Source of the DNA: Flavobacterium gelatinilyticum
GTDB taxonomy: Bacteria > Bacteroidota > Bacteroidia > Flavobacteriales > Flavobacteriaceae
Length of the DNA: 64,000 bases
Direction of reading: 5' to 3'
Assembly (NCBI RefSeq): GCF_027111295.1
Contig: NZ_CP114287.1
Coordinates: 5,766,001 to 5,830,000 of the forward strand
This document shows, one piece after another, positions 1-64,000 of this stretch. Position numbers and translations under genes: made by a program. Numbering within the stretch: position 1 is the stretch's first letter; every line of letters starts with the position of its first letter. The notes under the pieces are model-generated. The model searched no databases. It saw only the letters and a program-made list of their open reading frames with translations, and was not told the origin of the DNA.

Positions 1-1422
1 TGAACCTACTTCACGTGCCACACGGGTTACCTCGGCACCAAAAGAGTTCAACTGGTCCACCATTGTATTGATGGTATTTTTTAATTCGAGGATTTCGCCC
101 TCTACGTTTACGGTAATTTTTTTAGATAAATCTCCTTTTGCTACGGCAGTTGTTACTTCGGCAATGTTACGAACCTGACCTGTTAGGTTTGATGCCATTT
201 GGTTTACCGAATCGGTCAAATCTTTCCAAACCCCGCCGACACCACGTACACGAGCCTGACCCCCCAGTTTTCCTTCAGAACCTACTTCTCGAGCCACACG
301 CGTAACCTCAGAAGAGAAGGAATTCAACTGATCCACCATCGTATTAATGGTATTTTTCAACTCTAAGATTTCTCCTTTCACGTCTACGGTAATTTTTTTC
401 GAAAGATCTCCTTTTGCCACGGCCGTTGTTACATCGGCAATGTTACGTACTTGTCCGGTTAGGTTGGATGCCATTTGGTTTACCGAATCGGTTAAATCTT
501 TCCAAGTTCCGCCAACACCTTTTACCTGAGCTTGTCCGCCTAGTTTTCCTTCGGTACCTACCTCACGCGCCACACGGGTTACCTCAGAAGAAAAGGAATT
601 CAGCTGATCTACCATGGTATTGATGGTATTTTTTAATTCCTGAATTTCTCCTTTTACGTCTACGGTAATTTTTTTCGAAAGATCTCCTTTTGCCACAGCC
701 GTTGTTACATCGGCAATATTACGTACCTGACCTGTTAAGTTGGATGCCATTTTATTTACAGAATCGGTCAAATCTTTCCAAACACCGCCCACACCACGAA
801 CTTTTGCCTGACCTCCCAGTTTTCCTTCGGTACCCACCTCACGCGCCACACGAGTAACCTCCATAGAAAAAAGGTTCAGCTGTTTTACCATTCCATTTAC
901 CTCTTTTGCAATTCTGAGGAATTCTCCCTGAAGTGGGTTTCCTTCGATAGATAAAGGCATTTCCTGAGATAAATTCCCTTTTGCAACAGAAGTAATTACG
1001 TGAGCAATTTCAATCGTTGGGTGAACCAGATCCGAAATCAAGGTGTTTACAGAATCAACACAGGAACTCCACGAACCGCGTGCACCATCAAGAACCACAC
1101 GATTGTTTAGTTTTCCTTGTTTACCAATGCTTTTTCCAACTTTTTGAAATTCAAAAACCATTCTTTCGTTTAGGTCAATTATTTCGTTTAAAGTATCGCA
1201 AATTGATCTTTTTACTCCGTTTTGGTCGGTAGGAAAACGTTGGGAAAAATTACCATTTTTAACTTTCATCAAAATTTTCAAAAACTCAGCATCGGTAAGA
1301 ATAGATTCCTCAACCTCACTTTTTTTATTTTTGCGTCCAGATGATGGTTCATCTGTTATTATAGGCAGGGCGATCATCACCTCGTCTTTAGATGTCTTAT
1401 CGATGTGTTTTGGTTTTTTCAT
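1..1422 (-). CDS. Multi-HAMP hybrid histidine kinase, N-terminal part (runs off window)
   Basis: The frame is open from an ATG at 1422 to the window edge, giving 474 visible residues and no stop. After a charged N-terminus of about 60 residues there is no membrane segment, so the visible part looks cytoplasmic. It consists of about five consecutive HAMP-type units. The last three are near-identical 92-residue (276-bp) repeats carrying [38 protein letters not shown] and [13 protein letters not shown]. This is the array found in soluble group III hybrid kinases of the Nik1/Os-1 type and their bacterial relatives, in which GAF, HisKA, HATPase and receiver domains normally follow. Those domains would lie outside the window. 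It is the last visible gene of a minus-strand phosphorelay cluster, 182 bp after a response regulator. The family is clear; the catalytic half is inferred. Confidence 0.85.
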
Positions 1423-1443
1423 AATATCATGGGGTGAGGAATA

Positions 1444-1540
1444 TTAGATTTTGGATTTTGGATTTTAGATTTTGGATTTTAGATTTTGGATTTTAGATTT
1501 TAGATTTTAGATTTCAGACTTTAGATTTCAGATTTTGGAT
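1444..1540. repeat. 7-bp tandem repeat array (GATTTTG/GATTTTA)
   Basis: About fourteen degenerate copies of a heptamer GATTTT(A/G) run through the gap between the response regulator stop (1605) and the multi-HAMP kinase start (1422). The last copies drift to GATTTCA and GACTTTA. On the transcribed strand this is a purine-rich AAAATC(C/T) array in the leader of the kinase gene. Confidence 0.85.
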
Positions 1541-1545
1541 TTTTT

Positions 1546-1600
1546 GATATTGCCATTGTCATTCATATTGATATTGATATTGAAATTTATATTGATATTG
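1546..1600. repeat. 6-bp degenerate repeat (GATATT/ATATTG)
   Basis: Directly beside the heptamer array, a second short-period array based on ATATTGAT fills the rest of the gap up to the response regulator stop codon. Copies are imperfect (CATTGTCATT, ATATTGATATTG). It has no coding potential. Confidence 0.6.
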
Positions 1601-1604
1601 TCGT

Positions 1605-2036
1605 CTACCCATTTTCGTTTATCAATATTTTTCTAAGATGAAACTGTACAAAGGCATCCATCGAATCGGGTCTTTTGGTATTATCTGTATAATTTAAAGG
1701 TTTTATGATGTATCCTGAAATTCCGAGTGCTTCGGCAGTTACTCGGTCGTTGCTTTCAGACGAAGTTGTCATGATGAAAACTTTTAAATCCTTCAGCGCA
1801 TCATCTGTTCTAATAATTTTCAGGAACTCAATTCCGTTCATTCTCGGCATATTAATGTCCAGGAGAATTACATCCGGAACAAGCGGATTTTCGGTATCAC
1901 GAAGCATTTGCAGCGCTTCGAGTCCGTTGTAAGCTGTGTGAAGAACGTATTTGATTTCCAGTTTTTTAAGTGAACGTTCTACCGAAATCGTGTCCAGTTC
2001 ATCATCTTCTATTAATAATATATTAGGTTTTCTCAT
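1605..2036 (-). CDS. Single-domain CheY-like response regulator
   Basis: A 143-residue stand-alone receiver domain. The acidic pocket is E10-D11-D12, the phosphoacceptor is D60 (LLDINMP), the Thr/Ser switch lies in FIMTTSSES and the conserved Lys in YIIKPL. There is no output domain, so it probably passes phosphate on or works by protein contact, like the Rcp1-type regulators that accompany phytochrome-like kinases. The start codon overlaps the stop of the upstream CHASE3 kinase by 4 bp (ATGA), so the two are translationally coupled and that kinase is the likely partner. The C-terminus has the extra helix (FVQFHLRKIL) usual in this subgroup. Confidence 0.9.
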   Translation of the reverse strand: MRKPNILLIEDDELDTISVERSLKKLEIKYVLHTAYNGLEALQMLRDTENPLVPDVILLDINMPRMNGIEFLKIIRTDDALKDLKVFIMTTSSESNDRVTAEALGISGYIIKPLNYTDNTKRPDSMDAFVQFHLRKILINENG

Positions 2037-3484
2037 ACAGATTTTGTGTTTCTCCAGGTAAAAATAAATTCAGTTCCTTCACCCAGTTTTGATTGTACAT
2101 GAATATCTTCTCCTTGTTCGTCTATGATTTTTTTAACAATGGCCAGTCCGATTCCTGTGCTTTCCATCTCATTTTTTTCGCGCAGCGTCTGGAAAATTTC
2201 AAATATTTTCTGGTGGTATTCCTTTGCAATTCCAATTCCGTGATCTTTTATAGAGAACTCATAAATGCTCATGAATTTTTCGCATTTTATTTCGATATGT
2301 CCGTTTTGCGGATTCGAATATTTCACTGCATTACTGATGAGGTTCGAGAAAACCTGTTCAAGTTTTAGGCGTTCTGTAAAAATTTCGGGCAGGTCATTGA
2401 TTTCCAGTTTAAAATTTCGAGGTACAATAGACTGCGTAATTTCCTGAACAAGCAGGTTTGTATCTACCAGTTCCGGCGGCGTTTTGCGATTGATTCTTGC
2501 ATAATCCAGAAGCCCGTTAATGAGCGCTTCCATACGCTGTGTGCGCTGCGGAATAATATTGAGATAATTTTTTAAAGCAGGAGAGAGCTCGCCTGATAAA
2601 TCTTCCTCAATCCAGGTAATAACATTGTAAATACCCCGTAAAGGTGCTTTTAAATCGTGCGAAACCACATAGGCAAACTTGTTGAGTTCCTCGTTTTTCT
2701 TTTCGAGTTCCTGAATGTTTTTTTCAAGACGGCGTGACATGATATTCAATGAAGATGCCAAAGCGCTCAGTTCGTCATTTTTATAATCCTCTACAATAGT
2801 AAAACGACCTTTAGAAATTGTATCGGCCACGCGAACCATCGAATTAATTCGGTTGGTAATCATGATGACGATATAAGCCGTACTGCAGATTCCGACAAAA
2901 AAAGTCAGCGAAAGAAAGATCAGCGAATAGGTTCTGGTTTTGGTTAACGAATGCATCAGCATCTGGCTGTGATGTTTTCGGGTTTTATATTCAATGCGGT
3001 CAAAGCGTTTGAATTTTTCGGTAATCGAATCGTTGATGTTTTTACCCACATGTTTTTTGAGCTTATTATCCAGCAGGTTTTGATAAGCCTGCGGATTCTC
3101 TTTTCTTGCTGTAATAAGTTCTGATGTATATGCCAGCCATTCATTGTGTAAAGTACTAACCGAATCCAGAATAGCACCCTGGCGTTCGTTATTATCAGTA
3201 AGCAGATGCTGTTCTTTTAAAAATACGGGAACCTTTTCGAGTCCGCTGTAATACGCTTCCAGAAAAGTAGTGTCGTTGGTAAGGAGATAGCCGCGCACTG
3301 CACTCTGCATTTCAAGAATGGCTCTGTGGGTTTTATTTGAATTTCGAATTACGGCTTCTGAATTTGAAAGAAACTGAGAGTTAAGGTGCACTTTAAGCGA
3401 CAGTCTGTAATTGGTATACGAGTCTGCAACAGAAAGCATAATGATTAGCGAAAATGCCAGTACTATTTGAGTTGATAATTTCAT
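2033..3484 (-). CDS. CHASE3-domain membrane histidine kinase
   Basis: From the ATG at 3484 (chosen because the next residues form the first membrane helix) it has 483 residues. Order: TM1 about 7-23; CHASE3-type extracytoplasmic four-helix sensor about 35-180 with the motif AVRGYLLT; TM2 about 187-210; HAMP about 212-262; short coiled coil; HisKA with H276 in SHDLKAPL; HATPase_c with N-box NLISNAVKYS, G1 DHGIGIA, F-box IFEIFQ and G2 GIGLAIVKKI. All catalytic motifs are intact. It overlaps the downstream receiver gene by 4 bp and follows another receiver gene. CHASE3 ligands are generally unknown, so the signal cannot be stated. A longer in-frame start at 3541 would put a 19-residue tail before TM1 and is less likely. 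Confidence 0.9.
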   Translation of the reverse strand: MKLSTQIVLAFSLIIMLSVADSYTNYRLSLKVHLNSQFLSNSEAVIRNSNKTHRAILEMQSAVRGYLLTNDTTFLEAYYSGLEKVPVFLKEQHLLTDNNERQGAILDSVSTLHNEWLAYTSELITARKENPQAYQNLLDNKLKKHVGKNINDSITEKFKRFDRIEYKTRKHHSQMLMHSLTKTRTYSLIFLSLTFFVGICSTAYIVIMITNRINSMVRVADTISKGRFTIVEDYKNDELSALASSLNIMSRRLEKNIQELEKKNEELNKFAYVVSHDLKAPLRGIYNVITWIEEDLSGELSPALKNYLNIIPQRTQRMEALINGLLDYARINRKTPPELVDTNLLVQEITQSIVPRNFKLEINDLPEIFTERLKLEQVFSNLISNAVKYSNPQNGHIEIKCEKFMSIYEFSIKDHGIGIAKEYHQKIFEIFQTLREKNEMESTGIGLAIVKKIIDEQGEDIHVQSKLGEGTEFIFTWRNTKSV

Positions 3485-3601
3485 TTTCTTTTTGTTAAGA
3501 ACACCAAAAAAGGCATTTGGATTTAACAATAAAAACAGCAAAAATTACCAAATGTTTTGATTTTAAGTGTTTTGTGTTTATGAAAAAAAAACGTTGTTTC
3601 A

Positions 3602-3979
3602 TTATACAATATAATGGGTTAGAATCTTTTTCAATTCGTTGAAATCACTTGGTTTTGAGATATACTCATTGGCACCATAATTTCGGGCTTTCATTTTTAT
3701 TTCTTCAAATTGTGAAGTAGAAAAAATGATAATAGGGATATTTTTGATTATTTCCTGTTTTTTAATTTCAATTAAAAATTCAAAACCTGACATGATAGGC
3801 ATGTTCAGGTCCAGGAATATTACATCCGGATTAAGTTCTTTCTGAATCAGTTTATTGAGCGCTTCAACCGGATTCTGCATGGCCGTGTAATCGGCTTTGG
3901 AAATGGCCTGAAGGGCTTCCATAAAAAACTCGCAATCGTCAATGTCATCGTCAATCTGCAATATGTTTTTATAAGTCAT
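3602..3979 (-). CDS. Single-domain CheY-like response regulator
   Basis: A 125-residue receiver-only protein. The acidic pocket is D10-D11-D12, the phosphoacceptor D57 (VIFLDLNMP), the switch region IIFSTSQ and the Lys KP in YISKPSD. No output domain. It is the first gene of the minus-strand phosphorelay cluster, 117 bp before the CHASE3 kinase. Two stand-alone receivers around one kinase, plus a downstream multi-HAMP kinase, suggest a branched or multistep relay. That is inference; the receiver fold itself is certain. Confidence 0.88.
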   Translation of the reverse strand: MTYKNILQIDDDIDDCEFFMEALQAISKADYTAMQNPVEALNKLIQKELNPDVIFLDLNMPIMSGFEFLIEIKKQEIIKNIPIIIFSTSQFEEIKMKARNYGANEYISKPSDFNELKKILTHYIV

Positions 3980-4101
3980 TTATTTTCAAATTAGGTAAAA
4001 GTTGGTTTGCTTACGTTTTAAAAAAAGTTTTTTTATGCGTAAGAATTCGATTTAGAATGGCTGATAATGTAATGCCTCTTGAGGCAGTGATTTGTCAAAA
4101 A

Positions 4102-4251
4102 TTAAGATCTGAATGACGTGTTTACTGCATAAAGAGAAGTATCTCTGCCGTCATTTGCATGGGCTTCTTTTCCGATTTTCGGAACATAATTCTCACTCAG
4201 AAGCGATATGAGAATGATGGTTATAAAGGTTAGTAAGTAATGGATTTTCAT
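4102..4251 (-). CDS. Small hydrophobic N-terminus protein, 49 aa
   Basis: A short ORF reading MKIHYLLTFITIILISLLSE and then a polar tail (about 29 residues) ending in FRS. The first 18 residues look like a signal peptide or membrane anchor with a basic start and uninterrupted hydrophobic core. The tail is charged and soluble-looking. It lies alone in the gap upstream of the phosphorelay cluster, on the same strand. No family is recognised. The signal-like N-terminus and lack of rare codons argue for a real gene; its small size and the missing promoter match argue for caution. Confidence 0.45.
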   Translation of the reverse strand: MKIHYLLTFITIILISLLSENYVPKIGKEAHANDGRDTSLYAVNTSFRS

Positions 4252-4676
4252 GTGATTTATGTTTTTTCTGGGTGAAATTTTTAATCCTGAAAAGTATAAC
4301 TATGACTCAAAAATCATTTACATAATTTTTTCTATTTGCTGCATAATTCGCATGTAAGTATTGGTTTACTAAATAGGCATGAGAATTCATTTTAGAAACA
4401 AAGTAACAGCCTTGGAGCGTTTAAATTAAAATGAAGATCCAAATGCAGTTTTTTTGAAATTAGAATCAAGCTGAAATATCGGTTTTTTCCTGTTTATTTA
4501 TAATGAATAAACGTACCTGTATACAGGTAATTTTTTAATGTAAATAATTGATATTTAATTAATTATGTTTTTGTGTAAATAAATTAACAGCAAATGATGG
4601 TGTGTTTTTCTTACTTTTACGCTGCTTTTTTAAAGGCGTTATTTTCCAAAATTATTAGTTACTAAAACAATTGTGT
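4252..4676. other. AT-rich intergenic region upstream of the giant LRR gene
   Basis: This stretch separates the minus-strand small ORF from the plus-strand LRR gene. No ORF worth calling was seen. It holds one perfect 16-bp palindrome (listed separately) and, at about 4611-4618, TACTTTTA, which is near the Bacteroidota -7 consensus but has no good -33 partner. Confidence 0.5.
4514..4529. promoter_or_regulatory. Perfect 16-bp palindrome, candidate operator
   Basis: TACCTGTATACAGGTA is a perfect palindrome, about 150 bp before the LRR gene start. It is followed by ATTTTTT, so a weak terminator is possible. No plus-strand gene precedes it, which makes an operator for a dimeric regulator more likely. 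Confidence 0.4.
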
Positions 4677-7600
4677 ATGGATAAAAAACTACTTTGGGGA
4701 CTGTTGTATTTCTTTAGCAGTCTTTCTCTTTTTGCCGCAACAAACAATTTGAATATTCCCGTTCCGGATTCTGAATATCAGGCGCTGGTAGATTTTTATA
4801 AAGCTACGGGTGAATCCAGCTGGACGAACAAATGGAATACGAAGGAGAACAACCTTCATGAAGTGGCATGGCATGGTGTTACGGTTACAGATGGACACGT
4901 AACAGCGATTGACCTTAACAGCACGAGCAATATTGTGGGTGCGATTCCGGCTTCTTTCGGGAATTTGAAATACCTGAAAACCCTTTCTATGTCGGGTTAC
5001 AGTTATACAAAAGATTTCAGCACAACAGATCTGGGTGTGTTTTCAGAACTGGAAGCTTTAGAATCTCTGGATTTGCGCGATACCAAATTAAAAGGCGCAA
5101 TTCCGGCATCCTGGGGTAAGCTTAAAAAGCTGAAAACGCTTAACTTAAGCAACAACGGGATAACTGGACTTCCGGCAGAATTTGGTCAGATGGAAAGTCT
5201 GGTTACTGTTAATTTATCCGAAAATCAAATTCCGGTTTTAATAAAAGAACTGGAGAATTTAACGGCTTTACGCTCTTTAAATTTGCAATACAACAAAGTA
5301 GGAACTATCGTGGGACTGCTGAACAGTCAGGTTTCGCTTAGTTTACATTATCAGGCACTTAATATTGAAAATCTGATCTACAAGGGAACCGATTTAAAAA
5401 TCGAAAACCTGCCGAACATCGTAACCTACAACCGCGATAAAAATGATTTTTCGGCTAAGAGAAATTTTGTAGTATACCTGCGCGGGAGCCAGATTGGAGG
5501 CGATATTACGATGGCCGAAGATGGAAGCGTAACCATTCCTTCATCGACTCTGGCTTCTTTAAAAAACGGAGACGAATTGTATTTGTACCAGCAGTACGAT
5601 TCACAATCGGGAAACATAATGTATTACAGCCGTATTTATTTTACGAATGTAAAAGTAAATCAGGCAGTTGTTTCAAATGTAGAATATCAGGCGCTTGTTG
5701 ATTTTTACAATGCAATGGGAGGCAGTAACTGGAATAACAAATGGGACATCAACGAAAACAACCTTCATGAAGGTGCTTGGACGGGTTTAAGCATCGAAAA
5801 CGGACATATTACGGGTTTAAATCTAAACAATACAACAAATGTTGCAGGATCGATTCCGGCGTCTTTCGGGAATTTGAAATACCTGAAAACATTGTCGTTA
5901 TATGGCGGCAATTATTCGAAAAATCTAAGCACAACAGATTTAAATGTTTTGTCAGAATTACAATCGCTTGAAACTTTAGATTTAAGTTACAGCCGTGTTA
6001 CCGGTGCAGTTCCGGCGTCATGGAGCAAACTGAAAAAACTGAAAACGCTTAATTTAAGCAACAACACCCTTACAGCTTTGCCGGATGAACTGGGCGAAAT
6101 GGAAAGTCTGGTTACTATAGAAGCGAGATCGAACCAAATTAAAACTATTCCGGTTTCAATAGGAAATCTGGCGAATCTGGTTACTTTAAATTTAAGCGAA
6201 AATCAGATTGAAGTTTTGATAAAAGAACTGGAAAATGCCACGACTTTAAAAAGTTTGAATTTACAATATAACCGAATTGGAAATGTAGCCGGATTACTAA
6301 GCAGCCAGGTTAATATGCAGCTGCATTATCAGGATGTAAACGTAGAAGGTTTAATTTATACAGGCTCTGATGTGGTGGTGCAGACACTGCCTAATTTGTT
6401 TTATTACAACAGAACTAAAAATGATTTCTCGGCCAGAAGACAATATGCGGTTTATGTAAAGGGCAGCCAGACAGGAACCGATATTACGGCAGCGGCAGAC
6501 GGGAGCGTTACGATTCCGGCAGCGTATTTATCATCGTTAAAAACCGGAGATCAGTTTTATCTGTATCAGCAGTACGACTCATCAACCGGAAGTAATTCGT
6601 ATTACTCAAAAGTGTATTTTGTAAACATAAAAGTAGACCAGCCTCAGATTCCGGAAGCGGAATATCAGGCCTTGGTAGATTTTTATAATGCGATGAACGG
6701 TACAAAATGGAATAACCAATGGGATATTGCAGCAAATAATCTTCACGAAGGTGCGTGGTACGGAGTGAGTATCGAAAACGGACATATTACCGGGCTTAAC
6801 GTAAGCAATAATTATAATGTTTCGGGAGCAATTCCGGCTTCGATTTCGGACTTAAAATTTCTTAAAACGCTTTCGATTTACGGAGGAAATTATTCTAAAG
6901 ATCTAAGTACGACTGATCTGGCGGTTTTATCTGAACTGGAATCTCTTGAATCTCTGGATTTAGGCTACAGCAAAATCAAAGGCGATCTTCCGGCTTCGTG
7001 GAATAAACTAAAAAAACTTAAAAGCCTGTACTTAAGCAGTAATGCGCTTACGGCTTTACCTGCAGATATAGGAGCGATGGAAAGCCTGGTAACGGTTGAA
7101 GCCAATAATAACCAGATCAAATCTATTCCGGTTTCAATAGGAAATCTTACCAATCTGGTAACGCTGCAGTTAAGCGACAATCAAATTGGCGTTCTGGTTA
7201 AAGAACTTGAAAACTGTACGGCTTTAAAAACACTGCAGGTTTCCAGTAACAATATTGGCACTGTCGAAGCAATGCTGCCTGCGCAGGTAAGTATTAACCT
7301 GACGTATCAGAATATTACAATCGATAACTTCTTATATCAGGGTACCGATGTAAAAGTAGAAAACCTGCCAAATGTTCTTACGTATACAAGGCATTTGAAT
7401 GATTTTTCGGCACGAAGAAAATTCAATTTGTATTTAAGAGGAAGTGAAGTAGTTTCGAATCTGCAGATGGCAGAAGACGGAAGCATCACAATTCCGGCAA
7501 AGAATCTTTCTTCTTTAAAAACAGGCGACGAATTGTATTTGTACCAGCAGTACGATGGATATTCAGGTAATTCATATTATTCAAGAGTTTATTTTACCAA

Positions 7601-10600
7601 TATCAAAATTGACCAGCCCAAAATTCCAGATGAAGAATATCAGGCTTTAGTCGATTTTTACACGGTAATGAACGGAACAAAATGGAATAATAAATGGGAT
7701 GTTTCGGTTAATAATCTACATGAAGGAGCATGGTACGGCGTAAGTATTGAAAACGGGCATATTACTGGACTAAACCTAAATAACAACAGCTCGGTTGCAG
7801 GAGCAATTCCGGCTTCTATAGGCGATTTAAAATACCTGAAAACGCTTTCACTTTATGGAGGAAGCTACAGTAAAGACCTTAGCACAACCGATTTGAATGT
7901 ACTTTCTGAACTTGAATCTCTTGAATATTTAGATCTTGGTTATTCTAAAGTAAAAGGAGATATTCCGGAATCATGGGGCAGACTGAAAAAGCTGAAAACG
8001 GTTTCTTTATATTATAATGCACTGACTGCACTGCCGGAAGATCTTGGCGGTATGGTAAGTTTAGAAAGTCTGGATTTGTCGTATAACCAAATTAAAAGCA
8101 TTCCGGTTTCTGTTGGAAACCTGACAGCTTTGGTAACTTTAAATCTGTCCAATAATCAGGTTGAAGTCCTTGTAAAAGAACTTGAAAACCTTACCGCTTT
8201 ACGAACTTTAAACGTTACAGAAAACAAAATTTCAAATATTCAGGCCTTACTGCCTAGTCAGGTAAGTATAAATCTGACGTATCAGAAAATCAATGTCGAA
8301 AACTTTCTTTACGAAGGAACCGATGTAAAATTAAGCGGACTTCCAAATACGGTTTTATACAACAGATCTGCTAATGATTTCTCAGCTCAAAGACCTTTTA
8401 GACTTTACATACAGGGCAGTCAGATTGGAAGCAGTGTACGTGTTTCCGGCGATGGAACTTTGACCATTCCGGCGGATTATTTGTCAACTTTAAAAACCGG
8501 AGATGAATTGTATTTGTATCAGGAATACGATGGTTTTTCAGGTGAATCGTATTATTCCCGAGTGTATTTTACCAATGTAAAAGTAGACCAGCCAAAAATC
8601 CCGACCGAGGAATATCAGGCACTGGTTGATTTTTACAACGCAATGGGCGGTGCAAACTGGAATAACAAATGGAATACAGGCGAAAATAACCTGCACGAGG
8701 GCGCATGGTACGGTGTAAGTATCCAGAACGGGCATATTACAGGACTTAACCTTAATAATAACTCGTATGTTTCGGGAGCAATTCCGGCTTCTTTTGGTAA
8801 TTTGAAATTTTTAAAAAATCTTTCCCTTTACGGAGGAAGTTATTCTAAAGATTTAAGCACAACCGATATAAATGTAATTGCAGGACTGGAATCTTTAGAA
8901 ACCCTTGACTTGCGATATACCAGATTAAAAGGAAAAATAAGTTCGTCATGGAGCAAATTGCAGTCTTTAAAAACAGTGTATTTAGGCAATAATACAATCG
9001 AAGATGCAGATGAAGCACTGGCAAAACTACCTCTTTTAAAAACGGTTGATTTTGCAAGCCAGACCATTACAATTCCAACTATTGAGGTAGGAGCAAATGA
9101 ACTGGTAATTGATCTTCCGGTTTTATCGACTTTCCTGTTTAATGCAAACGGAGGTGTCATCAACAACAAAAATCATTTTACTTTATTCATCAATGGCGTT
9201 AACAAAGCGTCTAACTACTCAAACAGCGAAGGAAAATTAATCTTCAAGGACATTGCGTTGTACGGAATCAAACTGAGCGATCAGATCAGAATTGTTCAGA
9301 ATGACGGAGCGGCGCAGGGAACAACAATTAATTATACTCAGGTTGTTTTTGGAAAACCATTGACGGATGAAGAATTCGAAATCCTGAAGAAAATCTACGC
9401 CAGTACAAACGGTGCGCAATGGACTCAGAAATGGGATATTACAGAGAACAAACTTCACGAAGTAAGCTGGTATGGCGTTGGAACCAAAGAAGGACATGTA
9501 GTTTCGTTAAGCTTAGCAGGAAATAATTTGTCAGGAACACTTCCTGCCGAAATTGCAGGGCTGACTTATCTGGAAACTTTAAATCTTCAGTCGAATGCGG
9601 TTGAAGGAACAATTCCGGCTGATCTTTCAAAATTAACGAATCTGAAAACGCTGAATTTACAATCGAATAAATTCACAGGAACAATTCCGGCTTTATACGC
9701 AATTTCAGGTTTAAAGAAACTGTCGCTTGCAGGCAACTTGTTCAAAGGAACGATTCCTGGACATTTAAACGATTTTGATGCTGTCGAGCAGATTGATCTT
9801 TCGAACAACAGTTTTGATGCTTTAGAAAAACCGTTCACTTACGACTTAAACAAAGTATATGTAAACGTAAGAGGGCAGGTTATCGTAAAAGACGAGTACA
9901 TTTATTTAAAAGGTGACGAAATCAATGTTGACATTCCGGCTATTGCTTCATACAACGATGCAGCGCAGGATTACAGTGGAAAATATCAGTTTGAATTACA
10001 AGCCAACAATTTCAAAATATCAGAAGCGGCGGCGGTAGATAATGCACTGACTTTCCCAAATATTGCCATTGCGAATATTCCGGCGGGAGCCAAAATTACA
10101 ATCTGGCAGAAAAACGGAACATCGCAGGGAACGTATTTACAATTTAAAGGAATTGCCGATGGTTCTGAGACTCCGTTGATCGCAGCCGAATACGATGCGT
10201 TAGTTGCCTTTTTCCAAAGTACAGGCGGAACAGGATGGAAAGAACCTTGGGATGTTTCGGCTAATAATCTGCATGAAAAAAAATGGAAAGGAGTTACCAC
10301 AAATGACGGTCACGTAGTATCGATCAATCTTCCCGATAATAACCTGACAGGAAACATCAGTGCAGAATTAGGAAAGTTTACCGAATTACAAAACCTGAAT
10401 TTAACCCGCAACAAATTATCAGGAACAATTCCGGAAAGTGTTTCAAAAATTACGAAACTAAAAACGGTTGATCTTTCAGAAAATGAATTAACCGGAATCG
10501 ATGCGGTCTTTGCTGTAACGGTAAATTTCAAAATCGACCGTCAGAAAATCAATTTAGGCGAACTGCCGCTTACGCTGGATGCTGTATTGAAAGACCAGAA

Positions 10601-11651
10601 ACTAAACCGTTACGATCACACCAATTCATTGTTCAGCACTTCGCAGTCGTACAACATGACGCTGAAAGATAATTTTCAGGTGGTTACGGTTCCAAATGAC
10701 GGAATTAAACTAACGAGTATTTTACGCGAATGGAATGTACCGAATAATCAGACTTTAGAATTAAGACAAATTGCCGGTGCAGCCCGAAACAGTATTTTAA
10801 CCTACACGGTTACGTACAGAGAAGGCGATTCTAACCTGGATGGAATTGTAAACATTCTGGATATTCAGTCTTCACTGAATTATATGTTAGGACAAAAACC
10901 GAACTTTTTCAACTTTGGTGCGGCAAATATCAACCAAGACCAAAACCTGAATGTACTGGATATTATTGCTTTAATTAATAAAATTCAGGCTGGAAACATC
11001 GAAAGACCGGCAAGTACAAAACGTCAGGCAGCAGGAAACGAAGATGTGGTTTTAAGTATTGAAGATGGTATTTTGTACATCGACAATCAGTCAGAAGAAA
11101 CAGCGGCATTTGATATTCGTTTAAAAGACGGAAACAAAAATGAAATCAGGGAAATGTTATCCGACAAACGATTCAGTGTTTCAGTTGGAGAACATGAAGG
11201 CGAGATCAGTATCGCAGGATTTTCAATGGATAAGACATTAAGCGGAAAACAAGCTATTGCAAAATTGCCTGCTGCAACTACTATTATTTCGGCTTTAATT
11301 TCAGACCCGAATGCGCAGGAAATGAGTTTCAGAATTACACAAAAATCTTTAGGAATGGATGACATTGAGGCTGAAGCCAAAGTCAAAGCGCTTTTCAATT
11401 TCCCGAATCCGTTTACAGATACTACTGTAATTAAATATCAAATACCGGAAAATGCCGAAAAAGCAGTGTTGAAAGTAATCGATATGCAGGGAAGAACTGT
11501 AAAAGTGCAGTCTAACCTTGAAGCAGCTGCAGGAAGTCATGAACTTTCGTTCCATCGCGGCGGACTTTCATCGGGCGTATATTTCTACACAATCGAAGTG
11601 CAGACTTCGGGAAATCCGGTGATTTTTAAAGGAAAAATGTTAATACAATAA
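4677..11651 (+). CDS. Giant T9SS-secreted leucine-rich repeat protein with dockerin-like module
   Basis: ATG 4677 gives 2324 residues; an in-frame TTG two codons earlier is less likely. Signal peptide 1-21 (ends LFAAT). Seven modules follow, each opening with EYQALVDFYNAMxGxxW / NNLHEGAWYGV and then plant/bacterial-type LRRs (GAIPASFGNLKYLKTL). The first four also end in a beta-sandwich-like stretch with GDELYLYQQYD and YYSRVYF; the fifth has a diverged version of it. Around residues 2046-2110 there are two dockerin-like calcium loops: DSNLDGIVNILDIQ and the weaker NQDQNLNVLDI. The last 80 residues (NFPNPFTDTT to GKMLIQ) are a type A T9SS sorting domain. The product should cross the outer membrane and be surface-bound or released. 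It is 9 bp upstream of another giant T9SS gene, so they are co-transcribed. Function is unknown; adhesion or substrate binding is likely. Confidence 0.88.
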   Translation: MDKKLLWGLLYFFSSLSLFAATNNLNIPVPDSEYQALVDFYKATGESSWTNKWNTKENNLHEVAWHGVTVTDGHVTAIDLNSTSNIVGAIPASFGNLKYLKTLSMSGYSYTKDFSTTDLGVFSELEALESLDLRDTKLKGAIPASWGKLKKLKTLNLSNNGITGLPAEFGQMESLVTVNLSENQIPVLIKELENLTALRSLNLQYNKVGTIVGLLNSQVSLSLHYQALNIENLIYKGTDLKIENLPNIVTYNRDKNDFSAKRNFVVYLRGSQIGGDITMAEDGSVTIPSSTLASLKNGDELYLYQQYDSQSGNIMYYSRIYFTNVKVNQAVVSNVEYQALVDFYNAMGGSNWNNKWDINENNLHEGAWTGLSIENGHITGLNLNNTTNVAGSIPASFGNLKYLKTLSLYGGNYSKNLSTTDLNVLSELQSLETLDLSYSRVTGAVPASWSKLKKLKTLNLSNNTLTALPDELGEMESLVTIEARSNQIKTIPVSIGNLANLVTLNLSENQIEVLIKELENATTLKSLNLQYNRIGNVAGLLSSQVNMQLHYQDVNVEGLIYTGSDVVVQTLPNLFYYNRTKNDFSARRQYAVYVKGSQTGTDITAAADGSVTIPAAYLSSLKTGDQFYLYQQYDSSTGSNSYYSKVYFVNIKVDQPQIPEAEYQALVDFYNAMNGTKWNNQWDIAANNLHEGAWYGVSIENGHITGLNVSNNYNVSGAIPASISDLKFLKTLSIYGGNYSKDLSTTDLAVLSELESLESLDLGYSKIKGDLPASWNKLKKLKSLYLSSNALTALPADIGAMESLVTVEANNNQIKSIPVSIGNLTNLVTLQLSDNQIGVLVKELENCTALKTLQVSSNNIGTVEAMLPAQVSINLTYQNITIDNFLYQGTDVKVENLPNVLTYTRHLNDFSARRKFNLYLRGSEVVSNLQMAEDGSITIPAKNLSSLKTGDELYLYQQYDGYSGNSYYSRVYFTNIKIDQPKIPDEEYQALVDFYTVMNGTKWNNKWDVSVNNLHEGAWYGVSIENGHITGLNLNNNSSVAGAIPASIGDLKYLKTLSLYGGSYSKDLSTTDLNVLSELESLEYLDLGYSKVKGDIPESWGRLKKLKTVSLYYNALTALPEDLGGMVSLESLDLSYNQIKSIPVSVGNLTALVTLNLSNNQVEVLVKELENLTALRTLNVTENKISNIQALLPSQVSINLTYQKINVENFLYEGTDVKLSGLPNTVLYNRSANDFSAQRPFRLYIQGSQIGSSVRVSGDGTLTIPADYLSTLKTGDELYLYQEYDGFSGESYYSRVYFTNVKVDQPKIPTEEYQALVDFYNAMGGANWNNKWNTGENNLHEGAWYGVSIQNGHITGLNLNNNSYVSGAIPASFGNLKFLKNLSLYGGSYSKDLSTTDINVIAGLESLETLDLRYTRLKGKISSSWSKLQSLKTVYLGNNTIEDADEALAKLPLLKTVDFASQTITIPTIEVGANELVIDLPVLSTFLFNANGGVINNKNHFTLFINGVNKASNYSNSEGKLIFKDIALYGIKLSDQIRIVQNDGAAQGTTINYTQVVFGKPLTDEEFEILKKIYASTNGAQWTQKWDITENKLHEVSWYGVGTKEGHVVSLSLAGNNLSGTLPAEIAGLTYLETLNLQSNAVEGTIPADLSKLTNLKTLNLQSNKFTGTIPALYAISGLKKLSLAGNLFKGTIPGHLNDFDAVEQIDLSNNSFDALEKPFTYDLNKVYVNVRGQVIVKDEYIYLKGDEINVDIPAIASYNDAAQDYSGKYQFELQANNFKISEAAAVDNALTFPNIAIANIPAGAKITIWQKNGTSQGTYLQFKGIADGSETPLIAAEYDALVAFFQSTGGTGWKEPWDVSANNLHEKKWKGVTTNDGHVVSINLPDNNLTGNISAELGKFTELQNLNLTRNKLSGTIPESVSKITKLKTVDLSENELTGIDAVFAVTVNFKIDRQKINLGELPLTLDAVLKDQKLNRYDHTNSLFSTSQSYNMTLKDNFQVVTVPNDGIKLTSILREWNVPNNQTLELRQIAGAARNSILTYTVTYREGDSNLDGIVNILDIQSSLNYMLGQKPNFFNFGAANINQDQNLNVLDIIALINKIQAGNIERPASTKRQAAGNEDVVLSIEDGILYIDNQSEETAAFDIRLKDGNKNEIREMLSDKRFSVSVGEHEGEISIAGFSMDKTLSGKQAIAKLPAATTIISALISDPNAQEMSFRITQKSLGMDDIEAEAKVKALFNFPNPFTDTTVIKYQIPENAEKAVLKVIDMQGRTVKVQSNLEAAAGSHELSFHRGGLSSGVYFYTIEVQTSGNPVIFKGKMLIQ
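4774..9360 (+). repeat. Five long internal coding repeats (about 0.9-0.98 kb) in the LRR gene
   Basis: The module start (AATATCAGGC) recurs at 4774, 5683, 6661, 7636 and 8611. The spacings are 909, 978, 975 and 975 bp, so the later copies have exactly the same length. Many stretches are nearly identical at DNA level, which would permit recombination and size variation of the protein. Confidence 0.85.
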
Positions 11652-11660
11652 ACTGATTAT

Positions 11661-14600
11661 ATGAGACCCAACAAATTTAAAACAACCAAAATACAGTCTT
11701 TTCTGGTCTTTATATTCCTGTTTTTAGGAACATGTATATACGCACAGAATAGTTTAAAAGTATTAGACGCATCAGCCGGACCGGGCGAGAAATCGGTTTT
11801 GCAGATTGACCTGACTAATACCGATGAGGTAGTAGGTGCCGAGTTTACACTTACCGTACCGCAGGGATTGCTGGTAAGTGAAAAAGAAAGCAAAATCATA
11901 GAAAGCCGAAAAGGTGATCATGCAGTGTATGTAAACATCGAAAAGAATAATCCGAGAAATTATCACTTTATTATTCTTTCGCTTTCCAGCACGCCTTTTA
12001 AAGCAAAAAGCGGGACTTTATTAGAAATCCCGATTGAAATTCCTCTAAATTATGCTTCAGGACAAACACACAATTTAGATTTGTCTGGCGTAGTACTGAG
12101 TTCTAAAAATGCAACTGACATTGGTTCGAATCACGTAAACGGAAAACTGACCATTGCAGCGGCACAATTTCCGGATTTAACCGTTTCGGGCATTACTTCG
12201 GCAGAAACCAAAATTTCTCCGGAAGGAAAAATAAATGTATCATGGAAAATTGATAACATTGGTGAGCGAATTGCTTCAGGAGGCTGGATAGAACAAATTA
12301 GTATTGTATCTGAACAAACCGGAATCGAATACAATCTGGGAACCGTTTCGTACGATCAGGATTTAGAAAAAAAACAGTCAGTCAGCAGGAGTGCAGCCTT
12401 TACACTTCCAAAGGTTTTAGGAATTGAAGGCAATGTGAAAATCAAAATAAATGTTGTCGCTAACACCGCTGTAAAAGAACCGGAAGAGTTAAAAGCGAAT
12501 AATAAGGTAACGGCTGTAAGTACAGTTGTATTAGAAAAACGCTTGTATCTGGTTTTTGATAAAAAAATAATCGATGAAAATTCTACAGAAGTAATCCGAG
12601 CAGCATTAACACAAAGCGGAGACAGAAGTGCCGATAAAACATTTGCCCTTACAGCATCTCAAACAGGACAATTACAGTTTGATGCGAGTGTAAAAATTTT
12701 GAAAGATCAGTCGGCAGTTGTTTTTTACATCAAACCAATCGATAATACCGTTACAGATGGAAACAGAACTGTAAAAGTTTCGGTTTCAGGAAACGATTAT
12801 CCGGCAGTTGGAGAAGATATCGAAATTATCGACAACGAATTTTCGGTGATCACTTTAACGCCTTCAAAAAACAGTGCGACCGACGGAGAGACTGTTACGG
12901 TTACGCTAACAGTTGATCTCGCGAAAACCAAAGAAACAAAATTTGCGATTACAGCAGACCAAAGTTCACGATGGACAGTACCTGCAGAAATTACGCTTCC
13001 GGCAGGAAGCAAAACCGCTTCGTTTACCGTTACCGTGAAAAACAATAAAGTTCCTGAACCTGCGGTATTTGGAAAAATTACCGCAAGAGCAGAAGGTTTT
13101 GTGGCCGGCAATACCGAAGTAACTTTAAAAAGTTCGAACATCCCGGCTTTTGAATTAGAAATAAGCCCCGAAACTATTTCCAAAGGAGACGGGGGTTATG
13201 CCACGTATGCTACGATTAAAAGACTGGATAAGTCGGATATAAGCACCAGCATTCGTTTAAAACCAAGTATTGCCAATGCGTTGATTCTGCCGGAAACGAT
13301 TGATTTTCCTGCCAATGTAAATCAGAAGAAATTCAACATTGGAGCCGTAAACAACGGAATCGTTGACGGAACCAAAACCGTAAACGTAGCAGCCGAAGTG
13401 TATATTTCGTCCTGCAATTGTACGGTTCCTGCCGGAACTGCCGGAGCTGTTGTAAGCAAAAGCATTACGATATTAGACAGCAACGGTCCCGCTTTAACGG
13501 TAAAATCGAATCCTTCGACGGTAAAAGCAGGTGTAGAAAAAGCGGCTAAAATCACTATCGCCAGAAATACGGTCGATACCAGTGCCGAAATTGCAGTAAA
13601 ATTATCATCAGATTCACCAACTATTGTTTCGATTCCGGCTTCGGTAACCATTCCGGCTGGAAAAGAAAGCGTTGATGTAGAAATTAATACGATTATCGAT
13701 GTCAATAAAACAGGTGATCAAACCGTTCGTATTCAGGCAGAAGCCAGCGGTTTCAGCTCTGGTTTTGCGTGGATTTTAGTAACCGATCAAAACAAACCGG
13801 ACGCTTTGGTTGAAGCTGTAAAAACAGTGGCAGAGGCTGATGGTGAAGCTTCGGTAGAAATAACTACTTCGATCACCAACCAGGGATTTGCTGTTTTACC
13901 AAAAGGCGCTAAAATCGAATATTTTTTATCAAAAGATAAATCGACTAAAAATGCGGTTCTGATTACGTCTCTGCAAATCGATAAAGACATTGAATCAGGA
14001 AAGAAATTGGATTTCATCAAAACAATCAAATTACCACAACAGGCTGGTGATTATTTCTTAGCTGTTTCAGTAAATTCAGACCAGAAAGTAAACGAATTGT
14101 CGTATACCAATAACGAAGGTTATACAGCAATTAAGCTGTTTTCAGGCTATTCAGCGACAGCTTCGGTATCAAAATCGGTTTACAAATCAGGTGAATTAGT
14201 TGCGATTACAGGATCGGCTAAGCTGACAAACAATTCTCCTGCAGCAAATAAAGAAGTAGAAATTACGATTGCCAATGAAGGGTTTGTTCGTTCGTACAAA
14301 GTAAAAACAAACGCTGCCGGAAACTTCGCGTATGATTTCGAACCTCTGCAGGCAGAAAGCGGTCATTATACCGTAAGTGCAGGTTATCCGGGAACTAAAA
14401 ACGCCGTACAGGCTGAATTTGATATTGTTGGTTTTGAATGGACCAACAAACCATCCGATTACCTAAAATGGGAAGTTGTAACCAAAGTGCCGTACAAAGG
14501 TGAATTCAAATTAAAAAACAACAGCAAAACGCCTTTAACAAACGTAAAAATTGAATTGCCAGCCAATGCCGGATTTACAATTCAGAACGATGCGTTAACA

Positions 14601-17600
14601 TTAGCAGCAGGGCAGGAAGCGGTTTTAAGCTATACAATTCTGGCAGATACGCCATCGGCAGAACAGAAATACTATGAAATCAATTTTAATGTGGTTTCAA
14701 ATGAAGGAGCAAAACTGCCAATTTTAGCGTATTACCATGCCAAAGCACAGACGCCTAAATTACAGGCCAATCCAGTAAGCATTAATACCACAATGATCAA
14801 AGGAACTTCTCGTTTCTACGAATTGGCTATTACCAACACAGGAGCTGTAGAAGCAGAAAAAGTAAAAGTAGATGTTCCAAATCTGGAATGGATGAAACTG
14901 AAAAGTGCCGCCGTAATCGATAAAATTGCTGCGAACGAAACGGTAAAAATCATCTTAGAGTTAATACCGACAGATAAACAGCAGCTTCATGCACCGCTGA
15001 CAGGAAACTTAGCTTTAAATCCGGCTAACGGAGGCGGGGTAAGCGTACCTTTTAAAATCGAAACCGTTTCAGAGTCAACAGGTTCTTTATTAGTAGACGT
15101 TGTCGACGAATATACCTATAATACACAAAGTGCACCGCACGTAAAAGGTGCCAAAGTTACCGTGCGTCACCCGTTCTCTGGAGCTGTGGTGGCAGAAGGT
15201 GTTACCGATGAAAACGGATTATTCAACACCGCTCAGATTCCGGAAGGATATTACACCTTAACAGTTTCAGCAGACAAACACGCAAATTACCAGAATAATA
15301 TTTTAGTTGATCCGGGCAAAGTAACAACGCAGAAAGTATTTATTTCCTATCAGGCTGTAAGTTACGAATGGGTAGTAAAACCAACTGAAATTGAAGACCA
15401 GTACCAGTCGGATTTAGTGGTTAAGTTTGAAACCAACGTACCAAAACCGGTAATTGTTATTGACATTGATAATCCTGTCTTAGATTTAAATGCGGGAGAA
15501 AGCAGAATGAGTTATGCAACCGTTACCAATCATGGTTTAATTGCGTTATCTAACGTGTCATTTAATGTTGACAGCCAGGGAGATTATAAGTTCAAACTTA
15601 TGATTGAAAAGATGGATGTATTAAATGCAAAATCGACGATAATTGTTCCAATTCTGATTACCAGAACGGCTTCGACTGAAAAAAGTACGGCAGCAGGTCA
15701 AAACTGCAGCTATAATTTAATTACACAAGGAACTTATGTGTGCGAAACAGAACAAAATATGGCCGCATTCCAGCCTTATTTTGTACTGACTTGTTCAACT
15801 CCAACTGCACCTGTTGTTGGAGGTGCGCCTAATTTTAATGGAGGCGGTTTTGGACCATTAATTCCTATAGGTCTTGCTATTGGAAATATTGTTACTGAGC
15901 TGCCTACGATTTGCACTAATCCTTGTATAACTTCTACTATTAGTGCAGCAATGGGCTGTTCAAAAATTGTTCCTTTGACTCTTGCTTCTTGTCTTCTTTC
16001 ACTTGCTACTGTGGATAATGACATAATAAATATAACTCTGGCACTTGGCGGTTGTATTCCTTTTGGTGATGCAGGTTGTTATTTTGGACTTGCATCGATG
16101 GTGAAAACCTGTGCGGAACAATTGATTAATGGAAAAAGTACTAAAAACAGTTTCTTGCAATCTAAATATGAAGATTTTCAGGCAATGGCAGATGCTGAAA
16201 CGGCTCTAACTAATAGAATAAAAGCATATTTAGGCAATGACAAGTTATTAGCAAGTCCTAATTTTCAAAATTTCATGAAAGAGGCTGCTTCGAGTCTGGA
16301 TACTGAAAAACCATTTTCTGCGGCAGACATTGCACGAATTAAAGCCGCGCTTTCCGGTACAGATATTACCAGTCAGGAAATTGATAATTTCTGCAGCAGA
16401 TGGAATACTACTTTAGAAGCGTGGAATAAAAACATAAAAGCGCCTAATAGTGAATATCCAAATATCATTAATAAAAATGATATTGAGGAATATGACAGAA
16501 TAAGAAAATCATTAGTTGAACTGACTTCAAAAAGAGGTTTTATCTCTGCAGCAGAATTGTACGAGAATGATCTAAAGGAAATGGAGGAATACGGTAAAGA
16601 ACTGGCCTCTCGATCATCTGTTTGTGCCAGTGTTACGGTTAAGTTCTCTCAAAAAGTAACCATGACCAGAGAAGCTTTCGAAGGAACTTTAACACTAAAC
16701 AACGGAAGTGATGCTAATTCAATCAAAGATTTAAATTTAGATTTACTGATTAAAGATGAAGCAGGAAACGATATGACGCATTTGTTCCAGATCAACAAAG
16801 ATGCTTTCCTTAGCGGAACAGGAATTGTAGGTCCAAACAGCAGTGAGTCAGGAACTGTAATTTTTATCCCGACAAAAGATGCAGCACCAACTGTGCCTAA
16901 ATCATACGCTTTTGGAGGAACGTTATCGTATCTGGATCCAAATACAGGCGAAAGAGTTACGGTACAATTGTTTCCGGTAACCTTAGAAGTAAATCCAAGT
17001 CCGGATTTAGTAATGCATTATTTCATGCAGCGTGATATTTTAGGAGATGATCCGCTGACGGATAAAGTAGAGCCAATGGTTCCGGCAGAAATGGCATTGT
17101 TAATTAAAAATGAAGGATACGGAATTGCCAAAAATGTTCAGGTAGAATCAGTACAGCCTGAAATTATCGAAAACAAAAAAGGACTTTTAATCGATTTTGA
17201 AATCGTAGGAAGCAATTTCAACAACGAACCAAAACAATTGGGATTGCTAAACGTTGATTTCGGAAGTATTGAACCGCAGAAATCGGCTTTAGGGCAATGG
17301 TGGTTTACCAGTACCTTGTTAGGTCACTTTGTAGAATACGATCTTAAAATTAAACATTTAAGCAGTTACGGAAACAAAAACCTGAGCCTGATTAAAGCTT
17401 CATACGTTCACGAATTAATTAAAAGCGTAAAAGTGTACGGAGAGGGTCAGGATAATATTAATGATTTCCTTGTAAATGATATTGCAGATGCCAATGATAC
17501 GCCGGATGCGATTTATTTATCTAATGGCGAAAACGAAGAAGTGTATAAAGTAAATACAGGAACAGTTTCGAATGTAATCTCTCCATCTCAGTTAACCACA

Positions 17601-19949
17601 ACGTTAACGATGGATTCGTCGAAAACAGGCTGGAATTACGGAAATATGGCCGATCCGGGATCAGATAAATACAAGCTGGAAAGGGTAGTAAGAATCAGTG
17701 ATAATCTCGAACTTCCAATCGAAAACTTCTGGCAGACGTTTGTGACCTTAAAAGATGGTCTTGAGCCGAAATACGAAAACAAACTTCATTTCCTTGATAA
17801 AATTTCAGGATTAGAAAAGTATACTTTGTATTACACGCCAATTAATACAAATGTGCCAAAAGTGGAATCGTTTGGAGAAGTTCCTGCCAAAACCACCAAA
17901 GCGGTAGAATCGGTTCAGGTAAACTTTAACAAAGCCATCAACCCGAACACTTTTACAGCACAAAACGTTACACTGATTCATCAGGGGAAAAACATTCCGT
18001 TTGACGACAGTTTAATTGGTAAAGTAAACGATTCGACTTATGTACTGAATATAAAAACGCTGTCAATCGCTTCTGGTTATTATGAATTAACGGTGCAGTG
18101 TGCCGGAATAAAAGATCTTGAAGACAATGAAGGTGTTGAAGGAAAAAGCATTTCGTGGATTCAGATTATAAACGAACTGGGAATTGTTCAGTTTAAGAAA
18201 GATCAGGTAGAAGCACAACCGGTAAACAGCGTTGAAATTACCTTCAACAAATTTGTAAAACCGGTTCAGTTTACCAAAGAAAAACTGACCTTAAACGGAC
18301 AGCCGATTGATAATGTTTCTATTGTAACCGAAGATAATCTGAAATATACCATTGTAGGATTAAGCGAATACAACAAAGAAAGCGGCGAATACGAACTTGC
18401 AGTTGATCTTCCGTCCATAAAAGCAGAAGACAATACAACGGGACTTATTGTACAGGAAATTAAATGGAAAGTAGATATTATAATTCCCGAAGTTGATGTC
18501 TTTACGCCTCAGTATCAGGGAGCCCTTCACAGTCAGAATGTAACCGATGTTCGCATTACGCTGAACAAACCAATTGATACTTTTGATAAAAACTGGATTA
18601 CACTTTACAAAGGAAGTGTGAACCTTAATGCGGATCTGAATGTCGTAAAACAAGACGATTTACATTATTTAGTAACTGGTTTAGGCGGGTATACACAGGA
18701 AGAAGGAGGTTACAAAATAGTAGTAGACCAGACCAGCTTTAAAGATTTGGCAGGAAACTTAGGAACCGGAACGTCAAGCACAATGTGGGAAGTGAAGTTA
18801 GGAAAACCTGCATCACCAGTTAATATGCGTATTACACCTGACAGAGGAGCCTCGCAGACGGATAATATCACATCCGGAACCGATTTATCAATTGCACTTA
18901 AAACATCGGCAGACAAACAAACTGTTGAATTGTATGCTGTAACTCCGGCCGGAAGAACATTGGTAAGCACACAAAATGTTGCTGTGGCAAAAGAAATCGT
19001 ATTTCCAATAAGCGGCTACAGCGGTAAGATTATTTTTGAAGCGGTAGTGTATGACGAATTTGGTAATGCAGGCGATGCTGTAAATGTTGAAACCTATATT
19101 GATGCGGTTGATCTTAATTGTACCATTGTACCATTAAGCCTTAACAACGATTGTTCTGAAACCGATGCTTTAAAAGTGCAGTTTGCCGATGAAATTCTGG
19201 CTTTGGCATTTACAAAAGAGAATTTGATTATCAAATCGGGAGGTATTGCAGTTTCAAATGAAAACCTGACGCTGACTAAGATTTCGGATAAAGAATTTGA
19301 AATCAAAGGTCTTGATAAGTTTACTGGAAGTCATTCAATTGGAATTGATTTATCGAAACTAAACAAAAAATCAAGCGGATTACAAGGTAAAGGAATAGTA
19401 TCAACAGTTTTTGAGGCTTTTGAAAACAATACGGCCCAAATAACAGGAGATATTCTTATTACCGATTCTAATGCGACTGTTACCTATACCGCTGATGAAT
19501 TTATGAGCAAATACATCTGGAATGTTACCGGAGGTGAAATTGTAGAACAGATCAGCAATACTGTTACGATTAAATGGACCGAAAAAGGAACGCAGACCAT
19601 ATCGCTTTTCTATACCACTCCGGCTTTATGCAGCAAAGATGCCTATCTGGAAGTAAAAGTAGATGCCAGTTTATCTGTAGGCGAAAATCCGGAAATAGGA
19701 CCGAAAGGTTTAGTACTGGCTCCGGTTCCAAACAACGGAACGTTTACAGTTCTTTTATCAGGAGATGACGGAATTTTTGAACTCAGTATTTACGATGTAA
19801 ACGGAAAACAAGTGTACAGAGAAAACAAACTGGACATAACAGACGGTTTAGCAAAAGAAATCCAAACCGGAATTCAGTCATCCGGTATGTACTTCTTAGT
19901 ACTGCAAAAACCGGGTAAGGTTTATAAATCTAAATTCTTAGTGAAATAA
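11661..19949 (+). CDS. Giant T9SS-secreted multi-domain surface protein with N-terminal cohesin-like domain
   Basis: 2762 residues. Signal peptide 1-29 (ends IYAQ). Residues 30-165 resemble a cohesin-type beta-sandwich: GEKSVLQIDLTN, VVGAEFTLTVP, and a late hydrophobic strand before NGKLTIAA. Next come a CARDB-like domain (about 170-290), several Calx-beta/Ig-like domains (about 292-700), a second CARDB (710-820), an Ig-like domain, NEW3-like repeats, and a carboxypeptidase-regulatory-like domain (about 1141-1230). About 1347-1487 is a cysteine-rich and Gly-rich segment, followed by a helical region. Three SbsA-type Ig domains (VQVNFNKAINPNTF and similar, 2057-2383), a PKD-like domain and a T9SS sorting domain (LAPVPNNGTFTV to KSKFLVK) close the protein. 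No enzyme domain was recognised. It is 9 bp downstream of the dockerin-bearing LRR gene; a physical pairing of the two is inferred. Confidence 0.85.
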   Translation: MRPNKFKTTKIQSFLVFIFLFLGTCIYAQNSLKVLDASAGPGEKSVLQIDLTNTDEVVGAEFTLTVPQGLLVSEKESKIIESRKGDHAVYVNIEKNNPRNYHFIILSLSSTPFKAKSGTLLEIPIEIPLNYASGQTHNLDLSGVVLSSKNATDIGSNHVNGKLTIAAAQFPDLTVSGITSAETKISPEGKINVSWKIDNIGERIASGGWIEQISIVSEQTGIEYNLGTVSYDQDLEKKQSVSRSAAFTLPKVLGIEGNVKIKINVVANTAVKEPEELKANNKVTAVSTVVLEKRLYLVFDKKIIDENSTEVIRAALTQSGDRSADKTFALTASQTGQLQFDASVKILKDQSAVVFYIKPIDNTVTDGNRTVKVSVSGNDYPAVGEDIEIIDNEFSVITLTPSKNSATDGETVTVTLTVDLAKTKETKFAITADQSSRWTVPAEITLPAGSKTASFTVTVKNNKVPEPAVFGKITARAEGFVAGNTEVTLKSSNIPAFELEISPETISKGDGGYATYATIKRLDKSDISTSIRLKPSIANALILPETIDFPANVNQKKFNIGAVNNGIVDGTKTVNVAAEVYISSCNCTVPAGTAGAVVSKSITILDSNGPALTVKSNPSTVKAGVEKAAKITIARNTVDTSAEIAVKLSSDSPTIVSIPASVTIPAGKESVDVEINTIIDVNKTGDQTVRIQAEASGFSSGFAWILVTDQNKPDALVEAVKTVAEADGEASVEITTSITNQGFAVLPKGAKIEYFLSKDKSTKNAVLITSLQIDKDIESGKKLDFIKTIKLPQQAGDYFLAVSVNSDQKVNELSYTNNEGYTAIKLFSGYSATASVSKSVYKSGELVAITGSAKLTNNSPAANKEVEITIANEGFVRSYKVKTNAAGNFAYDFEPLQAESGHYTVSAGYPGTKNAVQAEFDIVGFEWTNKPSDYLKWEVVTKVPYKGEFKLKNNSKTPLTNVKIELPANAGFTIQNDALTLAAGQEAVLSYTILADTPSAEQKYYEINFNVVSNEGAKLPILAYYHAKAQTPKLQANPVSINTTMIKGTSRFYELAITNTGAVEAEKVKVDVPNLEWMKLKSAAVIDKIAANETVKIILELIPTDKQQLHAPLTGNLALNPANGGGVSVPFKIETVSESTGSLLVDVVDEYTYNTQSAPHVKGAKVTVRHPFSGAVVAEGVTDENGLFNTAQIPEGYYTLTVSADKHANYQNNILVDPGKVTTQKVFISYQAVSYEWVVKPTEIEDQYQSDLVVKFETNVPKPVIVIDIDNPVLDLNAGESRMSYATVTNHGLIALSNVSFNVDSQGDYKFKLMIEKMDVLNAKSTIIVPILITRTASTEKSTAAGQNCSYNLITQGTYVCETEQNMAAFQPYFVLTCSTPTAPVVGGAPNFNGGGFGPLIPIGLAIGNIVTELPTICTNPCITSTISAAMGCSKIVPLTLASCLLSLATVDNDIINITLALGGCIPFGDAGCYFGLASMVKTCAEQLINGKSTKNSFLQSKYEDFQAMADAETALTNRIKAYLGNDKLLASPNFQNFMKEAASSLDTEKPFSAADIARIKAALSGTDITSQEIDNFCSRWNTTLEAWNKNIKAPNSEYPNIINKNDIEEYDRIRKSLVELTSKRGFISAAELYENDLKEMEEYGKELASRSSVCASVTVKFSQKVTMTREAFEGTLTLNNGSDANSIKDLNLDLLIKDEAGNDMTHLFQINKDAFLSGTGIVGPNSSESGTVIFIPTKDAAPTVPKSYAFGGTLSYLDPNTGERVTVQLFPVTLEVNPSPDLVMHYFMQRDILGDDPLTDKVEPMVPAEMALLIKNEGYGIAKNVQVESVQPEIIENKKGLLIDFEIVGSNFNNEPKQLGLLNVDFGSIEPQKSALGQWWFTSTLLGHFVEYDLKIKHLSSYGNKNLSLIKASYVHELIKSVKVYGEGQDNINDFLVNDIADANDTPDAIYLSNGENEEVYKVNTGTVSNVISPSQLTTTLTMDSSKTGWNYGNMADPGSDKYKLERVVRISDNLELPIENFWQTFVTLKDGLEPKYENKLHFLDKISGLEKYTLYYTPINTNVPKVESFGEVPAKTTKAVESVQVNFNKAINPNTFTAQNVTLIHQGKNIPFDDSLIGKVNDSTYVLNIKTLSIASGYYELTVQCAGIKDLEDNEGVEGKSISWIQIINELGIVQFKKDQVEAQPVNSVEITFNKFVKPVQFTKEKLTLNGQPIDNVSIVTEDNLKYTIVGLSEYNKESGEYELAVDLPSIKAEDNTTGLIVQEIKWKVDIIIPEVDVFTPQYQGALHSQNVTDVRITLNKPIDTFDKNWITLYKGSVNLNADLNVVKQDDLHYLVTGLGGYTQEEGGYKIVVDQTSFKDLAGNLGTGTSSTMWEVKLGKPASPVNMRITPDRGASQTDNITSGTDLSIALKTSADKQTVELYAVTPAGRTLVSTQNVAVAKEIVFPISGYSGKIIFEAVVYDEFGNAGDAVNVETYIDAVDLNCTIVPLSLNNDCSETDALKVQFADEILALAFTKENLIIKSGGIAVSNENLTLTKISDKEFEIKGLDKFTGSHSIGIDLSKLNKKSSGLQGKGIVSTVFEAFENNTAQITGDILITDSNATVTYTADEFMSKYIWNVTGGEIVEQISNTVTIKWTEKGTQTISLFYTTPALCSKDAYLEVKVDASLSVGENPEIGPKGLVLAPVPNNGTFTVLLSGDDGIFELSIYDVNGKQVYRENKLDITDGLAKEIQTGIQSSGMYFLVLQKPGKVYKSKFLVK

Positions 19950-19954
19950 AAAGT

Positions 19955-19988
19955 AAAAAGAGATGTCAATTGACATCTCTTTTTTTTT
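19955..19988 (+). terminator. Rho-independent terminator after the giant surface protein operon
   Basis: Perfect inverted repeat: arms 19955-19969 and 19970-19984 around GATGTCAATTGACATC, with flanking A-run and T-run. It starts 5 bp after the stop codon and ends in eight T. Confidence 0.9.
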
Positions 19989-20041
19989 CCACCAGTAAAA
20001 AACTGACTCTTTTCTAAAGGTGATCGGTTAGTAGTTGTTGT

Positions 20042-20638
20042 TTAGTAAAATAGTTTATGGTCTATAATTTCTATCTTTTTATTTTTATTCATAAGAGACA
20101 GCGTACGAATTACGGTTTCTACACGCAGTCCGGTAAAATCGGCAATTTCCTGGCGTGTATAGGGAACTTTCATTTTCTGTGATGCTTTGCCGCTATGCTG
20201 TCTCTTTAAATTATCCAGGAAATACTGAATTCTGTATTCCGGCTTATGATTGATGATATTTTTTGAAAACACTATTTTGTTGTAAATCTTCCAGGCAAAC
20301 AGTTTCAATACTTTTATTTGTATATCCGGATTCTCATCTAAAAAAGAAAAGAAATTGGTTTTGGACAACTTTAATAAAACACAATCGGTCTGCGCCACTG
20401 CCGATGCCGGATATGGCTGATTGATAAACAAAGGAGGTTCGCCAAAACTGTTTCCTTCATTAAAAACCCCAATCGTCAAATCCTTTCCATCTTCATTGGT
20501 ATAACTCATTTTTACCGTTCCCTCAAGAATTTGATAGAATGATAAAGGCGGATCATTTTCGTAGAAAATAATCGTGTTTTTAGGCACCTTTTTGGCAACA
20601 GCACCCCACGTATATAGTAAGTCAGTATCAATATGCAT
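20042..20638 (-). CDS. Crp/Fnr-family transcription regulator
   Basis: 198 residues. An N-terminal cyclic-nucleotide-binding-type jelly roll (about 10-120) contains ILEGTVKMSY and GNSFGEPPLF. A dimerisation helix and a C-terminal winged helix follow; the recognition helix is in YTRQEIADFTGLRVETVIRTL (about 155-180). The cyclic-nucleotide phosphate-binding Arg is not evident (the segment reads NQPYPASAVAQ), and there is no cysteine cluster for an Fe-S cluster, so the effector is unknown. The gene is monocistronic, facing the T9SS operon tail to tail. The intact HTH suggests a DNA-binding regulator; its targets cannot be read from this window. Confidence 0.88.
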   Translation of the reverse strand: MHIDTDLLYTWGAVAKKVPKNTIIFYENDPPLSFYQILEGTVKMSYTNEDGKDLTIGVFNEGNSFGEPPLFINQPYPASAVAQTDCVLLKLSKTNFFSFLDENPDIQIKVLKLFAWKIYNKIVFSKNIINHKPEYRIQYFLDNLKRQHSGKASQKMKVPYTRQEIADFTGLRVETVIRTLSLMNKNKKIEIIDHKLFY

Positions 20639-20830
20639 CTTGGCAGAAATTACTACATTCCTAAAATGAATCAGACAATTAATGTTTTTAGATTCAATAC
20701 GTAACTGTTTGTCTTACTGCAATTACTATTGAAAATTTGTTTTTTATAAGAGCAAAGAAAGGTATTCAGACCTGAAAAAAATATGATAAATGTTAGGTTT
20801 TGACCTTTAGTTAAAGAGTTCAGAAAATAC

Positions 20831-20858
20831 AAAACCCGCAGTTTTGGCTGCGGGTTTT
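20831..20858 (-). terminator. Terminator of the tetR/MFS operon
   Basis: AAAACCCGCAG and CTGCGGGTTTT form an 11-bp perfect stem with a 6-nt loop. It lies 36 bp after the MFS stop on the minus strand, with a T-run in both orientations. Confidence 0.85.
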
Positions 20859-20893
20859 ATGATATAATTTTTATAATACGAAAGTCTTTTAGA

Positions 20894-22135
20894 CTATAAA
20901 ATTCTTGATCGGTTTTCGACAATTTTGCTTACGCGGAATACTAAAAAGATAGTAAGAAGCATAATCACCGAAGCCGCCATGGCAAGCGTATCATAATGTT
21001 CAAGCGGTGCGTAACTGTCTTTTTGCACAATGATCATTCCCGCAATTACAGCTCCAAAACCGCCGGCCATTTGTTGTAATGAAGAGTTGATACTCATAAA
21101 AGCGCCTCGGTCCTGAGGATCAGGAATGGCAGAAGTCAGCGTTGTCGAAGGAACCATTCGGCTCATGATTGTAACCATCATAAATACATTCGTAAGTACA
21201 ACAATCCAAAATGCCGTTACGCCAAAATGAGAATATACATTAATAATAATCACAGCCATAATAGTAGCAGCCGCAAAGATTTTAAACTTATTTACCTTAT
21301 CGCTCAGTTTTCCAATGAACGGCATCGAAATCAAAGTAGCAATTCCTGTTATCATAAACATCAAAGGCAGTTCTTCATTTGTTACTTTAAGATTGTTGAT
21401 GGCAAAAGCACTTCCAAAAGGCATCATCATAAAGCCACCTATAGAAAGCAGGGCAGTAGAGACAAAACCTACCTGATAATTCTTTTTAGAAATAGTATGC
21501 AGTAAATGCTGCAAAGGCGATTTTTCCTGTTTTAGATGTAAATGCTCGGCAATAGGATTCAGTTTTAAATATAAAACTGCAGTAATAATCGCTGCCATAG
21601 CCGCAATCCATAAAAAAGGCACGTGCCAGCCCCATGCATTGGCAATGTACAAACCAATAGGGATTCCGAGAACCTGGCTTACACCAAATCCCATCTGAAT
21701 AAATCCCATTACTTTTCCTCTCTGCTGTAAACTGAACAAATCAGCCACAATCGCCATTGAGATCGAACCAATTACACCACCAAATAATCCTGTGAAAATA
21801 CGGGCTGCAACCAGTAAATAAAAGTTAGGTGCCAATGCACAAAACAAAGTCCCGATGGTGAAACCGATATAAAAGAAAAGCAGCAGTTTTTTTCGGTCGA
21901 ATTTATCGGCAAAACCCGCTGTAAGCAGCCCCGAAATTCCGGCGCTGAATGCATAAGCAGATACCGCAATACCAAATTGCGAAGCCGTAATTTTTAAGGT
22001 TTTCATCATAATATCACCCAGCGGTGACATAACCATAAAATCCAGTACAACGGTAAACTGGGTTATGGCTAAAAGAAATATAACGAGTTTCTGGTACCCG
22101 TTGAAACCTGGTAATTGAGTTTGTTTTTCGTTCAT
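20894..22135 (-). CDS. MFS drug/metabolite efflux transporter
   Basis: 413 residues with 12 predicted membrane helices, of the DHA1/AraJ-like branch. The first helix has the pattern FTVVLDFMVMSPLGDIM. The loop between helices 2 and 3 carries the motif A-like ADKFDRKKLLLF, and helix 5 the Gly-rich antiporter region GFGVSQVLGIPIG. It should export small molecules using the proton gradient at the inner membrane. The start lies 6 bp after the stop of a small HMA-like gene, which follows a TetR gene by 11 bp, so this is the effector of a TetR-controlled efflux operon. The substrate is unknown. Confidence 0.88.
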   Translation of the reverse strand: MNEKQTQLPGFNGYQKLVIFLLAITQFTVVLDFMVMSPLGDIMMKTLKITASQFGIAVSAYAFSAGISGLLTAGFADKFDRKKLLLFFYIGFTIGTLFCALAPNFYLLVAARIFTGLFGGVIGSISMAIVADLFSLQQRGKVMGFIQMGFGVSQVLGIPIGLYIANAWGWHVPFLWIAAMAAIITAVLYLKLNPIAEHLHLKQEKSPLQHLLHTISKKNYQVGFVSTALLSIGGFMMMPFGSAFAINNLKVTNEELPLMFMITGIATLISMPFIGKLSDKVNKFKIFAAATIMAVIIINVYSHFGVTAFWIVVLTNVFMMVTIMSRMVPSTTLTSAIPDPQDRGAFMSINSSLQQMAGGFGAVIAGMIIVQKDSYAPLEHYDTLAMAASVIMLLTIFLVFRVSKIVENRSRIL

Positions 22136-22141
22136 ATAGTA

Positions 22142-22351
22142 TTAGAGTTCTTTGCAGTCAAAATTGTGAAAATTCAATAAATCAATTATTTGCGCTGCAT
22201 TTAGTTTTTCACTTATAATTCTCAGTACGCAGTCGATATCCTCCTGATCAATTGTCCATTGCAGGATCGATTTATTAGCGTTTAAAAACGTTGCGATTTT
22301 GTTTTTACTTGATTCTGTTTTTATATTAGTTGCGAATATCAATACATTCAT
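22142..22351 (-). CDS. Small HMA-like (ferredoxin-fold) protein lacking metal ligands
   Basis: 69 residues starting MNVLIFATNIKTESSKNKI, with WTIDQEDIDCVLRI in the middle and NFDCKEL at the end. The beta-alpha-beta pattern and length resemble heavy-metal-associated domain proteins common in Bacteroidota, but the CxxC copper site is absent. It sits between the TetR and MFS genes with gaps of 11 and 6 bp, so it is co-expressed with them. The role is unknown: it may be a vestigial metallochaperone fold used for regulation. Confidence 0.65.
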   Translation of the reverse strand: MNVLIFATNIKTESSKNKIATFLNANKSILQWTIDQEDIDCVLRIISEKLNAAQIIDLLNFHNFDCKEL

Positions 22352-22362
22352 AACATAAAAAA

Positions 22363-22956
22363 TTAAGGTGTTAATGCTTTAATTACTAAGTTCAATGCTT
22401 CTTTTTGGACCTCGTTGGTTAATTGAAACGGACTATTACCGCCAAGTCCTTTTCCTTTTTCATGAAAACGAAGCAGATTGTACAAAGGTCCGTATGCAAT
22501 GCTCCAGAAAACTTCTTTAGAAACCGGAACAATTTCCTTGCGTTCAATAGCCCCATGCAGAAACTGCATCATGATTTCCTTAAATTCAGATAAACTCTCC
22601 TGAACAATAGCTTCGCCATAATTAGAGTTCTGAAGAATTTCCCAGCAGGCAATTTTATCCGTATTCTGCATCATAAAATTAGCCCTGTTTTCCCACTGCT
22701 TTGCAATTCCTTCTGCAAAAGGCATGCTGGGTGAAAAATCTTTTAAGGAGCTTTTAAAAAAGTAAGTGCCCATTTCAGTTCCAATCTTCTTGATTAAATC
22801 TTCTTTGTCGGCGTAATAAATATAAAGCGTCGCGACAGATATACCACATTCTTTTGCTAATCGGTTCATTGCAAAGCCCTCGATGCCGTGCTTTACAATC
22901 ATTTCAATGGTTTTCTGTTTAACTAACTCTTCTTTATTAACGTCTCTTGTTCTCAA
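22363..22956 (-). CDS. TetR-family regulator
   Basis: About 197 residues from a TTG at 22956 (MRTRDVNKEELVKQ). A further in-frame TTG at 22989 overlaps a TATATTTG promoter element and is therefore rejected. The N-terminal HTH runs GIEGFAMNRLAKECGISVATLYIYYADKEDLI, the typical TetR pattern with YxYYxxKEDL. The C-terminal ligand domain is helical. It heads the operon with the HMA-like protein and MFS pump, the usual arrangement of a self-regulating efflux operon. DoxX is divergent, 301 bp away, and might share control. Confidence 0.9.
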   Translation of the reverse strand: MRTRDVNKEELVKQKTIEMIVKHGIEGFAMNRLAKECGISVATLYIYYADKEDLIKKIGTEMGTYFFKSSLKDFSPSMPFAEGIAKQWENRANFMMQNTDKIACWEILQNSNYGEAIVQESLSEFKEIMMQFLHGAIERKEIVPVSKEVFWSIAYGPLYNLLRFHEKGKGLGGNSPFQLTNEVQKEALNLVIKALTP

Positions 22957-22978
22957 TGTAAAAAGGATTTTGTTTTGG

Positions 22979-22986
22979 CAAATATA
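22979..22986 (-). promoter_or_regulatory. -7 promoter element for the tetR operon
   Basis: TATATTTG on the minus strand matches the Bacteroidota -7 consensus TAnnTTTG exactly. It lies 22 bp before the TTG start. No clear -33 TTG is present at the right spacing, which may reflect regulation. The rest of the 301-bp gap to DoxX shows only AT-rich sequence. Confidence 0.55.
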
Positions 22987-23257
22987 CAATAATAAATGAA
23001 TGTTTGCTTATTTATTAATTAGATTTCACTGCTGCAAAAAAATCTGCTGGAAATGCATGTATATTGTAATAACTCCCGTTAACCAAAAATTGACAGTATA
23101 CACGAGTTTCGGAGGAACGGCTCAGATAACTTCATTTGAAAGAAAGGATTGCTAATACGTATGTATTTTTTTACTATTTTTACTATGTTACAGCTGTCAG
23201 GTCAACCACATGATTTTGCCTGAAGTACTGATTTTGTTAAATTTAATTAATTGAAAG

Positions 23258-23659
23258 ATGAGAAAAAACAACGATTTTGGTTTGTTAATACTTCGTATTA
23301 CAATTGGGTTTTTAATGCTTTTGCATGGTATTGCAAAATTAAGCGGCGGCTTAGATTTCATAAGCGGTATGCTGGTCAATAAAGGACTTCCGGGTTTCAT
23401 TGCTTATGGAGTTTTAGTAGGTGAAGTTTTGGCTCCTGTTTTAATACTAATTGGTTTTAGAACCAGAATTGGTGCTTTACTTTTAGCTTTAAATTGTGTA
23501 GCTGCATACTTTTTGGTACATACTGCCGACACTTTTAAACTGGGTGAAACCGGAGGCTGGGCATTAGAACTGCTTGGATTGTTCTTTTTGGGTGCTCTGG
23601 CTTTGTTTTTTACTGGCGGAGGCAGATTTGCTGCATCTAAAAATCACAAATGGGATTAA
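23258..23659 (+). CDS. DoxX family membrane protein
   Basis: 133 residues with four predicted helices. It begins GLLILRITIGFLMLLHGIAKLSGG, the DoxX signature with conserved R and H-G. The family includes subunits of membrane oxidoreductases and the mycobacterial detoxification complex; biochemical roles in Bacteroidota are mostly undetermined. Start is an ATG preceded by TTGAAAG. It is monocistronic, with a terminator 75 bp downstream, and divergent from the TetR efflux operon. Confidence 0.88.
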   Translation: MRKNNDFGLLILRITIGFLMLLHGIAKLSGGLDFISGMLVNKGLPGFIAYGVLVGEVLAPVLILIGFRTRIGALLLALNCVAAYFLVHTADTFKLGETGGWALELLGLFFLGALALFFTGGGRFAASKNHKWD

Positions 23660-23732
23660 ATTTTTTATTGAAGTAAGATAATTATAGTACAGTCAATCAA
23701 TAATTTGTAATAAATTTCAACGTAAATAATTC

Positions 23733-23756
23733 AGAGGCTTCAGGGCCTCTTTTTTA
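23733..23756 (+). terminator. Terminator after DoxX
   Basis: AGAGGC and GCCTCT form a 6-bp stem around a 6-nt loop, followed by six T. Confidence 0.75.
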
Positions 23757-23876
23757 TATTCTGTTTTAAGAAAAAAATAACAGAAACCGCAACCCAAATA
23801 CCAAAATTCTAATGTTATTTTAATGTAGCACCGAAGTTTTCGTTCTAACTTGCGCCCCATTAAGAATAGGGAAAAA

Positions 23877-24281
23877 ATGTTGAGAAGAATTAAAAATAGT
23901 ATCTTTTGTAAATGCGTTCATGCATTACTGATCGGGTACTTTTTAATGAGCAGCATTAATATGTCGGGTACTTTTGGACGAATCATCAGCAATAATACTG
24001 AGACACATTCGGTAAAGGGAATTACCTGCAATTTCTTAAAAAAAATCTTCAAATGTGACGGAATCCCGGAAGAACTGGACGATTACGAAACAAAAGAAAC
24101 CAAGACTACAAAACTTGCAAAAGGAATTCCTTTGCTGGATTACCTGATTCCGCACGATGCTTCATTGCAGGGACTTTATTTTAAAACCGGAACCAAGGGA
24201 AAAAATTACATCGAGAATCCGGGATTTTCTTTCGGGTTTCATGGTAAAATCCATTTGCCACCTCCGCGACTTATCGTATAA
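23877..24281 (+). CDS. Unknown small exported protein upstream of an export cluster
   Basis: 134 residues from ATG 23877, with AATAGGG just upstream; a TTG nine codons earlier is possible. A basic start (MLRRIKNS) leads to a hydrophobic stretch at about 13-28 (VHALLIGYFLMSSINMS), i.e. a signal peptide or anchor. Cysteines follow at ITCNF and FKCDG, then an acidic segment (EELDDYETKETK), and a C-terminus rich in Gly, Phe and Pro (GFSFGFHGKIHLPPPRLIV). No family is recognised. It lies 102 bp before the ABC/HlyD/TolC genes on the same strand with no terminator visible between. It could be a substrate, an accessory factor or unrelated. Confidence 0.6.
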   Translation: MLRRIKNSIFCKCVHALLIGYFLMSSINMSGTFGRIISNNTETHSVKGITCNFLKKIFKCDGIPEELDDYETKETKTTKLAKGIPLLDYLIPHDASLQGLYFKTGTKGKNYIENPGFSFGFHGKIHLPPPRLIV

Positions 24282-24383
24282 ATACTTAATTTTGTTTGGA
24301 CTAGAAGAAATTCTAGCATCCTTAATATGGTTTTTACCGTATATTAACATCTATCTATTAATGTTGTATTTATATATAAATTC

Positions 24384-26039
24384 ATGACACCATTTAAACG
24401 TTTTTATAATTTACTTACGCTGGATAAGCGCGATGTATACCAAATTATATTTTATGCTGCTTTCGCAGGTTTAGTCAATCTTTCCCTGCCTTTGGGAATT
24501 CAGGCCATTATTAATTTTATTCAAAGCGGACAGGTGAGTGTTTCCTGGATTGTGCTGGTAATTCTGGTAACAATCGGGGTTGGTTTTGGCGGAATCCTTA
24601 CCATTTTACAGCTGCGAATTGTAGAAAACCTGCAGCAGCGAATTTTTGTGCGTTCTTCTTTTGAATTTGCATACCGAATGCCCTTGATTAAATTTAAGGA
24701 AATGTACTCTGAATATGCTCCCGAAAAAGCCAACCGCTTTTTTGATACCTTAATGGTTCAAAAAGGAACTGCAAAATTACTTCTTGATTTTTGTACTGCA
24801 TTTTTGCAGGTAGGTCTGGGAATTATATTATTGGTTTTGTATCATTCATTTTTTATGGTGATCGGACTTTTGTTTATTGCCATTTTGTATGTGATTTTTA
24901 AATTTTCGTACAAAGATGGTCTTGAAACCAGTTTAAACGAATCAAAATTCAAATATAAAGTAGCGGCCTGGATTCAGGAAATCGCGCGTAATCGTGAAAG
25001 CTTTCGTAAAAAAGGAGGTTTTGACTACGCTCTTGAACGAAATGACGGCTACGTTTCTCAATATGTCAATTACCGTGAAAAACACTTTCAGGTAATGAAA
25101 AAACAATATATTCAGCTGACTATTTTTAAAGTTATTGTTACAGCTGCCTTATTGTCTATAGGTGGTTTTCTGGTAATTCACCACCAAATGAACATAGGGC
25201 AGTTTGTGGCAGCTGAAATTGTAATTGTACTACTTATCAACTCGGTAGAAAAAATTATATTTGGTTTGGAATCTTTTTATGATGTTCTGACTTCTGTTGA
25301 AAAAATAGGACAGGTTACAGATCTTGAAATTGCCTGTATTCCGCAGACTTCTGCTGTAAGCGAAACAGGAATTACAATCGAAACCGAAAGTATTGCTTAT
25401 AACTATCCGGAACACAATAAAAAAGCCCTTAAAAACATCAACCTGAAAATATCTCAGGGCGAGAAGATTATTTTAAGAGGAACAAACGGAGCCGGAAAAA
25501 GCACCTTATTGCGACTTCTGGCCGGATTGCTTGAACCGGAAAGCGGCGCCATGTATGTAACCGATAATTTTATGAACCGCCTGAACGAAGACAGTTACAG
25601 AGCACAAGCCGGTACGTATTTGCAGGGCGATACCCTTTTTGCAGGAACGATTAGAGAAAATATTCTTTTTGGGAATGAAGCTTTAAATAATGACGATTTA
25701 AAATGGGCTTTAGATAATGTATGCCTGACACAGGATATTAAAACTTTCCCGAACGGACTTGAACATCAGGTTCATCCGGGAGGTCATGAGCTTTCGGCTT
25801 CAGATATACAAAAAATACTTTTGGCCAGAAGTATTGTTCACAAACCCAATATATTGTTCCTTGAAGATCCTGTTGATAAAATGGACGAACTGACATCAGC
25901 AAAAATTGTTGATTTTTTACTTTCCCCGGAAAATGACTGGACGGTAATCGTAACTTCTAAAAATGATCTTTGGAAGAATAAATGCGATCGTATGATAACT
26001 ATTGCCGACGGAAAAATTAGTAACGACATAAAGCTTTAA
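24384..26039 (+). CDS. Type I-like ABC exporter (fused permease-ATPase) with degenerate ATPase motifs
   Basis: 551 residues: an exporter-type membrane domain with about six helices (20-310) and no N-terminal C39 peptidase, then a nucleotide-binding domain (about 330-551). Walker A is intact (GTNGAGKSTLL) and the Q-loop Gln is present (YLQGD). However, the signature reads ELSASDIQ instead of LSGGQ, the Walker B end reads LFLEDP instead of LLDEP (acidic pair reversed), and the H-loop His is replaced (VIVTSKND, Lys at its position). With HlyD and TolC genes directly downstream (gap 5 bp, then overlap) it should be the inner-membrane engine of a tripartite exporter. How it hydrolyses ATP with these changes is an open question. 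Some Bacteroidota relatives may share the variation. Confidence 0.85.
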   Translation: MTPFKRFYNLLTLDKRDVYQIIFYAAFAGLVNLSLPLGIQAIINFIQSGQVSVSWIVLVILVTIGVGFGGILTILQLRIVENLQQRIFVRSSFEFAYRMPLIKFKEMYSEYAPEKANRFFDTLMVQKGTAKLLLDFCTAFLQVGLGIILLVLYHSFFMVIGLLFIAILYVIFKFSYKDGLETSLNESKFKYKVAAWIQEIARNRESFRKKGGFDYALERNDGYVSQYVNYREKHFQVMKKQYIQLTIFKVIVTAALLSIGGFLVIHHQMNIGQFVAAEIVIVLLINSVEKIIFGLESFYDVLTSVEKIGQVTDLEIACIPQTSAVSETGITIETESIAYNYPEHNKKALKNINLKISQGEKIILRGTNGAGKSTLLRLLAGLLEPESGAMYVTDNFMNRLNEDSYRAQAGTYLQGDTLFAGTIRENILFGNEALNNDDLKWALDNVCLTQDIKTFPNGLEHQVHPGGHELSASDIQKILLARSIVHKPNILFLEDPVDKMDELTSAKIVDFLLSPENDWTVIVTSKNDLWKNKCDRMITIADGKISNDIKL

Positions 26040-26044
26040 TCATC

Positions 26045-27400
26045 ATGCTCAATATATCTAAAGAAAATAATGTAATTATCACTCCGGGCAAATACAAATC
26101 GATTACGAGTGTTGCCCGAAGACCTCATTATAAAATTTTAAACAGGGTTATAATTGGATTTTTGATTTTTGCGGTAGGATGTCTTTTCCTTCCGTGGACT
26201 CAGAATATTTCAGGAAATGGTTCTGTTACCACCTTAAAACCGGATCAAAGACCTCAGACTGTTCATAATGCCATTGCCGGAAGAATCGAAAAATGGTACG
26301 TGCAGGAAGGTGATTATGTAAAGAAAGGTGATACAATTGTTTTTATTTCTGAGGTAAAAGAAGATTACCTTGACCCGAATCTTGTAGGAAACACCAAACA
26401 ACAGGTCGATGCCAAAAAGATGGCGGTAGAATCCTACGGAGATAAAGTAAATTCTCTGGAAGTTCAGGCAAAATCGCTTAACACAGAAAGAGAATTAAAA
26501 CTGCAGCAGGCCCAAAACAAAATCAGACAGGCACAGCTGAAAATCAAAAGCGACAGTATGGATCTTGAAGCGGTAAAAACGCAGTTAAGAATCGCTACAA
26601 CACAATTTGAACGTTCGACCGCATTAAACAAAGAAGGCTTAAAACCACTTACCGATGTAGAGCAGAAACGATTAAAACTTCAGGAATCTGAAGCTTATAT
26701 CATCACACAGCAGAACAAATTGTTAAGCAGTAAAAACGAACTGATCAATGCAAGAGTCGAAATCAATCGTATTACGGCTGAGTATGCAGAGAAAATTTCG
26801 AAATCAAGAAGCGATAAATTTACGGCTTTAAGCACGCAATACGATACTGAAGCACAAGTAAATAAGCTTGAAAATCAATATGTAAATTACAGTCTTAGAA
26901 ACGGATTGTATTACATTACAGCACCTCAAAGCGGTTATGTAAACCGTGCTCTGCTGGCTGGTTTGGGAGAAACAATTAAAGAAGGAACGCCAATTGTAAG
27001 TATCATGCCGGCAAGTTATGATATTGCCGTAGAAACGTATGTAGATCCTATTGATCTGCCATTGGTGCATCGCGGAGCAAAAGTCCGTGTATGGTTCGAC
27101 GGATGGCCGAGAATTGTATTTTCGGGATGGCCTGGCTTATCATACGGAACGTATGGCGGAAAAGTAGTGGCGATCGAAAACTTTATTAGTGCAAACGGAA
27201 AATACAGAGTTCTTATTTCACCTGACGGTCCGGATAATAAATGGCCGAAAGAACTAAGTATTGGAGCCGGAGCACAGAGTATCGCTTTATTAGAAACAGT
27301 TTCTGTATGGTATGAAATATGGCGTAACCTAAATGGTTTCCCGCCAAATTATTATATGTCAGATGAAAAAGAAGCAAAAAATGGTAAAGACAAAAAATAA
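26045..27400 (+). CDS. HlyD-family membrane fusion protein
   Basis: 451 residues. A short cytoplasmic N-terminus is followed by one membrane helix (about 35-52, VIIGFLIFAVGCLFLPW), a lipoyl half (HNAIAGRIEKWYVQEGDYVKKGD), a long alpha-helical hairpin (about 125-275), the second lipoyl half (ITAPQSGYVNRAL) and a beta-barrel C-terminus. This is the periplasmic adaptor between the ABC exporter and the TolC channel. It starts 5 bp after the ABC gene and overlaps the TolC gene, so the three are translated as one unit. No substrate-specific feature was seen. Confidence 0.9.
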   Translation: MLNISKENNVIITPGKYKSITSVARRPHYKILNRVIIGFLIFAVGCLFLPWTQNISGNGSVTTLKPDQRPQTVHNAIAGRIEKWYVQEGDYVKKGDTIVFISEVKEDYLDPNLVGNTKQQVDAKKMAVESYGDKVNSLEVQAKSLNTERELKLQQAQNKIRQAQLKIKSDSMDLEAVKTQLRIATTQFERSTALNKEGLKPLTDVEQKRLKLQESEAYIITQQNKLLSSKNELINARVEINRITAEYAEKISKSRSDKFTALSTQYDTEAQVNKLENQYVNYSLRNGLYYITAPQSGYVNRALLAGLGETIKEGTPIVSIMPASYDIAVETYVDPIDLPLVHRGAKVRVWFDGWPRIVFSGWPGLSYGTYGGKVVAIENFISANGKYRVLISPDGPDNKWPKELSIGAGAQSIALLETVSVWYEIWRNLNGFPPNYYMSDEKEAKNGKDKK

Positions 27401-28799
27401 ATTGAAATACGTTGTACGACTGTTTTCTATTTTATTTTTATTCTGTTTTTCTGTTTCGTACAGTCAGGATTTTAATAAAGAGGAACTAAGTTACAGCGAA
27501 TTTTTAGGATATGTAAAAAAGTATCATCCGCTCGTAAAACAGGCCAATCTGGAAATAAGCAATGCACAGGCGGCGCTTATGATGGCACGAGGCGGATTTG
27601 ATCCTAAAATCGAAGTAGATTATAGTAAAAAAGAATTTAAAGGAACCGAATATTATTCGCTTTTAAACAGCAGTTTTAAAATTCCAACCTGGTACGGGGT
27701 TGAAATAAAAGCCGGTTTTGATGATACGGAAGGGCAATATTATAATCCGCAAAACCGTACTCCCGAAGCGGGACTAACCTCACTTGGCGTGAGTGTGGCA
27801 TTAGGACAGGGAATGTTTATAAATCAGCGTATGGCGGATGTAAGAGAGGGAAAACTGCAGCTTAAATTAAGTGACGCACAACGAAAACTGAAAGCAATTG
27901 AGGTTTTGTACAAAGCCAGTGAAGCGTATTTTGAATGGAGGAAAAGCTATAACGAAGCCGAATTGTACAAAAGATATTTAGGTTTTGCAAGCACACGTTT
28001 TCAGGGAGTTAAAAAACTGATTGAACTGGGCGATGCGCCGTCAATAGACAGTGTAGAAGCGGGAATTACCGTAAGAAACAGAGAGTTAAATGTAGAAAAC
28101 GGAAACCTGAAACTGGCCAAAGCCAAATTGTATCTGTCTAATTATTTATGGATTGAAAATGTTCCGGTAGAATTGGGTGAAATGGTAAAACCTGAAGAAA
28201 ATTTAGCCTTAACGGTTGAAGGAACTCTGCGTACAGATGCCATGATGGTAGAAGTTGAAAGTCTGGAATCACATCCAAAAATTCAGGCTTTGGAAACAAA
28301 AATGGACATGCTTGAAATTGCCCGAAAATTAAAAGCAAATTCACTGCTTCCAAAATTGAATGTTGGTTATAATTATATTTCGGAACCTGCTTATTTTGAT
28401 TCATTTAATGCCGATGATTATAAATTTAATGTCGATTTCAGTATTCCAATCTTCCTTAGAAAAGAGCGCGGAAGCCTGAAAATTGCCAAACTGAAAATTC
28501 AGGATTTAAAATTTGATATCGAACAGCAGCGACTGGAGCTTAAAAACAAAATAAAAGCACAGCAGACTGAAATAGCATCTTTAAAAAGACAAAGAAATGT
28601 AATTGATAATCTGGTTAAGGATTATACGACGATGCTGAATTCAGAAGAAAAATTGTTTTCATTCGGCGAAAGTTCAATCTTCTTAATCAATTCAAGAGAA
28701 AATAATCTGGTGAGTGCAAAGCTTTCTCAAATCAGTATTGAGAATCAGTTTTACATTTCAAATGCAGAGTTGTACAAAATACTCGCAAACCCGGATTAA
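27381..28799 (+). CDS. TolC-family outer membrane channel
   Basis: 472 residues from the ATG at 27381, which has AAGAAG six bases upstream; ATG 27363 is an alternative. Both lie within the end of the HlyD gene. Signal peptide about 1-29 (LFSILFLFCFSVSYSQ). Two OEP repeats follow with long coiled-coil helices; the pattern FGESSIFLINSRENNLVSAKL near the C-terminus is typical. It forms the outer-membrane exit duct of the exporter. A strong terminator follows within 30 bp and ends the cluster. Confidence 0.9.
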   Translation: MVKTKNKLKYVVRLFSILFLFCFSVSYSQDFNKEELSYSEFLGYVKKYHPLVKQANLEISNAQAALMMARGGFDPKIEVDYSKKEFKGTEYYSLLNSSFKIPTWYGVEIKAGFDDTEGQYYNPQNRTPEAGLTSLGVSVALGQGMFINQRMADVREGKLQLKLSDAQRKLKAIEVLYKASEAYFEWRKSYNEAELYKRYLGFASTRFQGVKKLIELGDAPSIDSVEAGITVRNRELNVENGNLKLAKAKLYLSNYLWIENVPVELGEMVKPEENLALTVEGTLRTDAMMVEVESLESHPKIQALETKMDMLEIARKLKANSLLPKLNVGYNYISEPAYFDSFNADDYKFNVDFSIPIFLRKERGSLKIAKLKIQDLKFDIEQQRLELKNKIKAQQTEIASLKRQRNVIDNLVKDYTTMLNSEEKLFSFGESSIFLINSRENNLVSAKLSQISIENQFYISNAELYKILANPD

Positions 28800-28827
28800 T
28801 TTTGTTTTTAAACTTAGTTATTGTTTT

Positions 28828-28860
28828 AAAAAGCAGCAAATACATATTTGCTGCTTTTTT
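28828..28860 (+). terminator. Terminator of the export cluster
   Basis: AAAAAGCAGCAAAT and ATTTGCTGCTTTTT form a 14-bp perfect stem with loop ACAT, followed by T. Confidence 0.9.
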
Positions 28861-28980
28861 GATTATATGGTGTTTGAATTGTTAAAAGTTAAGATAAAAT
28901 CTTTTTGAAATTAAAAATATTTGTAATATTAAACTTTAATTTATTTTTAAATTTGAACTATTAATATTATATTTTTATTA

Positions 28981-30603
28981 ATGAATACGAGATTCTCTTC
29001 CATTTTGTTTTTTTTCTTCATACTAAAAATTTATCCTCAGACTTCAGAAAAAAAACAGATTGATCATTTGAAAACTCTGACTGAGCCTGAGAAAAAAGCT
29101 GAGCAGTATCGTAAAAGAGCCTTGCAGCTGAAAGATTTAGATTGGAACCGCGCCATAAAATATATTGAACTTGCAGAAATCGAAGCCAAAAAGACAGGCG
29201 AACCGGATTTTCTGCTGGCTCATCTTTATGTAACTGCCGGAAAAATGTATGCCTCAAAAGATGTTTTGGATATTGCCTTACAGTATTATCTTAAAGCTCA
29301 TGAGATATACAAGGACAGGAACAACCCTGATGAAATTTCAAAATTAGAGAATAACCTGGCTATCATTTATTCGCAGGGTAATAATAAGGAAAAAGCACTG
29401 CAGTATTTTTATAACGTTTATCGCTATCAAAGTGCCAAAAAAGATTCTGTTAAGCTGGTTAAAGTTTTAAATAATATAGGAACCATTTATCAAAAAAGAA
29501 ATCCGGATTCGTCTTTATATTATTATAAGAAAGCTTATGTGCTAAATAAATATCTAAAAGATAATAACTTAAAAATTTATGTCTGTACTAATTTGGCGCA
29601 GACTTATGGACTAAAAAAAGATAAAAACAAAGCTGCGTTATACTATAACGAGGCATTTTCTTTTATGAATAAACCATCAGCTGATGTCGTAAAAGCTTTT
29701 GCATACGAATCTTTTGCAGAATACAATCTGAAAGAGAAAAATTATGACATAGTAATCGAAAATGCTCAAAAAGCATTAGAACTAAATAAAGGTAAAGCAT
29801 TTAGTTTTTCAGGTTTAAATCTCAACAAAATCTTGTCTCAGGCCTATATCAAAAAGCAAGATTTCAAAACTGCGGTTTATTATTTTCAGCAGCACAATAT
29901 TATAAATGACAGCATTGATGTCGAACAAAAAGCAGTAAATCTGGAAAGAATAAGGCTTGAACAAGATTATAAAGCCCGTACACAAATAAGAGAACTTATC
30001 GAAGAACAAAAAAGGTCTGAACTATATCTAATAGGTCTGATATTAGTTGTTGGAATTTTAATTTTGATTATACTTTTAATAAAATACCGAAACAGAAACA
30101 TCAGCAATCAACTCGAAAGAGAGATTTTAAAAAGAAAAGAACATGAGCTGAAACAAAGTCTGGAAGCAAAGAATATGGTTCTTATTGGCAAAGCAATGTC
30201 AGAAATACACCGAACTGATAATATCAATGAAATTTTAACTGACCTTAAAAAGATTAAACTAAAAACAGCTGGAAAAGAATTGCAGCAGGCAATTGATATT
30301 GTTTTAAAACGATTGGAAAAAAACCTGAATACGGATATTTGGAAAGAATTTGAAATCAGCTTTGAACAGGTTCATAAATCTTTCTTCGATAAACTAACAT
30401 TCGATTACCCTTCACTTTCGCCTAAAGACCGCAGATTATGCGCACTTTTGTATCTTGATTTAACTACAAAAGAAATTTCTCAAATTACGGGGCAGTCTTT
30501 CAAATCTATCGAAAATGCCCGAACAAGACTCCGAAAAAAGTTTGATTTAACCAACGAAAAAGTAAATCTTTCAACCTATTTAAACTCTTTTAAACCTAAT
30601 TAA
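28981..30603 (+). CDS. TPR membrane regulator with C-terminal LuxR-type HTH
   Basis: 540 residues. Signal sequence about 1-20 (FFFFILKIYPQ). TPR repeats fill about 40-330 (AEQYRKRALQLKDLDWNRAIKY; ALQYYLKAHEIY; ALQYFYNVYRY). One membrane helix is at about 350-368 (LIGLILVVGILILIILLI), then a coiled coil, then a C-terminal HTH (LSPKDRRLCALLYLDLTTKEISQITG, then SIENARTRLRKKF). This periplasmic TPR/TM/cytoplasmic HTH design is widespread in Bacteroidota and resembles a one-component membrane-bound regulator. TAAATTTG at 28948-28955 matches the -7 promoter consensus. It is upstream of the M4 protease, but a 390-bp gap and a hairpin separate them. Confidence 0.85.
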   Translation: MNTRFSSILFFFFILKIYPQTSEKKQIDHLKTLTEPEKKAEQYRKRALQLKDLDWNRAIKYIELAEIEAKKTGEPDFLLAHLYVTAGKMYASKDVLDIALQYYLKAHEIYKDRNNPDEISKLENNLAIIYSQGNNKEKALQYFYNVYRYQSAKKDSVKLVKVLNNIGTIYQKRNPDSSLYYYKKAYVLNKYLKDNNLKIYVCTNLAQTYGLKKDKNKAALYYNEAFSFMNKPSADVVKAFAYESFAEYNLKEKNYDIVIENAQKALELNKGKAFSFSGLNLNKILSQAYIKKQDFKTAVYYFQQHNIINDSIDVEQKAVNLERIRLEQDYKARTQIRELIEEQKRSELYLIGLILVVGILILIILLIKYRNRNISNQLEREILKRKEHELKQSLEAKNMVLIGKAMSEIHRTDNINEILTDLKKIKLKTAGKELQQAIDIVLKRLEKNLNTDIWKEFEISFEQVHKSFFDKLTFDYPSLSPKDRRLCALLYLDLTTKEISQITGQSFKSIENARTRLRKKFDLTNEKVNLSTYLNSFKPN

Positions 30604-30771
30604 ATTCCTTTTTTGTTCTGAGTTAATTTATTGATAATCTTTGTTTTAATTCGTTTTGAGTGTTTTTTGTGAAAGACATTTTCTGTTGTGAGTGTTTTTG
30701 CAGCAGTCCTTTTTTTCAGCTTTTTAAATGTCCCTTCTACATTTACGAGGCTATTACAAAAATGAGTCTGG

Positions 30772-30909
30772 ATGAATGCAAAGAAAAAAAATATACCTCT
30801 TAAAACTTTGGAACAGCTTTTAGAAGAAGCTGAAACCAAAAAGAGTGCACTCTTAAAAATTGTCCGGAAATTAAGTAAAGCAGCTGTAAAAAATCAGAAA
30901 CCAAATTGA
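30772..30909 (+). CDS. Small basic helical protein, 45 aa (tentative)
   Basis: The ORF reads MNAKKKNIPLKTLEQLLEEA and then ETKKSALLKIVRKLSKAAV before a short KNQKPN tail. It is Lys-rich with heptad-like Leu spacing, suggesting one amphipathic helix or short coiled coil. The stop codon lies inside a hairpin (30877-30927) that could terminate its own transcript. No family is recognised. An opposing minus-strand ORF (30600-30839) looks like random AT-rich sequence. Confidence is limited by size. Confidence 0.35.
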   Translation: MNAKKKNIPLKTLEQLLEEAETKKSALLKIVRKLSKAAVKNQKPN

Positions 30910-30927
30910 TTTTTAGCAGCTGCTTTT
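30877..30927 (+). terminator. Long imperfect hairpin, probable terminator
   Basis: AAAGCAGCTG-TAAAAAATCA (30877-30896) pairs with TGATTTTTAGCAGCTGCTTTT (30907-30927) around a 10-nt loop, with one bulge. It overlaps the end of the 45-codon ORF. Confidence 0.6.
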
Positions 30928-30947
30928 GCTATTAAAGGCTCAGACTC

Positions 30948-30980
30948 TTTGTTAGTAAGCAAACTTTAATATTAACTTTT
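30948..30980 (+). promoter_or_regulatory. Candidate promoter of the M4 protease gene
   Basis: TTTG (30948-30951), 21 bp, then TAACTTTT (30973-30980): seven of eight bases of TAnnTTTG at accepted spacing. It would leave a very short 5' leader before the ATG at 30993, so it is tentative. Confidence 0.35.
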
Positions 30981-30992
30981 AAATTCAGAAAA

Positions 30993-33900
30993 ATGAACCA
31001 AATTTACTTCAAAGCGAGGTATTTATATTTTCTGCTGGGTTTCTTTGTTTGTTTCGCAGGAAAAGCACAGTCACCTTTTCAGAAAATAAAAAATACAAAT
31101 GTGCCGACAGCTGCAGGGAATCCCGCTAAAAATCAGACGGAGGATCAAAATTTTAAAAGAAGCAAAGACCCAAAACAAGAGGATACTGCAAATGCTTTTT
31201 TGGGTAAAAAAGAAGAACCAAAAGGGATAGAACTTTCTCAGGAAGAGAGCGAATCGATTAACAGGCAGATAGCTGAAAATCAAAAAATAGCAACACAAAA
31301 TTTAAATCTGGAAAAAAAAGTACAAGATTCAACAAAAGTGAAATCTTTTGCAAAATCGGCAGATTTAACAGCACGAAACATTTTTGAAGTTAAAAAAGCT
31401 GATTTTGATCTGCCTAAATCAGATCAAATGCAATTGAAATCCATATCTCAAAATCACGGGAGAACTTTAGCGACTTATCAGCAGTTGCACAATTCGATTC
31501 CAGTTGAAGGAGCAATTTATAAGGTTCGGGAAAATAAAACAAAAATTGATGCTTTTGGTCAGACAAGTAAAAAACTGCCTGCTGTTAGTACTTATAAAAT
31601 TGATGAAAAAACGGCTCTTGAAAATGCACTTAAAACTGTGAATGCAAAAGAATATATCTGGGAAAGCAAGAAATTGAGTGCCTTGGTGAACAAAAAGATA
31701 AGCCAAAAACCAAAAGGGGAACTGGTTTATGCAGGTCCAAATTTTTCTTCAGAATTAAAAGACTATTTTCTGACTTGGAAATTTGATGTTTTTGCAATAA
31801 ATCCACAATCAAGTCAGACGATTTATGTTGATGCTAATACAGGAAAAATACTATTAACGATCGATTTGAGCCGGGATGTGCATATAAAGGCAGATAAAGT
31901 TGAAGATAACACACAAAGATTAGGTCGGGGTAAATCAAGATATTCCGGAGAAGTTACTTTTAATACCAAACAGTATTCAGATGGTTTCAGGCTTGAAGCT
32001 GATCAGGGAAAATTTGGAGTGCCAATTTTTACCTTAAACATGAACCATTATGATTATCCATCTGATGAGATTATTACAGAATTTATAGACGAAGATAATA
32101 TCTGGAACGAACTTCATAATAAAGATCATGATGAAGTGGCATTAGATATTCATTGGGGAATGCAGAAAACCATTGATTATTATGCAGAAAAATTCAATAG
32201 AAACAGTATTGATAATGAAGGAATGACTGTTTTTGGTTTGGCGCATTTGGGTAAAAATGTTGATAATGCATCATGGACCGGAGCCTGGGCACAATTTGGA
32301 GATGGGGTGAATAATGCACCGTATGTTGGATTAGGAATTACAGCACATGAACTTACGCATGCTGTAACGCAATTTTCTGCCGGATTAATTTATCGCGGAG
32401 AATCCGGTGCCATGAATGAGTCCTTTAGTGATATATTTGGTATTGCTGCTGAATTTTATGTTGGGAAAGATCCTAAAGAAAAGATTTGGCTTTTGGGAGA
32501 TGAATTATACAAGCATGGAAGTATGCGTAATATGGCCAATCCTAAAGCACAAAACCAGCCGGATACCTATGGAGGAAAAAATTGGGTAAATCCAGCAGCT
32601 CTTAACTTTGATAATGGCGGTGTGCACATTAACAGCGGCATAACCAATTACTGGTTTTATCTTTTATGCGAAGGCGGAAAAGGTACAAATGACAATAAAA
32701 ATGATTACGAAGTTAAAGCAATTGGTCTGGCTAAAGCAGAAAAAATCGCCTATTTAACACTTACAGAATATCTGTCACCTTCTTCTAATTTCAATGATAT
32801 GCGCCAGGCGAGTCTGATGGCTGTAGAAGATTTGTATGGATTAAGCTCTGAAGAATATAAGCAGGTAACAAATGCCTGGTATGCAATTGGCTTGGGAGCC
32901 TCTTTTTCAGAAAAACAAATCTCAATTGTTTCTATTGAAAAACCAACAGCAGAATGCGGTTCTTTAAAAGGAGATGAGCCATTTTATGTTAAAATAAGAA
33001 ATACAGGAAGTGCTGTTATTAAGGCTGATGAAACTTTGAATTATAAATTGAGATCAATGGCTGAAGGATTCGGAGGCAGATATAATGTGCTTTATATTCA
33101 CGACGGAACAATTAAATTCGCAAAAGACCTCGCTGTTGGAGAAGAATCCATTGTAAAGCTTCAGGATAAATTAGTTTATTATGAAAGTTTGACTGTTCCT
33201 ACTTATGTAGAAGTTAAACTTGATTTTAAGCCTGTTGAGGCCTTCGGTACAAAAGATGGTACTTCCTTTGTCACAAATCTTTTGGTTAAACCTTCTCAAA
33301 AAGATTATGACATACAAGTTGTTGGATTAAATTTTCCAGCTTACACTGGACAAATTTTAACGGCTAACCATCCGTTAGCAATAAAACTTTACAATTTAGG
33401 CTGTGCTGATATTCCGGCAGGGTCTCAGTTAAAAATAGGGTATTTAAACAAAAAATCGGAAAACCAAATAGTTTGGAAAGACATTATTTTAGAAACGGCA
33501 TTTAAAAAGAATTCAGAAATTACAATTCCGTTTAATGTTAATATAGATTTATCTGTGCAGGGATTATATTCTTATGAATGTTTTGTTACGTACAGTCAAG
33601 ACCCAATACTAACAAACAACAATGCCGTTAGTGCAGTTTACAGCGGCGTAGTAAATCAATTTCCATACAATGAGAATTTTGACCAAACCCCCGGAGGCTG
33701 GTATTCTAATTCATTACAAGGAAATCAAAAATTTAAATGGCAGCCGTTTTCTACTGCATTTAGAGATATAAAATCTAAATACGCATGGATAGACGTTGAT
33801 TTAAGCATCTCACAAAAGCTTCCGGCAAATTCAGATTTTACATTAGAATCTCCAATATTTGATTTCACGAATATTGACTCTCCATATATTGAGTTTGATA

Positions 33901-36900
33901 TGATTCATCTATTTGCAAAAGGCTTGGAGGGACTAATTATAGAATATTCTGATGAGAATGGGCAAAATTGGAAAAAAGCAACAAATGTTAATTATTCAGA
34001 AACTGTGCATGTTAATAATTTGACACAAGGACCCTGGTTCACTGGAATTAATACTCTTTATAGTAAAGATCCTTATCAGATACGCCTGAATGAATTAAAG
34101 GGAAAAAAAGCAGCTATTCGTTTTCGTGTATTGACCGATAAAGTTGAATATGGTTATATCGGGGCAGTAATAGATAATATTAAAGTAAGTGATACGCCAT
34201 TTGATATAGAAGTTTTAACTGCCTCATTAGATTCAGGAAAATGTACAATTGACAATACTAAAGTTACTATAACTGCCAAAATCACTAATAATTTTATTAC
34301 TCAAAATGAAAAGGTTGTAGTTGAATTAAAAATTCTAGACAGTATGAAGAAGGAAGTTTTTTCTAAAAGCGAAAAAACAACTTTAGCATTTGCTAAGTTT
34401 AAGGACACGATAAGTTATTCCATTTCTAATATTGATTTAAAGAGTATTGGTGCAAACACTATAATACTTTCTGTATTTCCGGAAGACATTACTAAAGAAG
34501 CCAAGCCAAAGAATAACAGTTTTACATTTGGCTATGATAATTGGAAAAATGAAGATATGAAAGTATCTGTTCTTCCTTATGTAATGGATTTTGAAGATGA
34601 TACTAAATACAAAGCATGGAGAACATCTGAGAATAAAAACAGCGCAGGCTGGCAGCACGGAACAAGTGATGAACTGCGTTCGCTAGGATGGCAGGTAGGA
34701 GAACATACACATTTTATGGCCAGTAATGATGACAAGTGCAATTGTGATGCATCTAATGATATGCTGATTTCACCAGTTTTTGATTTAAGTAATTATAAAG
34801 AAGCACATTTAACATTTGATGGTTTTGGAGACAGTCAGGGGCTTTCGGATGGTTTTGTTAAAGTAAGCACTGATGGCGGCGTTACATGGGAAACGAAATT
34901 TAAAATGCCTTATTTAAGCAGATGGTTTGAATACTATGTTGATCTGAGTGCCTATGCCGGAAAATCTTGTGTTCAGATTGCTTTTCATCATAATGACAAC
35001 GGACTTTTTGCTAACGGTTTTGCAGTTGATAATATTAAAATCAAAGAGGTTAAAGAGCGTTTAGAATTATCTAATTTAAGCATTGCCGAAAAAGTTTATG
35101 AAGACGCAGCTTCACATGAATTTTTTATTGGCGTAAAAAATATTTATTACAATACTGTCAATAAAATCAACATAGAATATCAAATTACAAAAAATGGAAG
35201 TCCTGTTGGAGAACCGGTTTTTTTAGAAAGAGCGGGAGAATTACTAGTATATCAGACATTGGTTTATAAGATAAATGGTATGCCGCATCTTCCTGCAGGG
35301 AAATATGAAATTAATGTAAAAGTAACTTCAGAAGGACAGGCAAAAGCCGAAGCGCAAAATATTAAAGGATCTTTTGAGGTTATAGCTAATGCACCAGCCT
35401 TAAACATTGAAAGTTTTTCGAATGTAACACAAGGCTCACTTTTTGGATCAAATGGATTTACCTCAAATCAAAGTGATGAAAATTATCCATGGCGAAATGT
35501 TGTTGCACCGGATAATGTCTATTTATCCATCCCTAAAAAAGACCATACTGGAGATGCAGCCGGAAAAATGCTTTACAATCAGTTAGAAGGAGCTGCTCGA
35601 TATGGAGAACTGGTTTCTCCTGTATATACGTTATCAGACAAAGCAGCTGCTTTAGAATTTTTTTATGCGCTTCAAAGTAATTATTTGAATGCTTTTATTA
35701 TCGATATCAAAATTTTGGGAGGAGAGTGGACTGAATTGTGGAGAGATTCTAAAGAGGGAAATTATGCAGATACAGAATGGCAGAAAGCAACAGCAAATAT
35801 AAAAGCATATGCCGGCAAATCTGTAATGCTGCGATTAAGACATGCTAAGGCCGGCGGTTTTTCTTATATGACTTTTGATGATTTAAAAGTAATAAATACA
35901 CCTGTTTTAGATGTTTCGTTGCAGCTTTTATCACCAAAAGATGTATGCGGCGGAGATCAGGTAAAAGTCAAATTAACCAATGAAGGACAAGTTGCAATTG
36001 AAGCAAATACTATTCAGGTAAATTTAGAATACGTAAATACAAAGGAAAATATATCAGAAATTGTTGAAAATCAAATACCTGTTGGAGAAAGTATTGAATA
36101 TACTTTCAAGAAACAGCCTCAACATGACTTCTCGGGAGATTCTCATGTTTATAACCTTATAGCAAAATTAGAAAATGATATAGTTCCGTCTAATAATGAA
36201 ATAAAAGGGTATACATATCAAAATGTTGGAGCCGATTTTAAAATATTTGACAACACTGCAATTTATGGATATGAAGGCAAAGCTTTATACATTGATGCTG
36301 GAACTAATTTTGACTTCAAAAAATTAGATGTTGTTTCATATAAATGGAATACAGGTGAAGCTTCTAACAGTATCGAAATAAACAAAGAGGGAGACTATAC
36401 AGTTACTGCGGTCTTAAAAAATGGCTGTATACTTACTGAAACGATAACGGCAAAATTTGATGTTTTTAATTCTAAATTGCCAAGCGGGAAAGTATGTGGA
36501 CCGGAGGTTGTTTTAGCTCCGGGAAATTATGCTTCTTATGAATGGTTTGACGGTTCGACTAATCCGGAATTTATTGCAAAAGAAGATGGCAGCTATTATG
36601 TAACGGTTTACAATGAAAATGGTATTGGTAAAACATATAGTACCACTATCTCTATATTAGAAAACAAGGTGCCTGAAATCAAAGTTACCGGCAATGAAAA
36701 ACTGACAGCTTCAATAGATGCGGCTTCGTACCAGTGGTTTTTAGACGAAAGACCTATCCCGAATGCCACCGAAAAATCAATTATAACAATCTGGGAAGGA
36801 AATTACAGCCTGCAGACCACAAATGCCGCAGGATGTAATAGTATGTCAGAGTTGTTTGATTCCAAAGGAATGCTGATCGGAAAAATAACCAATGCATTTA

Positions 36901-37127
36901 GAGTTTTCCCGAATCCGATAGTTGATAATGTGAATATTTTCCTGACCGATAGAGCAGAGGGCGAAACACAAATCAGAATTTATGCAATAGATGGTAAAGA
37001 AGTCTGGAAAAAGACTTATGCCTCTTTTCCATCAAACATAAATGTAAACGGATTGATTGCAGGAGTCTATATTTTAGAATGTACTGTGCAAAACAAAAAA
37101 TATACAGCAAAGATTATCAAAAAGTAA
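30993..37127 (+). CDS. Large T9SS-secreted M4 (thermolysin-like) metalloprotease
   Basis: 2044 residues. Signal peptide about 1-25 (FAGKAQ), then a propeptide with FTP/PepSY-like features (about 110-300). The M4 catalytic domain (about 320-640) has the zinc motif H452-E453-L454-T455-H456, the third ligand E476 in GAMNESFSD exactly 20 residues after H456, and the transition-state His H545 in GVHINSG, so the enzyme should be active. The remaining 1400 residues are beta-rich: CARDB-like repeats, at least three MAM/choice-of-anchor-like jelly rolls (for example SPIFDFTNIDSPYIEFDMIH), and Ig/PKD-like modules. A T9SS sorting domain ends the protein (FRVFPNPIVDNVNIF to AKIIKK). It is much longer than usual M4 enzymes because of the binding modules. 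Likely an extracellular protein-degrading enzyme. Confidence 0.9.
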   Translation: MNQIYFKARYLYFLLGFFVCFAGKAQSPFQKIKNTNVPTAAGNPAKNQTEDQNFKRSKDPKQEDTANAFLGKKEEPKGIELSQEESESINRQIAENQKIATQNLNLEKKVQDSTKVKSFAKSADLTARNIFEVKKADFDLPKSDQMQLKSISQNHGRTLATYQQLHNSIPVEGAIYKVRENKTKIDAFGQTSKKLPAVSTYKIDEKTALENALKTVNAKEYIWESKKLSALVNKKISQKPKGELVYAGPNFSSELKDYFLTWKFDVFAINPQSSQTIYVDANTGKILLTIDLSRDVHIKADKVEDNTQRLGRGKSRYSGEVTFNTKQYSDGFRLEADQGKFGVPIFTLNMNHYDYPSDEIITEFIDEDNIWNELHNKDHDEVALDIHWGMQKTIDYYAEKFNRNSIDNEGMTVFGLAHLGKNVDNASWTGAWAQFGDGVNNAPYVGLGITAHELTHAVTQFSAGLIYRGESGAMNESFSDIFGIAAEFYVGKDPKEKIWLLGDELYKHGSMRNMANPKAQNQPDTYGGKNWVNPAALNFDNGGVHINSGITNYWFYLLCEGGKGTNDNKNDYEVKAIGLAKAEKIAYLTLTEYLSPSSNFNDMRQASLMAVEDLYGLSSEEYKQVTNAWYAIGLGASFSEKQISIVSIEKPTAECGSLKGDEPFYVKIRNTGSAVIKADETLNYKLRSMAEGFGGRYNVLYIHDGTIKFAKDLAVGEESIVKLQDKLVYYESLTVPTYVEVKLDFKPVEAFGTKDGTSFVTNLLVKPSQKDYDIQVVGLNFPAYTGQILTANHPLAIKLYNLGCADIPAGSQLKIGYLNKKSENQIVWKDIILETAFKKNSEITIPFNVNIDLSVQGLYSYECFVTYSQDPILTNNNAVSAVYSGVVNQFPYNENFDQTPGGWYSNSLQGNQKFKWQPFSTAFRDIKSKYAWIDVDLSISQKLPANSDFTLESPIFDFTNIDSPYIEFDMIHLFAKGLEGLIIEYSDENGQNWKKATNVNYSETVHVNNLTQGPWFTGINTLYSKDPYQIRLNELKGKKAAIRFRVLTDKVEYGYIGAVIDNIKVSDTPFDIEVLTASLDSGKCTIDNTKVTITAKITNNFITQNEKVVVELKILDSMKKEVFSKSEKTTLAFAKFKDTISYSISNIDLKSIGANTIILSVFPEDITKEAKPKNNSFTFGYDNWKNEDMKVSVLPYVMDFEDDTKYKAWRTSENKNSAGWQHGTSDELRSLGWQVGEHTHFMASNDDKCNCDASNDMLISPVFDLSNYKEAHLTFDGFGDSQGLSDGFVKVSTDGGVTWETKFKMPYLSRWFEYYVDLSAYAGKSCVQIAFHHNDNGLFANGFAVDNIKIKEVKERLELSNLSIAEKVYEDAASHEFFIGVKNIYYNTVNKINIEYQITKNGSPVGEPVFLERAGELLVYQTLVYKINGMPHLPAGKYEINVKVTSEGQAKAEAQNIKGSFEVIANAPALNIESFSNVTQGSLFGSNGFTSNQSDENYPWRNVVAPDNVYLSIPKKDHTGDAAGKMLYNQLEGAARYGELVSPVYTLSDKAAALEFFYALQSNYLNAFIIDIKILGGEWTELWRDSKEGNYADTEWQKATANIKAYAGKSVMLRLRHAKAGGFSYMTFDDLKVINTPVLDVSLQLLSPKDVCGGDQVKVKLTNEGQVAIEANTIQVNLEYVNTKENISEIVENQIPVGESIEYTFKKQPQHDFSGDSHVYNLIAKLENDIVPSNNEIKGYTYQNVGADFKIFDNTAIYGYEGKALYIDAGTNFDFKKLDVVSYKWNTGEASNSIEINKEGDYTVTAVLKNGCILTETITAKFDVFNSKLPSGKVCGPEVVLAPGNYASYEWFDGSTNPEFIAKEDGSYYVTVYNENGIGKTYSTTISILENKVPEIKVTGNEKLTASIDAASYQWFLDERPIPNATEKSIITIWEGNYSLQTTNAAGCNSMSELFDSKGMLIGKITNAFRVFPNPIVDNVNIFLTDRAEGETQIRIYAIDGKEVWKKTYASFPSNINVNGLIAGVYILECTVQNKKYTAKIIKK

Positions 37128-37190
37128 CAGATTACATGCAAAATGGGTAACTCTGTTATTCAGGGTTATCCGTTTTTAAAACAAACACAA

Positions 37191-37829
37191 ATGAAAAAAT
37201 CCATATTAATTTTAGGAGCACTATTTTTTTGTGCTTCGGTCTTTGCTCAGTCAGATAAAATACTGCTGGGTTTAAAAGCAGGTTTAAACATTTCGACTTT
37301 AACGCTCGATGAAATTGAATTAAACTCATTATCAAAAACAGGCTTTACAGCCGGACTTATGGCAGAAATTCCGTTGATTAAAAAATTATCAGTTCAGCCC
37401 GAAATAATGTACAGCCGGCAGGGAGTTAAAATTACGTATTCTGATGAAGAAGTTACCAATTCAAAGTACAAAAGCACAATTAGTTTAAATTACCTGAATA
37501 TTCCGGTTATGCTCAAATATTACATTTTGCAGGGATTCAGCCTGCAGGCAGGACCACAGTTAGGAATTCTCTTAAAGGCAGAGAATAAATCTTATGACAA
37601 CTTTTTGGGTTATGAGAATAACGAAAAATATAATTTATCAGAGTATTCAAACGGAGTAGACGCTTCTGTAAACTTTGGATTAGGATATCAGTTTAAAAAC
37701 AAATTTTATGCAGATGTACGATACAACATCTCTTATACGGATGTTTTTAAGAATGCCAATAAAACTTATGTAATAAATAATGATATGAAGAATAGGGTTT
37801 TTCAAATAACAGTCGGCTATTTTTTGTAA
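37191..37829 (+). CDS. PorT-family outer membrane beta-barrel protein
   Basis: 212 residues from ATG 37191; the upstream in-frame ATG at 37143 would place 16 residues before an obvious signal peptide. Signal peptide about 1-20 (LGALFFCASVFAQ). LGLKAGLNISTLT begins the barrel, typical of the outer-membrane beta-barrel/PorT-like family, with alternating strands to the terminal aromatic residue (VFQITVGYFL). It is 63 bp after the M4 protease on the same strand with no terminator between, so read-through is likely. The specific role is unknown. Confidence 0.82.
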   Translation: MKKSILILGALFFCASVFAQSDKILLGLKAGLNISTLTLDEIELNSLSKTGFTAGLMAEIPLIKKLSVQPEIMYSRQGVKITYSDEEVTNSKYKSTISLNYLNIPVMLKYYILQGFSLQAGPQLGILLKAENKSYDNFLGYENNEKYNLSEYSNGVDASVNFGLGYQFKNKFYADVRYNISYTDVFKNANKTYVINNDMKNRVFQITVGYFL

Positions 37830-37857
37830 ATTAATTTGTAGAACTTCATATCAAATG

Positions 37858-37888
37858 AAAACCACTCTTTATCAGAGTGGTTTTTTTT
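37858..37888. terminator. Bidirectional terminator between convergent genes
   Basis: AAAACCACTCT and AGAGTGGTTTT form an 11-bp stem with a 5-nt loop and T-runs on both strands. It serves the plus-strand barrel gene and the minus-strand oxidoreductase. Confidence 0.88.
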
Positions 37889-37906
37889 ATATTTTGCTTT
37901 AAATTT

Positions 37907-38782
37907 TTAGAATTTCCCCGCAAATTCTTTAGCAAAGTCTTCCAGTTTTGTTTTTCCATCAACAGATAAATTGCTTTTAAGAAAATCTTCGGCAATTTTT
38001 CCGTTTCTTAAACCAGTTCCCATTTCGGTATACAATGCCGCAATTTCTTCCGGGATTCCGGCTTGTTTCATTCCCTCAAGTGACTGTTCATCTGTAAATT
38101 CTACCCAGGGTAAATTAGGTTTAGCAATTGCAGTTCCCAAAACAGCGGCAATGTCTCCGGGAGTACGCACATCACTTATAATGTAACGGATATTTTTTTC
38201 TGAAGGAGTTTTTATTAATTCTTCAGACACAGCCTGAGCGATATCTTCCGGATGAACTAATGGTATTTTTACATCTAAAGGAAAATTACCACCCATAATT
38301 CCTGCTCCCTGAATCATCGGAACATCATTGTAAAAGTTCGTATAAAAATAACCGGCTCTTAAAAAAGTGATAGATACAGGTAACTCATTATATATTTTTT
38401 CGATTTGATAAAGTCCTGCAATTGGACCGTTTCCGGTTGGTAAATCAGCTCCAATACTGCTTAACATTACAACACGTTTAATGTTGGTTTCAGATATTGC
38501 TTTTGCAAAAGCACGACCGGCTTCGGCTGTATTCGCAATTACATTTTGTCCTCCTAAATTTGGCGGTGTCATAGCAAAAAGAGCATCAGCACTTTTTAAT
38601 GCTTCAGTTAAAAATGCTGAATCGCTCACGGATCCAATTGCTGCCTTTGCGCCCAGAGTTTCGATTGCCTCTTTTTTTGCAGTACTGCTTGTAATGACAG
38701 TTACATCATGTCCGGCCTGAACCAGTTTTGCAGTTAATGGTTTTCCGATATTTCCTAACGAACCTGAAATTATAATTTTCAT
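37907..38782 (-). CDS. NmrA/QorB-like NAD(P)-binding oxidoreductase
   Basis: 291 residues from ATG 38782 (MKIIISGSLGNIGKPL). The N-terminal Rossmann motif GSLGNIG fits GxxGxxG. VVMLSSIGADLP and FLRAGYFYTN are typical of atypical short-chain dehydrogenases of the NmrA/QorB (YtfG) group. In E. coli the comparable gene reduces quinones and is divergent from an HxlR-type regulator, the same arrangement as here. Quinone or electrophile reduction is therefore the best guess. Start choice is supported by promoter placement: the -7 box is at 38807-38814. Confidence 0.85.
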   Translation of the reverse strand: MKIIISGSLGNIGKPLTAKLVQAGHDVTVITSSTAKKEAIETLGAKAAIGSVSDSAFLTEALKSADALFAMTPPNLGGQNVIANTAEAGRAFAKAISETNIKRVVMLSSIGADLPTGNGPIAGLYQIEKIYNELPVSITFLRAGYFYTNFYNDVPMIQGAGIMGGNFPLDVKIPLVHPEDIAQAVSEELIKTPSEKNIRYIISDVRTPGDIAAVLGTAIAKPNLPWVEFTDEQSLEGMKQAGIPEEIAALYTEMGTGLRNGKIAEDFLKSNLSVDGKTKLEDFAKEFAGKF

Positions 38783-38806
38783 AATATATTTTTTTATTTG
38801 TTGAGA

Positions 38807-38840
38807 CAAAGGTATATTTGCACTTACTTTTATACAAGTA
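38807..38840. promoter_or_regulatory. Overlapping divergent promoters with a shared HxlR-type operator
   Basis: On the minus strand TTG (38837-38835), 20 bp, TACCTTTG (38814-38807) is a full consensus promoter. On the plus strand TATATTTG lies at 38813-38820. Palindrome TACTT-T-TATA-C-AAGTA (38825-38840) covers the minus -33 box and the expected plus-strand start site. Its TACT...AGTA ends resemble known HxlR/YodB-type sites. Confidence 0.65.
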
Positions 38841-38860
38841 CTTACCCTAAAGTATGTATC

Positions 38861-39223
38861 ATGACCGCAATTAAAGAAACATCCACAATTCAGGAAAATA
38901 AGCAGTACGCTTTAGAAAAATGCCCTGTAACTTTTGTTATGGAAAAAATAGGAGGCTACTGGAAACCTATTATGCTTTATCATTTAGCCGATGGAGATAA
39001 ACGTTACAGCGAATTAAAGAGAGCAATCCCAACAATTACCGAAAAAATGCTTATCCAGCACTTAAAACAACTGGAAGCCGACGGTTTGGTCATAAGAGAA
39101 GCAAAACCCGTAGTGCCGCCCTTTGTAACTTACAGACTAAGCAATGCAGGAAAAGGTCTTCTTCCGGTTATCGAGGCCATGGCTGCCTGGGCGTTTAAAG
39201 TTAAAGACGGGGTTTTTGATTGA
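38861..39223 (+). CDS. HxlR-family winged-helix regulator (redox-sensing candidate)
   Basis: 120 residues from ATG 38861; longer starts would overlap the promoter. Typical HxlR layout: CPVTFVMEKIGGYWKPIMLYHL, RYSELKRAIPTITEKMLIQHLKQLEADGLV, and the wing PFVTYRLSNAGKGL. The single conserved N-terminal cysteine C21, just before PV, sits where YodB/QorR-type regulators sense quinones or electrophiles. It is divergent from a QorB-like oxidoreductase with a common palindromic operator, so it probably represses both genes until its cysteine is modified. Function assignment is by family and context. Confidence 0.9.
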   Translation: MTAIKETSTIQENKQYALEKCPVTFVMEKIGGYWKPIMLYHLADGDKRYSELKRAIPTITEKMLIQHLKQLEADGLVIREAKPVVPPFVTYRLSNAGKGLLPVIEAMAAWAFKVKDGVFD

Positions 39224-39321
39224 GGATTGTGTTTTAGGTTATTTCTTAATTTAGATAGTATCTTGCAGAAAGCTTAAAAATATTATGTTCCGCAGCTGCA
39301 GGCACGGGCATTTGAATATTG

Positions 39322-39448
39322 TAACCGCAAAGTACTGTTTATTTCGACTGCAGGAATCTGCAGACAATACCGCCAATATTTGTCGTCTAGTCTGAGATTT
39401 CTACCTTTACAGAAATGACAGACTAGACGACAAAATAAACAGCGGTTA
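39322..39448. repeat. Nested palindromic element (REP/MITE-like)
   Basis: Outer arms TAACCGC...CTGTTTATTT (39322-39344) and AAATAAACAGCGGTTA (39433-39448) enclose two CTGCAG palindromes and a 16-bp perfect inverted repeat, TTTGTCGTCTAGTCTG (39379-39394) with its complement (39419-39434). An inner ATTTCT/AGAAAT stem follows. There is no ORF. It lies between the HxlR gene and the end of the ABC permease operon and may also terminate that operon. Confidence 0.65.
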
Positions 39449-39452
39449 TAAA

Positions 39453-41870
39453 TCATTCATATTTTAAATAATGTAAAACATCCACTTTGGTAACCTGATA
39501 CGCTTTTGCCAAAACAATAACAAGTGTGAGCAGCAACAGCGACACAAAAGCAATAATAAACGGCAGAACCGGAATATCGATCCTAAAGGCAAAATTCTCA
39601 AGCCATTTTTGCAATAGCAGATAAGCCGGAACAATACCGATAAAAAAACCTATTGTACAAAAAATAATGTATTGTTTCGATAATTCTTTGAGCAGAATAT
39701 TCGTTTCGGCGCCAAGCGTTTTGCGGATTGCGATTTCTCTTAATTTTCTTTCCATCGAAAAAGAGGCGAGGGCAAACAAACCAAAAACAGCAATTACGAT
39801 TACTACAACATTCAACAAAGCAAATAAATTACGCTGATCTTCGTATTTTTTATACGTTCTGGCAAAGTTTTTATCTACAAAATCAAATTCAAAAGGATAT
39901 TCCTGATCTACTTTCATAGTCCAGAATTTTTCGATTGCAGCTATCGTTTCGGACATATCATCAGGCGAAATTTTAACCGAGATATTTTGAAGTCTGTTCT
40001 GCATCCAGTCGTTTGTCTTTATATGCATAAAAATCATTGGTGCCACTTTATATTCCAGTCCGATGTAATGAAAATCCTTTACAATCCCGACAACTTTAAA
40101 GTTTTTATCACCAAAGCCAATTTCTTTGCCCACCGGCTCTTTTTCCTGCAATGTCTTGGCAGCGGTTTCGTTAAGCAGTACATTCGAAATCGTATCTGAG
40201 GCAAACTTTTCGCTCAGGTTTCTTCCTTTGGCAATTTTGATTCTAAGCATATCCAGAATCCCAAAATCGACACCCAATTGTTGGGTAATCACTTCTTTAT
40301 TCGATTTATAATGAAGTCCAGCCCATGTATTATCATTACTTCCAATAGAAAATACTCCCGCAGAAACCTCCTGAACGCCTTTTATTTTGGAAATTTCCTG
40401 TTTGATAAGCTGATATCTTTTATACTGATTTGAACCACTTTTCGGCCTGAACGAAATATCCATAATCTGTGATCCGTTGAAACCTAAATCTTTAGAAGCC
40501 ATAAAGTTTACCTGCTCATACACAATAAACGATCCTATGATAAAAAGCGTGGCGATAGAAAACTGCAGAACCAGCATTCCGTTTCGCAGCCAGACACCGC
40601 TTTTACTTCTCGAGAAATTCCCTTTTAAAACCTTTAAAACCTCGAAATTAGAAATGTACACCGCAGGAAAAATTCCCGAAACAAGAACTACAATAAAAAA
40701 AATCAAAATAAGCTGCAGGTAAAACTGAAACCCGATTAAAACCAGCTTTTTATCCAGAAAAGCGTTGTAATAAGGCAGTGAAATTTCGACAATTACGAGC
40801 GCCAGCAGAATCGAAAACAGTGTTATTAAAGTGGTTTCAAAAACAAACTGTGCAATAATCTGCAATTTTGAGGCACCGATAATCTTTCTAACTCCCACTT
40901 CTTTTGCCCGTTTTACCGCATTTGCCGCAGCCATATTAATATAGTTTACAATCGATAAGATCAAAATAAGAATTGACAATCCCATTACGATTCGCAGAAA
41001 CTGGATATTCCCGTTTTTTTCAGGAAAAGTATAATTTCCCATATACAGGCGCGATCCTGTAAACGGACGCAATTTTGCTTTTACCGGGTCGCCGTACTGT
41101 TTTATAAAAGCCTCCAGCGATAGACCTTCGTTTTTTGCCTGTTTTTTATAATTTTTTTCGATAAAAATTTCATCCAGTTTATTGATTATGGCAGTAGTAT
41201 CACTGTGTCTTTTTAGTTTCAGTATTAAACCGTATCTGTAACCCCAGTTTTCATTATTTTCATCCTCCTCCACAGATTCCTGAATAATGGGTGTAATAAC
41301 CGATGGCATTACTGATGACTTTTGGTTTAATTTGTAAATACCGCGAATAACAAAAATTCTGTCAGCATATTTAACCTGTTTTCCCATTGGGTTTTCATTC
41401 TTAAACAAGCGCGAAGCCGTTTCTTCAGAAACAACCATGCTGTTGCGGTCTTTTAAAGCTGTTTTGGGATTTCCCTGCACAAACTCAAACGGAAAAAAAG
41501 AAAAGAAATCACTCTGCGCTGTAAAGATCTTGTCCAGCAATTCTGTTTTGCCATTATACTGTACCGTTTCTTTAGAATAATTGCACAAAAAGTAACAGTA
41601 GTTATCTAAATACGAAGTTTCTGCTTTCAGGTTATGTCCCGTTACAGCCGAGTTGGTTGTCCATACACTGCCGCCTCCAAGGTCGTTCATGACGATGTAA
41701 ATTTTATCCTTTTCAGGATTCCATTTATCATACGAATGTTCATCGTTCCAATACAGAATCGCAAAAATCAATCCTGCAATTCCAATGCTTAGTCCCAGAA
41801 CATTCAGAGCCGTAAAAAGCTTGTTGTTCTTTATCTGATATATAAAAATAGTAATCCAGTTCTGCAGCAT
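39453..41870 (-). CDS. MacB-like ABC transporter permease (FtsX type), copy 2
   Basis: 805 residues with eight likely membrane helices in the MacB_PCD-FtsX-MacB_PCD-FtsX order usual in Bacteroidota. TM1 (FTALNVLGLSIGIAGLIFAI) is followed by a periplasmic core. The FtsX segment has NAVKRAKEVGVRKIIGASK. A second core and a second FtsX segment carry ERKLREIAIRKTLGAE. It is a clear paralogue of the gene just upstream, sharing LFTALNVLGLSIGIAGLIF and the ending DVLHYLKYE. It forms a transporter with the LolD-like ATPase of the same operon. Such systems extrude peptides, lipids or antibiotics, or transmit envelope stress; no substrate can be assigned. Confidence 0.87.
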   Translation of the reverse strand: MLQNWITIFIYQIKNNKLFTALNVLGLSIGIAGLIFAILYWNDEHSYDKWNPEKDKIYIVMNDLGGGSVWTTNSAVTGHNLKAETSYLDNYCYFLCNYSKETVQYNGKTELLDKIFTAQSDFFSFFPFEFVQGNPKTALKDRNSMVVSEETASRLFKNENPMGKQVKYADRIFVIRGIYKLNQKSSVMPSVITPIIQESVEEDENNENWGYRYGLILKLKRHSDTTAIINKLDEIFIEKNYKKQAKNEGLSLEAFIKQYGDPVKAKLRPFTGSRLYMGNYTFPEKNGNIQFLRIVMGLSILILILSIVNYINMAAANAVKRAKEVGVRKIIGASKLQIIAQFVFETTLITLFSILLALVIVEISLPYYNAFLDKKLVLIGFQFYLQLILIFFIVVLVSGIFPAVYISNFEVLKVLKGNFSRSKSGVWLRNGMLVLQFSIATLFIIGSFIVYEQVNFMASKDLGFNGSQIMDISFRPKSGSNQYKRYQLIKQEISKIKGVQEVSAGVFSIGSNDNTWAGLHYKSNKEVITQQLGVDFGILDMLRIKIAKGRNLSEKFASDTISNVLLNETAAKTLQEKEPVGKEIGFGDKNFKVVGIVKDFHYIGLEYKVAPMIFMHIKTNDWMQNRLQNISVKISPDDMSETIAAIEKFWTMKVDQEYPFEFDFVDKNFARTYKKYEDQRNLFALLNVVVIVIAVFGLFALASFSMERKLREIAIRKTLGAETNILLKELSKQYIIFCTIGFFIGIVPAYLLLQKWLENFAFRIDIPVLPFIIAFVSLLLLTLVIVLAKAYQVTKVDVLHYLKYE

Positions 41871-41871
41871 C

Positions 41872-44295
41872 TTATTCGTATTTTAAGTATTGTAAAACAT
41901 CAACTCGTGTTGCCTGATACGCTCTCGAAAGCACAACAGCAAGTGTTAAGAATAGTAATACGGCAAACCCCGTTAAAAACGGATAAACCGAAATTCCAAC
42001 CCGGTACGAGAAATTCTCTAACCATTTGTTAAGTAAATAATAAGCAGGAAATAAAGCCATTACAAATCCGATCAGGCTGAAAAGCACATATTGTTTACAA
42101 AGCTCCTTCAATAAAACATTGGTTTCGGCACCCAGTGTTTTACGAATTGCGATTTCTTTCATACGTCTTTCGATAGAATACGAAGCCAGAGCAAATAATC
42201 CGATAAGGGCAATTACGATCACAATAACATTTAATAACGAAAACAAATTCTTCTGTTTCACATAATTATGATACGATTTCTTGTATTCCTTATCTACAAA
42301 ATCATATTGAAAAGGATAATCAGCGTCTACTTTTTTAGACCACACATTTTCTATCGCAGCAATAGTCTCCCTCATCGCTGCAGGATCTGCTTTTACGTAA
42401 ATATTGTTCAGCAGATTACTGAACCACTTTACGCTTTTAAAATGAAATATCGTAATAGGAGGGATGGCTTCGCCGGGATTTCCAATATTAAAATCTTTTA
42501 CAACGCCTACAATAACCGCTTCTTTTCCGTCCCAGAATATTTTTTTTCCTATCGGATCTTTTTCCTTCATTAATTTTGCAGCTGTTTCGTTAATAATCAT
42601 CGAGCTGATCGTATCCTGAGAATATTCAGGACTAAAAAAACGTCCCTTTGCCAGTTTGATCTGCATCATTTCCAGCACACCAAAATCAACCGGAACATTG
42701 TTTCCGTCTACGTTTATATCTTTATAATGATAGGAAATAACCGATTTTGCACCGATTCCCATAACAAAACCGCCTGCAGCCACTTCTTTTACACCTTTAA
42801 CACGCAGTAATTCGTTTTTGATACTTTCGTATTTTTTCATTCGGTCCTGATCCGAAACTTTTTCACCATACACATTTCGATAAGAAATATTCATAATCTG
42901 GGTTCCGTTGAAACCCAATTTTTTCGAATTCATATAGTCAATCTGCTGATAAACAATATACGACCCGATAATAAAGAAAGAAGCCACCATGAACTGAAAA
43001 ATCAGCATTCCGTTGCGAAGCCAGACACCGCTTTTACTGCGTGCAAAATTGCCTCGTAGTACTTTAAGCACTTCAAAATTCGACACATAAACGGCCGGAA
43101 ATATTCCCGCTGCAATAACCGTTACAATAAATATAACCACCAGCTGCACATAAAACTGACTGCTTTGCAATACAAGATTTTTTTCTAAGAAAACATTGTA
43201 ATACGGCAGCGAAAGTTCGACAATAACCAGCGATATTAAAATGGCGATAAGGGATATAATAGCGGTTTCAAAAATAAACTGCTGCAGAATATTGGTTCTG
43301 GAAGCGCCAATTACTTTGCGAACCCCGATTTCCTTAGCTCTTTTTACCGCATTTGCCGTAGCCGAATTTACATAATTGACAATAGAAAGGATAAGGATTA
43401 AAACCGATAAACCAACCATAATCAATAAAAGCTGATAATTTCCGTTGGTTTCAATTAAACCGCCTGTTTTGGTATGCAGACGAATGACTGATAAAGGCTC
43501 TAAATGCGGTTTTACCTCGCCGAATTTCAAAATAAACTCCTCCGGACTCATGCCCTGAAATTTAGCTCTCGGCAAAGTCATATTGGTATAATATATCTTT
43601 TTGAGTGTTTTAGCAACCCGGTCAGCATCAGAAGGATTTTTGAGTTTCAATAAAAGGACAAACTGAAAATTTCCCCATTGCTGAATCGTATTTTTGACGC
43701 GCTGGTCCATAAAATTCACCACACACGAAGGATTAAAAATCGATTTTTTGTCCAGTTTATAAACTCCTCGAACCACCAGCACCTTATTTTGCATTACGAT
43801 TTTTTTGCCAAAAGCGCTTTCAGTTCCAAAAATCTGCTCTGCCAGATCCTGAGACAAACAAATGCTGTTTCCATCCGGTAAACCTGACTTTGCACTGCCT
43901 TCGATAAAATCATACGGAAAATATTCAAAGAAATTTGCCTGTGCCGAAAGTACTTTGTCCGACTGTATTTTTTTACCGTTAAAACGAATGATTTCATTTT
44001 CATAATTGCCATTTACGTAAGAAAATGATTCTACCTCCGGAGAAATTTCTTTTATGGCAGATCCAATCGGGGAGGAACTGGATGACCAATACGTAGTCGG
44101 GTCCATTTGGTTGGCAACCAGAAACACATTCTCCTTATTTGGGTTCCATTTGTCATAACTCTGTTCGTCGTTCCAGTATAAAATTGCGAAAATCAGACCC
44201 GCAATTCCAATGCTCAGTCCCAGAACATTTAAAGCTGTAAAAAGCTTGCTGTTTTTTATTTGAAAAATAAAAATGTTGATCCAGTTTTTCAGCAT
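41872..44295 (-). CDS. MacB-like ABC transporter permease (FtsX type), copy 1
   Basis: 807 residues with the same double MacB_PCD/FtsX architecture as its neighbour. The conserved coupling segments NAVKRAKEIGVRKVIGASR and ERRMKEIAIRKTLGAE lie just after membrane helices. It ends 1 bp before the start of copy 2 and starts 4 bp after the ATPase gene, so all three are one transcript. The two copies probably arose by tandem duplication and may form a heterodimer on the ATPase pair. The periplasmic domains differ most, consistent with separate surfaces for partners or substrates. Confidence 0.87.
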   Translation of the reverse strand: MLKNWINIFIFQIKNSKLFTALNVLGLSIGIAGLIFAILYWNDEQSYDKWNPNKENVFLVANQMDPTTYWSSSSSPIGSAIKEISPEVESFSYVNGNYENEIIRFNGKKIQSDKVLSAQANFFEYFPYDFIEGSAKSGLPDGNSICLSQDLAEQIFGTESAFGKKIVMQNKVLVVRGVYKLDKKSIFNPSCVVNFMDQRVKNTIQQWGNFQFVLLLKLKNPSDADRVAKTLKKIYYTNMTLPRAKFQGMSPEEFILKFGEVKPHLEPLSVIRLHTKTGGLIETNGNYQLLLIMVGLSVLILILSIVNYVNSATANAVKRAKEIGVRKVIGASRTNILQQFIFETAIISLIAILISLVIVELSLPYYNVFLEKNLVLQSSQFYVQLVVIFIVTVIAAGIFPAVYVSNFEVLKVLRGNFARSKSGVWLRNGMLIFQFMVASFFIIGSYIVYQQIDYMNSKKLGFNGTQIMNISYRNVYGEKVSDQDRMKKYESIKNELLRVKGVKEVAAGGFVMGIGAKSVISYHYKDINVDGNNVPVDFGVLEMMQIKLAKGRFFSPEYSQDTISSMIINETAAKLMKEKDPIGKKIFWDGKEAVIVGVVKDFNIGNPGEAIPPITIFHFKSVKWFSNLLNNIYVKADPAAMRETIAAIENVWSKKVDADYPFQYDFVDKEYKKSYHNYVKQKNLFSLLNVIVIVIALIGLFALASYSIERRMKEIAIRKTLGAETNVLLKELCKQYVLFSLIGFVMALFPAYYLLNKWLENFSYRVGISVYPFLTGFAVLLFLTLAVVLSRAYQATRVDVLQYLKYE

Positions 44296-44299
44296 AACA

Positions 44300-45010
44300 C
44301 TAGTTTTTAGAATTTACCAAAACATCCACATTTCTATGGTTTACTTTTTCAGAAAGAATCACGCCGTCTTTCATCAGTATGGTTTTCTGCGAAAAAGAAG
44401 CATCATAATCAGAGTGCGTTACCATTAAAATAGTCGCCCCGCCGGCATGAAGATCCGTTAGTAATTCCATAACTTCATTTCCGTTTTTACTGTCCAGATT
44501 TCCCGTTGGCTCATCAGCCAGAATAATTTTGGGGTTATTGATTAACGCACGCGCTACGGCAGCACGTTGCTGCTGACCGCCCGAAAGCTGCTGCGGATAA
44601 TGTTTCAAACGATGCGAAATATTCAGGATCGAAGCTATTTCATTTACTTTTGCTTTTCTTTCAGAAGCCGGTATATTATTGTAAATCAACGGCAGTTCGA
44701 TATTATCAAAAACTGATAACTCGTCGATAAGATTAAAATTCTGGAAAATAAATCCAATGTTTTCCTTTCTGGCTTTTGATTTTGCTTTCTCTTTTAACCC
44801 CGCCATTTCCTGATCGAGTAAAAGGTAGCTGCCTTCGGAGGCGCTGTCCAGAAGTCCTATGATATTTAATAAAGTAGATTTTCCGCTTCCGGATGGACCC
44901 ATGATCGAAATAAAGTCACCCTGATTAATGGTTAACGAGATTTCGCTTAAGGCTCTGGTTTCTAATTCTTCAGTTCTGAATACTTTTGAAAGTTTGCTGA
45001 TTGTAATCAT
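44300..45010 (-). CDS. LolD/MacB-type ABC ATPase
   Basis: 236 residues. Walker A GPSGSGKST, signature LSGGQQQR, Walker B IILADEPTGNLDS and H-loop MVTHSD are all intact. Q-loop is FIFQNFNLI. The length and motifs fit the LolD/MacB/FtsE-like class that drives FtsX-type permeases. It is the first gene of the operon with two permeases, and divergent (274 bp) from a sigma-54 activator. A TGGCAC half-element lies upstream, so RpoN-dependent expression is possible. Confidence 0.93.
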   Translation of the reverse strand: MITISKLSKVFRTEELETRALSEISLTINQGDFISIMGPSGSGKSTLLNIIGLLDSASEGSYLLLDQEMAGLKEKAKSKARKENIGFIFQNFNLIDELSVFDNIELPLIYNNIPASERKAKVNEIASILNISHRLKHYPQQLSGGQQQRAAVARALINNPKIILADEPTGNLDSKNGNEVMELLTDLHAGGATILMVTHSDYDASFSQKTILMKDGVILSEKVNHRNVDVLVNSKN

Positions 45011-45130
45011 AATTGACTGTTTTGATTTTTGATTGATTTTCTTTTAAAAATTTTTATTCCTTCTGAAGTAAAAGAAACCTGCCTGAAAATTAAGATAATT
45101 AACAATGCGATTTTTTGTTATTTTTACTTT

Positions 45131-45267
45131 CGAAAGGTGTTTATAATTAATGATTTACGGGGACTAATGTGATTTTTGTGCCAAAGATTTAAACCTCGTA
45201 ACTGCCTTATTTTTAAAATTTTATTTTCAGGAGAAAATACAAACTGTCCATATTCGGACACCTTTCG
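45131..45267. promoter_or_regulatory. Possible RpoN-type promoter region with paired inverted sites
   Basis: The 10-mer CGAAAGGTGT (45131-45140) recurs inverted as ACACCTTTCG (45258-45267). Between them, on the minus strand, TGGCAC (45183-45178) matches the -24 box of a sigma-54 promoter, but the -12 box at correct spacing is TCACA rather than TTGCA. The sites could bind the divergently encoded NtrC-type activator. Tentative. Confidence 0.35.
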
Positions 45268-45284
45268 TCCAAAACCGAACAAAA

Positions 45285-46634
45285 ATGAAAAAGACAAACG
45301 CATCGATATTAATCATCGACGATCAGGAAGACATCCTTTTTGCATCAAAAGTGTACCTGAAAAAGTATTTTGAAACCATTTATACGCTCAATAATCCGAA
45401 AAATATTGTCGAATTATTAGCCAAAAATACAATTGATGTTGTTTTGCTGGACATGAATTACCGTATAGGTTTTGAAGACGGCAGGGAAGGTTTGTATCTG
45501 CTGAAGGAAATCAAAACACTTTCGCCTAAAACGGTTGTGATTTTAATGACGGCTTTTGGAAAAGTAGAAACAGCGGTTGAAGGTTTAAAATCAGGCGCTT
45601 TTGATTATATTTTGAAACCCTGGGAAAACACAAAACTTCTCGAATCTGTAAAGCAGGCAGTAGATAAAAGCCGTAAGGAACAAAAAAAGAATACGGAAAC
45701 AGTGATTAAAGACGAGTTTTTTATTGGCAGTTCCGAAATCATAAAAAAAGCGTATTCGCTGGCCGATAAAGTAGCCAAAACCGATGCCAATGTGCTGATT
45801 TTGGGCGAAAACGGAACCGGGAAATTTGTTCTGGCACATCATATTTACGCACAATCCGAAAGAAAAAACCAGCCTTTTGTTGCGGTCGATTTAGGTTCTC
45901 TAAATTCGAATATTTTCGAAAGTGAATTGTTTGGTTATGCAAAAGGCGCTTTTACCGATGCGAAAAACGATACACCCGGACGTTTTGAAATGGCGCAGAA
46001 CGGGACTATTTTTCTGGACGAAATTGGCAACGTACCGCTTCACCTTCAGTCTAAATTGCTGCAGGTTATCCAGACCAAAACCGTAACCCGTTTGGGCGAA
46101 ACCAAAGCCAGACCATTGAACGTACGAATTATTACGGCAACCAACCTGAACCTTAAACTCGAAGCAGCCGATAAAAATTTCAGGGAAGATTTGTATTACC
46201 GAATCAATACCATGGAAATCGTACTGCCGCCATTAAGGGAACGAATGGAAGATAAAATGCCGTTAGCTGAATATTTGCTGGATAAAATGATCGAAAAGTA
46301 CGGCAGGGACGAAATCAAATTTGATAAAAAAGTACCCGAACAAATCGAGAAACATGCCTGGAACGGAAACATCCGCGAAATGGAAAATAAGATCGAACGG
46401 GCCGTTATTCTTTGTGAAAACAATACCATTACAGTTTCTGATTTAGATCTGGACATTATAACACCTTATGAAGAAAATCAAGATGACATCCAGCTTTCAT
46501 CTGTCGAAAAAGCGGCGGTTGAAAAAGCACTTCTAAAAAACAACAACAATATCAGTAAAACAGCCGAAGATCTTGGGCTTTCAAGAGGTTCTTTGTATAG
46601 ACGCCTTGAGAAATATAATATCAATGTAAATTAA
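45285..46634 (+). CDS. NtrC-type sigma-54-dependent response regulator
   Basis: 449 residues: a receiver domain (about 7-125, D12-D13 pocket, phosphoacceptor D56, K in YILKPW), an AAA+ domain (about 145-370) and a C-terminal Fis-type HTH (AVEKALLKNNNNISKTAEDL then GLSRGSLYRRL). Walker A reads GENGTGKF rather than the usual GESGTGKE; Walker B is GTIFLDEIGN; the arginine finger region is present. The sigma-54-contact loop reads GAFTDA instead of GAFTGA. It is followed by a histidine kinase gene with a 1-bp gap and is divergent from the MacB-like operon, which is its likely target. Confidence 0.9.
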   Translation: MKKTNASILIIDDQEDILFASKVYLKKYFETIYTLNNPKNIVELLAKNTIDVVLLDMNYRIGFEDGREGLYLLKEIKTLSPKTVVILMTAFGKVETAVEGLKSGAFDYILKPWENTKLLESVKQAVDKSRKEQKKNTETVIKDEFFIGSSEIIKKAYSLADKVAKTDANVLILGENGTGKFVLAHHIYAQSERKNQPFVAVDLGSLNSNIFESELFGYAKGAFTDAKNDTPGRFEMAQNGTIFLDEIGNVPLHLQSKLLQVIQTKTVTRLGETKARPLNVRIITATNLNLKLEAADKNFREDLYYRINTMEIVLPPLRERMEDKMPLAEYLLDKMIEKYGRDEIKFDKKVPEQIEKHAWNGNIREMENKIERAVILCENNTITVSDLDLDIITPYEENQDDIQLSSVEKAAVEKALLKNNNNISKTAEDLGLSRGSLYRRLEKYNINVN

Positions 46635-46635
46635 G

Positions 46636-47970
46636 ATGTTTAAAACGTTACAAACCTACAAACTGTTGTTTCTGCGATTGTTATTCATCGTGGGCGCTAT
46701 TGAACTTTCGATTTATTTCTTTAAAATCAATTTGTTATTTACAGGAATATTTGGCTGCTGCATGGTTTTTCTGCTCATTCGCGAAATGTATTTTTATGTC
46801 CGCAATTTTGTGCTCATTTACGATAAAACGATTGCTTCGATATTACAGAATGATTTTAGTTCCGATTTTTCAAAACACAAATTCAATAAAGACTGCAATG
46901 ATTTGTTTGTACTGTATGAAACGCTCAAAAACAAGGATAACGAACAGGTTTCTAAAGACATTATTTACCGCTCAATTTTAAACAATATCGAAACAGGCGT
47001 TGTTATTCTGCAAAAACAGGAAACCGACTGGAATATCTTTTTAATGAATGAATATTTTTCGGATCATTTTAATGTTCCGAAGGTTTCAAAATGGAAATAT
47101 CTTAAAAACCAGCTGCCGTCTTTGTGTGAGATTATCGAAAAAGATAATTTTAATGAAATCAAAACAGCAATTGAAATCAGTATCAACGAACAAAACAGGC
47201 AGACTTTTGTTCTGCAGGCTTCAAGAACCGAAATTTTCGGGAAAGAATATTTCATTATTTTATTGGATTCGATTCAAAATGTGGTAGAGAAAAAAGAAAA
47301 AGATGCCTGGATTAATCTGATGAAAGTCATTTCGCATGAACTACTCAATTCGATTACACCCATTCGTTCCATCTGCCAGAATCTGCAGGATTTGGTAGAA
47401 CAGGATTCACTTTCGGCGGAAGATCTGGAAGATATTAAAAACAGCGTTGGAACCATGCTGAGACGAAGCGACCATCTGCAAAAATTTGTTGAAGGTTATC
47501 GCAAACTGGCTATGCTGCCTTCGCCTAAAAAAGAAAAAACAGAATTACAGGATTTGGTTTCAAACTGCCTTCAAGTCATGAATCCGCTCCTGCGAAAAGC
47601 AAATATTGAAGTTGTAAATGCCATATCAAATAAACTCTGGATTCAGGCAGATTCACAGCAGGCTGAGCAGGTTTTAATAAATCTACTCACAAACTCGATT
47701 AATGCGCTTGAAAACACAAACGAAAAACAAATTATAATTTCGGCGGAAGCCAGAGAAAACCGTACTTTCATTAAAATAAAAGATAACGGAAAAGGTATCG
47801 AAAAAGAAATCGAAGACAAGATTTTCCTTCCTTTTTTCACAACAAGAAACGAAGGCGCGGGGATAGGACTCACTTTGTCTAAAAACATTATCGAAGCGCA
47901 CGGCGGTTATATTTCGCATAAAAATGAAAGCGGAAAAACGGTTTTTGAGATTTGTTTTATTGAAATGTAA
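46636..47970 (+). CDS. Membrane histidine kinase paired with the NtrC-type regulator
   Basis: 444 residues. Two N-terminal helices (about 9-30 and 32-48) have almost no periplasmic loop, suggesting intramembrane or cytoplasmic sensing. A PAS-like region (about 105-215) follows. HisKA carries H234 in ISHELLNSITPIRS; HATPase_c has NLLTNSINAL, DNGKGI, PFFTTR and GAGIGLTLSKNIIEAHGG. All motifs are intact and of the NtrB-like class. The ATG follows the regulator stop by 1 bp, so they form a pair. With the divergent MacB-like transporter this resembles envelope-stress or antimicrobial-peptide response modules. The signal is unknown. Confidence 0.9.
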   Translation: MFKTLQTYKLLFLRLLFIVGAIELSIYFFKINLLFTGIFGCCMVFLLIREMYFYVRNFVLIYDKTIASILQNDFSSDFSKHKFNKDCNDLFVLYETLKNKDNEQVSKDIIYRSILNNIETGVVILQKQETDWNIFLMNEYFSDHFNVPKVSKWKYLKNQLPSLCEIIEKDNFNEIKTAIEISINEQNRQTFVLQASRTEIFGKEYFIILLDSIQNVVEKKEKDAWINLMKVISHELLNSITPIRSICQNLQDLVEQDSLSAEDLEDIKNSVGTMLRRSDHLQKFVEGYRKLAMLPSPKKEKTELQDLVSNCLQVMNPLLRKANIEVVNAISNKLWIQADSQQAEQVLINLLTNSINALENTNEKQIIISAEARENRTFIKIKDNGKGIEKEIEDKIFLPFFTTRNEGAGIGLTLSKNIIEAHGGYISHKNESGKTVFEICFIEM

Positions 47971-48059
47971 TTTTTTGTTTTCTTCTTTTGTAAAGCCTTG
48001 TAAACCCGTACAAGCTGCTTTAGCCTCATTATTAAATTTCCAAAAAAACAAGTTTTATC

Positions 48060-48090
48060 TTGCAGACGAGATATATGCGTTATATCTTTA
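48060..48090 (+). promoter_or_regulatory. Promoter of the cobalamin operon
   Basis: TTG (48060-48062), 20 bp, then TATCTTTA (48083-48090) matches TTG-N20-TAnnTTTG with one mismatch. It places the transcript start just before the riboswitch. Confidence 0.65.
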
Positions 48091-48097
48091 CCCTTGA

Positions 48098-48296
48098 TTT
48101 TGGTCTGTTTTTTCTTCAGAAAAAATAGTTAAAAGGGAATCAGGTGTAAATCCTGAACAGACCCGCTACTGTAAGTTCTATCCAAAGTCTTTAAACAGTA
48201 CTAATGCCATTGTGCGCCGTGGCGCATGAGAAGGCCGTTTAAAGATGGAACAAGTCAGGAGACTTGCCACGATCACATAGTTTAAAACTTTCGTGG
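48098..48296 (+). ncRNA. Cobalamin (B12) riboswitch
   Basis: The segment has the class hallmarks: AATCAGGTGTAAATCCTGAA (about 48138-48157) followed by CAGACCCGCTACTGTAA (48158-48174), and the B12 box AGTCAGGAGACTTGCC (48253-48268). A distal stem (GTGCGCCGTGGCGCAT) lies between. CCACGA (48267-48272) can pair with TCGTGG (48291-48296), a regulatory helix that begins inside the B12 box. A CCTGCC/GGCGGG hairpin (48322-48340) lies further down without a T-run. Adenosylcobalamin or a related form should switch off the downstream btuB operon. Translation-level control looks more likely than termination. Confidence 0.93.
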
Positions 48297-48407
48297 TATG
48301 AAGTTGATGACAAGATTATAACCTGCCGGATTCTGGCGGGCTTACTTCTATGTTTTTGTAAAAACTGCATTCACTGAAAGTTATTTAATAATTAGTGATG
48401 TAAAGTT

Positions 48408-50447
48408 TTGAAGAAAACCCTTTTAGCTGTTTGTATCGTATTTATTCCTTTTTTACTTCATTCGCAGGCAGTAACAGATAGTTCGCGTGTTTTAAAAGAA
48501 GTTATTCTAAAAGGGAAACCGTATCAGGAAGTAATTCCGGTGCAAAGCCTTTCGGGCGTTCTGCTCGAAAATCTGGCAAGTCATAATGTGGCCGATGCGC
48601 TGCGTTATTTTGCCGGAACTCAAATCAAAGATTACGGTGGCTTGGGCGGACTCAAAACGGTGGACGTTCGGAATATGGGAACGCATCATGTGGGTGTTTT
48701 TTACGATGGAATCCAATTGGGAAACGCCCAGAACGGAGTAACCGATTTAGGAAAATATTCTCTTGACGATATGGAAGCGCTTACGATGTACAACGGTCAA
48801 AAGAGCGAAATTTTTCAATCTGCTAAGGATTTTGCTTCCGCTTCGGCTATTTATATGAGAACCAAACGTCCGGTTTTCATCGGAACAAAAAAATCAAACT
48901 TACGGGTTCGTTACAAAACCATGTCGATTGATTATCATGATCCTTCTTTTAGATGGGAACAAAAACTGAGCGACAAAGTCAGTATGAGTGTCAGCTCAGA
49001 ATACATAAAATCAAACGGAGAATATAAATTTAGGTACAAGCGAAAAAATCAGGACGGTACCACTGCTTATGATACCACGGCAACCAGATGGAACAGCGAT
49101 ATTGAAGCCCTTCGCTTTGAGTCCGGCGTATACGGAAAAATAAACAAAGGAACCTGGGACGCCAAAGTGTATTATTATGATTCCGAAAGAGGAGCGCCGG
49201 GAGCTATTGTTGAGAATAAATTCCGTGACGGGTTTCGACAGTTTGATAAGAATTTCTTTGGTCAGGCCTATTTGACAAAAGATGTTTCAGACAAATATAA
49301 ATTTCAGGTAAAAGGAAAATTCGCCTACGATTACACGCATTATATCGCCAGAGATACGACCAGTATTTTAGGCGAAACAGTAACCGAAGGAGCACAGTCT
49401 GATGACAGTTATTACCAGCAGGAAGTCTATTTTTCTGCCGTAAATATGTACAGCATTTTACCAGCCTGGGATGTCTCGTTGTCAACCGATTTTCAATACA
49501 ATAAACTAAATGCCTCAAGAAGAGGAATTCAGACGCAGTTTTCTTTTCCGCAGCGTTATACGGCTTTGGTTTCTCTGGCAAGTTCGTACCGGTATGAAGG
49601 TTTTAAAGTTCTCGGAAACCTTCTCGCAACCCGCGTAATCGAAGAGGTAAAATACAATGCCAAAGCACCCAATAAAACCGAATTTACTCCTGCTTTATTC
49701 CTTGGCTATACGCCCTTTAAAAAATACGATTTCAACTTAAGGGCTTTTGCCAAACGTATTTTCAGAATGCCCACTTTCAACGATTTGTATTATACAATGG
49801 TTGGTTCAAGCACTTTGAGACCCGAATATATGAACCAGTACGATGTAGGTTTTACTTATAATATTCCAACAGGGAAATATTTTCTGGACAAATTTTCTAT
49901 TCAGGCTGATGCCTATTATACCAACACCAAAGACAAAATTGTCGCGGCGCCAACGGGGAATTTATTCCGCTGGATGATGACCAATATGGGACAGGTAAAA
50001 GGAAAAGGAATCGAAACAGTTGTGAATATGGGAACGCATATCGACAAAGTAAATCTTTCTGCTAACCTGACGTATACTTATTCTGAAAGCCGTGATTTTA
50101 CAAAATTTGTTGGTTTAGAATTGTCTTCATACGGTGATCAGATTCCGTATACACCCTGGCACAGCGGTTCGGGAATTTTAAATGCCGGTTACGAATCGTG
50201 GAATTTCAATTACAGTTTTATCTATGTGGGGAAACGCTATAACGGAAACGTTAACAATATCAAGGTAAACGAAGTACAGCCGTGGTATACGCATGATCTG
50301 GCGGTGCAGAAATCGTTTGCCTTCAGCAAATTCAAACTCAACGGAACGATCGAAGTAAACAACGCTTTTAATCAGAACTACGAGGTTATTTACAATTATC
50401 CAATGCCAGGCAGAACTTTCAAATTTATAATCAGTATCGAGTTATGA
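48408..50447 (+). CDS. btuB: BtuB-like TonB-dependent cobalamin receptor
   Basis: 679 residues. No ATG is available near the N-terminus, so the start is TTG 48408, giving a clean signal peptide (MKKTLLAVCIVFIPFLLHSQ). The plug (about 30-150) has VADALRYFAGTQIKDYGG and VDVRNMGTHHVGVFYDGIQLG. A 22-strand barrel follows and ends in FKFIISIEL. No carboxypeptidase-regulatory extension is present, so it is BtuB-like rather than SusC-like. The cobalamin riboswitch directly upstream identifies the substrate as B12 or a related corrinoid. It overlaps the next gene by 4 bp. It brings corrinoid into the periplasm with TonB energy. Confidence 0.88.
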   Translation: MKKTLLAVCIVFIPFLLHSQAVTDSSRVLKEVILKGKPYQEVIPVQSLSGVLLENLASHNVADALRYFAGTQIKDYGGLGGLKTVDVRNMGTHHVGVFYDGIQLGNAQNGVTDLGKYSLDDMEALTMYNGQKSEIFQSAKDFASASAIYMRTKRPVFIGTKKSNLRVRYKTMSIDYHDPSFRWEQKLSDKVSMSVSSEYIKSNGEYKFRYKRKNQDGTTAYDTTATRWNSDIEALRFESGVYGKINKGTWDAKVYYYDSERGAPGAIVENKFRDGFRQFDKNFFGQAYLTKDVSDKYKFQVKGKFAYDYTHYIARDTTSILGETVTEGAQSDDSYYQQEVYFSAVNMYSILPAWDVSLSTDFQYNKLNASRRGIQTQFSFPQRYTALVSLASSYRYEGFKVLGNLLATRVIEEVKYNAKAPNKTEFTPALFLGYTPFKKYDFNLRAFAKRIFRMPTFNDLYYTMVGSSTLRPEYMNQYDVGFTYNIPTGKYFLDKFSIQADAYYTNTKDKIVAAPTGNLFRWMMTNMGQVKGKGIETVVNMGTHIDKVNLSANLTYTYSESRDFTKFVGLELSSYGDQIPYTPWHSGSGILNAGYESWNFNYSFIYVGKRYNGNVNNIKVNEVQPWYTHDLAVQKSFAFSKFKLNGTIEVNNAFNQNYEVIYNYPMPGRTFKFIISIEL

Positions 50448-51589
50448 AAAGGAATATTATAAAAATAGTTTTTGGTTTTGCTGTTGCAGTTTCTTTCGTT
50501 TCATGCCGGGAAGACGAGATGGTTTTTCTTTCTTCGGATGTAAATGTGGCCGCGCCGAGAAGTGACGGAAATATTGAAGGTTTTTACCTTTTGAACGAAG
50601 GCAATATGGGCATGAACCGCGCCAGTATAGACGTTTTTAGTTATCGGACAGGAAATTACACCTCCGATGTGTACTCAGAACGTAACCCGAATGTGGTAAA
50701 AGAACTGGGCGATGTGGGCAATGACATTCAGATTTACGGAAACAAAGTCTACGCAGTAATTAATGTTTCGAATAAAGTAGAAGTGCTCGAAAAATGGACG
50801 GCAAAGCGCATTAAAAAAATTGATATTCCAAACTGCCGCTACGTAGCTTTTTATAAAGACAAAGCTTATGTGAGTTCGTATGCCGGACCGGTAGCGATTG
50901 ATCCGAATGCTGAAATTGGTTTTGTTGCCGAAATTGATACGACTTCATTAGAAATAAAAAGAAAAGTAACCGTTGGGTATCAGCCGGAACAAATGGTTGT
51001 GCATAACGGAAAGCTCTACGTTGCAAATTCCGGAGGTTATCGCGTTCCAAATTACGACAGGACAATTTCGGTTATTGATTTGGAAACGTTTACAGAAATT
51101 AAAAAGATAGACGTGGGCATCAATCTGTACAGCATGGAGATTGACAGCCGCGGTGATATTTATGTGAGTTCCAGAGGTGATTATTACAATACACCTTCGA
51201 ACCTGTTTGTAATTGACACGAAAACCGACGAGAAAAAAATGCAGCTCGATCTTCCGGTTCTGGGAATGTGTCTGGTTGATGATCTGCTCTATTATTACAG
51301 TGTTTCATGGAGTTACATAACCAACAAAAATGAAATTACTTACGGAATTCTGGATACACGAACGAAGAAAATAATCAGCGATAAAATCATTACAGACGGC
51401 ACCGATAAAAAAATCATGATTCCGTACGGCCTTCAGGTCAATCCCGAAACCAAAGAAATCTATATAACCGATGCGCAGAATTATGTCGTAACGGGTTATA
51501 TCTATTGTTTTACACCCGAAGGAAAACTGAAATGGCGAACAACTGCCGGTAACATTCCTGCGCACATTGCTTTTATAACTAAAAACTAA
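50444..51589 (+). CDS. BtuG-like beta-propeller surface lipoprotein
   Basis: 381 residues. Lipoprotein signal with lipobox SFVSC (Cys at about 21). The rest is a seven-bladed propeller of the YncE/DUF5074 type, with repeated motifs such as NDIQIYGNKVYAVINVSNKVEV, QMVVHNGKLYVANSGG and SMEIDSRGDIYVSSRG. In Bacteroides, BtuG is a propeller lipoprotein that sits on BtuB and captures B12 with extremely high affinity. The same order, with ATGA overlap after the receptor and riboswitch control, makes that role very likely. Identity to characterised BtuG could not be measured here. Confidence 0.8.
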   Translation: MKRNIIKIVFGFAVAVSFVSCREDEMVFLSSDVNVAAPRSDGNIEGFYLLNEGNMGMNRASIDVFSYRTGNYTSDVYSERNPNVVKELGDVGNDIQIYGNKVYAVINVSNKVEVLEKWTAKRIKKIDIPNCRYVAFYKDKAYVSSYAGPVAIDPNAEIGFVAEIDTTSLEIKRKVTVGYQPEQMVVHNGKLYVANSGGYRVPNYDRTISVIDLETFTEIKKIDVGINLYSMEIDSRGDIYVSSRGDYYNTPSNLFVIDTKTDEKKMQLDLPVLGMCLVDDLLYYYSVSWSYITNKNEITYGILDTRTKKIISDKIITDGTDKKIMIPYGLQVNPETKEIYITDAQNYVVTGYIYCFTPEGKLKWRTTAGNIPAHIAFITKN

Positions 51590-51593
51590 ATAT

Positions 51594-52877
51594 ATGAAGA
51601 AACGATTTTTAAAATATTCCCAATTGGTCTTGTTCGCTTTTTTGGCGATTGCACTGGTCAATTGTTCAGGCGGCGATGATAGTCCGGAAACGGGTGGCGG
51701 CGAAACAGAAGATAATGTATATAAAACACAGCGATTTGTGATTCTGACCCTGAGCCCGAAAATTTCGGCCGGTGCAGATGCGGTTTACAGCTGGTCGGTT
51801 GAAAGTGTTTCATCTGAAAATTATGCTTTGACCAATCTGTCTTCAAAAGAAGCTTTGTTTGTGGCTGCAACCGAAGGAACGTACAAATTCAAAGTGGTTA
51901 TTACAGATAAAGGAACTTCGGAGACAGAAGAAATTACGGTTTCTGTTTCGGCGGAAGCCAAAGAACTAAAAAGTTATATCTCGAAGGTTATTGAATTTAA
52001 ACCTGCTCCGGGACAATTTGTAAATGATCTTCCGGTGGCAAATGACGGTGATAGTGCCGACAGGGTTTTGTCGAGAACGAATATGTATCTGGCTAAGAAA
52101 AATGCCGATATGATTTCGCTTGGTGCATTTGGCGGTTATGTGGTTTTTGGTTTTGACCACAGTATTGTCAATATCAAAGGAAAAAGAGATTTCAGGGTTT
52201 TGGGTAATGCTTTTTGGGCAGAAGCGAACCCGAATCCAGATGCCGAAATGCGCGGCGGAAGCAGTGAAGCCGGCGTGATTATGGTTTCATACGATAAAAA
52301 CAAAAACGGACTTCCGGATGATGAATGGTATGAAATTGAAGGTGCAGGACACAATATGGAAAAAACGATCCGCAATTACGAAATAACCTATTTCCGACCT
52401 GATCCTAATAAAGTTCCGGTTCCGGGAGGCGGGACAGGAACAGTTATTTTTACGGATCTGGAATATATCTACTGGAAAGACAATCAGGGAAAAGACGGCT
52501 ATCTGGTACAAAACAATGCCTATAATCATTCACTGGAGTATTGGCCAAAATGGCTGAAAGATCAGGAATCAATCACCTTTAAAGGCACACGATTACCGGA
52601 TAATGCAGTAGACGAAAGCGGTAACGGAAGTTATTTTGTGCAGTACGCTTTTTTATACGGTTATGCCGATAATGCACCAAACAGCGATGACGATTCGGCG
52701 ATCGATATTGACTGGGCAATTGACAAAGACGGGAATAAAGTAAAGCTTCCGGCTGTTGATTTTGTAAAAGTCTACAATGGTCTGAATCAGCAGGCGGGCT
52801 GGCTGGGCGAAACCTCTACCGAAATTATGGGTGCTGTTGATTTGCATCTGCTGGGAGAAAATATCCCGACTCGCTAG
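51594..52877 (+). CDS. Surface lipoprotein of the B12 operon, paralogue 1
   Basis: 427 residues. Lipobox ALVNC then GGDD. A PKD/Ig-like N-domain (about 40-125) is followed by a larger C-domain with EFKPAPGQFVNDLP, LGAFGGYVVFGFDHSIVNIKG, a calcium-loop-like YDKNKNGLPDDEWYEI and IDIDWAIDKDGNKVKLPAVDFVKVYN. Two paralogues follow. The position 4 bp after the BtuG-like gene suggests an outer-face corrinoid-binding or accessory protein, comparable in role to the BtuH lipoproteins of Bacteroides; that comparison is inferred from context, not from a measured match. No catalytic motif was seen. Confidence 0.75.
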   Translation: MKKRFLKYSQLVLFAFLAIALVNCSGGDDSPETGGGETEDNVYKTQRFVILTLSPKISAGADAVYSWSVESVSSENYALTNLSSKEALFVAATEGTYKFKVVITDKGTSETEEITVSVSAEAKELKSYISKVIEFKPAPGQFVNDLPVANDGDSADRVLSRTNMYLAKKNADMISLGAFGGYVVFGFDHSIVNIKGKRDFRVLGNAFWAEANPNPDAEMRGGSSEAGVIMVSYDKNKNGLPDDEWYEIEGAGHNMEKTIRNYEITYFRPDPNKVPVPGGGTGTVIFTDLEYIYWKDNQGKDGYLVQNNAYNHSLEYWPKWLKDQESITFKGTRLPDNAVDESGNGSYFVQYAFLYGYADNAPNSDDDSAIDIDWAIDKDGNKVKLPAVDFVKVYNGLNQQAGWLGETSTEIMGAVDLHLLGENIPTR

Positions 52878-53070
52878 GTTTTCAGTCGCAGTCGCGGTTT
52901 TCAGTAGATACCGCTTATATGACCTGACAAGTTTCGGTTAACCAAGACTTAAAATTTACTTATATGACTTATATGGTTTAGAGAAAATTAGTTTATAGTC
53001 ACAGTCACAGTTTTCAGTTAACGCAAGACTTAAATTTCATATCACTTATATGGTTTACAAACAAAGTATC
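52878..53070. repeat. Imperfect direct repeat in B12 operon gap
   Basis: Two copies of a pattern (CAGTCGCAGTCGCGGTTTTCAG / CAGTCACAGTTTTCAG, then AAGACTTAAAATTT or similar and CTTATATGGTTTA) fill the gap between paralogues 1 and 2. No ORF is present. Confidence 0.5.
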
Positions 53071-53094
53071 AAATCCAATTATTACATACAAATT

Positions 53095-54336
53095 ATGAAA
53101 AAAAGTGTTACCCATTTTTTATTGCTGGCATTGGCGGTTATAGCAGCCGGATGCAGCAATGATAATGACAAATCTGATGAAAATGCAAATGGAATTGCCA
53201 TTACGCTTCAGGAAAAATATGAAACCGCCACATTTACGGTTTTGGATATTACCCCGTCTGATGCCGGTGCAAATGCCAAATACGAGTGGAAGATGACCAA
53301 AAATCCCATTAACCAGACTACAGATTCTATTGTTGGCAGTACCAAAGATTTGCGTTTTACTGCTATTTACGCCGGATCGTATGAATTTGTACTGAATGTT
53401 GCGGCGGGCGATAAAACAGGCAGTAAAAAAACTACTGTAACGGTTACCAATGAAACTTCAAATTATAACCCTTACATCACCAGCATTTTTGATTTTGATC
53501 CGGCTCCGGGAATGTTTGCCAACGATTTGTACAAAGACGGATTTTCGAAAGAGGATGTGATGCAGCTTGCTCTGGGCCGAATCGATAAAACAAGTGTGGG
53601 ATATCCGCTGGATCTGGGAGGATTTGGAGGTTCAATAGTTGTTGGTTTTGATCATACGGTGGTGAACGTTCCGGGAACCGAAGATTTCAGGATTTATGGA
53701 GGAGATGTATCGAATCCGACCGGAGCAAAAGGAAATCCGCCTGCGCCGGGATTAATTTACGTGGCTTACGACAAAAATAAAAACGGAAAACCGGATGATG
53801 ACGAATGGTATGAAATTATAGGAAGCCAGCACACGAAAGAAACTACAATTAAAAACTTTAAGGTTACTTATTATAAAAAAGGAGCAGATGAACCTTTGGT
53901 AACTTCAAGTGCTCTTTTTCTGGATTTTGAGCATGTGTACTGCGAGAACAATCAGGACGAAAAGTATTATCTGGCAAGACCAAAAGGCAGAAAAGAATTT
54001 TATCCTTTATGGGCCGCTCAAACAACAGTTAGTTACGAAGGCACTAAACTGGATGTAGATTTTAAAACAGCACGCGCCAACCAGACTACTTTGTGGTATT
54101 CGACACCGCCGGAATGGGGTTATGCCAATGCCATAAATCCGGATATTGATATTGACTGGGCAATGGATAAGAACGGAAATAAAGCGAATCTTCCGGGAAT
54201 CGATTTTATAAAAGTAGTCAACTGTGTAAGCGAGCCAATGGGACTCTGCCAGCAGCAATCTTCAATGGCAGCTGTATTTGCAGGGGCGGGAGATTTACAT
54301 TTATTGAAAAAATATAATTTAAAAAGAGCAAATTAA
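53095..54336 (+). CDS. Surface lipoprotein of the B12 operon, paralogue 2
   Basis: 413 residues from ATG 53095; an upstream ATG at 53050 would place 15 residues before the signal peptide. Lipobox VIAAGC then SNDND. It has the same two-part architecture as paralogue 1: FDPAPGMFANDLY, LGGFGGSIVVGFDHTVVNVPG, YDKNKNGKPDDDEWYEI and DIDWAMDKNGNKANLPGIDFIKV. The sequence is clearly related but well diverged, so the duplication is not recent. The gap of 217 bp before it may carry an extra promoter. It is followed by paralogue 3 after 6 bp. Confidence 0.75.
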   Translation: MKKSVTHFLLLALAVIAAGCSNDNDKSDENANGIAITLQEKYETATFTVLDITPSDAGANAKYEWKMTKNPINQTTDSIVGSTKDLRFTAIYAGSYEFVLNVAAGDKTGSKKTTVTVTNETSNYNPYITSIFDFDPAPGMFANDLYKDGFSKEDVMQLALGRIDKTSVGYPLDLGGFGGSIVVGFDHTVVNVPGTEDFRIYGGDVSNPTGAKGNPPAPGLIYVAYDKNKNGKPDDDEWYEIIGSQHTKETTIKNFKVTYYKKGADEPLVTSSALFLDFEHVYCENNQDEKYYLARPKGRKEFYPLWAAQTTVSYEGTKLDVDFKTARANQTTLWYSTPPEWGYANAINPDIDIDWAMDKNGNKANLPGIDFIKVVNCVSEPMGLCQQQSSMAAVFAGAGDLHLLKKYNLKRAN

Positions 54337-54342
54337 ACAATC

Positions 54343-55554
54343 ATGAAAAAGTATTTAAAATATAGTTTGTTTCTAATGGCTTTGGTTTGTTTTAATGCCT
54401 GCAGCAATGACGATTCTAAGCCGGAAGAAGTTACAGAAGAAGTAAAAGATCCGGCAATTGAGATAAAATTAGCTTCGGGTTTTGAAACAGAACAATATAA
54501 TGTAATAGAAATAGCACCTGAAGTTGCGATCGAAAACGGTAAAGAAAAAAAGACAACTTATAAATGGTCAGTTAAAGTTTCGGGAACTGATGGAGCTGTT
54601 AAGGATTCGATTATCGGCGAAAGCCAGAACTTATTATTTATTGCGTCTAAAGCGGCAGAATATACTTTAGATTTTACGGTTACGGTTGATAAAGTGGTAA
54701 AACAGGCTTCGACTAAAGTGGCAGTAGGTTCAACAGGTAAAACCTACGAGCGAAAAGCATTAACGATTGTGGATTATATGCCGGCTCCGGGGCATAATTT
54801 AGAGAGTTTTACTTCAAAACAAGAAGCTTTAGAAATGCTTCAGGAAAATTTTAAATATGGAGGTTCTGCTTCTTTAGGAACATTTGGAGGCTATATCGTA
54901 ATGGCTTTTGACCATACGGTTCTGAATGTTTACGGTAAACGTGACTTTACCGTTCAGATGTCTACCGGAAATTCTACTGTAAAGTATTCTCCTGTAAGTA
55001 TTATGGCAGCGTATGATGCAAATAAAAACGGAAAAGCCGATGCGGATGAATGGTACGAAATAGCAGGAAGCGAATACCATAAATCAACAACGGTTAAAAA
55101 TTATGAAATTACGTATCGCAGGCCAAATCCTGATGCAAGTCCGACAGCAGGAGAAGCAGCGTGGCAGTATGATACGGCTTATCTTCCGTGGACGGATAAT
55201 AAAAACGGATCTGGCAGTATTACAAGAACAAATAACGGAAGATGGAATACTTATTATCCGGAATGGATAACGGATACTTATACGCTGAAAGGAACAAAAA
55301 TAGCAATACAGGTAAAAGATGTAAGTGATGGCGCGGGTACTGCTTTTAATGTTGGCACTTTTGAATGGGGTTACGGCGGTATCAAAGATCCTTCGATTGA
55401 TATTAGCTGGGCTGTAGACAAAGACGGCAAAAAAGTGCATCTGCCGGGAATTGATTTTGTAAAAGTGTATGTACCGACTTTTGCTGCCTTGGGTGCCAGA
55501 GATTTGCTGACAAGTATTTTTGAGGAAGTATCGGACTTAAATTTTGCAGAATAA
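54343..55554 (+). CDS. Surface lipoprotein of the B12 operon, paralogue 3
   Basis: 403 residues. Lipobox CFNAC then SNDD. Same modules: VDYMPAPGHNLESF, LGTFGGYIVMAFDHTVLNVYG, YDANKNGKADADEWYEI and DISWAVDKDGKKVHLPGIDFVKV. The PKD-like N-domain (GKEKKTTYKWSVKVSG) is retained. Three tandem homologues of a surface lipoprotein in one riboswitch-controlled operon suggest specialisation for different corrinoids or redundant capture; this is inference. A 273-bp gap with a palindromic element follows. Confidence 0.75.
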   Translation: MKKYLKYSLFLMALVCFNACSNDDSKPEEVTEEVKDPAIEIKLASGFETEQYNVIEIAPEVAIENGKEKKTTYKWSVKVSGTDGAVKDSIIGESQNLLFIASKAAEYTLDFTVTVDKVVKQASTKVAVGSTGKTYERKALTIVDYMPAPGHNLESFTSKQEALEMLQENFKYGGSASLGTFGGYIVMAFDHTVLNVYGKRDFTVQMSTGNSTVKYSPVSIMAAYDANKNGKADADEWYEIAGSEYHKSTTVKNYEITYRRPNPDASPTAGEAAWQYDTAYLPWTDNKNGSGSITRTNNGRWNTYYPEWITDTYTLKGTKIAIQVKDVSDGAGTAFNVGTFEWGYGGIKDPSIDISWAVDKDGKKVHLPGIDFVKVYVPTFAALGARDLLTSIFEEVSDLNFAE

Positions 55555-55628
55555 AATACGTTTTTTATGCCCGTGCATTTCGAGAATTGTTAACTAAAAT
55601 CCCGTGGAGCGAAATTAGAAAAAATACA

Positions 55629-55776
55629 TTTTAACACATAGAAACATTCCCGATAACTATCGGGATTGTGTCGAAAAAAGGGAGTAAAAAAACAAGTTTT
55701 ACACATAGTTAAGCTATGTGCATTTAAATTAGTGAAGCGCCTTTTACGTTTAGTGAGCTATGTTTCTATATTAAAA
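55629..55776. repeat. Palindromic repeat element with inverted ends
   Basis: Ends TTTTAACACATAGAAACAT (55629-55647) and ATGTTTCTATATTAAAA (55760-55776) are imperfect inverted copies. Inside are CCCGATA-AC-TATCGGG and CACATAG (55702-55708)/CTATGTG (55714-55720) stems. No ORF. It resembles a short non-autonomous element or regulatory palindrome cluster inside the B12 operon. Confidence 0.55.
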
Positions 55777-55827
55777 ATTATGCCCAACGGTTTAACCAAG
55801 AATATTAATCCCAAAACTTTATAAATT

Positions 55828-56772
55828 ATGAAAAAAGCAGTTTATTTTTTGACATTAGGTTTAATGTTAGGCTTTTCGTCGTGTAATAACGATGATGATG
55901 TTTTAACAAATGAGAGTTCAAATTCGGTAGTATCGGGTTCTTCTAAAACCGCTAAAATTGCCGTTACAGATCCGGCTGTTGGAACCACAACCACTCTGAA
56001 TCTGACAAATGCTTTATTGGCCAGCGGTATTTCAACAACAGGAGGAAAGTACTGGGAGAATACGTATGTATCGAACACGAATCTTTCGGTAGATATCTTT
56101 ACTTTTTCGCATTCGGCAACCTCTGCAGGATATAATTACTGGGATGGGTTTATTGTTTCAAATGTAAATGATATTACCAATTACGGCTCTGCGGGTTCAG
56201 GCGGATCAAACAACTGGGTGGCACATCAGTGGGGTGCTATGGCAGGAAGCGGTTTTGGAACTTCTACAACCATAACTCCGGGCAAACCTGGCACAACGGG
56301 AGATCCTTACATCGTAGCGTACTGGTCTAGTTATTTAGATCCGGCAGCGCCAGAGGGAAGCACTTTTACTGAGGCTGGTTTTTCGAACTGGATTAAAATT
56401 GGAAATACGGGACTTTATCAGGTTAAAGGTTTAAAAATCAACATTCACCCGTGGCCGTATTATGGTTGTTTATACGGAGATGGATTTGCAAGGGCTTTTG
56501 TTTCCGGTGATCATTTCGAATTATTAATTTACGGAGTGACTTCAAGCGGAGTTGTTACAGCACCAATTACACATTCTCTGGCTAATTATACAGGATCTTC
56601 TTTGGTTATGCCAACAGGCTGGATAAATGTCAATACCGGCAGTCTGGCAAGTTTAGGAAATGTGAAGTATTTGATTTTTCAAATGGCTTCTACAGATTCT
56701 GATCTGACTTACGGAATGAATACCGCTGCTTATTTTTGTTTAGATAAGCTTTCGGTGCTTAGAGTTAATTAA
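55828..56772 (+). CDS. DUF4465-type surface lipoprotein
   Basis: 314 residues. Lipobox LGFSSC then NNDDD. The body fits the DUF4465 pattern: a first strand pair ending GGKYWENTYVS, YNYWDGFIVSNVNDITNYGS, WVAHQWGAMAGSG, then DPYIVAYWSS and a late HFELLIYGV. The C-terminal TAAYFCLDKLSVL matches the family end. It lacks a T9SS signal and is lipid-anchored, probably on the surface. It closes the cobalamin operon after a gap with a palindromic element and may have its own promoter. A role in corrinoid capture is suggested by position only. Confidence 0.75.
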   Translation: MKKAVYFLTLGLMLGFSSCNNDDDVLTNESSNSVVSGSSKTAKIAVTDPAVGTTTTLNLTNALLASGISTTGGKYWENTYVSNTNLSVDIFTFSHSATSAGYNYWDGFIVSNVNDITNYGSAGSGGSNNWVAHQWGAMAGSGFGTSTTITPGKPGTTGDPYIVAYWSSYLDPAAPEGSTFTEAGFSNWIKIGNTGLYQVKGLKINIHPWPYYGCLYGDGFARAFVSGDHFELLIYGVTSSGVVTAPITHSLANYTGSSLVMPTGWINVNTGSLASLGNVKYLIFQMASTDSDLTYGMNTAAYFCLDKLSVLRVN

Positions 56773-56864
56773 GGTGCAGAGCAGTAAAGCTACTAAGCTT
56801 CTAAGGTTTTCCTTCGAAGTGCAGAGATATAGCTGCAAAGTTATGGTAACCGATTATTATAAAA

Positions 56865-56890
56865 AAAGAGCCGTTTTTTGACGGCTCTTT
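56865..56890. terminator. Bidirectional terminator between the two uptake loci
   Basis: AAAGAGCCGT and ACGGCTCTTT form a 10-bp stem with a 6-nt T-rich loop, between the convergent B12 and HmuY-type operons. Confidence 0.88.
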
Positions 56891-56951
56891 GGTTTTATAT
56901 TTCTGGTGTTATTATTGGAAAATAGAATAACATAATATGTGCTGAATAATT

Positions 56952-57962
56952 TTACTCTACTGTTACAGGATACGTAAGGTTAGAGGTTGCGTCTTCTCTT
57001 GTGAAACGCATTCTTTCGTAGGTTCCTGCCGGAGTTCCTGCCGGAATTCTTAATACGGCTCTGTATTTGGTAAGGCTTACGATTTCTAACGGATAAACCA
57101 CAGAAGGGTCATTGTTGCTGTAAATAGATACCGATTGTAATAAATCCAGTAAAGAACCTCTTACTTCAATCGTTTCTCCTGCTTTTTTAGTGGCTGGGAA
57201 ACCGTATTTTTCTGTTTTATAGAAATCAGGCTCAGCAGCTTCAATTTTAAATCTTTCTTCAACATTTGCATTCTGCAGGGTATAAGCTCCGTTTTTAATA
57301 CGAAGATCGTACAGACCTACCGGTAAATTTTCAGGAAGAAAATAGTATACACCATAGTTAAGGTAAGGAGCAGCGCCAATTCCGGTACCCACATAAACCG
57401 TTTCTGCTGCGTATTCTTTTTGATCTGATGCAGCAACCAGAATTACCTGAGTATCTTTCAGGCTCAGCCATAAATTGTCTATTTCGCCATCAAGCCCGCT
57501 GTTTACCACTTTTTGCAATTGTCCTTTGTATAAAAAGTCACTGCCGGCATACGACCATGCTTTTGGTTCTCTTTGTCTGAAATCGATTTTAAGGGTGTAT
57601 TTTTTTGTTGTACCTGCTTTAGAAGTCACAATAAATTCGGTACCGTCTTTAAAAGGAACTTCTGCACCGGATGCCGGACTAATTGCGGCTTCCTGACCCA
57701 GAATAATCTCAGGTTTTACAGTTTCAGGCAGTTCCATATAATTACTCCATGTAATAACCAGATTGTTTTCTGTAATGGCGGCGCTAATCGGATTATTTTC
57801 TTTGTCTTTAACAATAAAAGATTCAATCTGCGTGTATCCCGGAACTTTTATTACATCGCCCGGAATCTCATTCACTTTATCGACATATTCGGTATCACAA
57901 GAAAAAAACAGTACCGATAAGAAAAGTACTGCAACCGTATAAAAATTGGTTGTTTTATTCAT
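56952..57962 (-). CDS. Unknown lipoprotein with DUF5018-like and IPT/TIG-like domains
   Basis: 336 residues. Lipobox LFFSC at about 22. The N-terminal region (about 40-130) has the pattern IESFIVKDKENNPISAAITEN and TKKYTLKIDF, seen in DUF5018/Pencillin-independent surface lipoproteins of Bacteroidota. The rest resembles IPT/Ig-like repeats (KAGETIEVRGSLL then VYPLEIVSLTKYRAVLRIP). It is the last gene of the minus-strand uptake operon. A 239-bp gap separates it from the previous gene, so it may have its own promoter. No enzymatic motif. Probably a surface-exposed binding or scaffold protein. Confidence 0.65.
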   Translation of the reverse strand: MNKTTNFYTVAVLFLSVLFFSCDTEYVDKVNEIPGDVIKVPGYTQIESFIVKDKENNPISAAITENNLVITWSNYMELPETVKPEIILGQEAAISPASGAEVPFKDGTEFIVTSKAGTTKKYTLKIDFRQREPKAWSYAGSDFLYKGQLQKVVNSGLDGEIDNLWLSLKDTQVILVAASDQKEYAAETVYVGTGIGAAPYLNYGVYYFLPENLPVGLYDLRIKNGAYTLQNANVEERFKIEAAEPDFYKTEKYGFPATKKAGETIEVRGSLLDLLQSVSIYSNNDPSVVYPLEIVSLTKYRAVLRIPAGTPAGTYERMRFTREDATSNLTYPVTVE

Positions 57963-58201
57963 GATTCTATGGTTATTTAATTTTTAATTGATTTTATTTA
58001 TTAGTTTTGTCGCTTAGTAAGCGCAATGTATTTTTTAAAATGCCTGTCTTATTAACACAAACGGTAATTTATAAAGCCGTTTTCTTATTCATGGGGTAAT
58101 GATCTGAATATAGAATTTTGCAGCCGATCGCCGGCCAGCTTTTGCTGCAGCTTCTTTTTATTCATTTCTTAATCCCATGTTCTTTTTTTATTAGTTAATA
58201 A

Positions 58202-58876
58202 TTATTTTACCTGCGTCCAGTTATAGTTGATCACACTGTTTGAAGTACCAGGAGTAATTCCTGTAACTTTAACCAAATACGCTTCTGTAGCTGTAGAAGG
58301 GCTTGTATTTGATTGTGAGTTTGTACCTTGTGTTGTTTTCCAGATTACGATCGCTCTTGATGGAGTCATAACGTGAGTAGTGATGTTATAAGCGTAATAT
58401 CCAAGTCCGTAGTTTGAACCAGAGATAGTTCCGTTATATCCTAATACATTATAAGGATCAGTTGGAGCAGTACCAATGTTTGCAGCTGATGCATTTTTAA
58501 CCAAAATGTTTGCATTCCAGTCATCCCATCCGGCACAAACCTGCGTTAAAGCAATTGTACCCACATACCATCTGTCAGTATTGTTAACAGGACGGATAGA
58601 ACCTCCGTAGATACCTTCCCATTGTACGTTTACACCACCAATTGTTGCTGCAGCTGGTGTCCAGTTTGTGTACGTTGATGATGGTTCAGCTGTTTTTGTA
58701 ACTGTTACGCTTGTTGTAGTAACTGTACATAAAGCAGCCGCTTTTTTAGTGCTTGCATTAACTGTTTCTTCTTTAGCTGCCGCTGTTCCTTGTACATCAG
58801 AAGATTGATCGTCGTTGCTGCAAGAAGTAAGTGAAAGAGCAGCCAATGTAATAATTGAAAAGATTATTTTTTTCAT
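58202..58876 (-). CDS. Unknown lipoprotein, distantly HmuY-like
   Basis: 224 residues from ATG 58876; the in-frame start at 58939 would precede the signal peptide by 21 residues. Lipobox SLTSC then SNDDQ. A low-complexity Ala/Thr/Lys linker is followed by a beta-rich domain with WVGTIA-like strands (DRWYVGTIALTQVCAGWDDW) and GYYAYNITTHVMTPSRAIVIWK. The last motif resembles the W-Y-x-Y-x-x-x-x-H-x-x-x-P element of HmuY proteins two genes upstream, so it may be a diverged relative. Position in the operon supports ligand uptake. Family assignment is weak. Confidence 0.6.
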   Translation of the reverse strand: MKKIIFSIITLAALSLTSCSNDDQSSDVQGTAAAKEETVNASTKKAAALCTVTTTSVTVTKTAEPSSTYTNWTPAAATIGGVNVQWEGIYGGSIRPVNNTDRWYVGTIALTQVCAGWDDWNANILVKNASAANIGTAPTDPYNVLGYNGTISGSNYGLGYYAYNITTHVMTPSRAIVIWKTTQGTNSQSNTSPSTATEAYLVKVTGITPGTSNSVINYNWTQVK

Positions 58877-58953
58877 AATATATGATTTATTTGGGTTAAT
58901 TGGCTTTTTCACATTACCGCCTGAGTCAAAGACAGGCATTTTTTATTTAAAAA

Positions 58954-59700
58954 TTAGTCGGTTATCCTGAAAGGATGTTCCATTTTTTTGGACATATTGT
59001 AGCTTTCGATCATGAACCAGTAATCAGTATCCGGTTGTAAAGTCAGCGGGTTTTCGGCTGAATTTCCAAACACATACATCGCATAATAACTCGCAATATT
59101 TAATCCGTCGTTATATTGTTTTAGCTGCCATTTTTTATTTCCCTGAGCATCTACCACGAAAAGTTTTGTTATCTCATAAGAAGGCATAATATTTTCTCCT
59201 TCAATGGTAACAGGACTGCTTGCACTGACAGCAAATTCAGGGGTTCCGTCTGATATTTCTTTTAAAGTTAATGCTGCCTGCTGAATCACTACATTAACGG
59301 TATAAACTGCCGTAGTCCCGTCTGCCGCTTTTGTGGTATACGTAATAGGAGTTTCTGAGAAAACAGGAATCAATTCAGTTGCAGCAGGAGTAATAGTCGT
59401 TTTTTCAGGAAGTGCTATCGCTACTTCAAGATGCTGATATTCGTAATAAGCAGGCAGATAAACCGTAATCTTTTTTTCGAGGTTATTAACCGCGCTGTAA
59501 ATCGCCTGACTTTCTCCCGGATTCATTACGCGGAAAGAAATAATTCGTCTGGCATCCAGCTCAGTTATAACTTCTGTAGTTGGATCTCCTTTTACATCTG
59601 TCCATCTGTCTTCTTCACTGCTGCAAGAAGTTAAGAAACCGGACAGTATAAAAGCGGTAAAAAACAAAGGTGCTTTTAAAATATTGATTTTAGTATTCAT
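58954..59700 (-). CDS. Unknown lipoprotein with DUF5018-like N-domain
   Basis: 248 residues. Lipobox GFLTSC then SSEED. The N-domain (about 50-140) with RRIISFRVMNPGESQAIYSA and AVYTVNVVIQQ matches the pattern of the lipoprotein at 56952. The C-part (SPVTIEGENIMPSYEITKLF, WFMIESYNMS) is IPT-like. It starts 15 bp before the upstream HmuY-type gene ends in transcription order, so they are co-transcribed. The role is unknown; a surface partner of the TonB receptor is likely. Confidence 0.62.
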   Translation of the reverse strand: MNTKINILKAPLFFTAFILSGFLTSCSSEEDRWTDVKGDPTTEVITELDARRIISFRVMNPGESQAIYSAVNNLEKKITVYLPAYYEYQHLEVAIALPEKTTITPAATELIPVFSETPITYTTKAADGTTAVYTVNVVIQQAALTLKEISDGTPEFAVSASSPVTIEGENIMPSYEITKLFVVDAQGNKKWQLKQYNDGLNIASYYAMYVFGNSAENPLTLQPDTDYWFMIESYNMSKKMEHPFRITD

Positions 59701-59715
59701 TAGTATTTGGATTGG

Positions 59716-60516
59716 TTATTTAATTTCAAATTTTGTGCTTCCGGCTGGTACCAGAACGTAATCAAAACTGTAATACATATGCGGTGTATCTTTAAACCAT
59801 TGGGCAGGATCGTAAACATCTTTGTAAACAGATCTCATTTTAATTTTGGCATAATTACCATTTGCTGTTTTAACGATAACGGTTCTTGCCGGAATTACAG
59901 TACCATTTTTAGTGGTAAGAGAAGCACCAAGAGCATACGCCACGTGTGCTTTTTCAGGACTTCCGTCGCCTACGACATCACCGCCAAAATCGTATAAGTA
60001 CCAGCCGGTGCCGCTTCCAAAAGAACCCGCATCGTCTGTACCCACTACATCGATGCCAGTTTTGAATTGGCTGTCGGCTGGAATATCAATTACTTCTTCA
60101 AAAGGTTTTGCCACAATGGTAATACCACCCACACCGCTTGCCTGATACCCGTTGTTCTGACTGTTGCTTCCGTTATTTCCGGATAAGAAACTCGCGTAAA
60201 GCCCGCCAAAAGCCAAATCCCATTTACGGGTCTTTTTGTACGATCCGTCCATCGCTTTATTTTCTTCAAGGCTGTAATACAAAGTAGCAGAAGGTGCTGT
60301 CGGGTTATCATCAGAAGTACTTCCCTGATAGTTTTTTACACTTGTAAGTTTATAAAATAAAGGATTGGCAGGAATCTCAATATCCGGATCGCCGGGGTCC
60401 TGGTTATCATCAGCTTTACTGTCATCAGATGAACAGGCTGTAAGTAACGTGGTAAATAAAAATACAGTTAAAATGCTTTTTGACAGATTGACTGCAAGGG
60501 CTTTAAATTTTTTCAT
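59716..60516 (-). CDS. HmuY-family lipoprotein, copy 2
   Basis: 266 residues. Signal peptide with lipobox TLLTAC then SSDDS. HmuY-type beta-rich fold: TLYYSLEENKAMDGSYKKTR, KWDLAFGG, GWYLYDFGG, then PARTVIVKTANGNYAKIKM and YSFDYVLVP. HmuY of Porphyromonas captures haem with two histidines; equivalent ligands cannot be assigned here by eye. It follows another HmuY-family gene by 11 bp, and a TonB receptor is upstream, so this is a two-HmuY uptake locus. Ligand may be haem or a related tetrapyrrole. Confidence 0.78.
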   Translation of the reverse strand: MKKFKALAVNLSKSILTVFLFTTLLTACSSDDSKADDNQDPGDPDIEIPANPLFYKLTSVKNYQGSTSDDNPTAPSATLYYSLEENKAMDGSYKKTRKWDLAFGGLYASFLSGNNGSNSQNNGYQASGVGGITIVAKPFEEVIDIPADSQFKTGIDVVGTDDAGSFGSGTGWYLYDFGGDVVGDGSPEKAHVAYALGASLTTKNGTVIPARTVIVKTANGNYAKIKMRSVYKDVYDPAQWFKDTPHMYYSFDYVLVPAGSTKFEIK

Positions 60517-60527
60517 GATTATACTAA

Positions 60528-61241
60528 TTATTTTGTGCTTAGATTTTTACTTCCGTCTTGTTGTACATAATACCTAAAGGTAAAGTACGGCGCAGGCCAG
60601 TTCAAATCGGTTACAGCAGGCGGATTCCCTTTGTAAGCGTTTAAAAGTTCCAGTTTAGCGTATTTCCCGTTTGGAAGCCTAATGGCATACGTGCGATCCG
60701 GAATGGCCTGCATAATATGCGTGTTAAGGCTGTAATAGAACCATCCGGCAGAACTGGCAGAAGATGCCCATCCAATTTTAGTAACATCGCTGTTATTAAA
60801 AGTTTCATCAGAAGGAGCCTGATCTACATTTCTGTACGCTTCGCTGATTAAAACTACAGACGTATTTTCGGCAGGTCCTTCATAACCCGGATTGTACTGA
60901 TATTTGGCATTGTTTACAAAAACCTCGCTGTTGTACGGTCCTGTAAAAGCAATATCCCAGTCTTTTGTTTTCATATACTGCAATGAATCTGCTTTGGTAT
61001 GCAGCCATATTTGTTTTTGATCGCTGAAACGAAAAAGAAACGTATGAAAACCTCTTTGTTCTTTTCCGTTAGTGCCGTCACCCATAGACGCTCCTGTATC
61101 TCCGGCAAGATCTGATATTACCGTACTTTTTCCGTCTACAAGCGATGTATTGTTATCCTCTTCATTACTGCTGCAGGCCGTAAAGCTTATAGAAGCGATT
61201 ACGAACAGCAGCTTGTGCCATTTTTTAAGTGTTGTTATCAT
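60528..61241 (-). CDS. HmuY-family lipoprotein, copy 1
   Basis: 237 residues. Lipobox ISFTAC then SSNEE. HmuY-type features: FHTFLFRFSDQKQIWLHT, KDWDIAFTGPYNSEVFVNN, GWFYYSLNTHIMQAIPDRTYAIRLPNGKYAKLEL and YFTFRYYVQ. It starts 29 bp after the TonB receptor stop, so receptor and lipoprotein are co-transcribed, the same pairing as HmuR/HmuY. The two copies here are diverged, which suggests different binding properties. Confidence 0.8.
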   Translation of the reverse strand: MITTLKKWHKLLFVIASISFTACSSNEEDNNTSLVDGKSTVISDLAGDTGASMGDGTNGKEQRGFHTFLFRFSDQKQIWLHTKADSLQYMKTKDWDIAFTGPYNSEVFVNNAKYQYNPGYEGPAENTSVVLISEAYRNVDQAPSDETFNNSDVTKIGWASSASSAGWFYYSLNTHIMQAIPDRTYAIRLPNGKYAKLELLNAYKGNPPAVTDLNWPAPYFTFRYYVQQDGSKNLSTK

Positions 61242-61270
61242 TTAAGGAATGTTTAATGTTTGTTATTTAG

Positions 61271-63655
61271 TTATTGATTTTTGAAAAAGCGATAGCTGAT
61301 GCCTCCCAGAATGATTCTTCCGGGTTGTCCGGGCATGAGAGGATCTGTATAATTAAAAATATTGTCTGCTGTAATTCTAATGCTCAGATGATCCTTAAAA
61401 AGACGTTTTTCGATACTTGCATTCGTAAGCCAGTAATCCTGAACAAAAATGTCGTATTTATCGATGAACTGATTTCCGTTTCGGTCGCCAAAAGGATATT
61501 TTCCTCTAAAATTAACCCTCAAATTTGCACTTAGGTTCCAGGGCTCGTATTTGTAAAAAATGGAAGCATTTGCCATATGGCGGGAACGGTTTTCAATTCC
61601 CCAGTAATCAGACGGACGCGGTTTGTATGAATTTCCGGTTTTTGGATCGTGAATATTTTGGCTGTAAGGCCATTTACCCGACTGAATACTGTCTTTTATG
61701 CTTAAATCTTTGGCAATCAAGTACTGATAACCGGCACTGATTTCAAGATTTTTAAGCGGACTTAGTTTTAAAGCCAGTTCAAATCCTTTGTTTACCGCTT
61801 CCGGTAGATTCTGATACGTATAAATAATCTGGTTATTGGTTCCTGTTGCAACCTGTATACTGTTGATTTGGTTCGAAATTTTATGGTAAAAACCGTTTAT
61901 TTCTGTTTTGATTTTCTTTGAAGGTTCAAAAACAACTCCGGCGTTATACGAAGTACTTTTTTCGGCTTCCAGTTTTCCGGCAGTCTGATTCAGAACATAT
62001 TGTCTGATTTCGCTGATTTGTCCGTCGTTCTGTAATTGCTGTAAAGTCGAAGCCAGAACAGCATTACCCACCACCATATAATTGCTGCTGGCATTGTAGA
62101 AAACAAGATAGTTTGTTTTGAAATCAGGCGCTTTAAAACCGCTTCCTAATCCTGCTTTTAAAGTGAATTTGGGAGTTATAAAATACTGAAGCCCAAGACT
62201 CGGATTTATTCTGCCGCCAAAGTTATTCGTGTAATCATATCGCAGACCGCCGACAGCTTTTAATTTCTCAAAAGGCGTCCATTCGCCCTGAACATACGAG
62301 AAGAATGTTTTTAATGAATTTACTCCAGTCAGAGCATCATCGTTCATATTTTCCAGACTTCCGCCGATGCCTCCCACAAGCTGATACGAATTGTTGCTGC
62401 TGAAAGAAAACTGCTGTTCAACCCGATGCAGTGTTTGTTTAAAAACATCCTGACTCACCGAACTGCTGCTTTGCTGCCACGCCACATTCATATCGGCATT
62501 GTAATTCGTGAGGTAATATCTTGTAATACTTCTTAATTTGCTGCTGAAACGATGATCAAAAGAAACCGAAAGATTAATATCCTGCTCGTCCTGATTATCA
62601 CCGGAAATATGTCCCAGACCAAAATCCTTCTGCATAAACGAACGGCGAAGACCATAACGCCCGCTGAAGGCAAGAAAACTGTTATCTGCCACCTGATAAC
62701 GCGTTCGTCCCTGTAAGCTGTAATTGTCGTAGGGTGGAGAAGTGGTGCCTTTAATGTATTTTGAGTTGGTATTAAAACCATCTGTTCTGTAGTAATTAGC
62801 TGCAAGATTTGCTGTTCCTTTGTTTTGAAGATAAGGTGTTTCACCTTCTAAAGTAGCATCGATAATATGTAATGAACCGTAATTTAAAGAAGCCTGCATC
62901 TGCGGATCAATGACGCCGTGTCTGGTAATAATATTGATAGTTCCGCCAAGAGCTTCGCTTCCGTAAAGGCTGGAAGATGCCCCTTTAATAATTTCAATGC
63001 GTTCTATATTTGAGACACTGATTCGGGAAAGGTCGAAGTTACCGTTGTTTCTTCCCACCATAGGCTGACCGTCTATGAGCACCATAATATATTCACTGCC
63101 AAAACCCTGCATCTGAACACCAACTGATCTGGCCCCGCCGCCAATATTGTTTACAATAGCGATTCCGGTTTGTTCCTTTAAAACTTCATCCAGTCTGCGG
63201 CTTCCCATAAGTTCAATCGTTTTGCGGTCAATAACCGTTACCGGCATGGCGCTGTATTGTGCATTTACGAGGTTTTCGGGATTGCTTTTTGTTTTATTAC
63301 CCATTACACTTACTTCGTTAAGGTCAATTCCGGCTTCCATTTCTATACGAATTGGTTTCAGAGTTTCTCCGTTTAAAGTAATCTGTTGTATGTAATCTTT
63401 AAATCCCATTGTACTCACTCGAATCGTATAAGTTCCATTAGATAATCCTGAAAATGAAAAATAGCCGCTGCCGGAGGTCACAGCCGATTTACCAGCAGGT
63501 TCCAGCACAATTGCAGCATGAGGCAGAGGTTTTCCTGAATGATAAATTTCACCGCTTATAGTATTGCTGTTTTGTGCTTTTATAAAACTGCTTAAGAGCA
63601 CGAAACTTGTAATAAATATTCTCTTTAATTGACCTTGTGGGCTTGTATTTTTCAT
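61271..63655 (-). CDS. HmuR/BtuB-like TonB-dependent receptor of the HmuY locus
   Basis: 794 residues. Signal peptide about 1-27 (SSFIKAQ). A carboxypeptidase-regulatory-like domain (about 30-115, SGEIYHSGKPLPHAAIVL) precedes the plug (about 125-245: RRLDEVLKEQTGIAIVNN, VLIDGQPMVG, IEIIKGASSSLYGSEALGGTINII). A barrel ends in GGISYRF. It is the first gene of a minus-strand operon with two HmuY-type lipoproteins and further lipoproteins, so it should import the ligand those proteins capture. No riboswitch is visible; a palindrome upstream may be a Fur-type site. Haem is the best guess. Confidence 0.85.
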   Translation of the reverse strand: MKNTSPQGQLKRIFITSFVLLSSFIKAQNSNTISGEIYHSGKPLPHAAIVLEPAGKSAVTSGSGYFSFSGLSNGTYTIRVSTMGFKDYIQQITLNGETLKPIRIEMEAGIDLNEVSVMGNKTKSNPENLVNAQYSAMPVTVIDRKTIELMGSRRLDEVLKEQTGIAIVNNIGGGARSVGVQMQGFGSEYIMVLIDGQPMVGRNNGNFDLSRISVSNIERIEIIKGASSSLYGSEALGGTINIITRHGVIDPQMQASLNYGSLHIIDATLEGETPYLQNKGTANLAANYYRTDGFNTNSKYIKGTTSPPYDNYSLQGRTRYQVADNSFLAFSGRYGLRRSFMQKDFGLGHISGDNQDEQDINLSVSFDHRFSSKLRSITRYYLTNYNADMNVAWQQSSSSVSQDVFKQTLHRVEQQFSFSSNNSYQLVGGIGGSLENMNDDALTGVNSLKTFFSYVQGEWTPFEKLKAVGGLRYDYTNNFGGRINPSLGLQYFITPKFTLKAGLGSGFKAPDFKTNYLVFYNASSNYMVVGNAVLASTLQQLQNDGQISEIRQYVLNQTAGKLEAEKSTSYNAGVVFEPSKKIKTEINGFYHKISNQINSIQVATGTNNQIIYTYQNLPEAVNKGFELALKLSPLKNLEISAGYQYLIAKDLSIKDSIQSGKWPYSQNIHDPKTGNSYKPRPSDYWGIENRSRHMANASIFYKYEPWNLSANLRVNFRGKYPFGDRNGNQFIDKYDIFVQDYWLTNASIEKRLFKDHLSIRITADNIFNYTDPLMPGQPGRIILGGISYRFFKNQ

Positions 63656-63705
63656 TTGTTTTTTATCCAGTTGTCTGATTGTTAAGAATTACTTAATTCC
63701 AATTC

Positions 63706-63728
63706 TTATTTAGACTCGGTAAAAATAA
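63706..63728 (-). promoter_or_regulatory. Candidate Fur-type palindrome upstream of the HmuY-locus receptor
   Basis: TTATTT-ag-AC-tcg-GT-aa-AAATAA is a 23-bp hyphenated palindrome 51 bp before the receptor start. A second inverted repeat AAGAATT/AATTCTT (63684-63690, 63701-63707) overlaps it. The rest of the 345-bp edge region is AT-rich with no ORF and no clear -7 box. Confidence 0.4.
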
Positions 63729-64000
63729 TAATTTAATACTTACTAATAGTATTTTTTTTACAGAATTGTTAAAAAAACATCTTTTGAAGAAAATAAAAAC
63801 TTAATGTACTATTTGAAGTATTGGTATTTTAATTGTTTATTTTCAAATATTTAAGGTTATTTTGTTTTTCTGTATGTTAATATTTATTAAGAAAATTTTA
63901 ACACAAAATTCATGATAATTGTCAGTTGGGAAATGAATAATACTTTGAGATGATAAATCATTTTATAAATGTGAAATTTATCTAAATCTTTGTTTGTTAA

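Follow-up and report, generated by a model that had tools for sequence, protein, structure and literature searches.

Neighbouring dockerin and cohesin genes on type IX secretion cargo of Flavobacterium gelatinilyticum suggest a probable clasp between two giant surface proteins

Cohesin-dockerin pairs are among the tightest protein clasps known and are best known from cellulosomes, the machines that degrade plant fibre. In the 64,000-nucleotide stretch of the Flavobacterium gelatinilyticum genome analysed here (the window; contig NZ_CP114287.1, positions 5,766,001 to 5,830,000) two neighbouring genes carry one such module each, gene A encoding an LRR protein with a dockerin near its C-terminus and gene B a long protein with a cohesin at its N-terminus. 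Unlike the clostridial cellulosome (PDB 6kgc, 2vn5, 1ohz), A-B shows no scaffoldin of repeated cohesins, CBM or glycoside hydrolase in Pfam, and belongs to Gram-negative export by the type IX secretion system (T9SS). The genome holds one cohesin over the Pfam cut-off, while a degenerate cohesin fold, domain X, sits in A itself; the single over-cut-off dockerin is on the LRR protein, which has no Pfam enzyme domain. With both modules present and a cellulosomal context absent, A-B falls among the non-cellulosomal cohesin-dockerin pairs. Clostridium perfringens has a cohesin-like module (PDB 2jh2) with a dockerin partner, but it is part of secreted glycosidases and is not T9SS cargo.

Non-cellulosomal systems have been described (Peer et al. 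2009, as cited in PMC9012536 and PMC8542988) and include the Archaeoglobus cohesin (PDB 2xdh); compared with them, A-B stands apart in being a pair of neighbouring genes whose products both bear T9SS tails and in having a degenerate cohesin after the dockerin. The complex of Ca. Stygibacter, of the Cloacimonadota, resembles it in that secreted enzymes, S8 and C25 peptidases included, carry C-terminal dockerins and the cohesin scaffold has a conserved C-terminal attachment domain (PMC8542988, excerpt). There, however, a single large scaffold, with CBMs and with cohesins in tandem, takes up several enzymes, whereas A-B is one-to-one, contains no CBM or enzyme domain and has an LRR protein as the dockerin partner. 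The dockerin and cohesin proteins of ANME archaea have S-layer domains and several cohesins per protein, and the excerpt of PMC9012536 describes no gene-pair rule for them. Excerpts of other articles report that one T9SS-using Bacteroidetes genome has no cohesins or dockerins (PMC5831590), that dockerins are absent from the cellulase genes of Melioribacter (PMC3534657), and that Bacteroidales of the cockroach gut have over-cut-off dockerins, for which no partner is named (PMC10266427). In the literature on cohesins and dockerins in T9SS, Bacteroidetes, Flavobacterium and Cytophaga, as far as accessible in full or in part and with few subscription papers among it, we found no description of the A-B pair. 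Against this background, non-cellulosomal cohesins and dockerins are known, and the one-to-one pair of gene A followed by gene B on T9SS cargo appears to be new.

An earlier sequence-only reading had placed a dockerin-like module before the sorting domain of A and a cohesin-like module after the signal peptide of B, on two T9SS proteins 9 bp apart; profiles and structure models bear out both modules and profiles both sorting tails (Table 1). The whole-protein Pfam scan of A, for which we used the ATG start at 4677 (a TTG start at 4671 is also listed), finds LRR families, Dockerin_1 and Por_Secre_tail. Against PF00404, with a cut-off of 22.9 bits, the dockerin scores 25.6 bits as a fragment, 24.6 in the genome scan and 20.5 within the whole protein, and it also matches the PDB dockerin 6kg9 (E 0.0012). 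Its predicted structure consists of three helices (24-34, 41-47 and 57-69 in the model; pLDDT about 82). In sequence and model the module thus has the two EF-like loops with helices of a dockerin and is predicted to bind calcium. The second loop, previously called degenerate, is only slightly so: its first position is D in 19 of 22 A proteins and N in the window's.

Table 1. Position of the genes, modules and junction features of the A-B locus within the window
Feature	Position	Strand	Basis
Gene A: 2324-aa LRR protein bearing a dockerin, a degenerate cohesin and a type A T9SS tail	4677..11651	+	ORF; Pfam
Dockerin type I module, gene A	10824..10989	+	PF00404; PDB dockerin 6kg9; predicted structure
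Dockerin calcium loop 1, DSNLDGIVNILD	10827..10862	+	Sequence; resembles relatives' loops; complete
Dockerin calcium loop 2, NINQDQNLNVLD, N for D at position 1	10926..10961	+	Sequence
Domain X, gene A: degenerate cohesin fold, after the dockerin and before the sorting tail	11040..11348	+	Structure
T9SS type A sorting domain, gene A	11400..11648	+	PF18962 35.8 bits (cut-off 27); TIGR04183 34.6 (cut-off 23)
Gap from A stop to B ATG, 9 bp	11652..11660	+	
Gene B: 2762 aa; N-terminal cohesin; CARDB, carboxypeptidase-regulatory and Big domains; T9SS tail	11661..19949	+	ORF; Pfam
Signal-peptide-like start, gene B	11661..11744	+	By eye: basic start, hydrophobic run, YAQ
Cohesin module, gene B	11754..12155	+	PF00963; fold
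T9SS type A sorting domain, gene B	19722..19946	+	PF18962 31.5 bits (cut-off 27); TIGR04183 32.5 (cut-off 23)
Terminator-like hairpin, 13 pairs, directly past gene B	19955..19984	.	Pattern scan only, which lists it on the - strand; near-palindromic

The cohesin of B is absent from the whole-protein Pfam listing and found when the fragment is scanned (PF00963, 25.9 bits as a fragment and 25.0 in the genome scan; cut-off 24.1), and it has the cohesin beta-sandwich fold. In profile comparison the B cohesins match other N-terminal cohesins (probability 84, E 8e-6) better than tail cohesins (probability only 14, E 0.002). The earlier inventory was right on the dockerin and on this cohesin, but it missed domain X next to the dockerin. 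X has the cohesin fold, a kinship visible in the structure alone: it has no Pfam match and stays under the cohesin profile cut-off, and comparison of its profile with those of the B cohesins and the tail cohesins found no similarity. At their C-termini both A and B carry a sorting domain over the cut-off of two profiles, as expected of T9SS type A cargo, the Sec signal peptide being read by eye.

A single A-B transcript is likely. The distance from the A stop to the next ATG is 10-17 nt at eight of the nine A-B loci found in named genomes, the ninth (L178) having a nearer ATG. The hairpin past B comes from a pattern scan that found 27 sites where 13.3 are expected; a promoter scan (55 matches, 48.6 expected) was not used. 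On the opposite strand, two response regulators and, by reading, a histidine-kinase-like ORF lie upstream of A, and a Crp-type regulator lies downstream of B.

In the genomes examined the two genes occur together. Gene B is present in eight of 398 congeneric genomes, the window's included, and gene A (E<=7.4e-69) in the same eight, adjoining B in every case. In a scan of named genomes A lies immediately upstream of B at all nine loci, which include F. johnsoniae, F. anhuiense, F. tistrianum, F. hydatis, F. hibisci and a Prevotellaceae MAG; six of the nine overlap with the 398-genome set, giving 11 distinct A-B genomes overall. Adjacency of the homologues, which the sequence-only reading had proposed as a check, was therefore constant, and no homologue of the pair in the genomes examined retains one module without the other. 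Among the distant relatives of B, P0033 combines in one chain an N-terminal region matching the cohesin region of B and a C-terminal dockerin. The record of one further pair (P0015 and P0053) is labelled Pseudomonas shirazensis and has Flavobacterium proteins as its near relatives; it is probably mislabelled.

Since the pair is kept together in related bacteria, a clasp probably links both proteins outside the cell. Our preferred reading, which we hold to be probable, is that A and B are co-transcribed, exported by the T9SS and joined outside the cell by calcium-dependent binding of the dockerin near the C-terminus of A to the cohesin at the N-terminus of B. T9SS type A cargo is anchored by its C-terminus, or cleaved there, and the cohesin of an anchored B would therefore be at the free tip of its long chain of Ig-like domains. 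A would then form a head on this tip with its LRR part facing outward. As A has a sorting tail of its own, both proteins may instead be anchored and cross-linked. A model of a fused chain (dockerin, X, tail and cohesin; 36 rows), built by reading through the A stop codon in frame with B, was confident for the first three parts, and its cohesin part mostly had pLDDT <50, so no interface could be read from it.

Conservation was measured as identity to the window's protein among 21 A proteins (the window's and 20 close relatives) and 32 B proteins (the window's and 31 close relatives); the one distant relative of A and the four of B (P0033-P0036 and P0058) were excluded. In A the identity is 0.81 for the dockerin, 0.80 for the stretch preceding it, 0.49 for the linker, 0.57 for X and 0.60 for the tail, and in B it is 0.82 for the cohesin, 0.56 for the signal peptide and 0.52 for the tail. 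About 26% of equal-length stretches in A are better conserved than the dockerin, and 20% of those in B better than the cohesin. Conservation of the two modules is thus above average and not extreme, which fits a constrained interface and is no proof of one.

A degenerate cohesin adjoining the dockerin makes pairing inside one chain possible. The dockerin of A could bind X and form a compact, calcium-locked stem before the tail, with the cohesin of B binding something else or nothing. We regard this as unlikely. X is less conserved than the dockerin and was missed by Pfam and by profile comparison, and the arrangement would leave the cohesin gene that follows unexplained. At the A-B locus of the Prevotellaceae MAG (L179; JAISVA010000037.1, 1-2301) the LRR gene, whose 5' end is lost at the contig end, stops five residues past a Pfam dockerin match of 40.2 bits, with neither X nor a sorting tail after the dockerin. 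The next ATG is 17 nt beyond this stop and opens a B gene whose cohesin is 52% identical to the window's, with no Pfam match alone, and whose product ends in a T9SS tail (45.9 bits). Because the dockerin and the neighbouring cohesin survive the loss of X and tail, pairing of A with B is favoured over pairing within A. It is possible that the tail-less LRR protein is displayed through its cohesin partner; the MAG encodes 22 over-cut-off T9SS tails.

At a second locus of the same MAG (L192; other contig, 3-12099) two ORFs follow one another. The first, of 1632 aa, has an internal match to cohesin profile A11 (56 bits) and a dockerin close to its end; the second, of 2402 aa and truncated by the contig, matches the same profile at its N-terminus (81 bits). 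The dockerin ORF ends, by reading, in an X-like domain and a sorting tail, the latter absent from the PF18962 matches at E<=0.001. This locus possibly encodes a chain of cohesin and dockerin proteins.

A second type of pair with the same order, a subtilase-dockerin gene and then a cohesin-cadherin gene, occurs in four of the 398 genomes. Its dockerin-region matches are weaker (E 8e-13 to 2.7e-11) and fall in ORFs some 1370 aa long; Pfam finds subtilase, dockerin and T9SS tail in the two proteins scanned (G208 and G706), and the other two proteins are near-identical at their ends. The downstream gene has a signal-peptide-like start, an N-terminal cohesin, further cohesin-like domains and cadherin repeats, the further domains being called by a home-made profile that includes some of those sequences. 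Whole-protein Pfam scans miss these cohesins as well and fragments show them: the four N-terminal fragments score 37.8, 35.0, 35.0 and 43.6 bits (cut-off 24.1), while of two further fragments one has no match and one reaches 14.9 bits, under the cut-off. A run of N interrupts the cohesin-cadherin gene at one locus (L129). Outside the modules, Pfam shows no relation between the proteins of this pair and A or B. The earlier statement that no enzyme partner is involved consequently holds for A-B but not for the analogous pair, whose dockerin partner is of subtilase type, as Pfam-checked in two of the four genomes. At locus L128 (3880-8910) the home-made cohesin profile matches five times in one cadherin-repeat protein, which looks scaffold-like; in Pfam the first cohesin match there is over the cut-off and another has 14.9 bits.

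In the phylum, 112 of 395 genomes carry an over-cut-off cohesin. We sampled 36 cohesin loci from 32 genomes, namely the best match from each of 30 genomes and six extra picks of the same classes, using a home-made dockerin model (six seed segments, three iterations). A dockerin was found in the same ORF as the cohesin at 11 loci (one match having only 14 bits), solely in a neighbouring same-strand ORF at 11, and in neither at 14. All 11 neighbour-ORF dockerins lie upstream of the cohesin. Distances, taken between stop-to-stop ORFs, are 210 bp in one case and 4-70 bp or overlapping in the other ten; two ORF pairs overlapping by a few bases were scored as neighbours. Among the 14 loci scored as neither, two (L138, L164) start near a contig start and in three (L137, L144, L156) a dockerin ORF lies 2.1-4.1 kb upstream, and one same-ORF locus (L169) has an additional dockerin ORF 1.3 kb downstream.

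These pairs bear on a reading in which the modules do not bind each other at all, the dockerin loops serving as a calcium-stabilised spacer, the cohesin as an adhesive sandwich, and the two being adjacent through a shared adhesin operon. The slight degeneracy of the second loop in this species would fit such a role, as would dockerin-like modules in the genus that have no cohesin neighbour. In a scan of 249 genomes of the genus, 22 have an over-cut-off dockerin and three an over-cut-off cohesin. At control loci around the other over-cut-off dockerins, taken from 12 of 18 such genomes after carriers of either pair were excluded, a cohesin was found in a neighbouring ORF in none of 12, which indicates that a dockerin-like module alone implies no adjacent cohesin. 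Contig ends shorten four of the control stretches, that of L188 on its downstream side; one control (L181) has a weak 12-bit cohesin match inside the ORF of the dockerin, and another (L190) resembles a SusC-type protein. Pfam scores of the modules lie close to the cut-offs: the 249-genome scan covers three A-B carriers, and the cohesin of the window alone passes there (G136 reaches 22.2 bits and G004 20.7), and as fragments that of L134 passes (26.2), that of L069 fails (21.6) and the Prevotellaceae one has no match. Conversely, no dockerin was found within the 12 kb examined around the over-cut-off cohesin of G152 (L076), nor by the home-made models at any of the six cohesin-like loci of the genus to which it belongs (L071-L076), L071 having a sub-cut-off Pfam dockerin of 17.5 bits inside the cohesin-like ORF.

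Against the modules merely sharing an operon stands the recurrence of cohesin genes immediately preceded by a dockerin gene, in two genus pairs unrelated outside the modules, in a further pair of the Prevotellaceae MAG and at 11 of the 36 phylum loci. The genomes of the carriers also offer little choice of partner. The window's genome has one over-cut-off dockerin and one over-cut-off cohesin, in neighbouring genes, the only further cohesin match in Pfam being one of 12.1 bits in another gene. In five named Flavobacterium carriers the single over-cut-off dockerin is gene A, and in these five and two more the single match to the cohesin profile A11 (E<=0.01) is gene B. We therefore consider it quite improbable that the modules are adjacent and do not bind. 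It would be very improbable indeed that the neighbour is not the main partner, with B scaffolding dockerins of other cells or species or A docking on foreign cohesins, since the neighbour is the only over-cut-off candidate in the window's genome and in the carrier genomes checked.

The proteins at L180, L182-L184 and L186-L189 terminate in two dockerin-like calcium loops, in most cases preceded by a common HRNxxxTWSA...YDF... module, and by reading show no recognisable sorting tail after the loops; among their genomes only G225 (L189) has a cohesin match at E<=0.1. These ends are possibly a separate kind of C-terminal domain. A count of PF00404 matches at E<=0.01, found in 99 of the 249 genomes, was rejected as a dockerin count, because many fall in ORFs some 1000-1070 aa long and two (L044, L048) read as SusC-type loops.

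If A and B are indeed clasped, such a conserved one-to-one arrangement of T9SS cargo would represent a modular way of joining giant surface proteins in aerobic Bacteroidota, and would suggest a role for dockerin proteins that are otherwise unexplained. It would also allow a simple test of partner-mediated display of cargo that has no sorting tail. It is conceivable, if on balance doubtful, that Bacteroidota generally use adjacent dockerin-then-cohesin pairs to build two-part surface structures, in which an anchored stalk with a cohesin at its tip would carry an exchangeable docked head (LRR, subtilase or others). A tail-less head such as that of the Prevotellaceae MAG would then depend entirely on its cohesin partner to reach or stay on the surface, a form of hitch-hiking T9SS display.

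Elsewhere in the window a gene for a 2044-aa M4 metallopeptidase with a MAM domain and a T9SS tail (30993-37127) is followed by an outer-membrane barrel gene (37143-37829), and an ABC transporter with an HlyD-type adaptor, resembling type I secretion, lies at 24384-27400.
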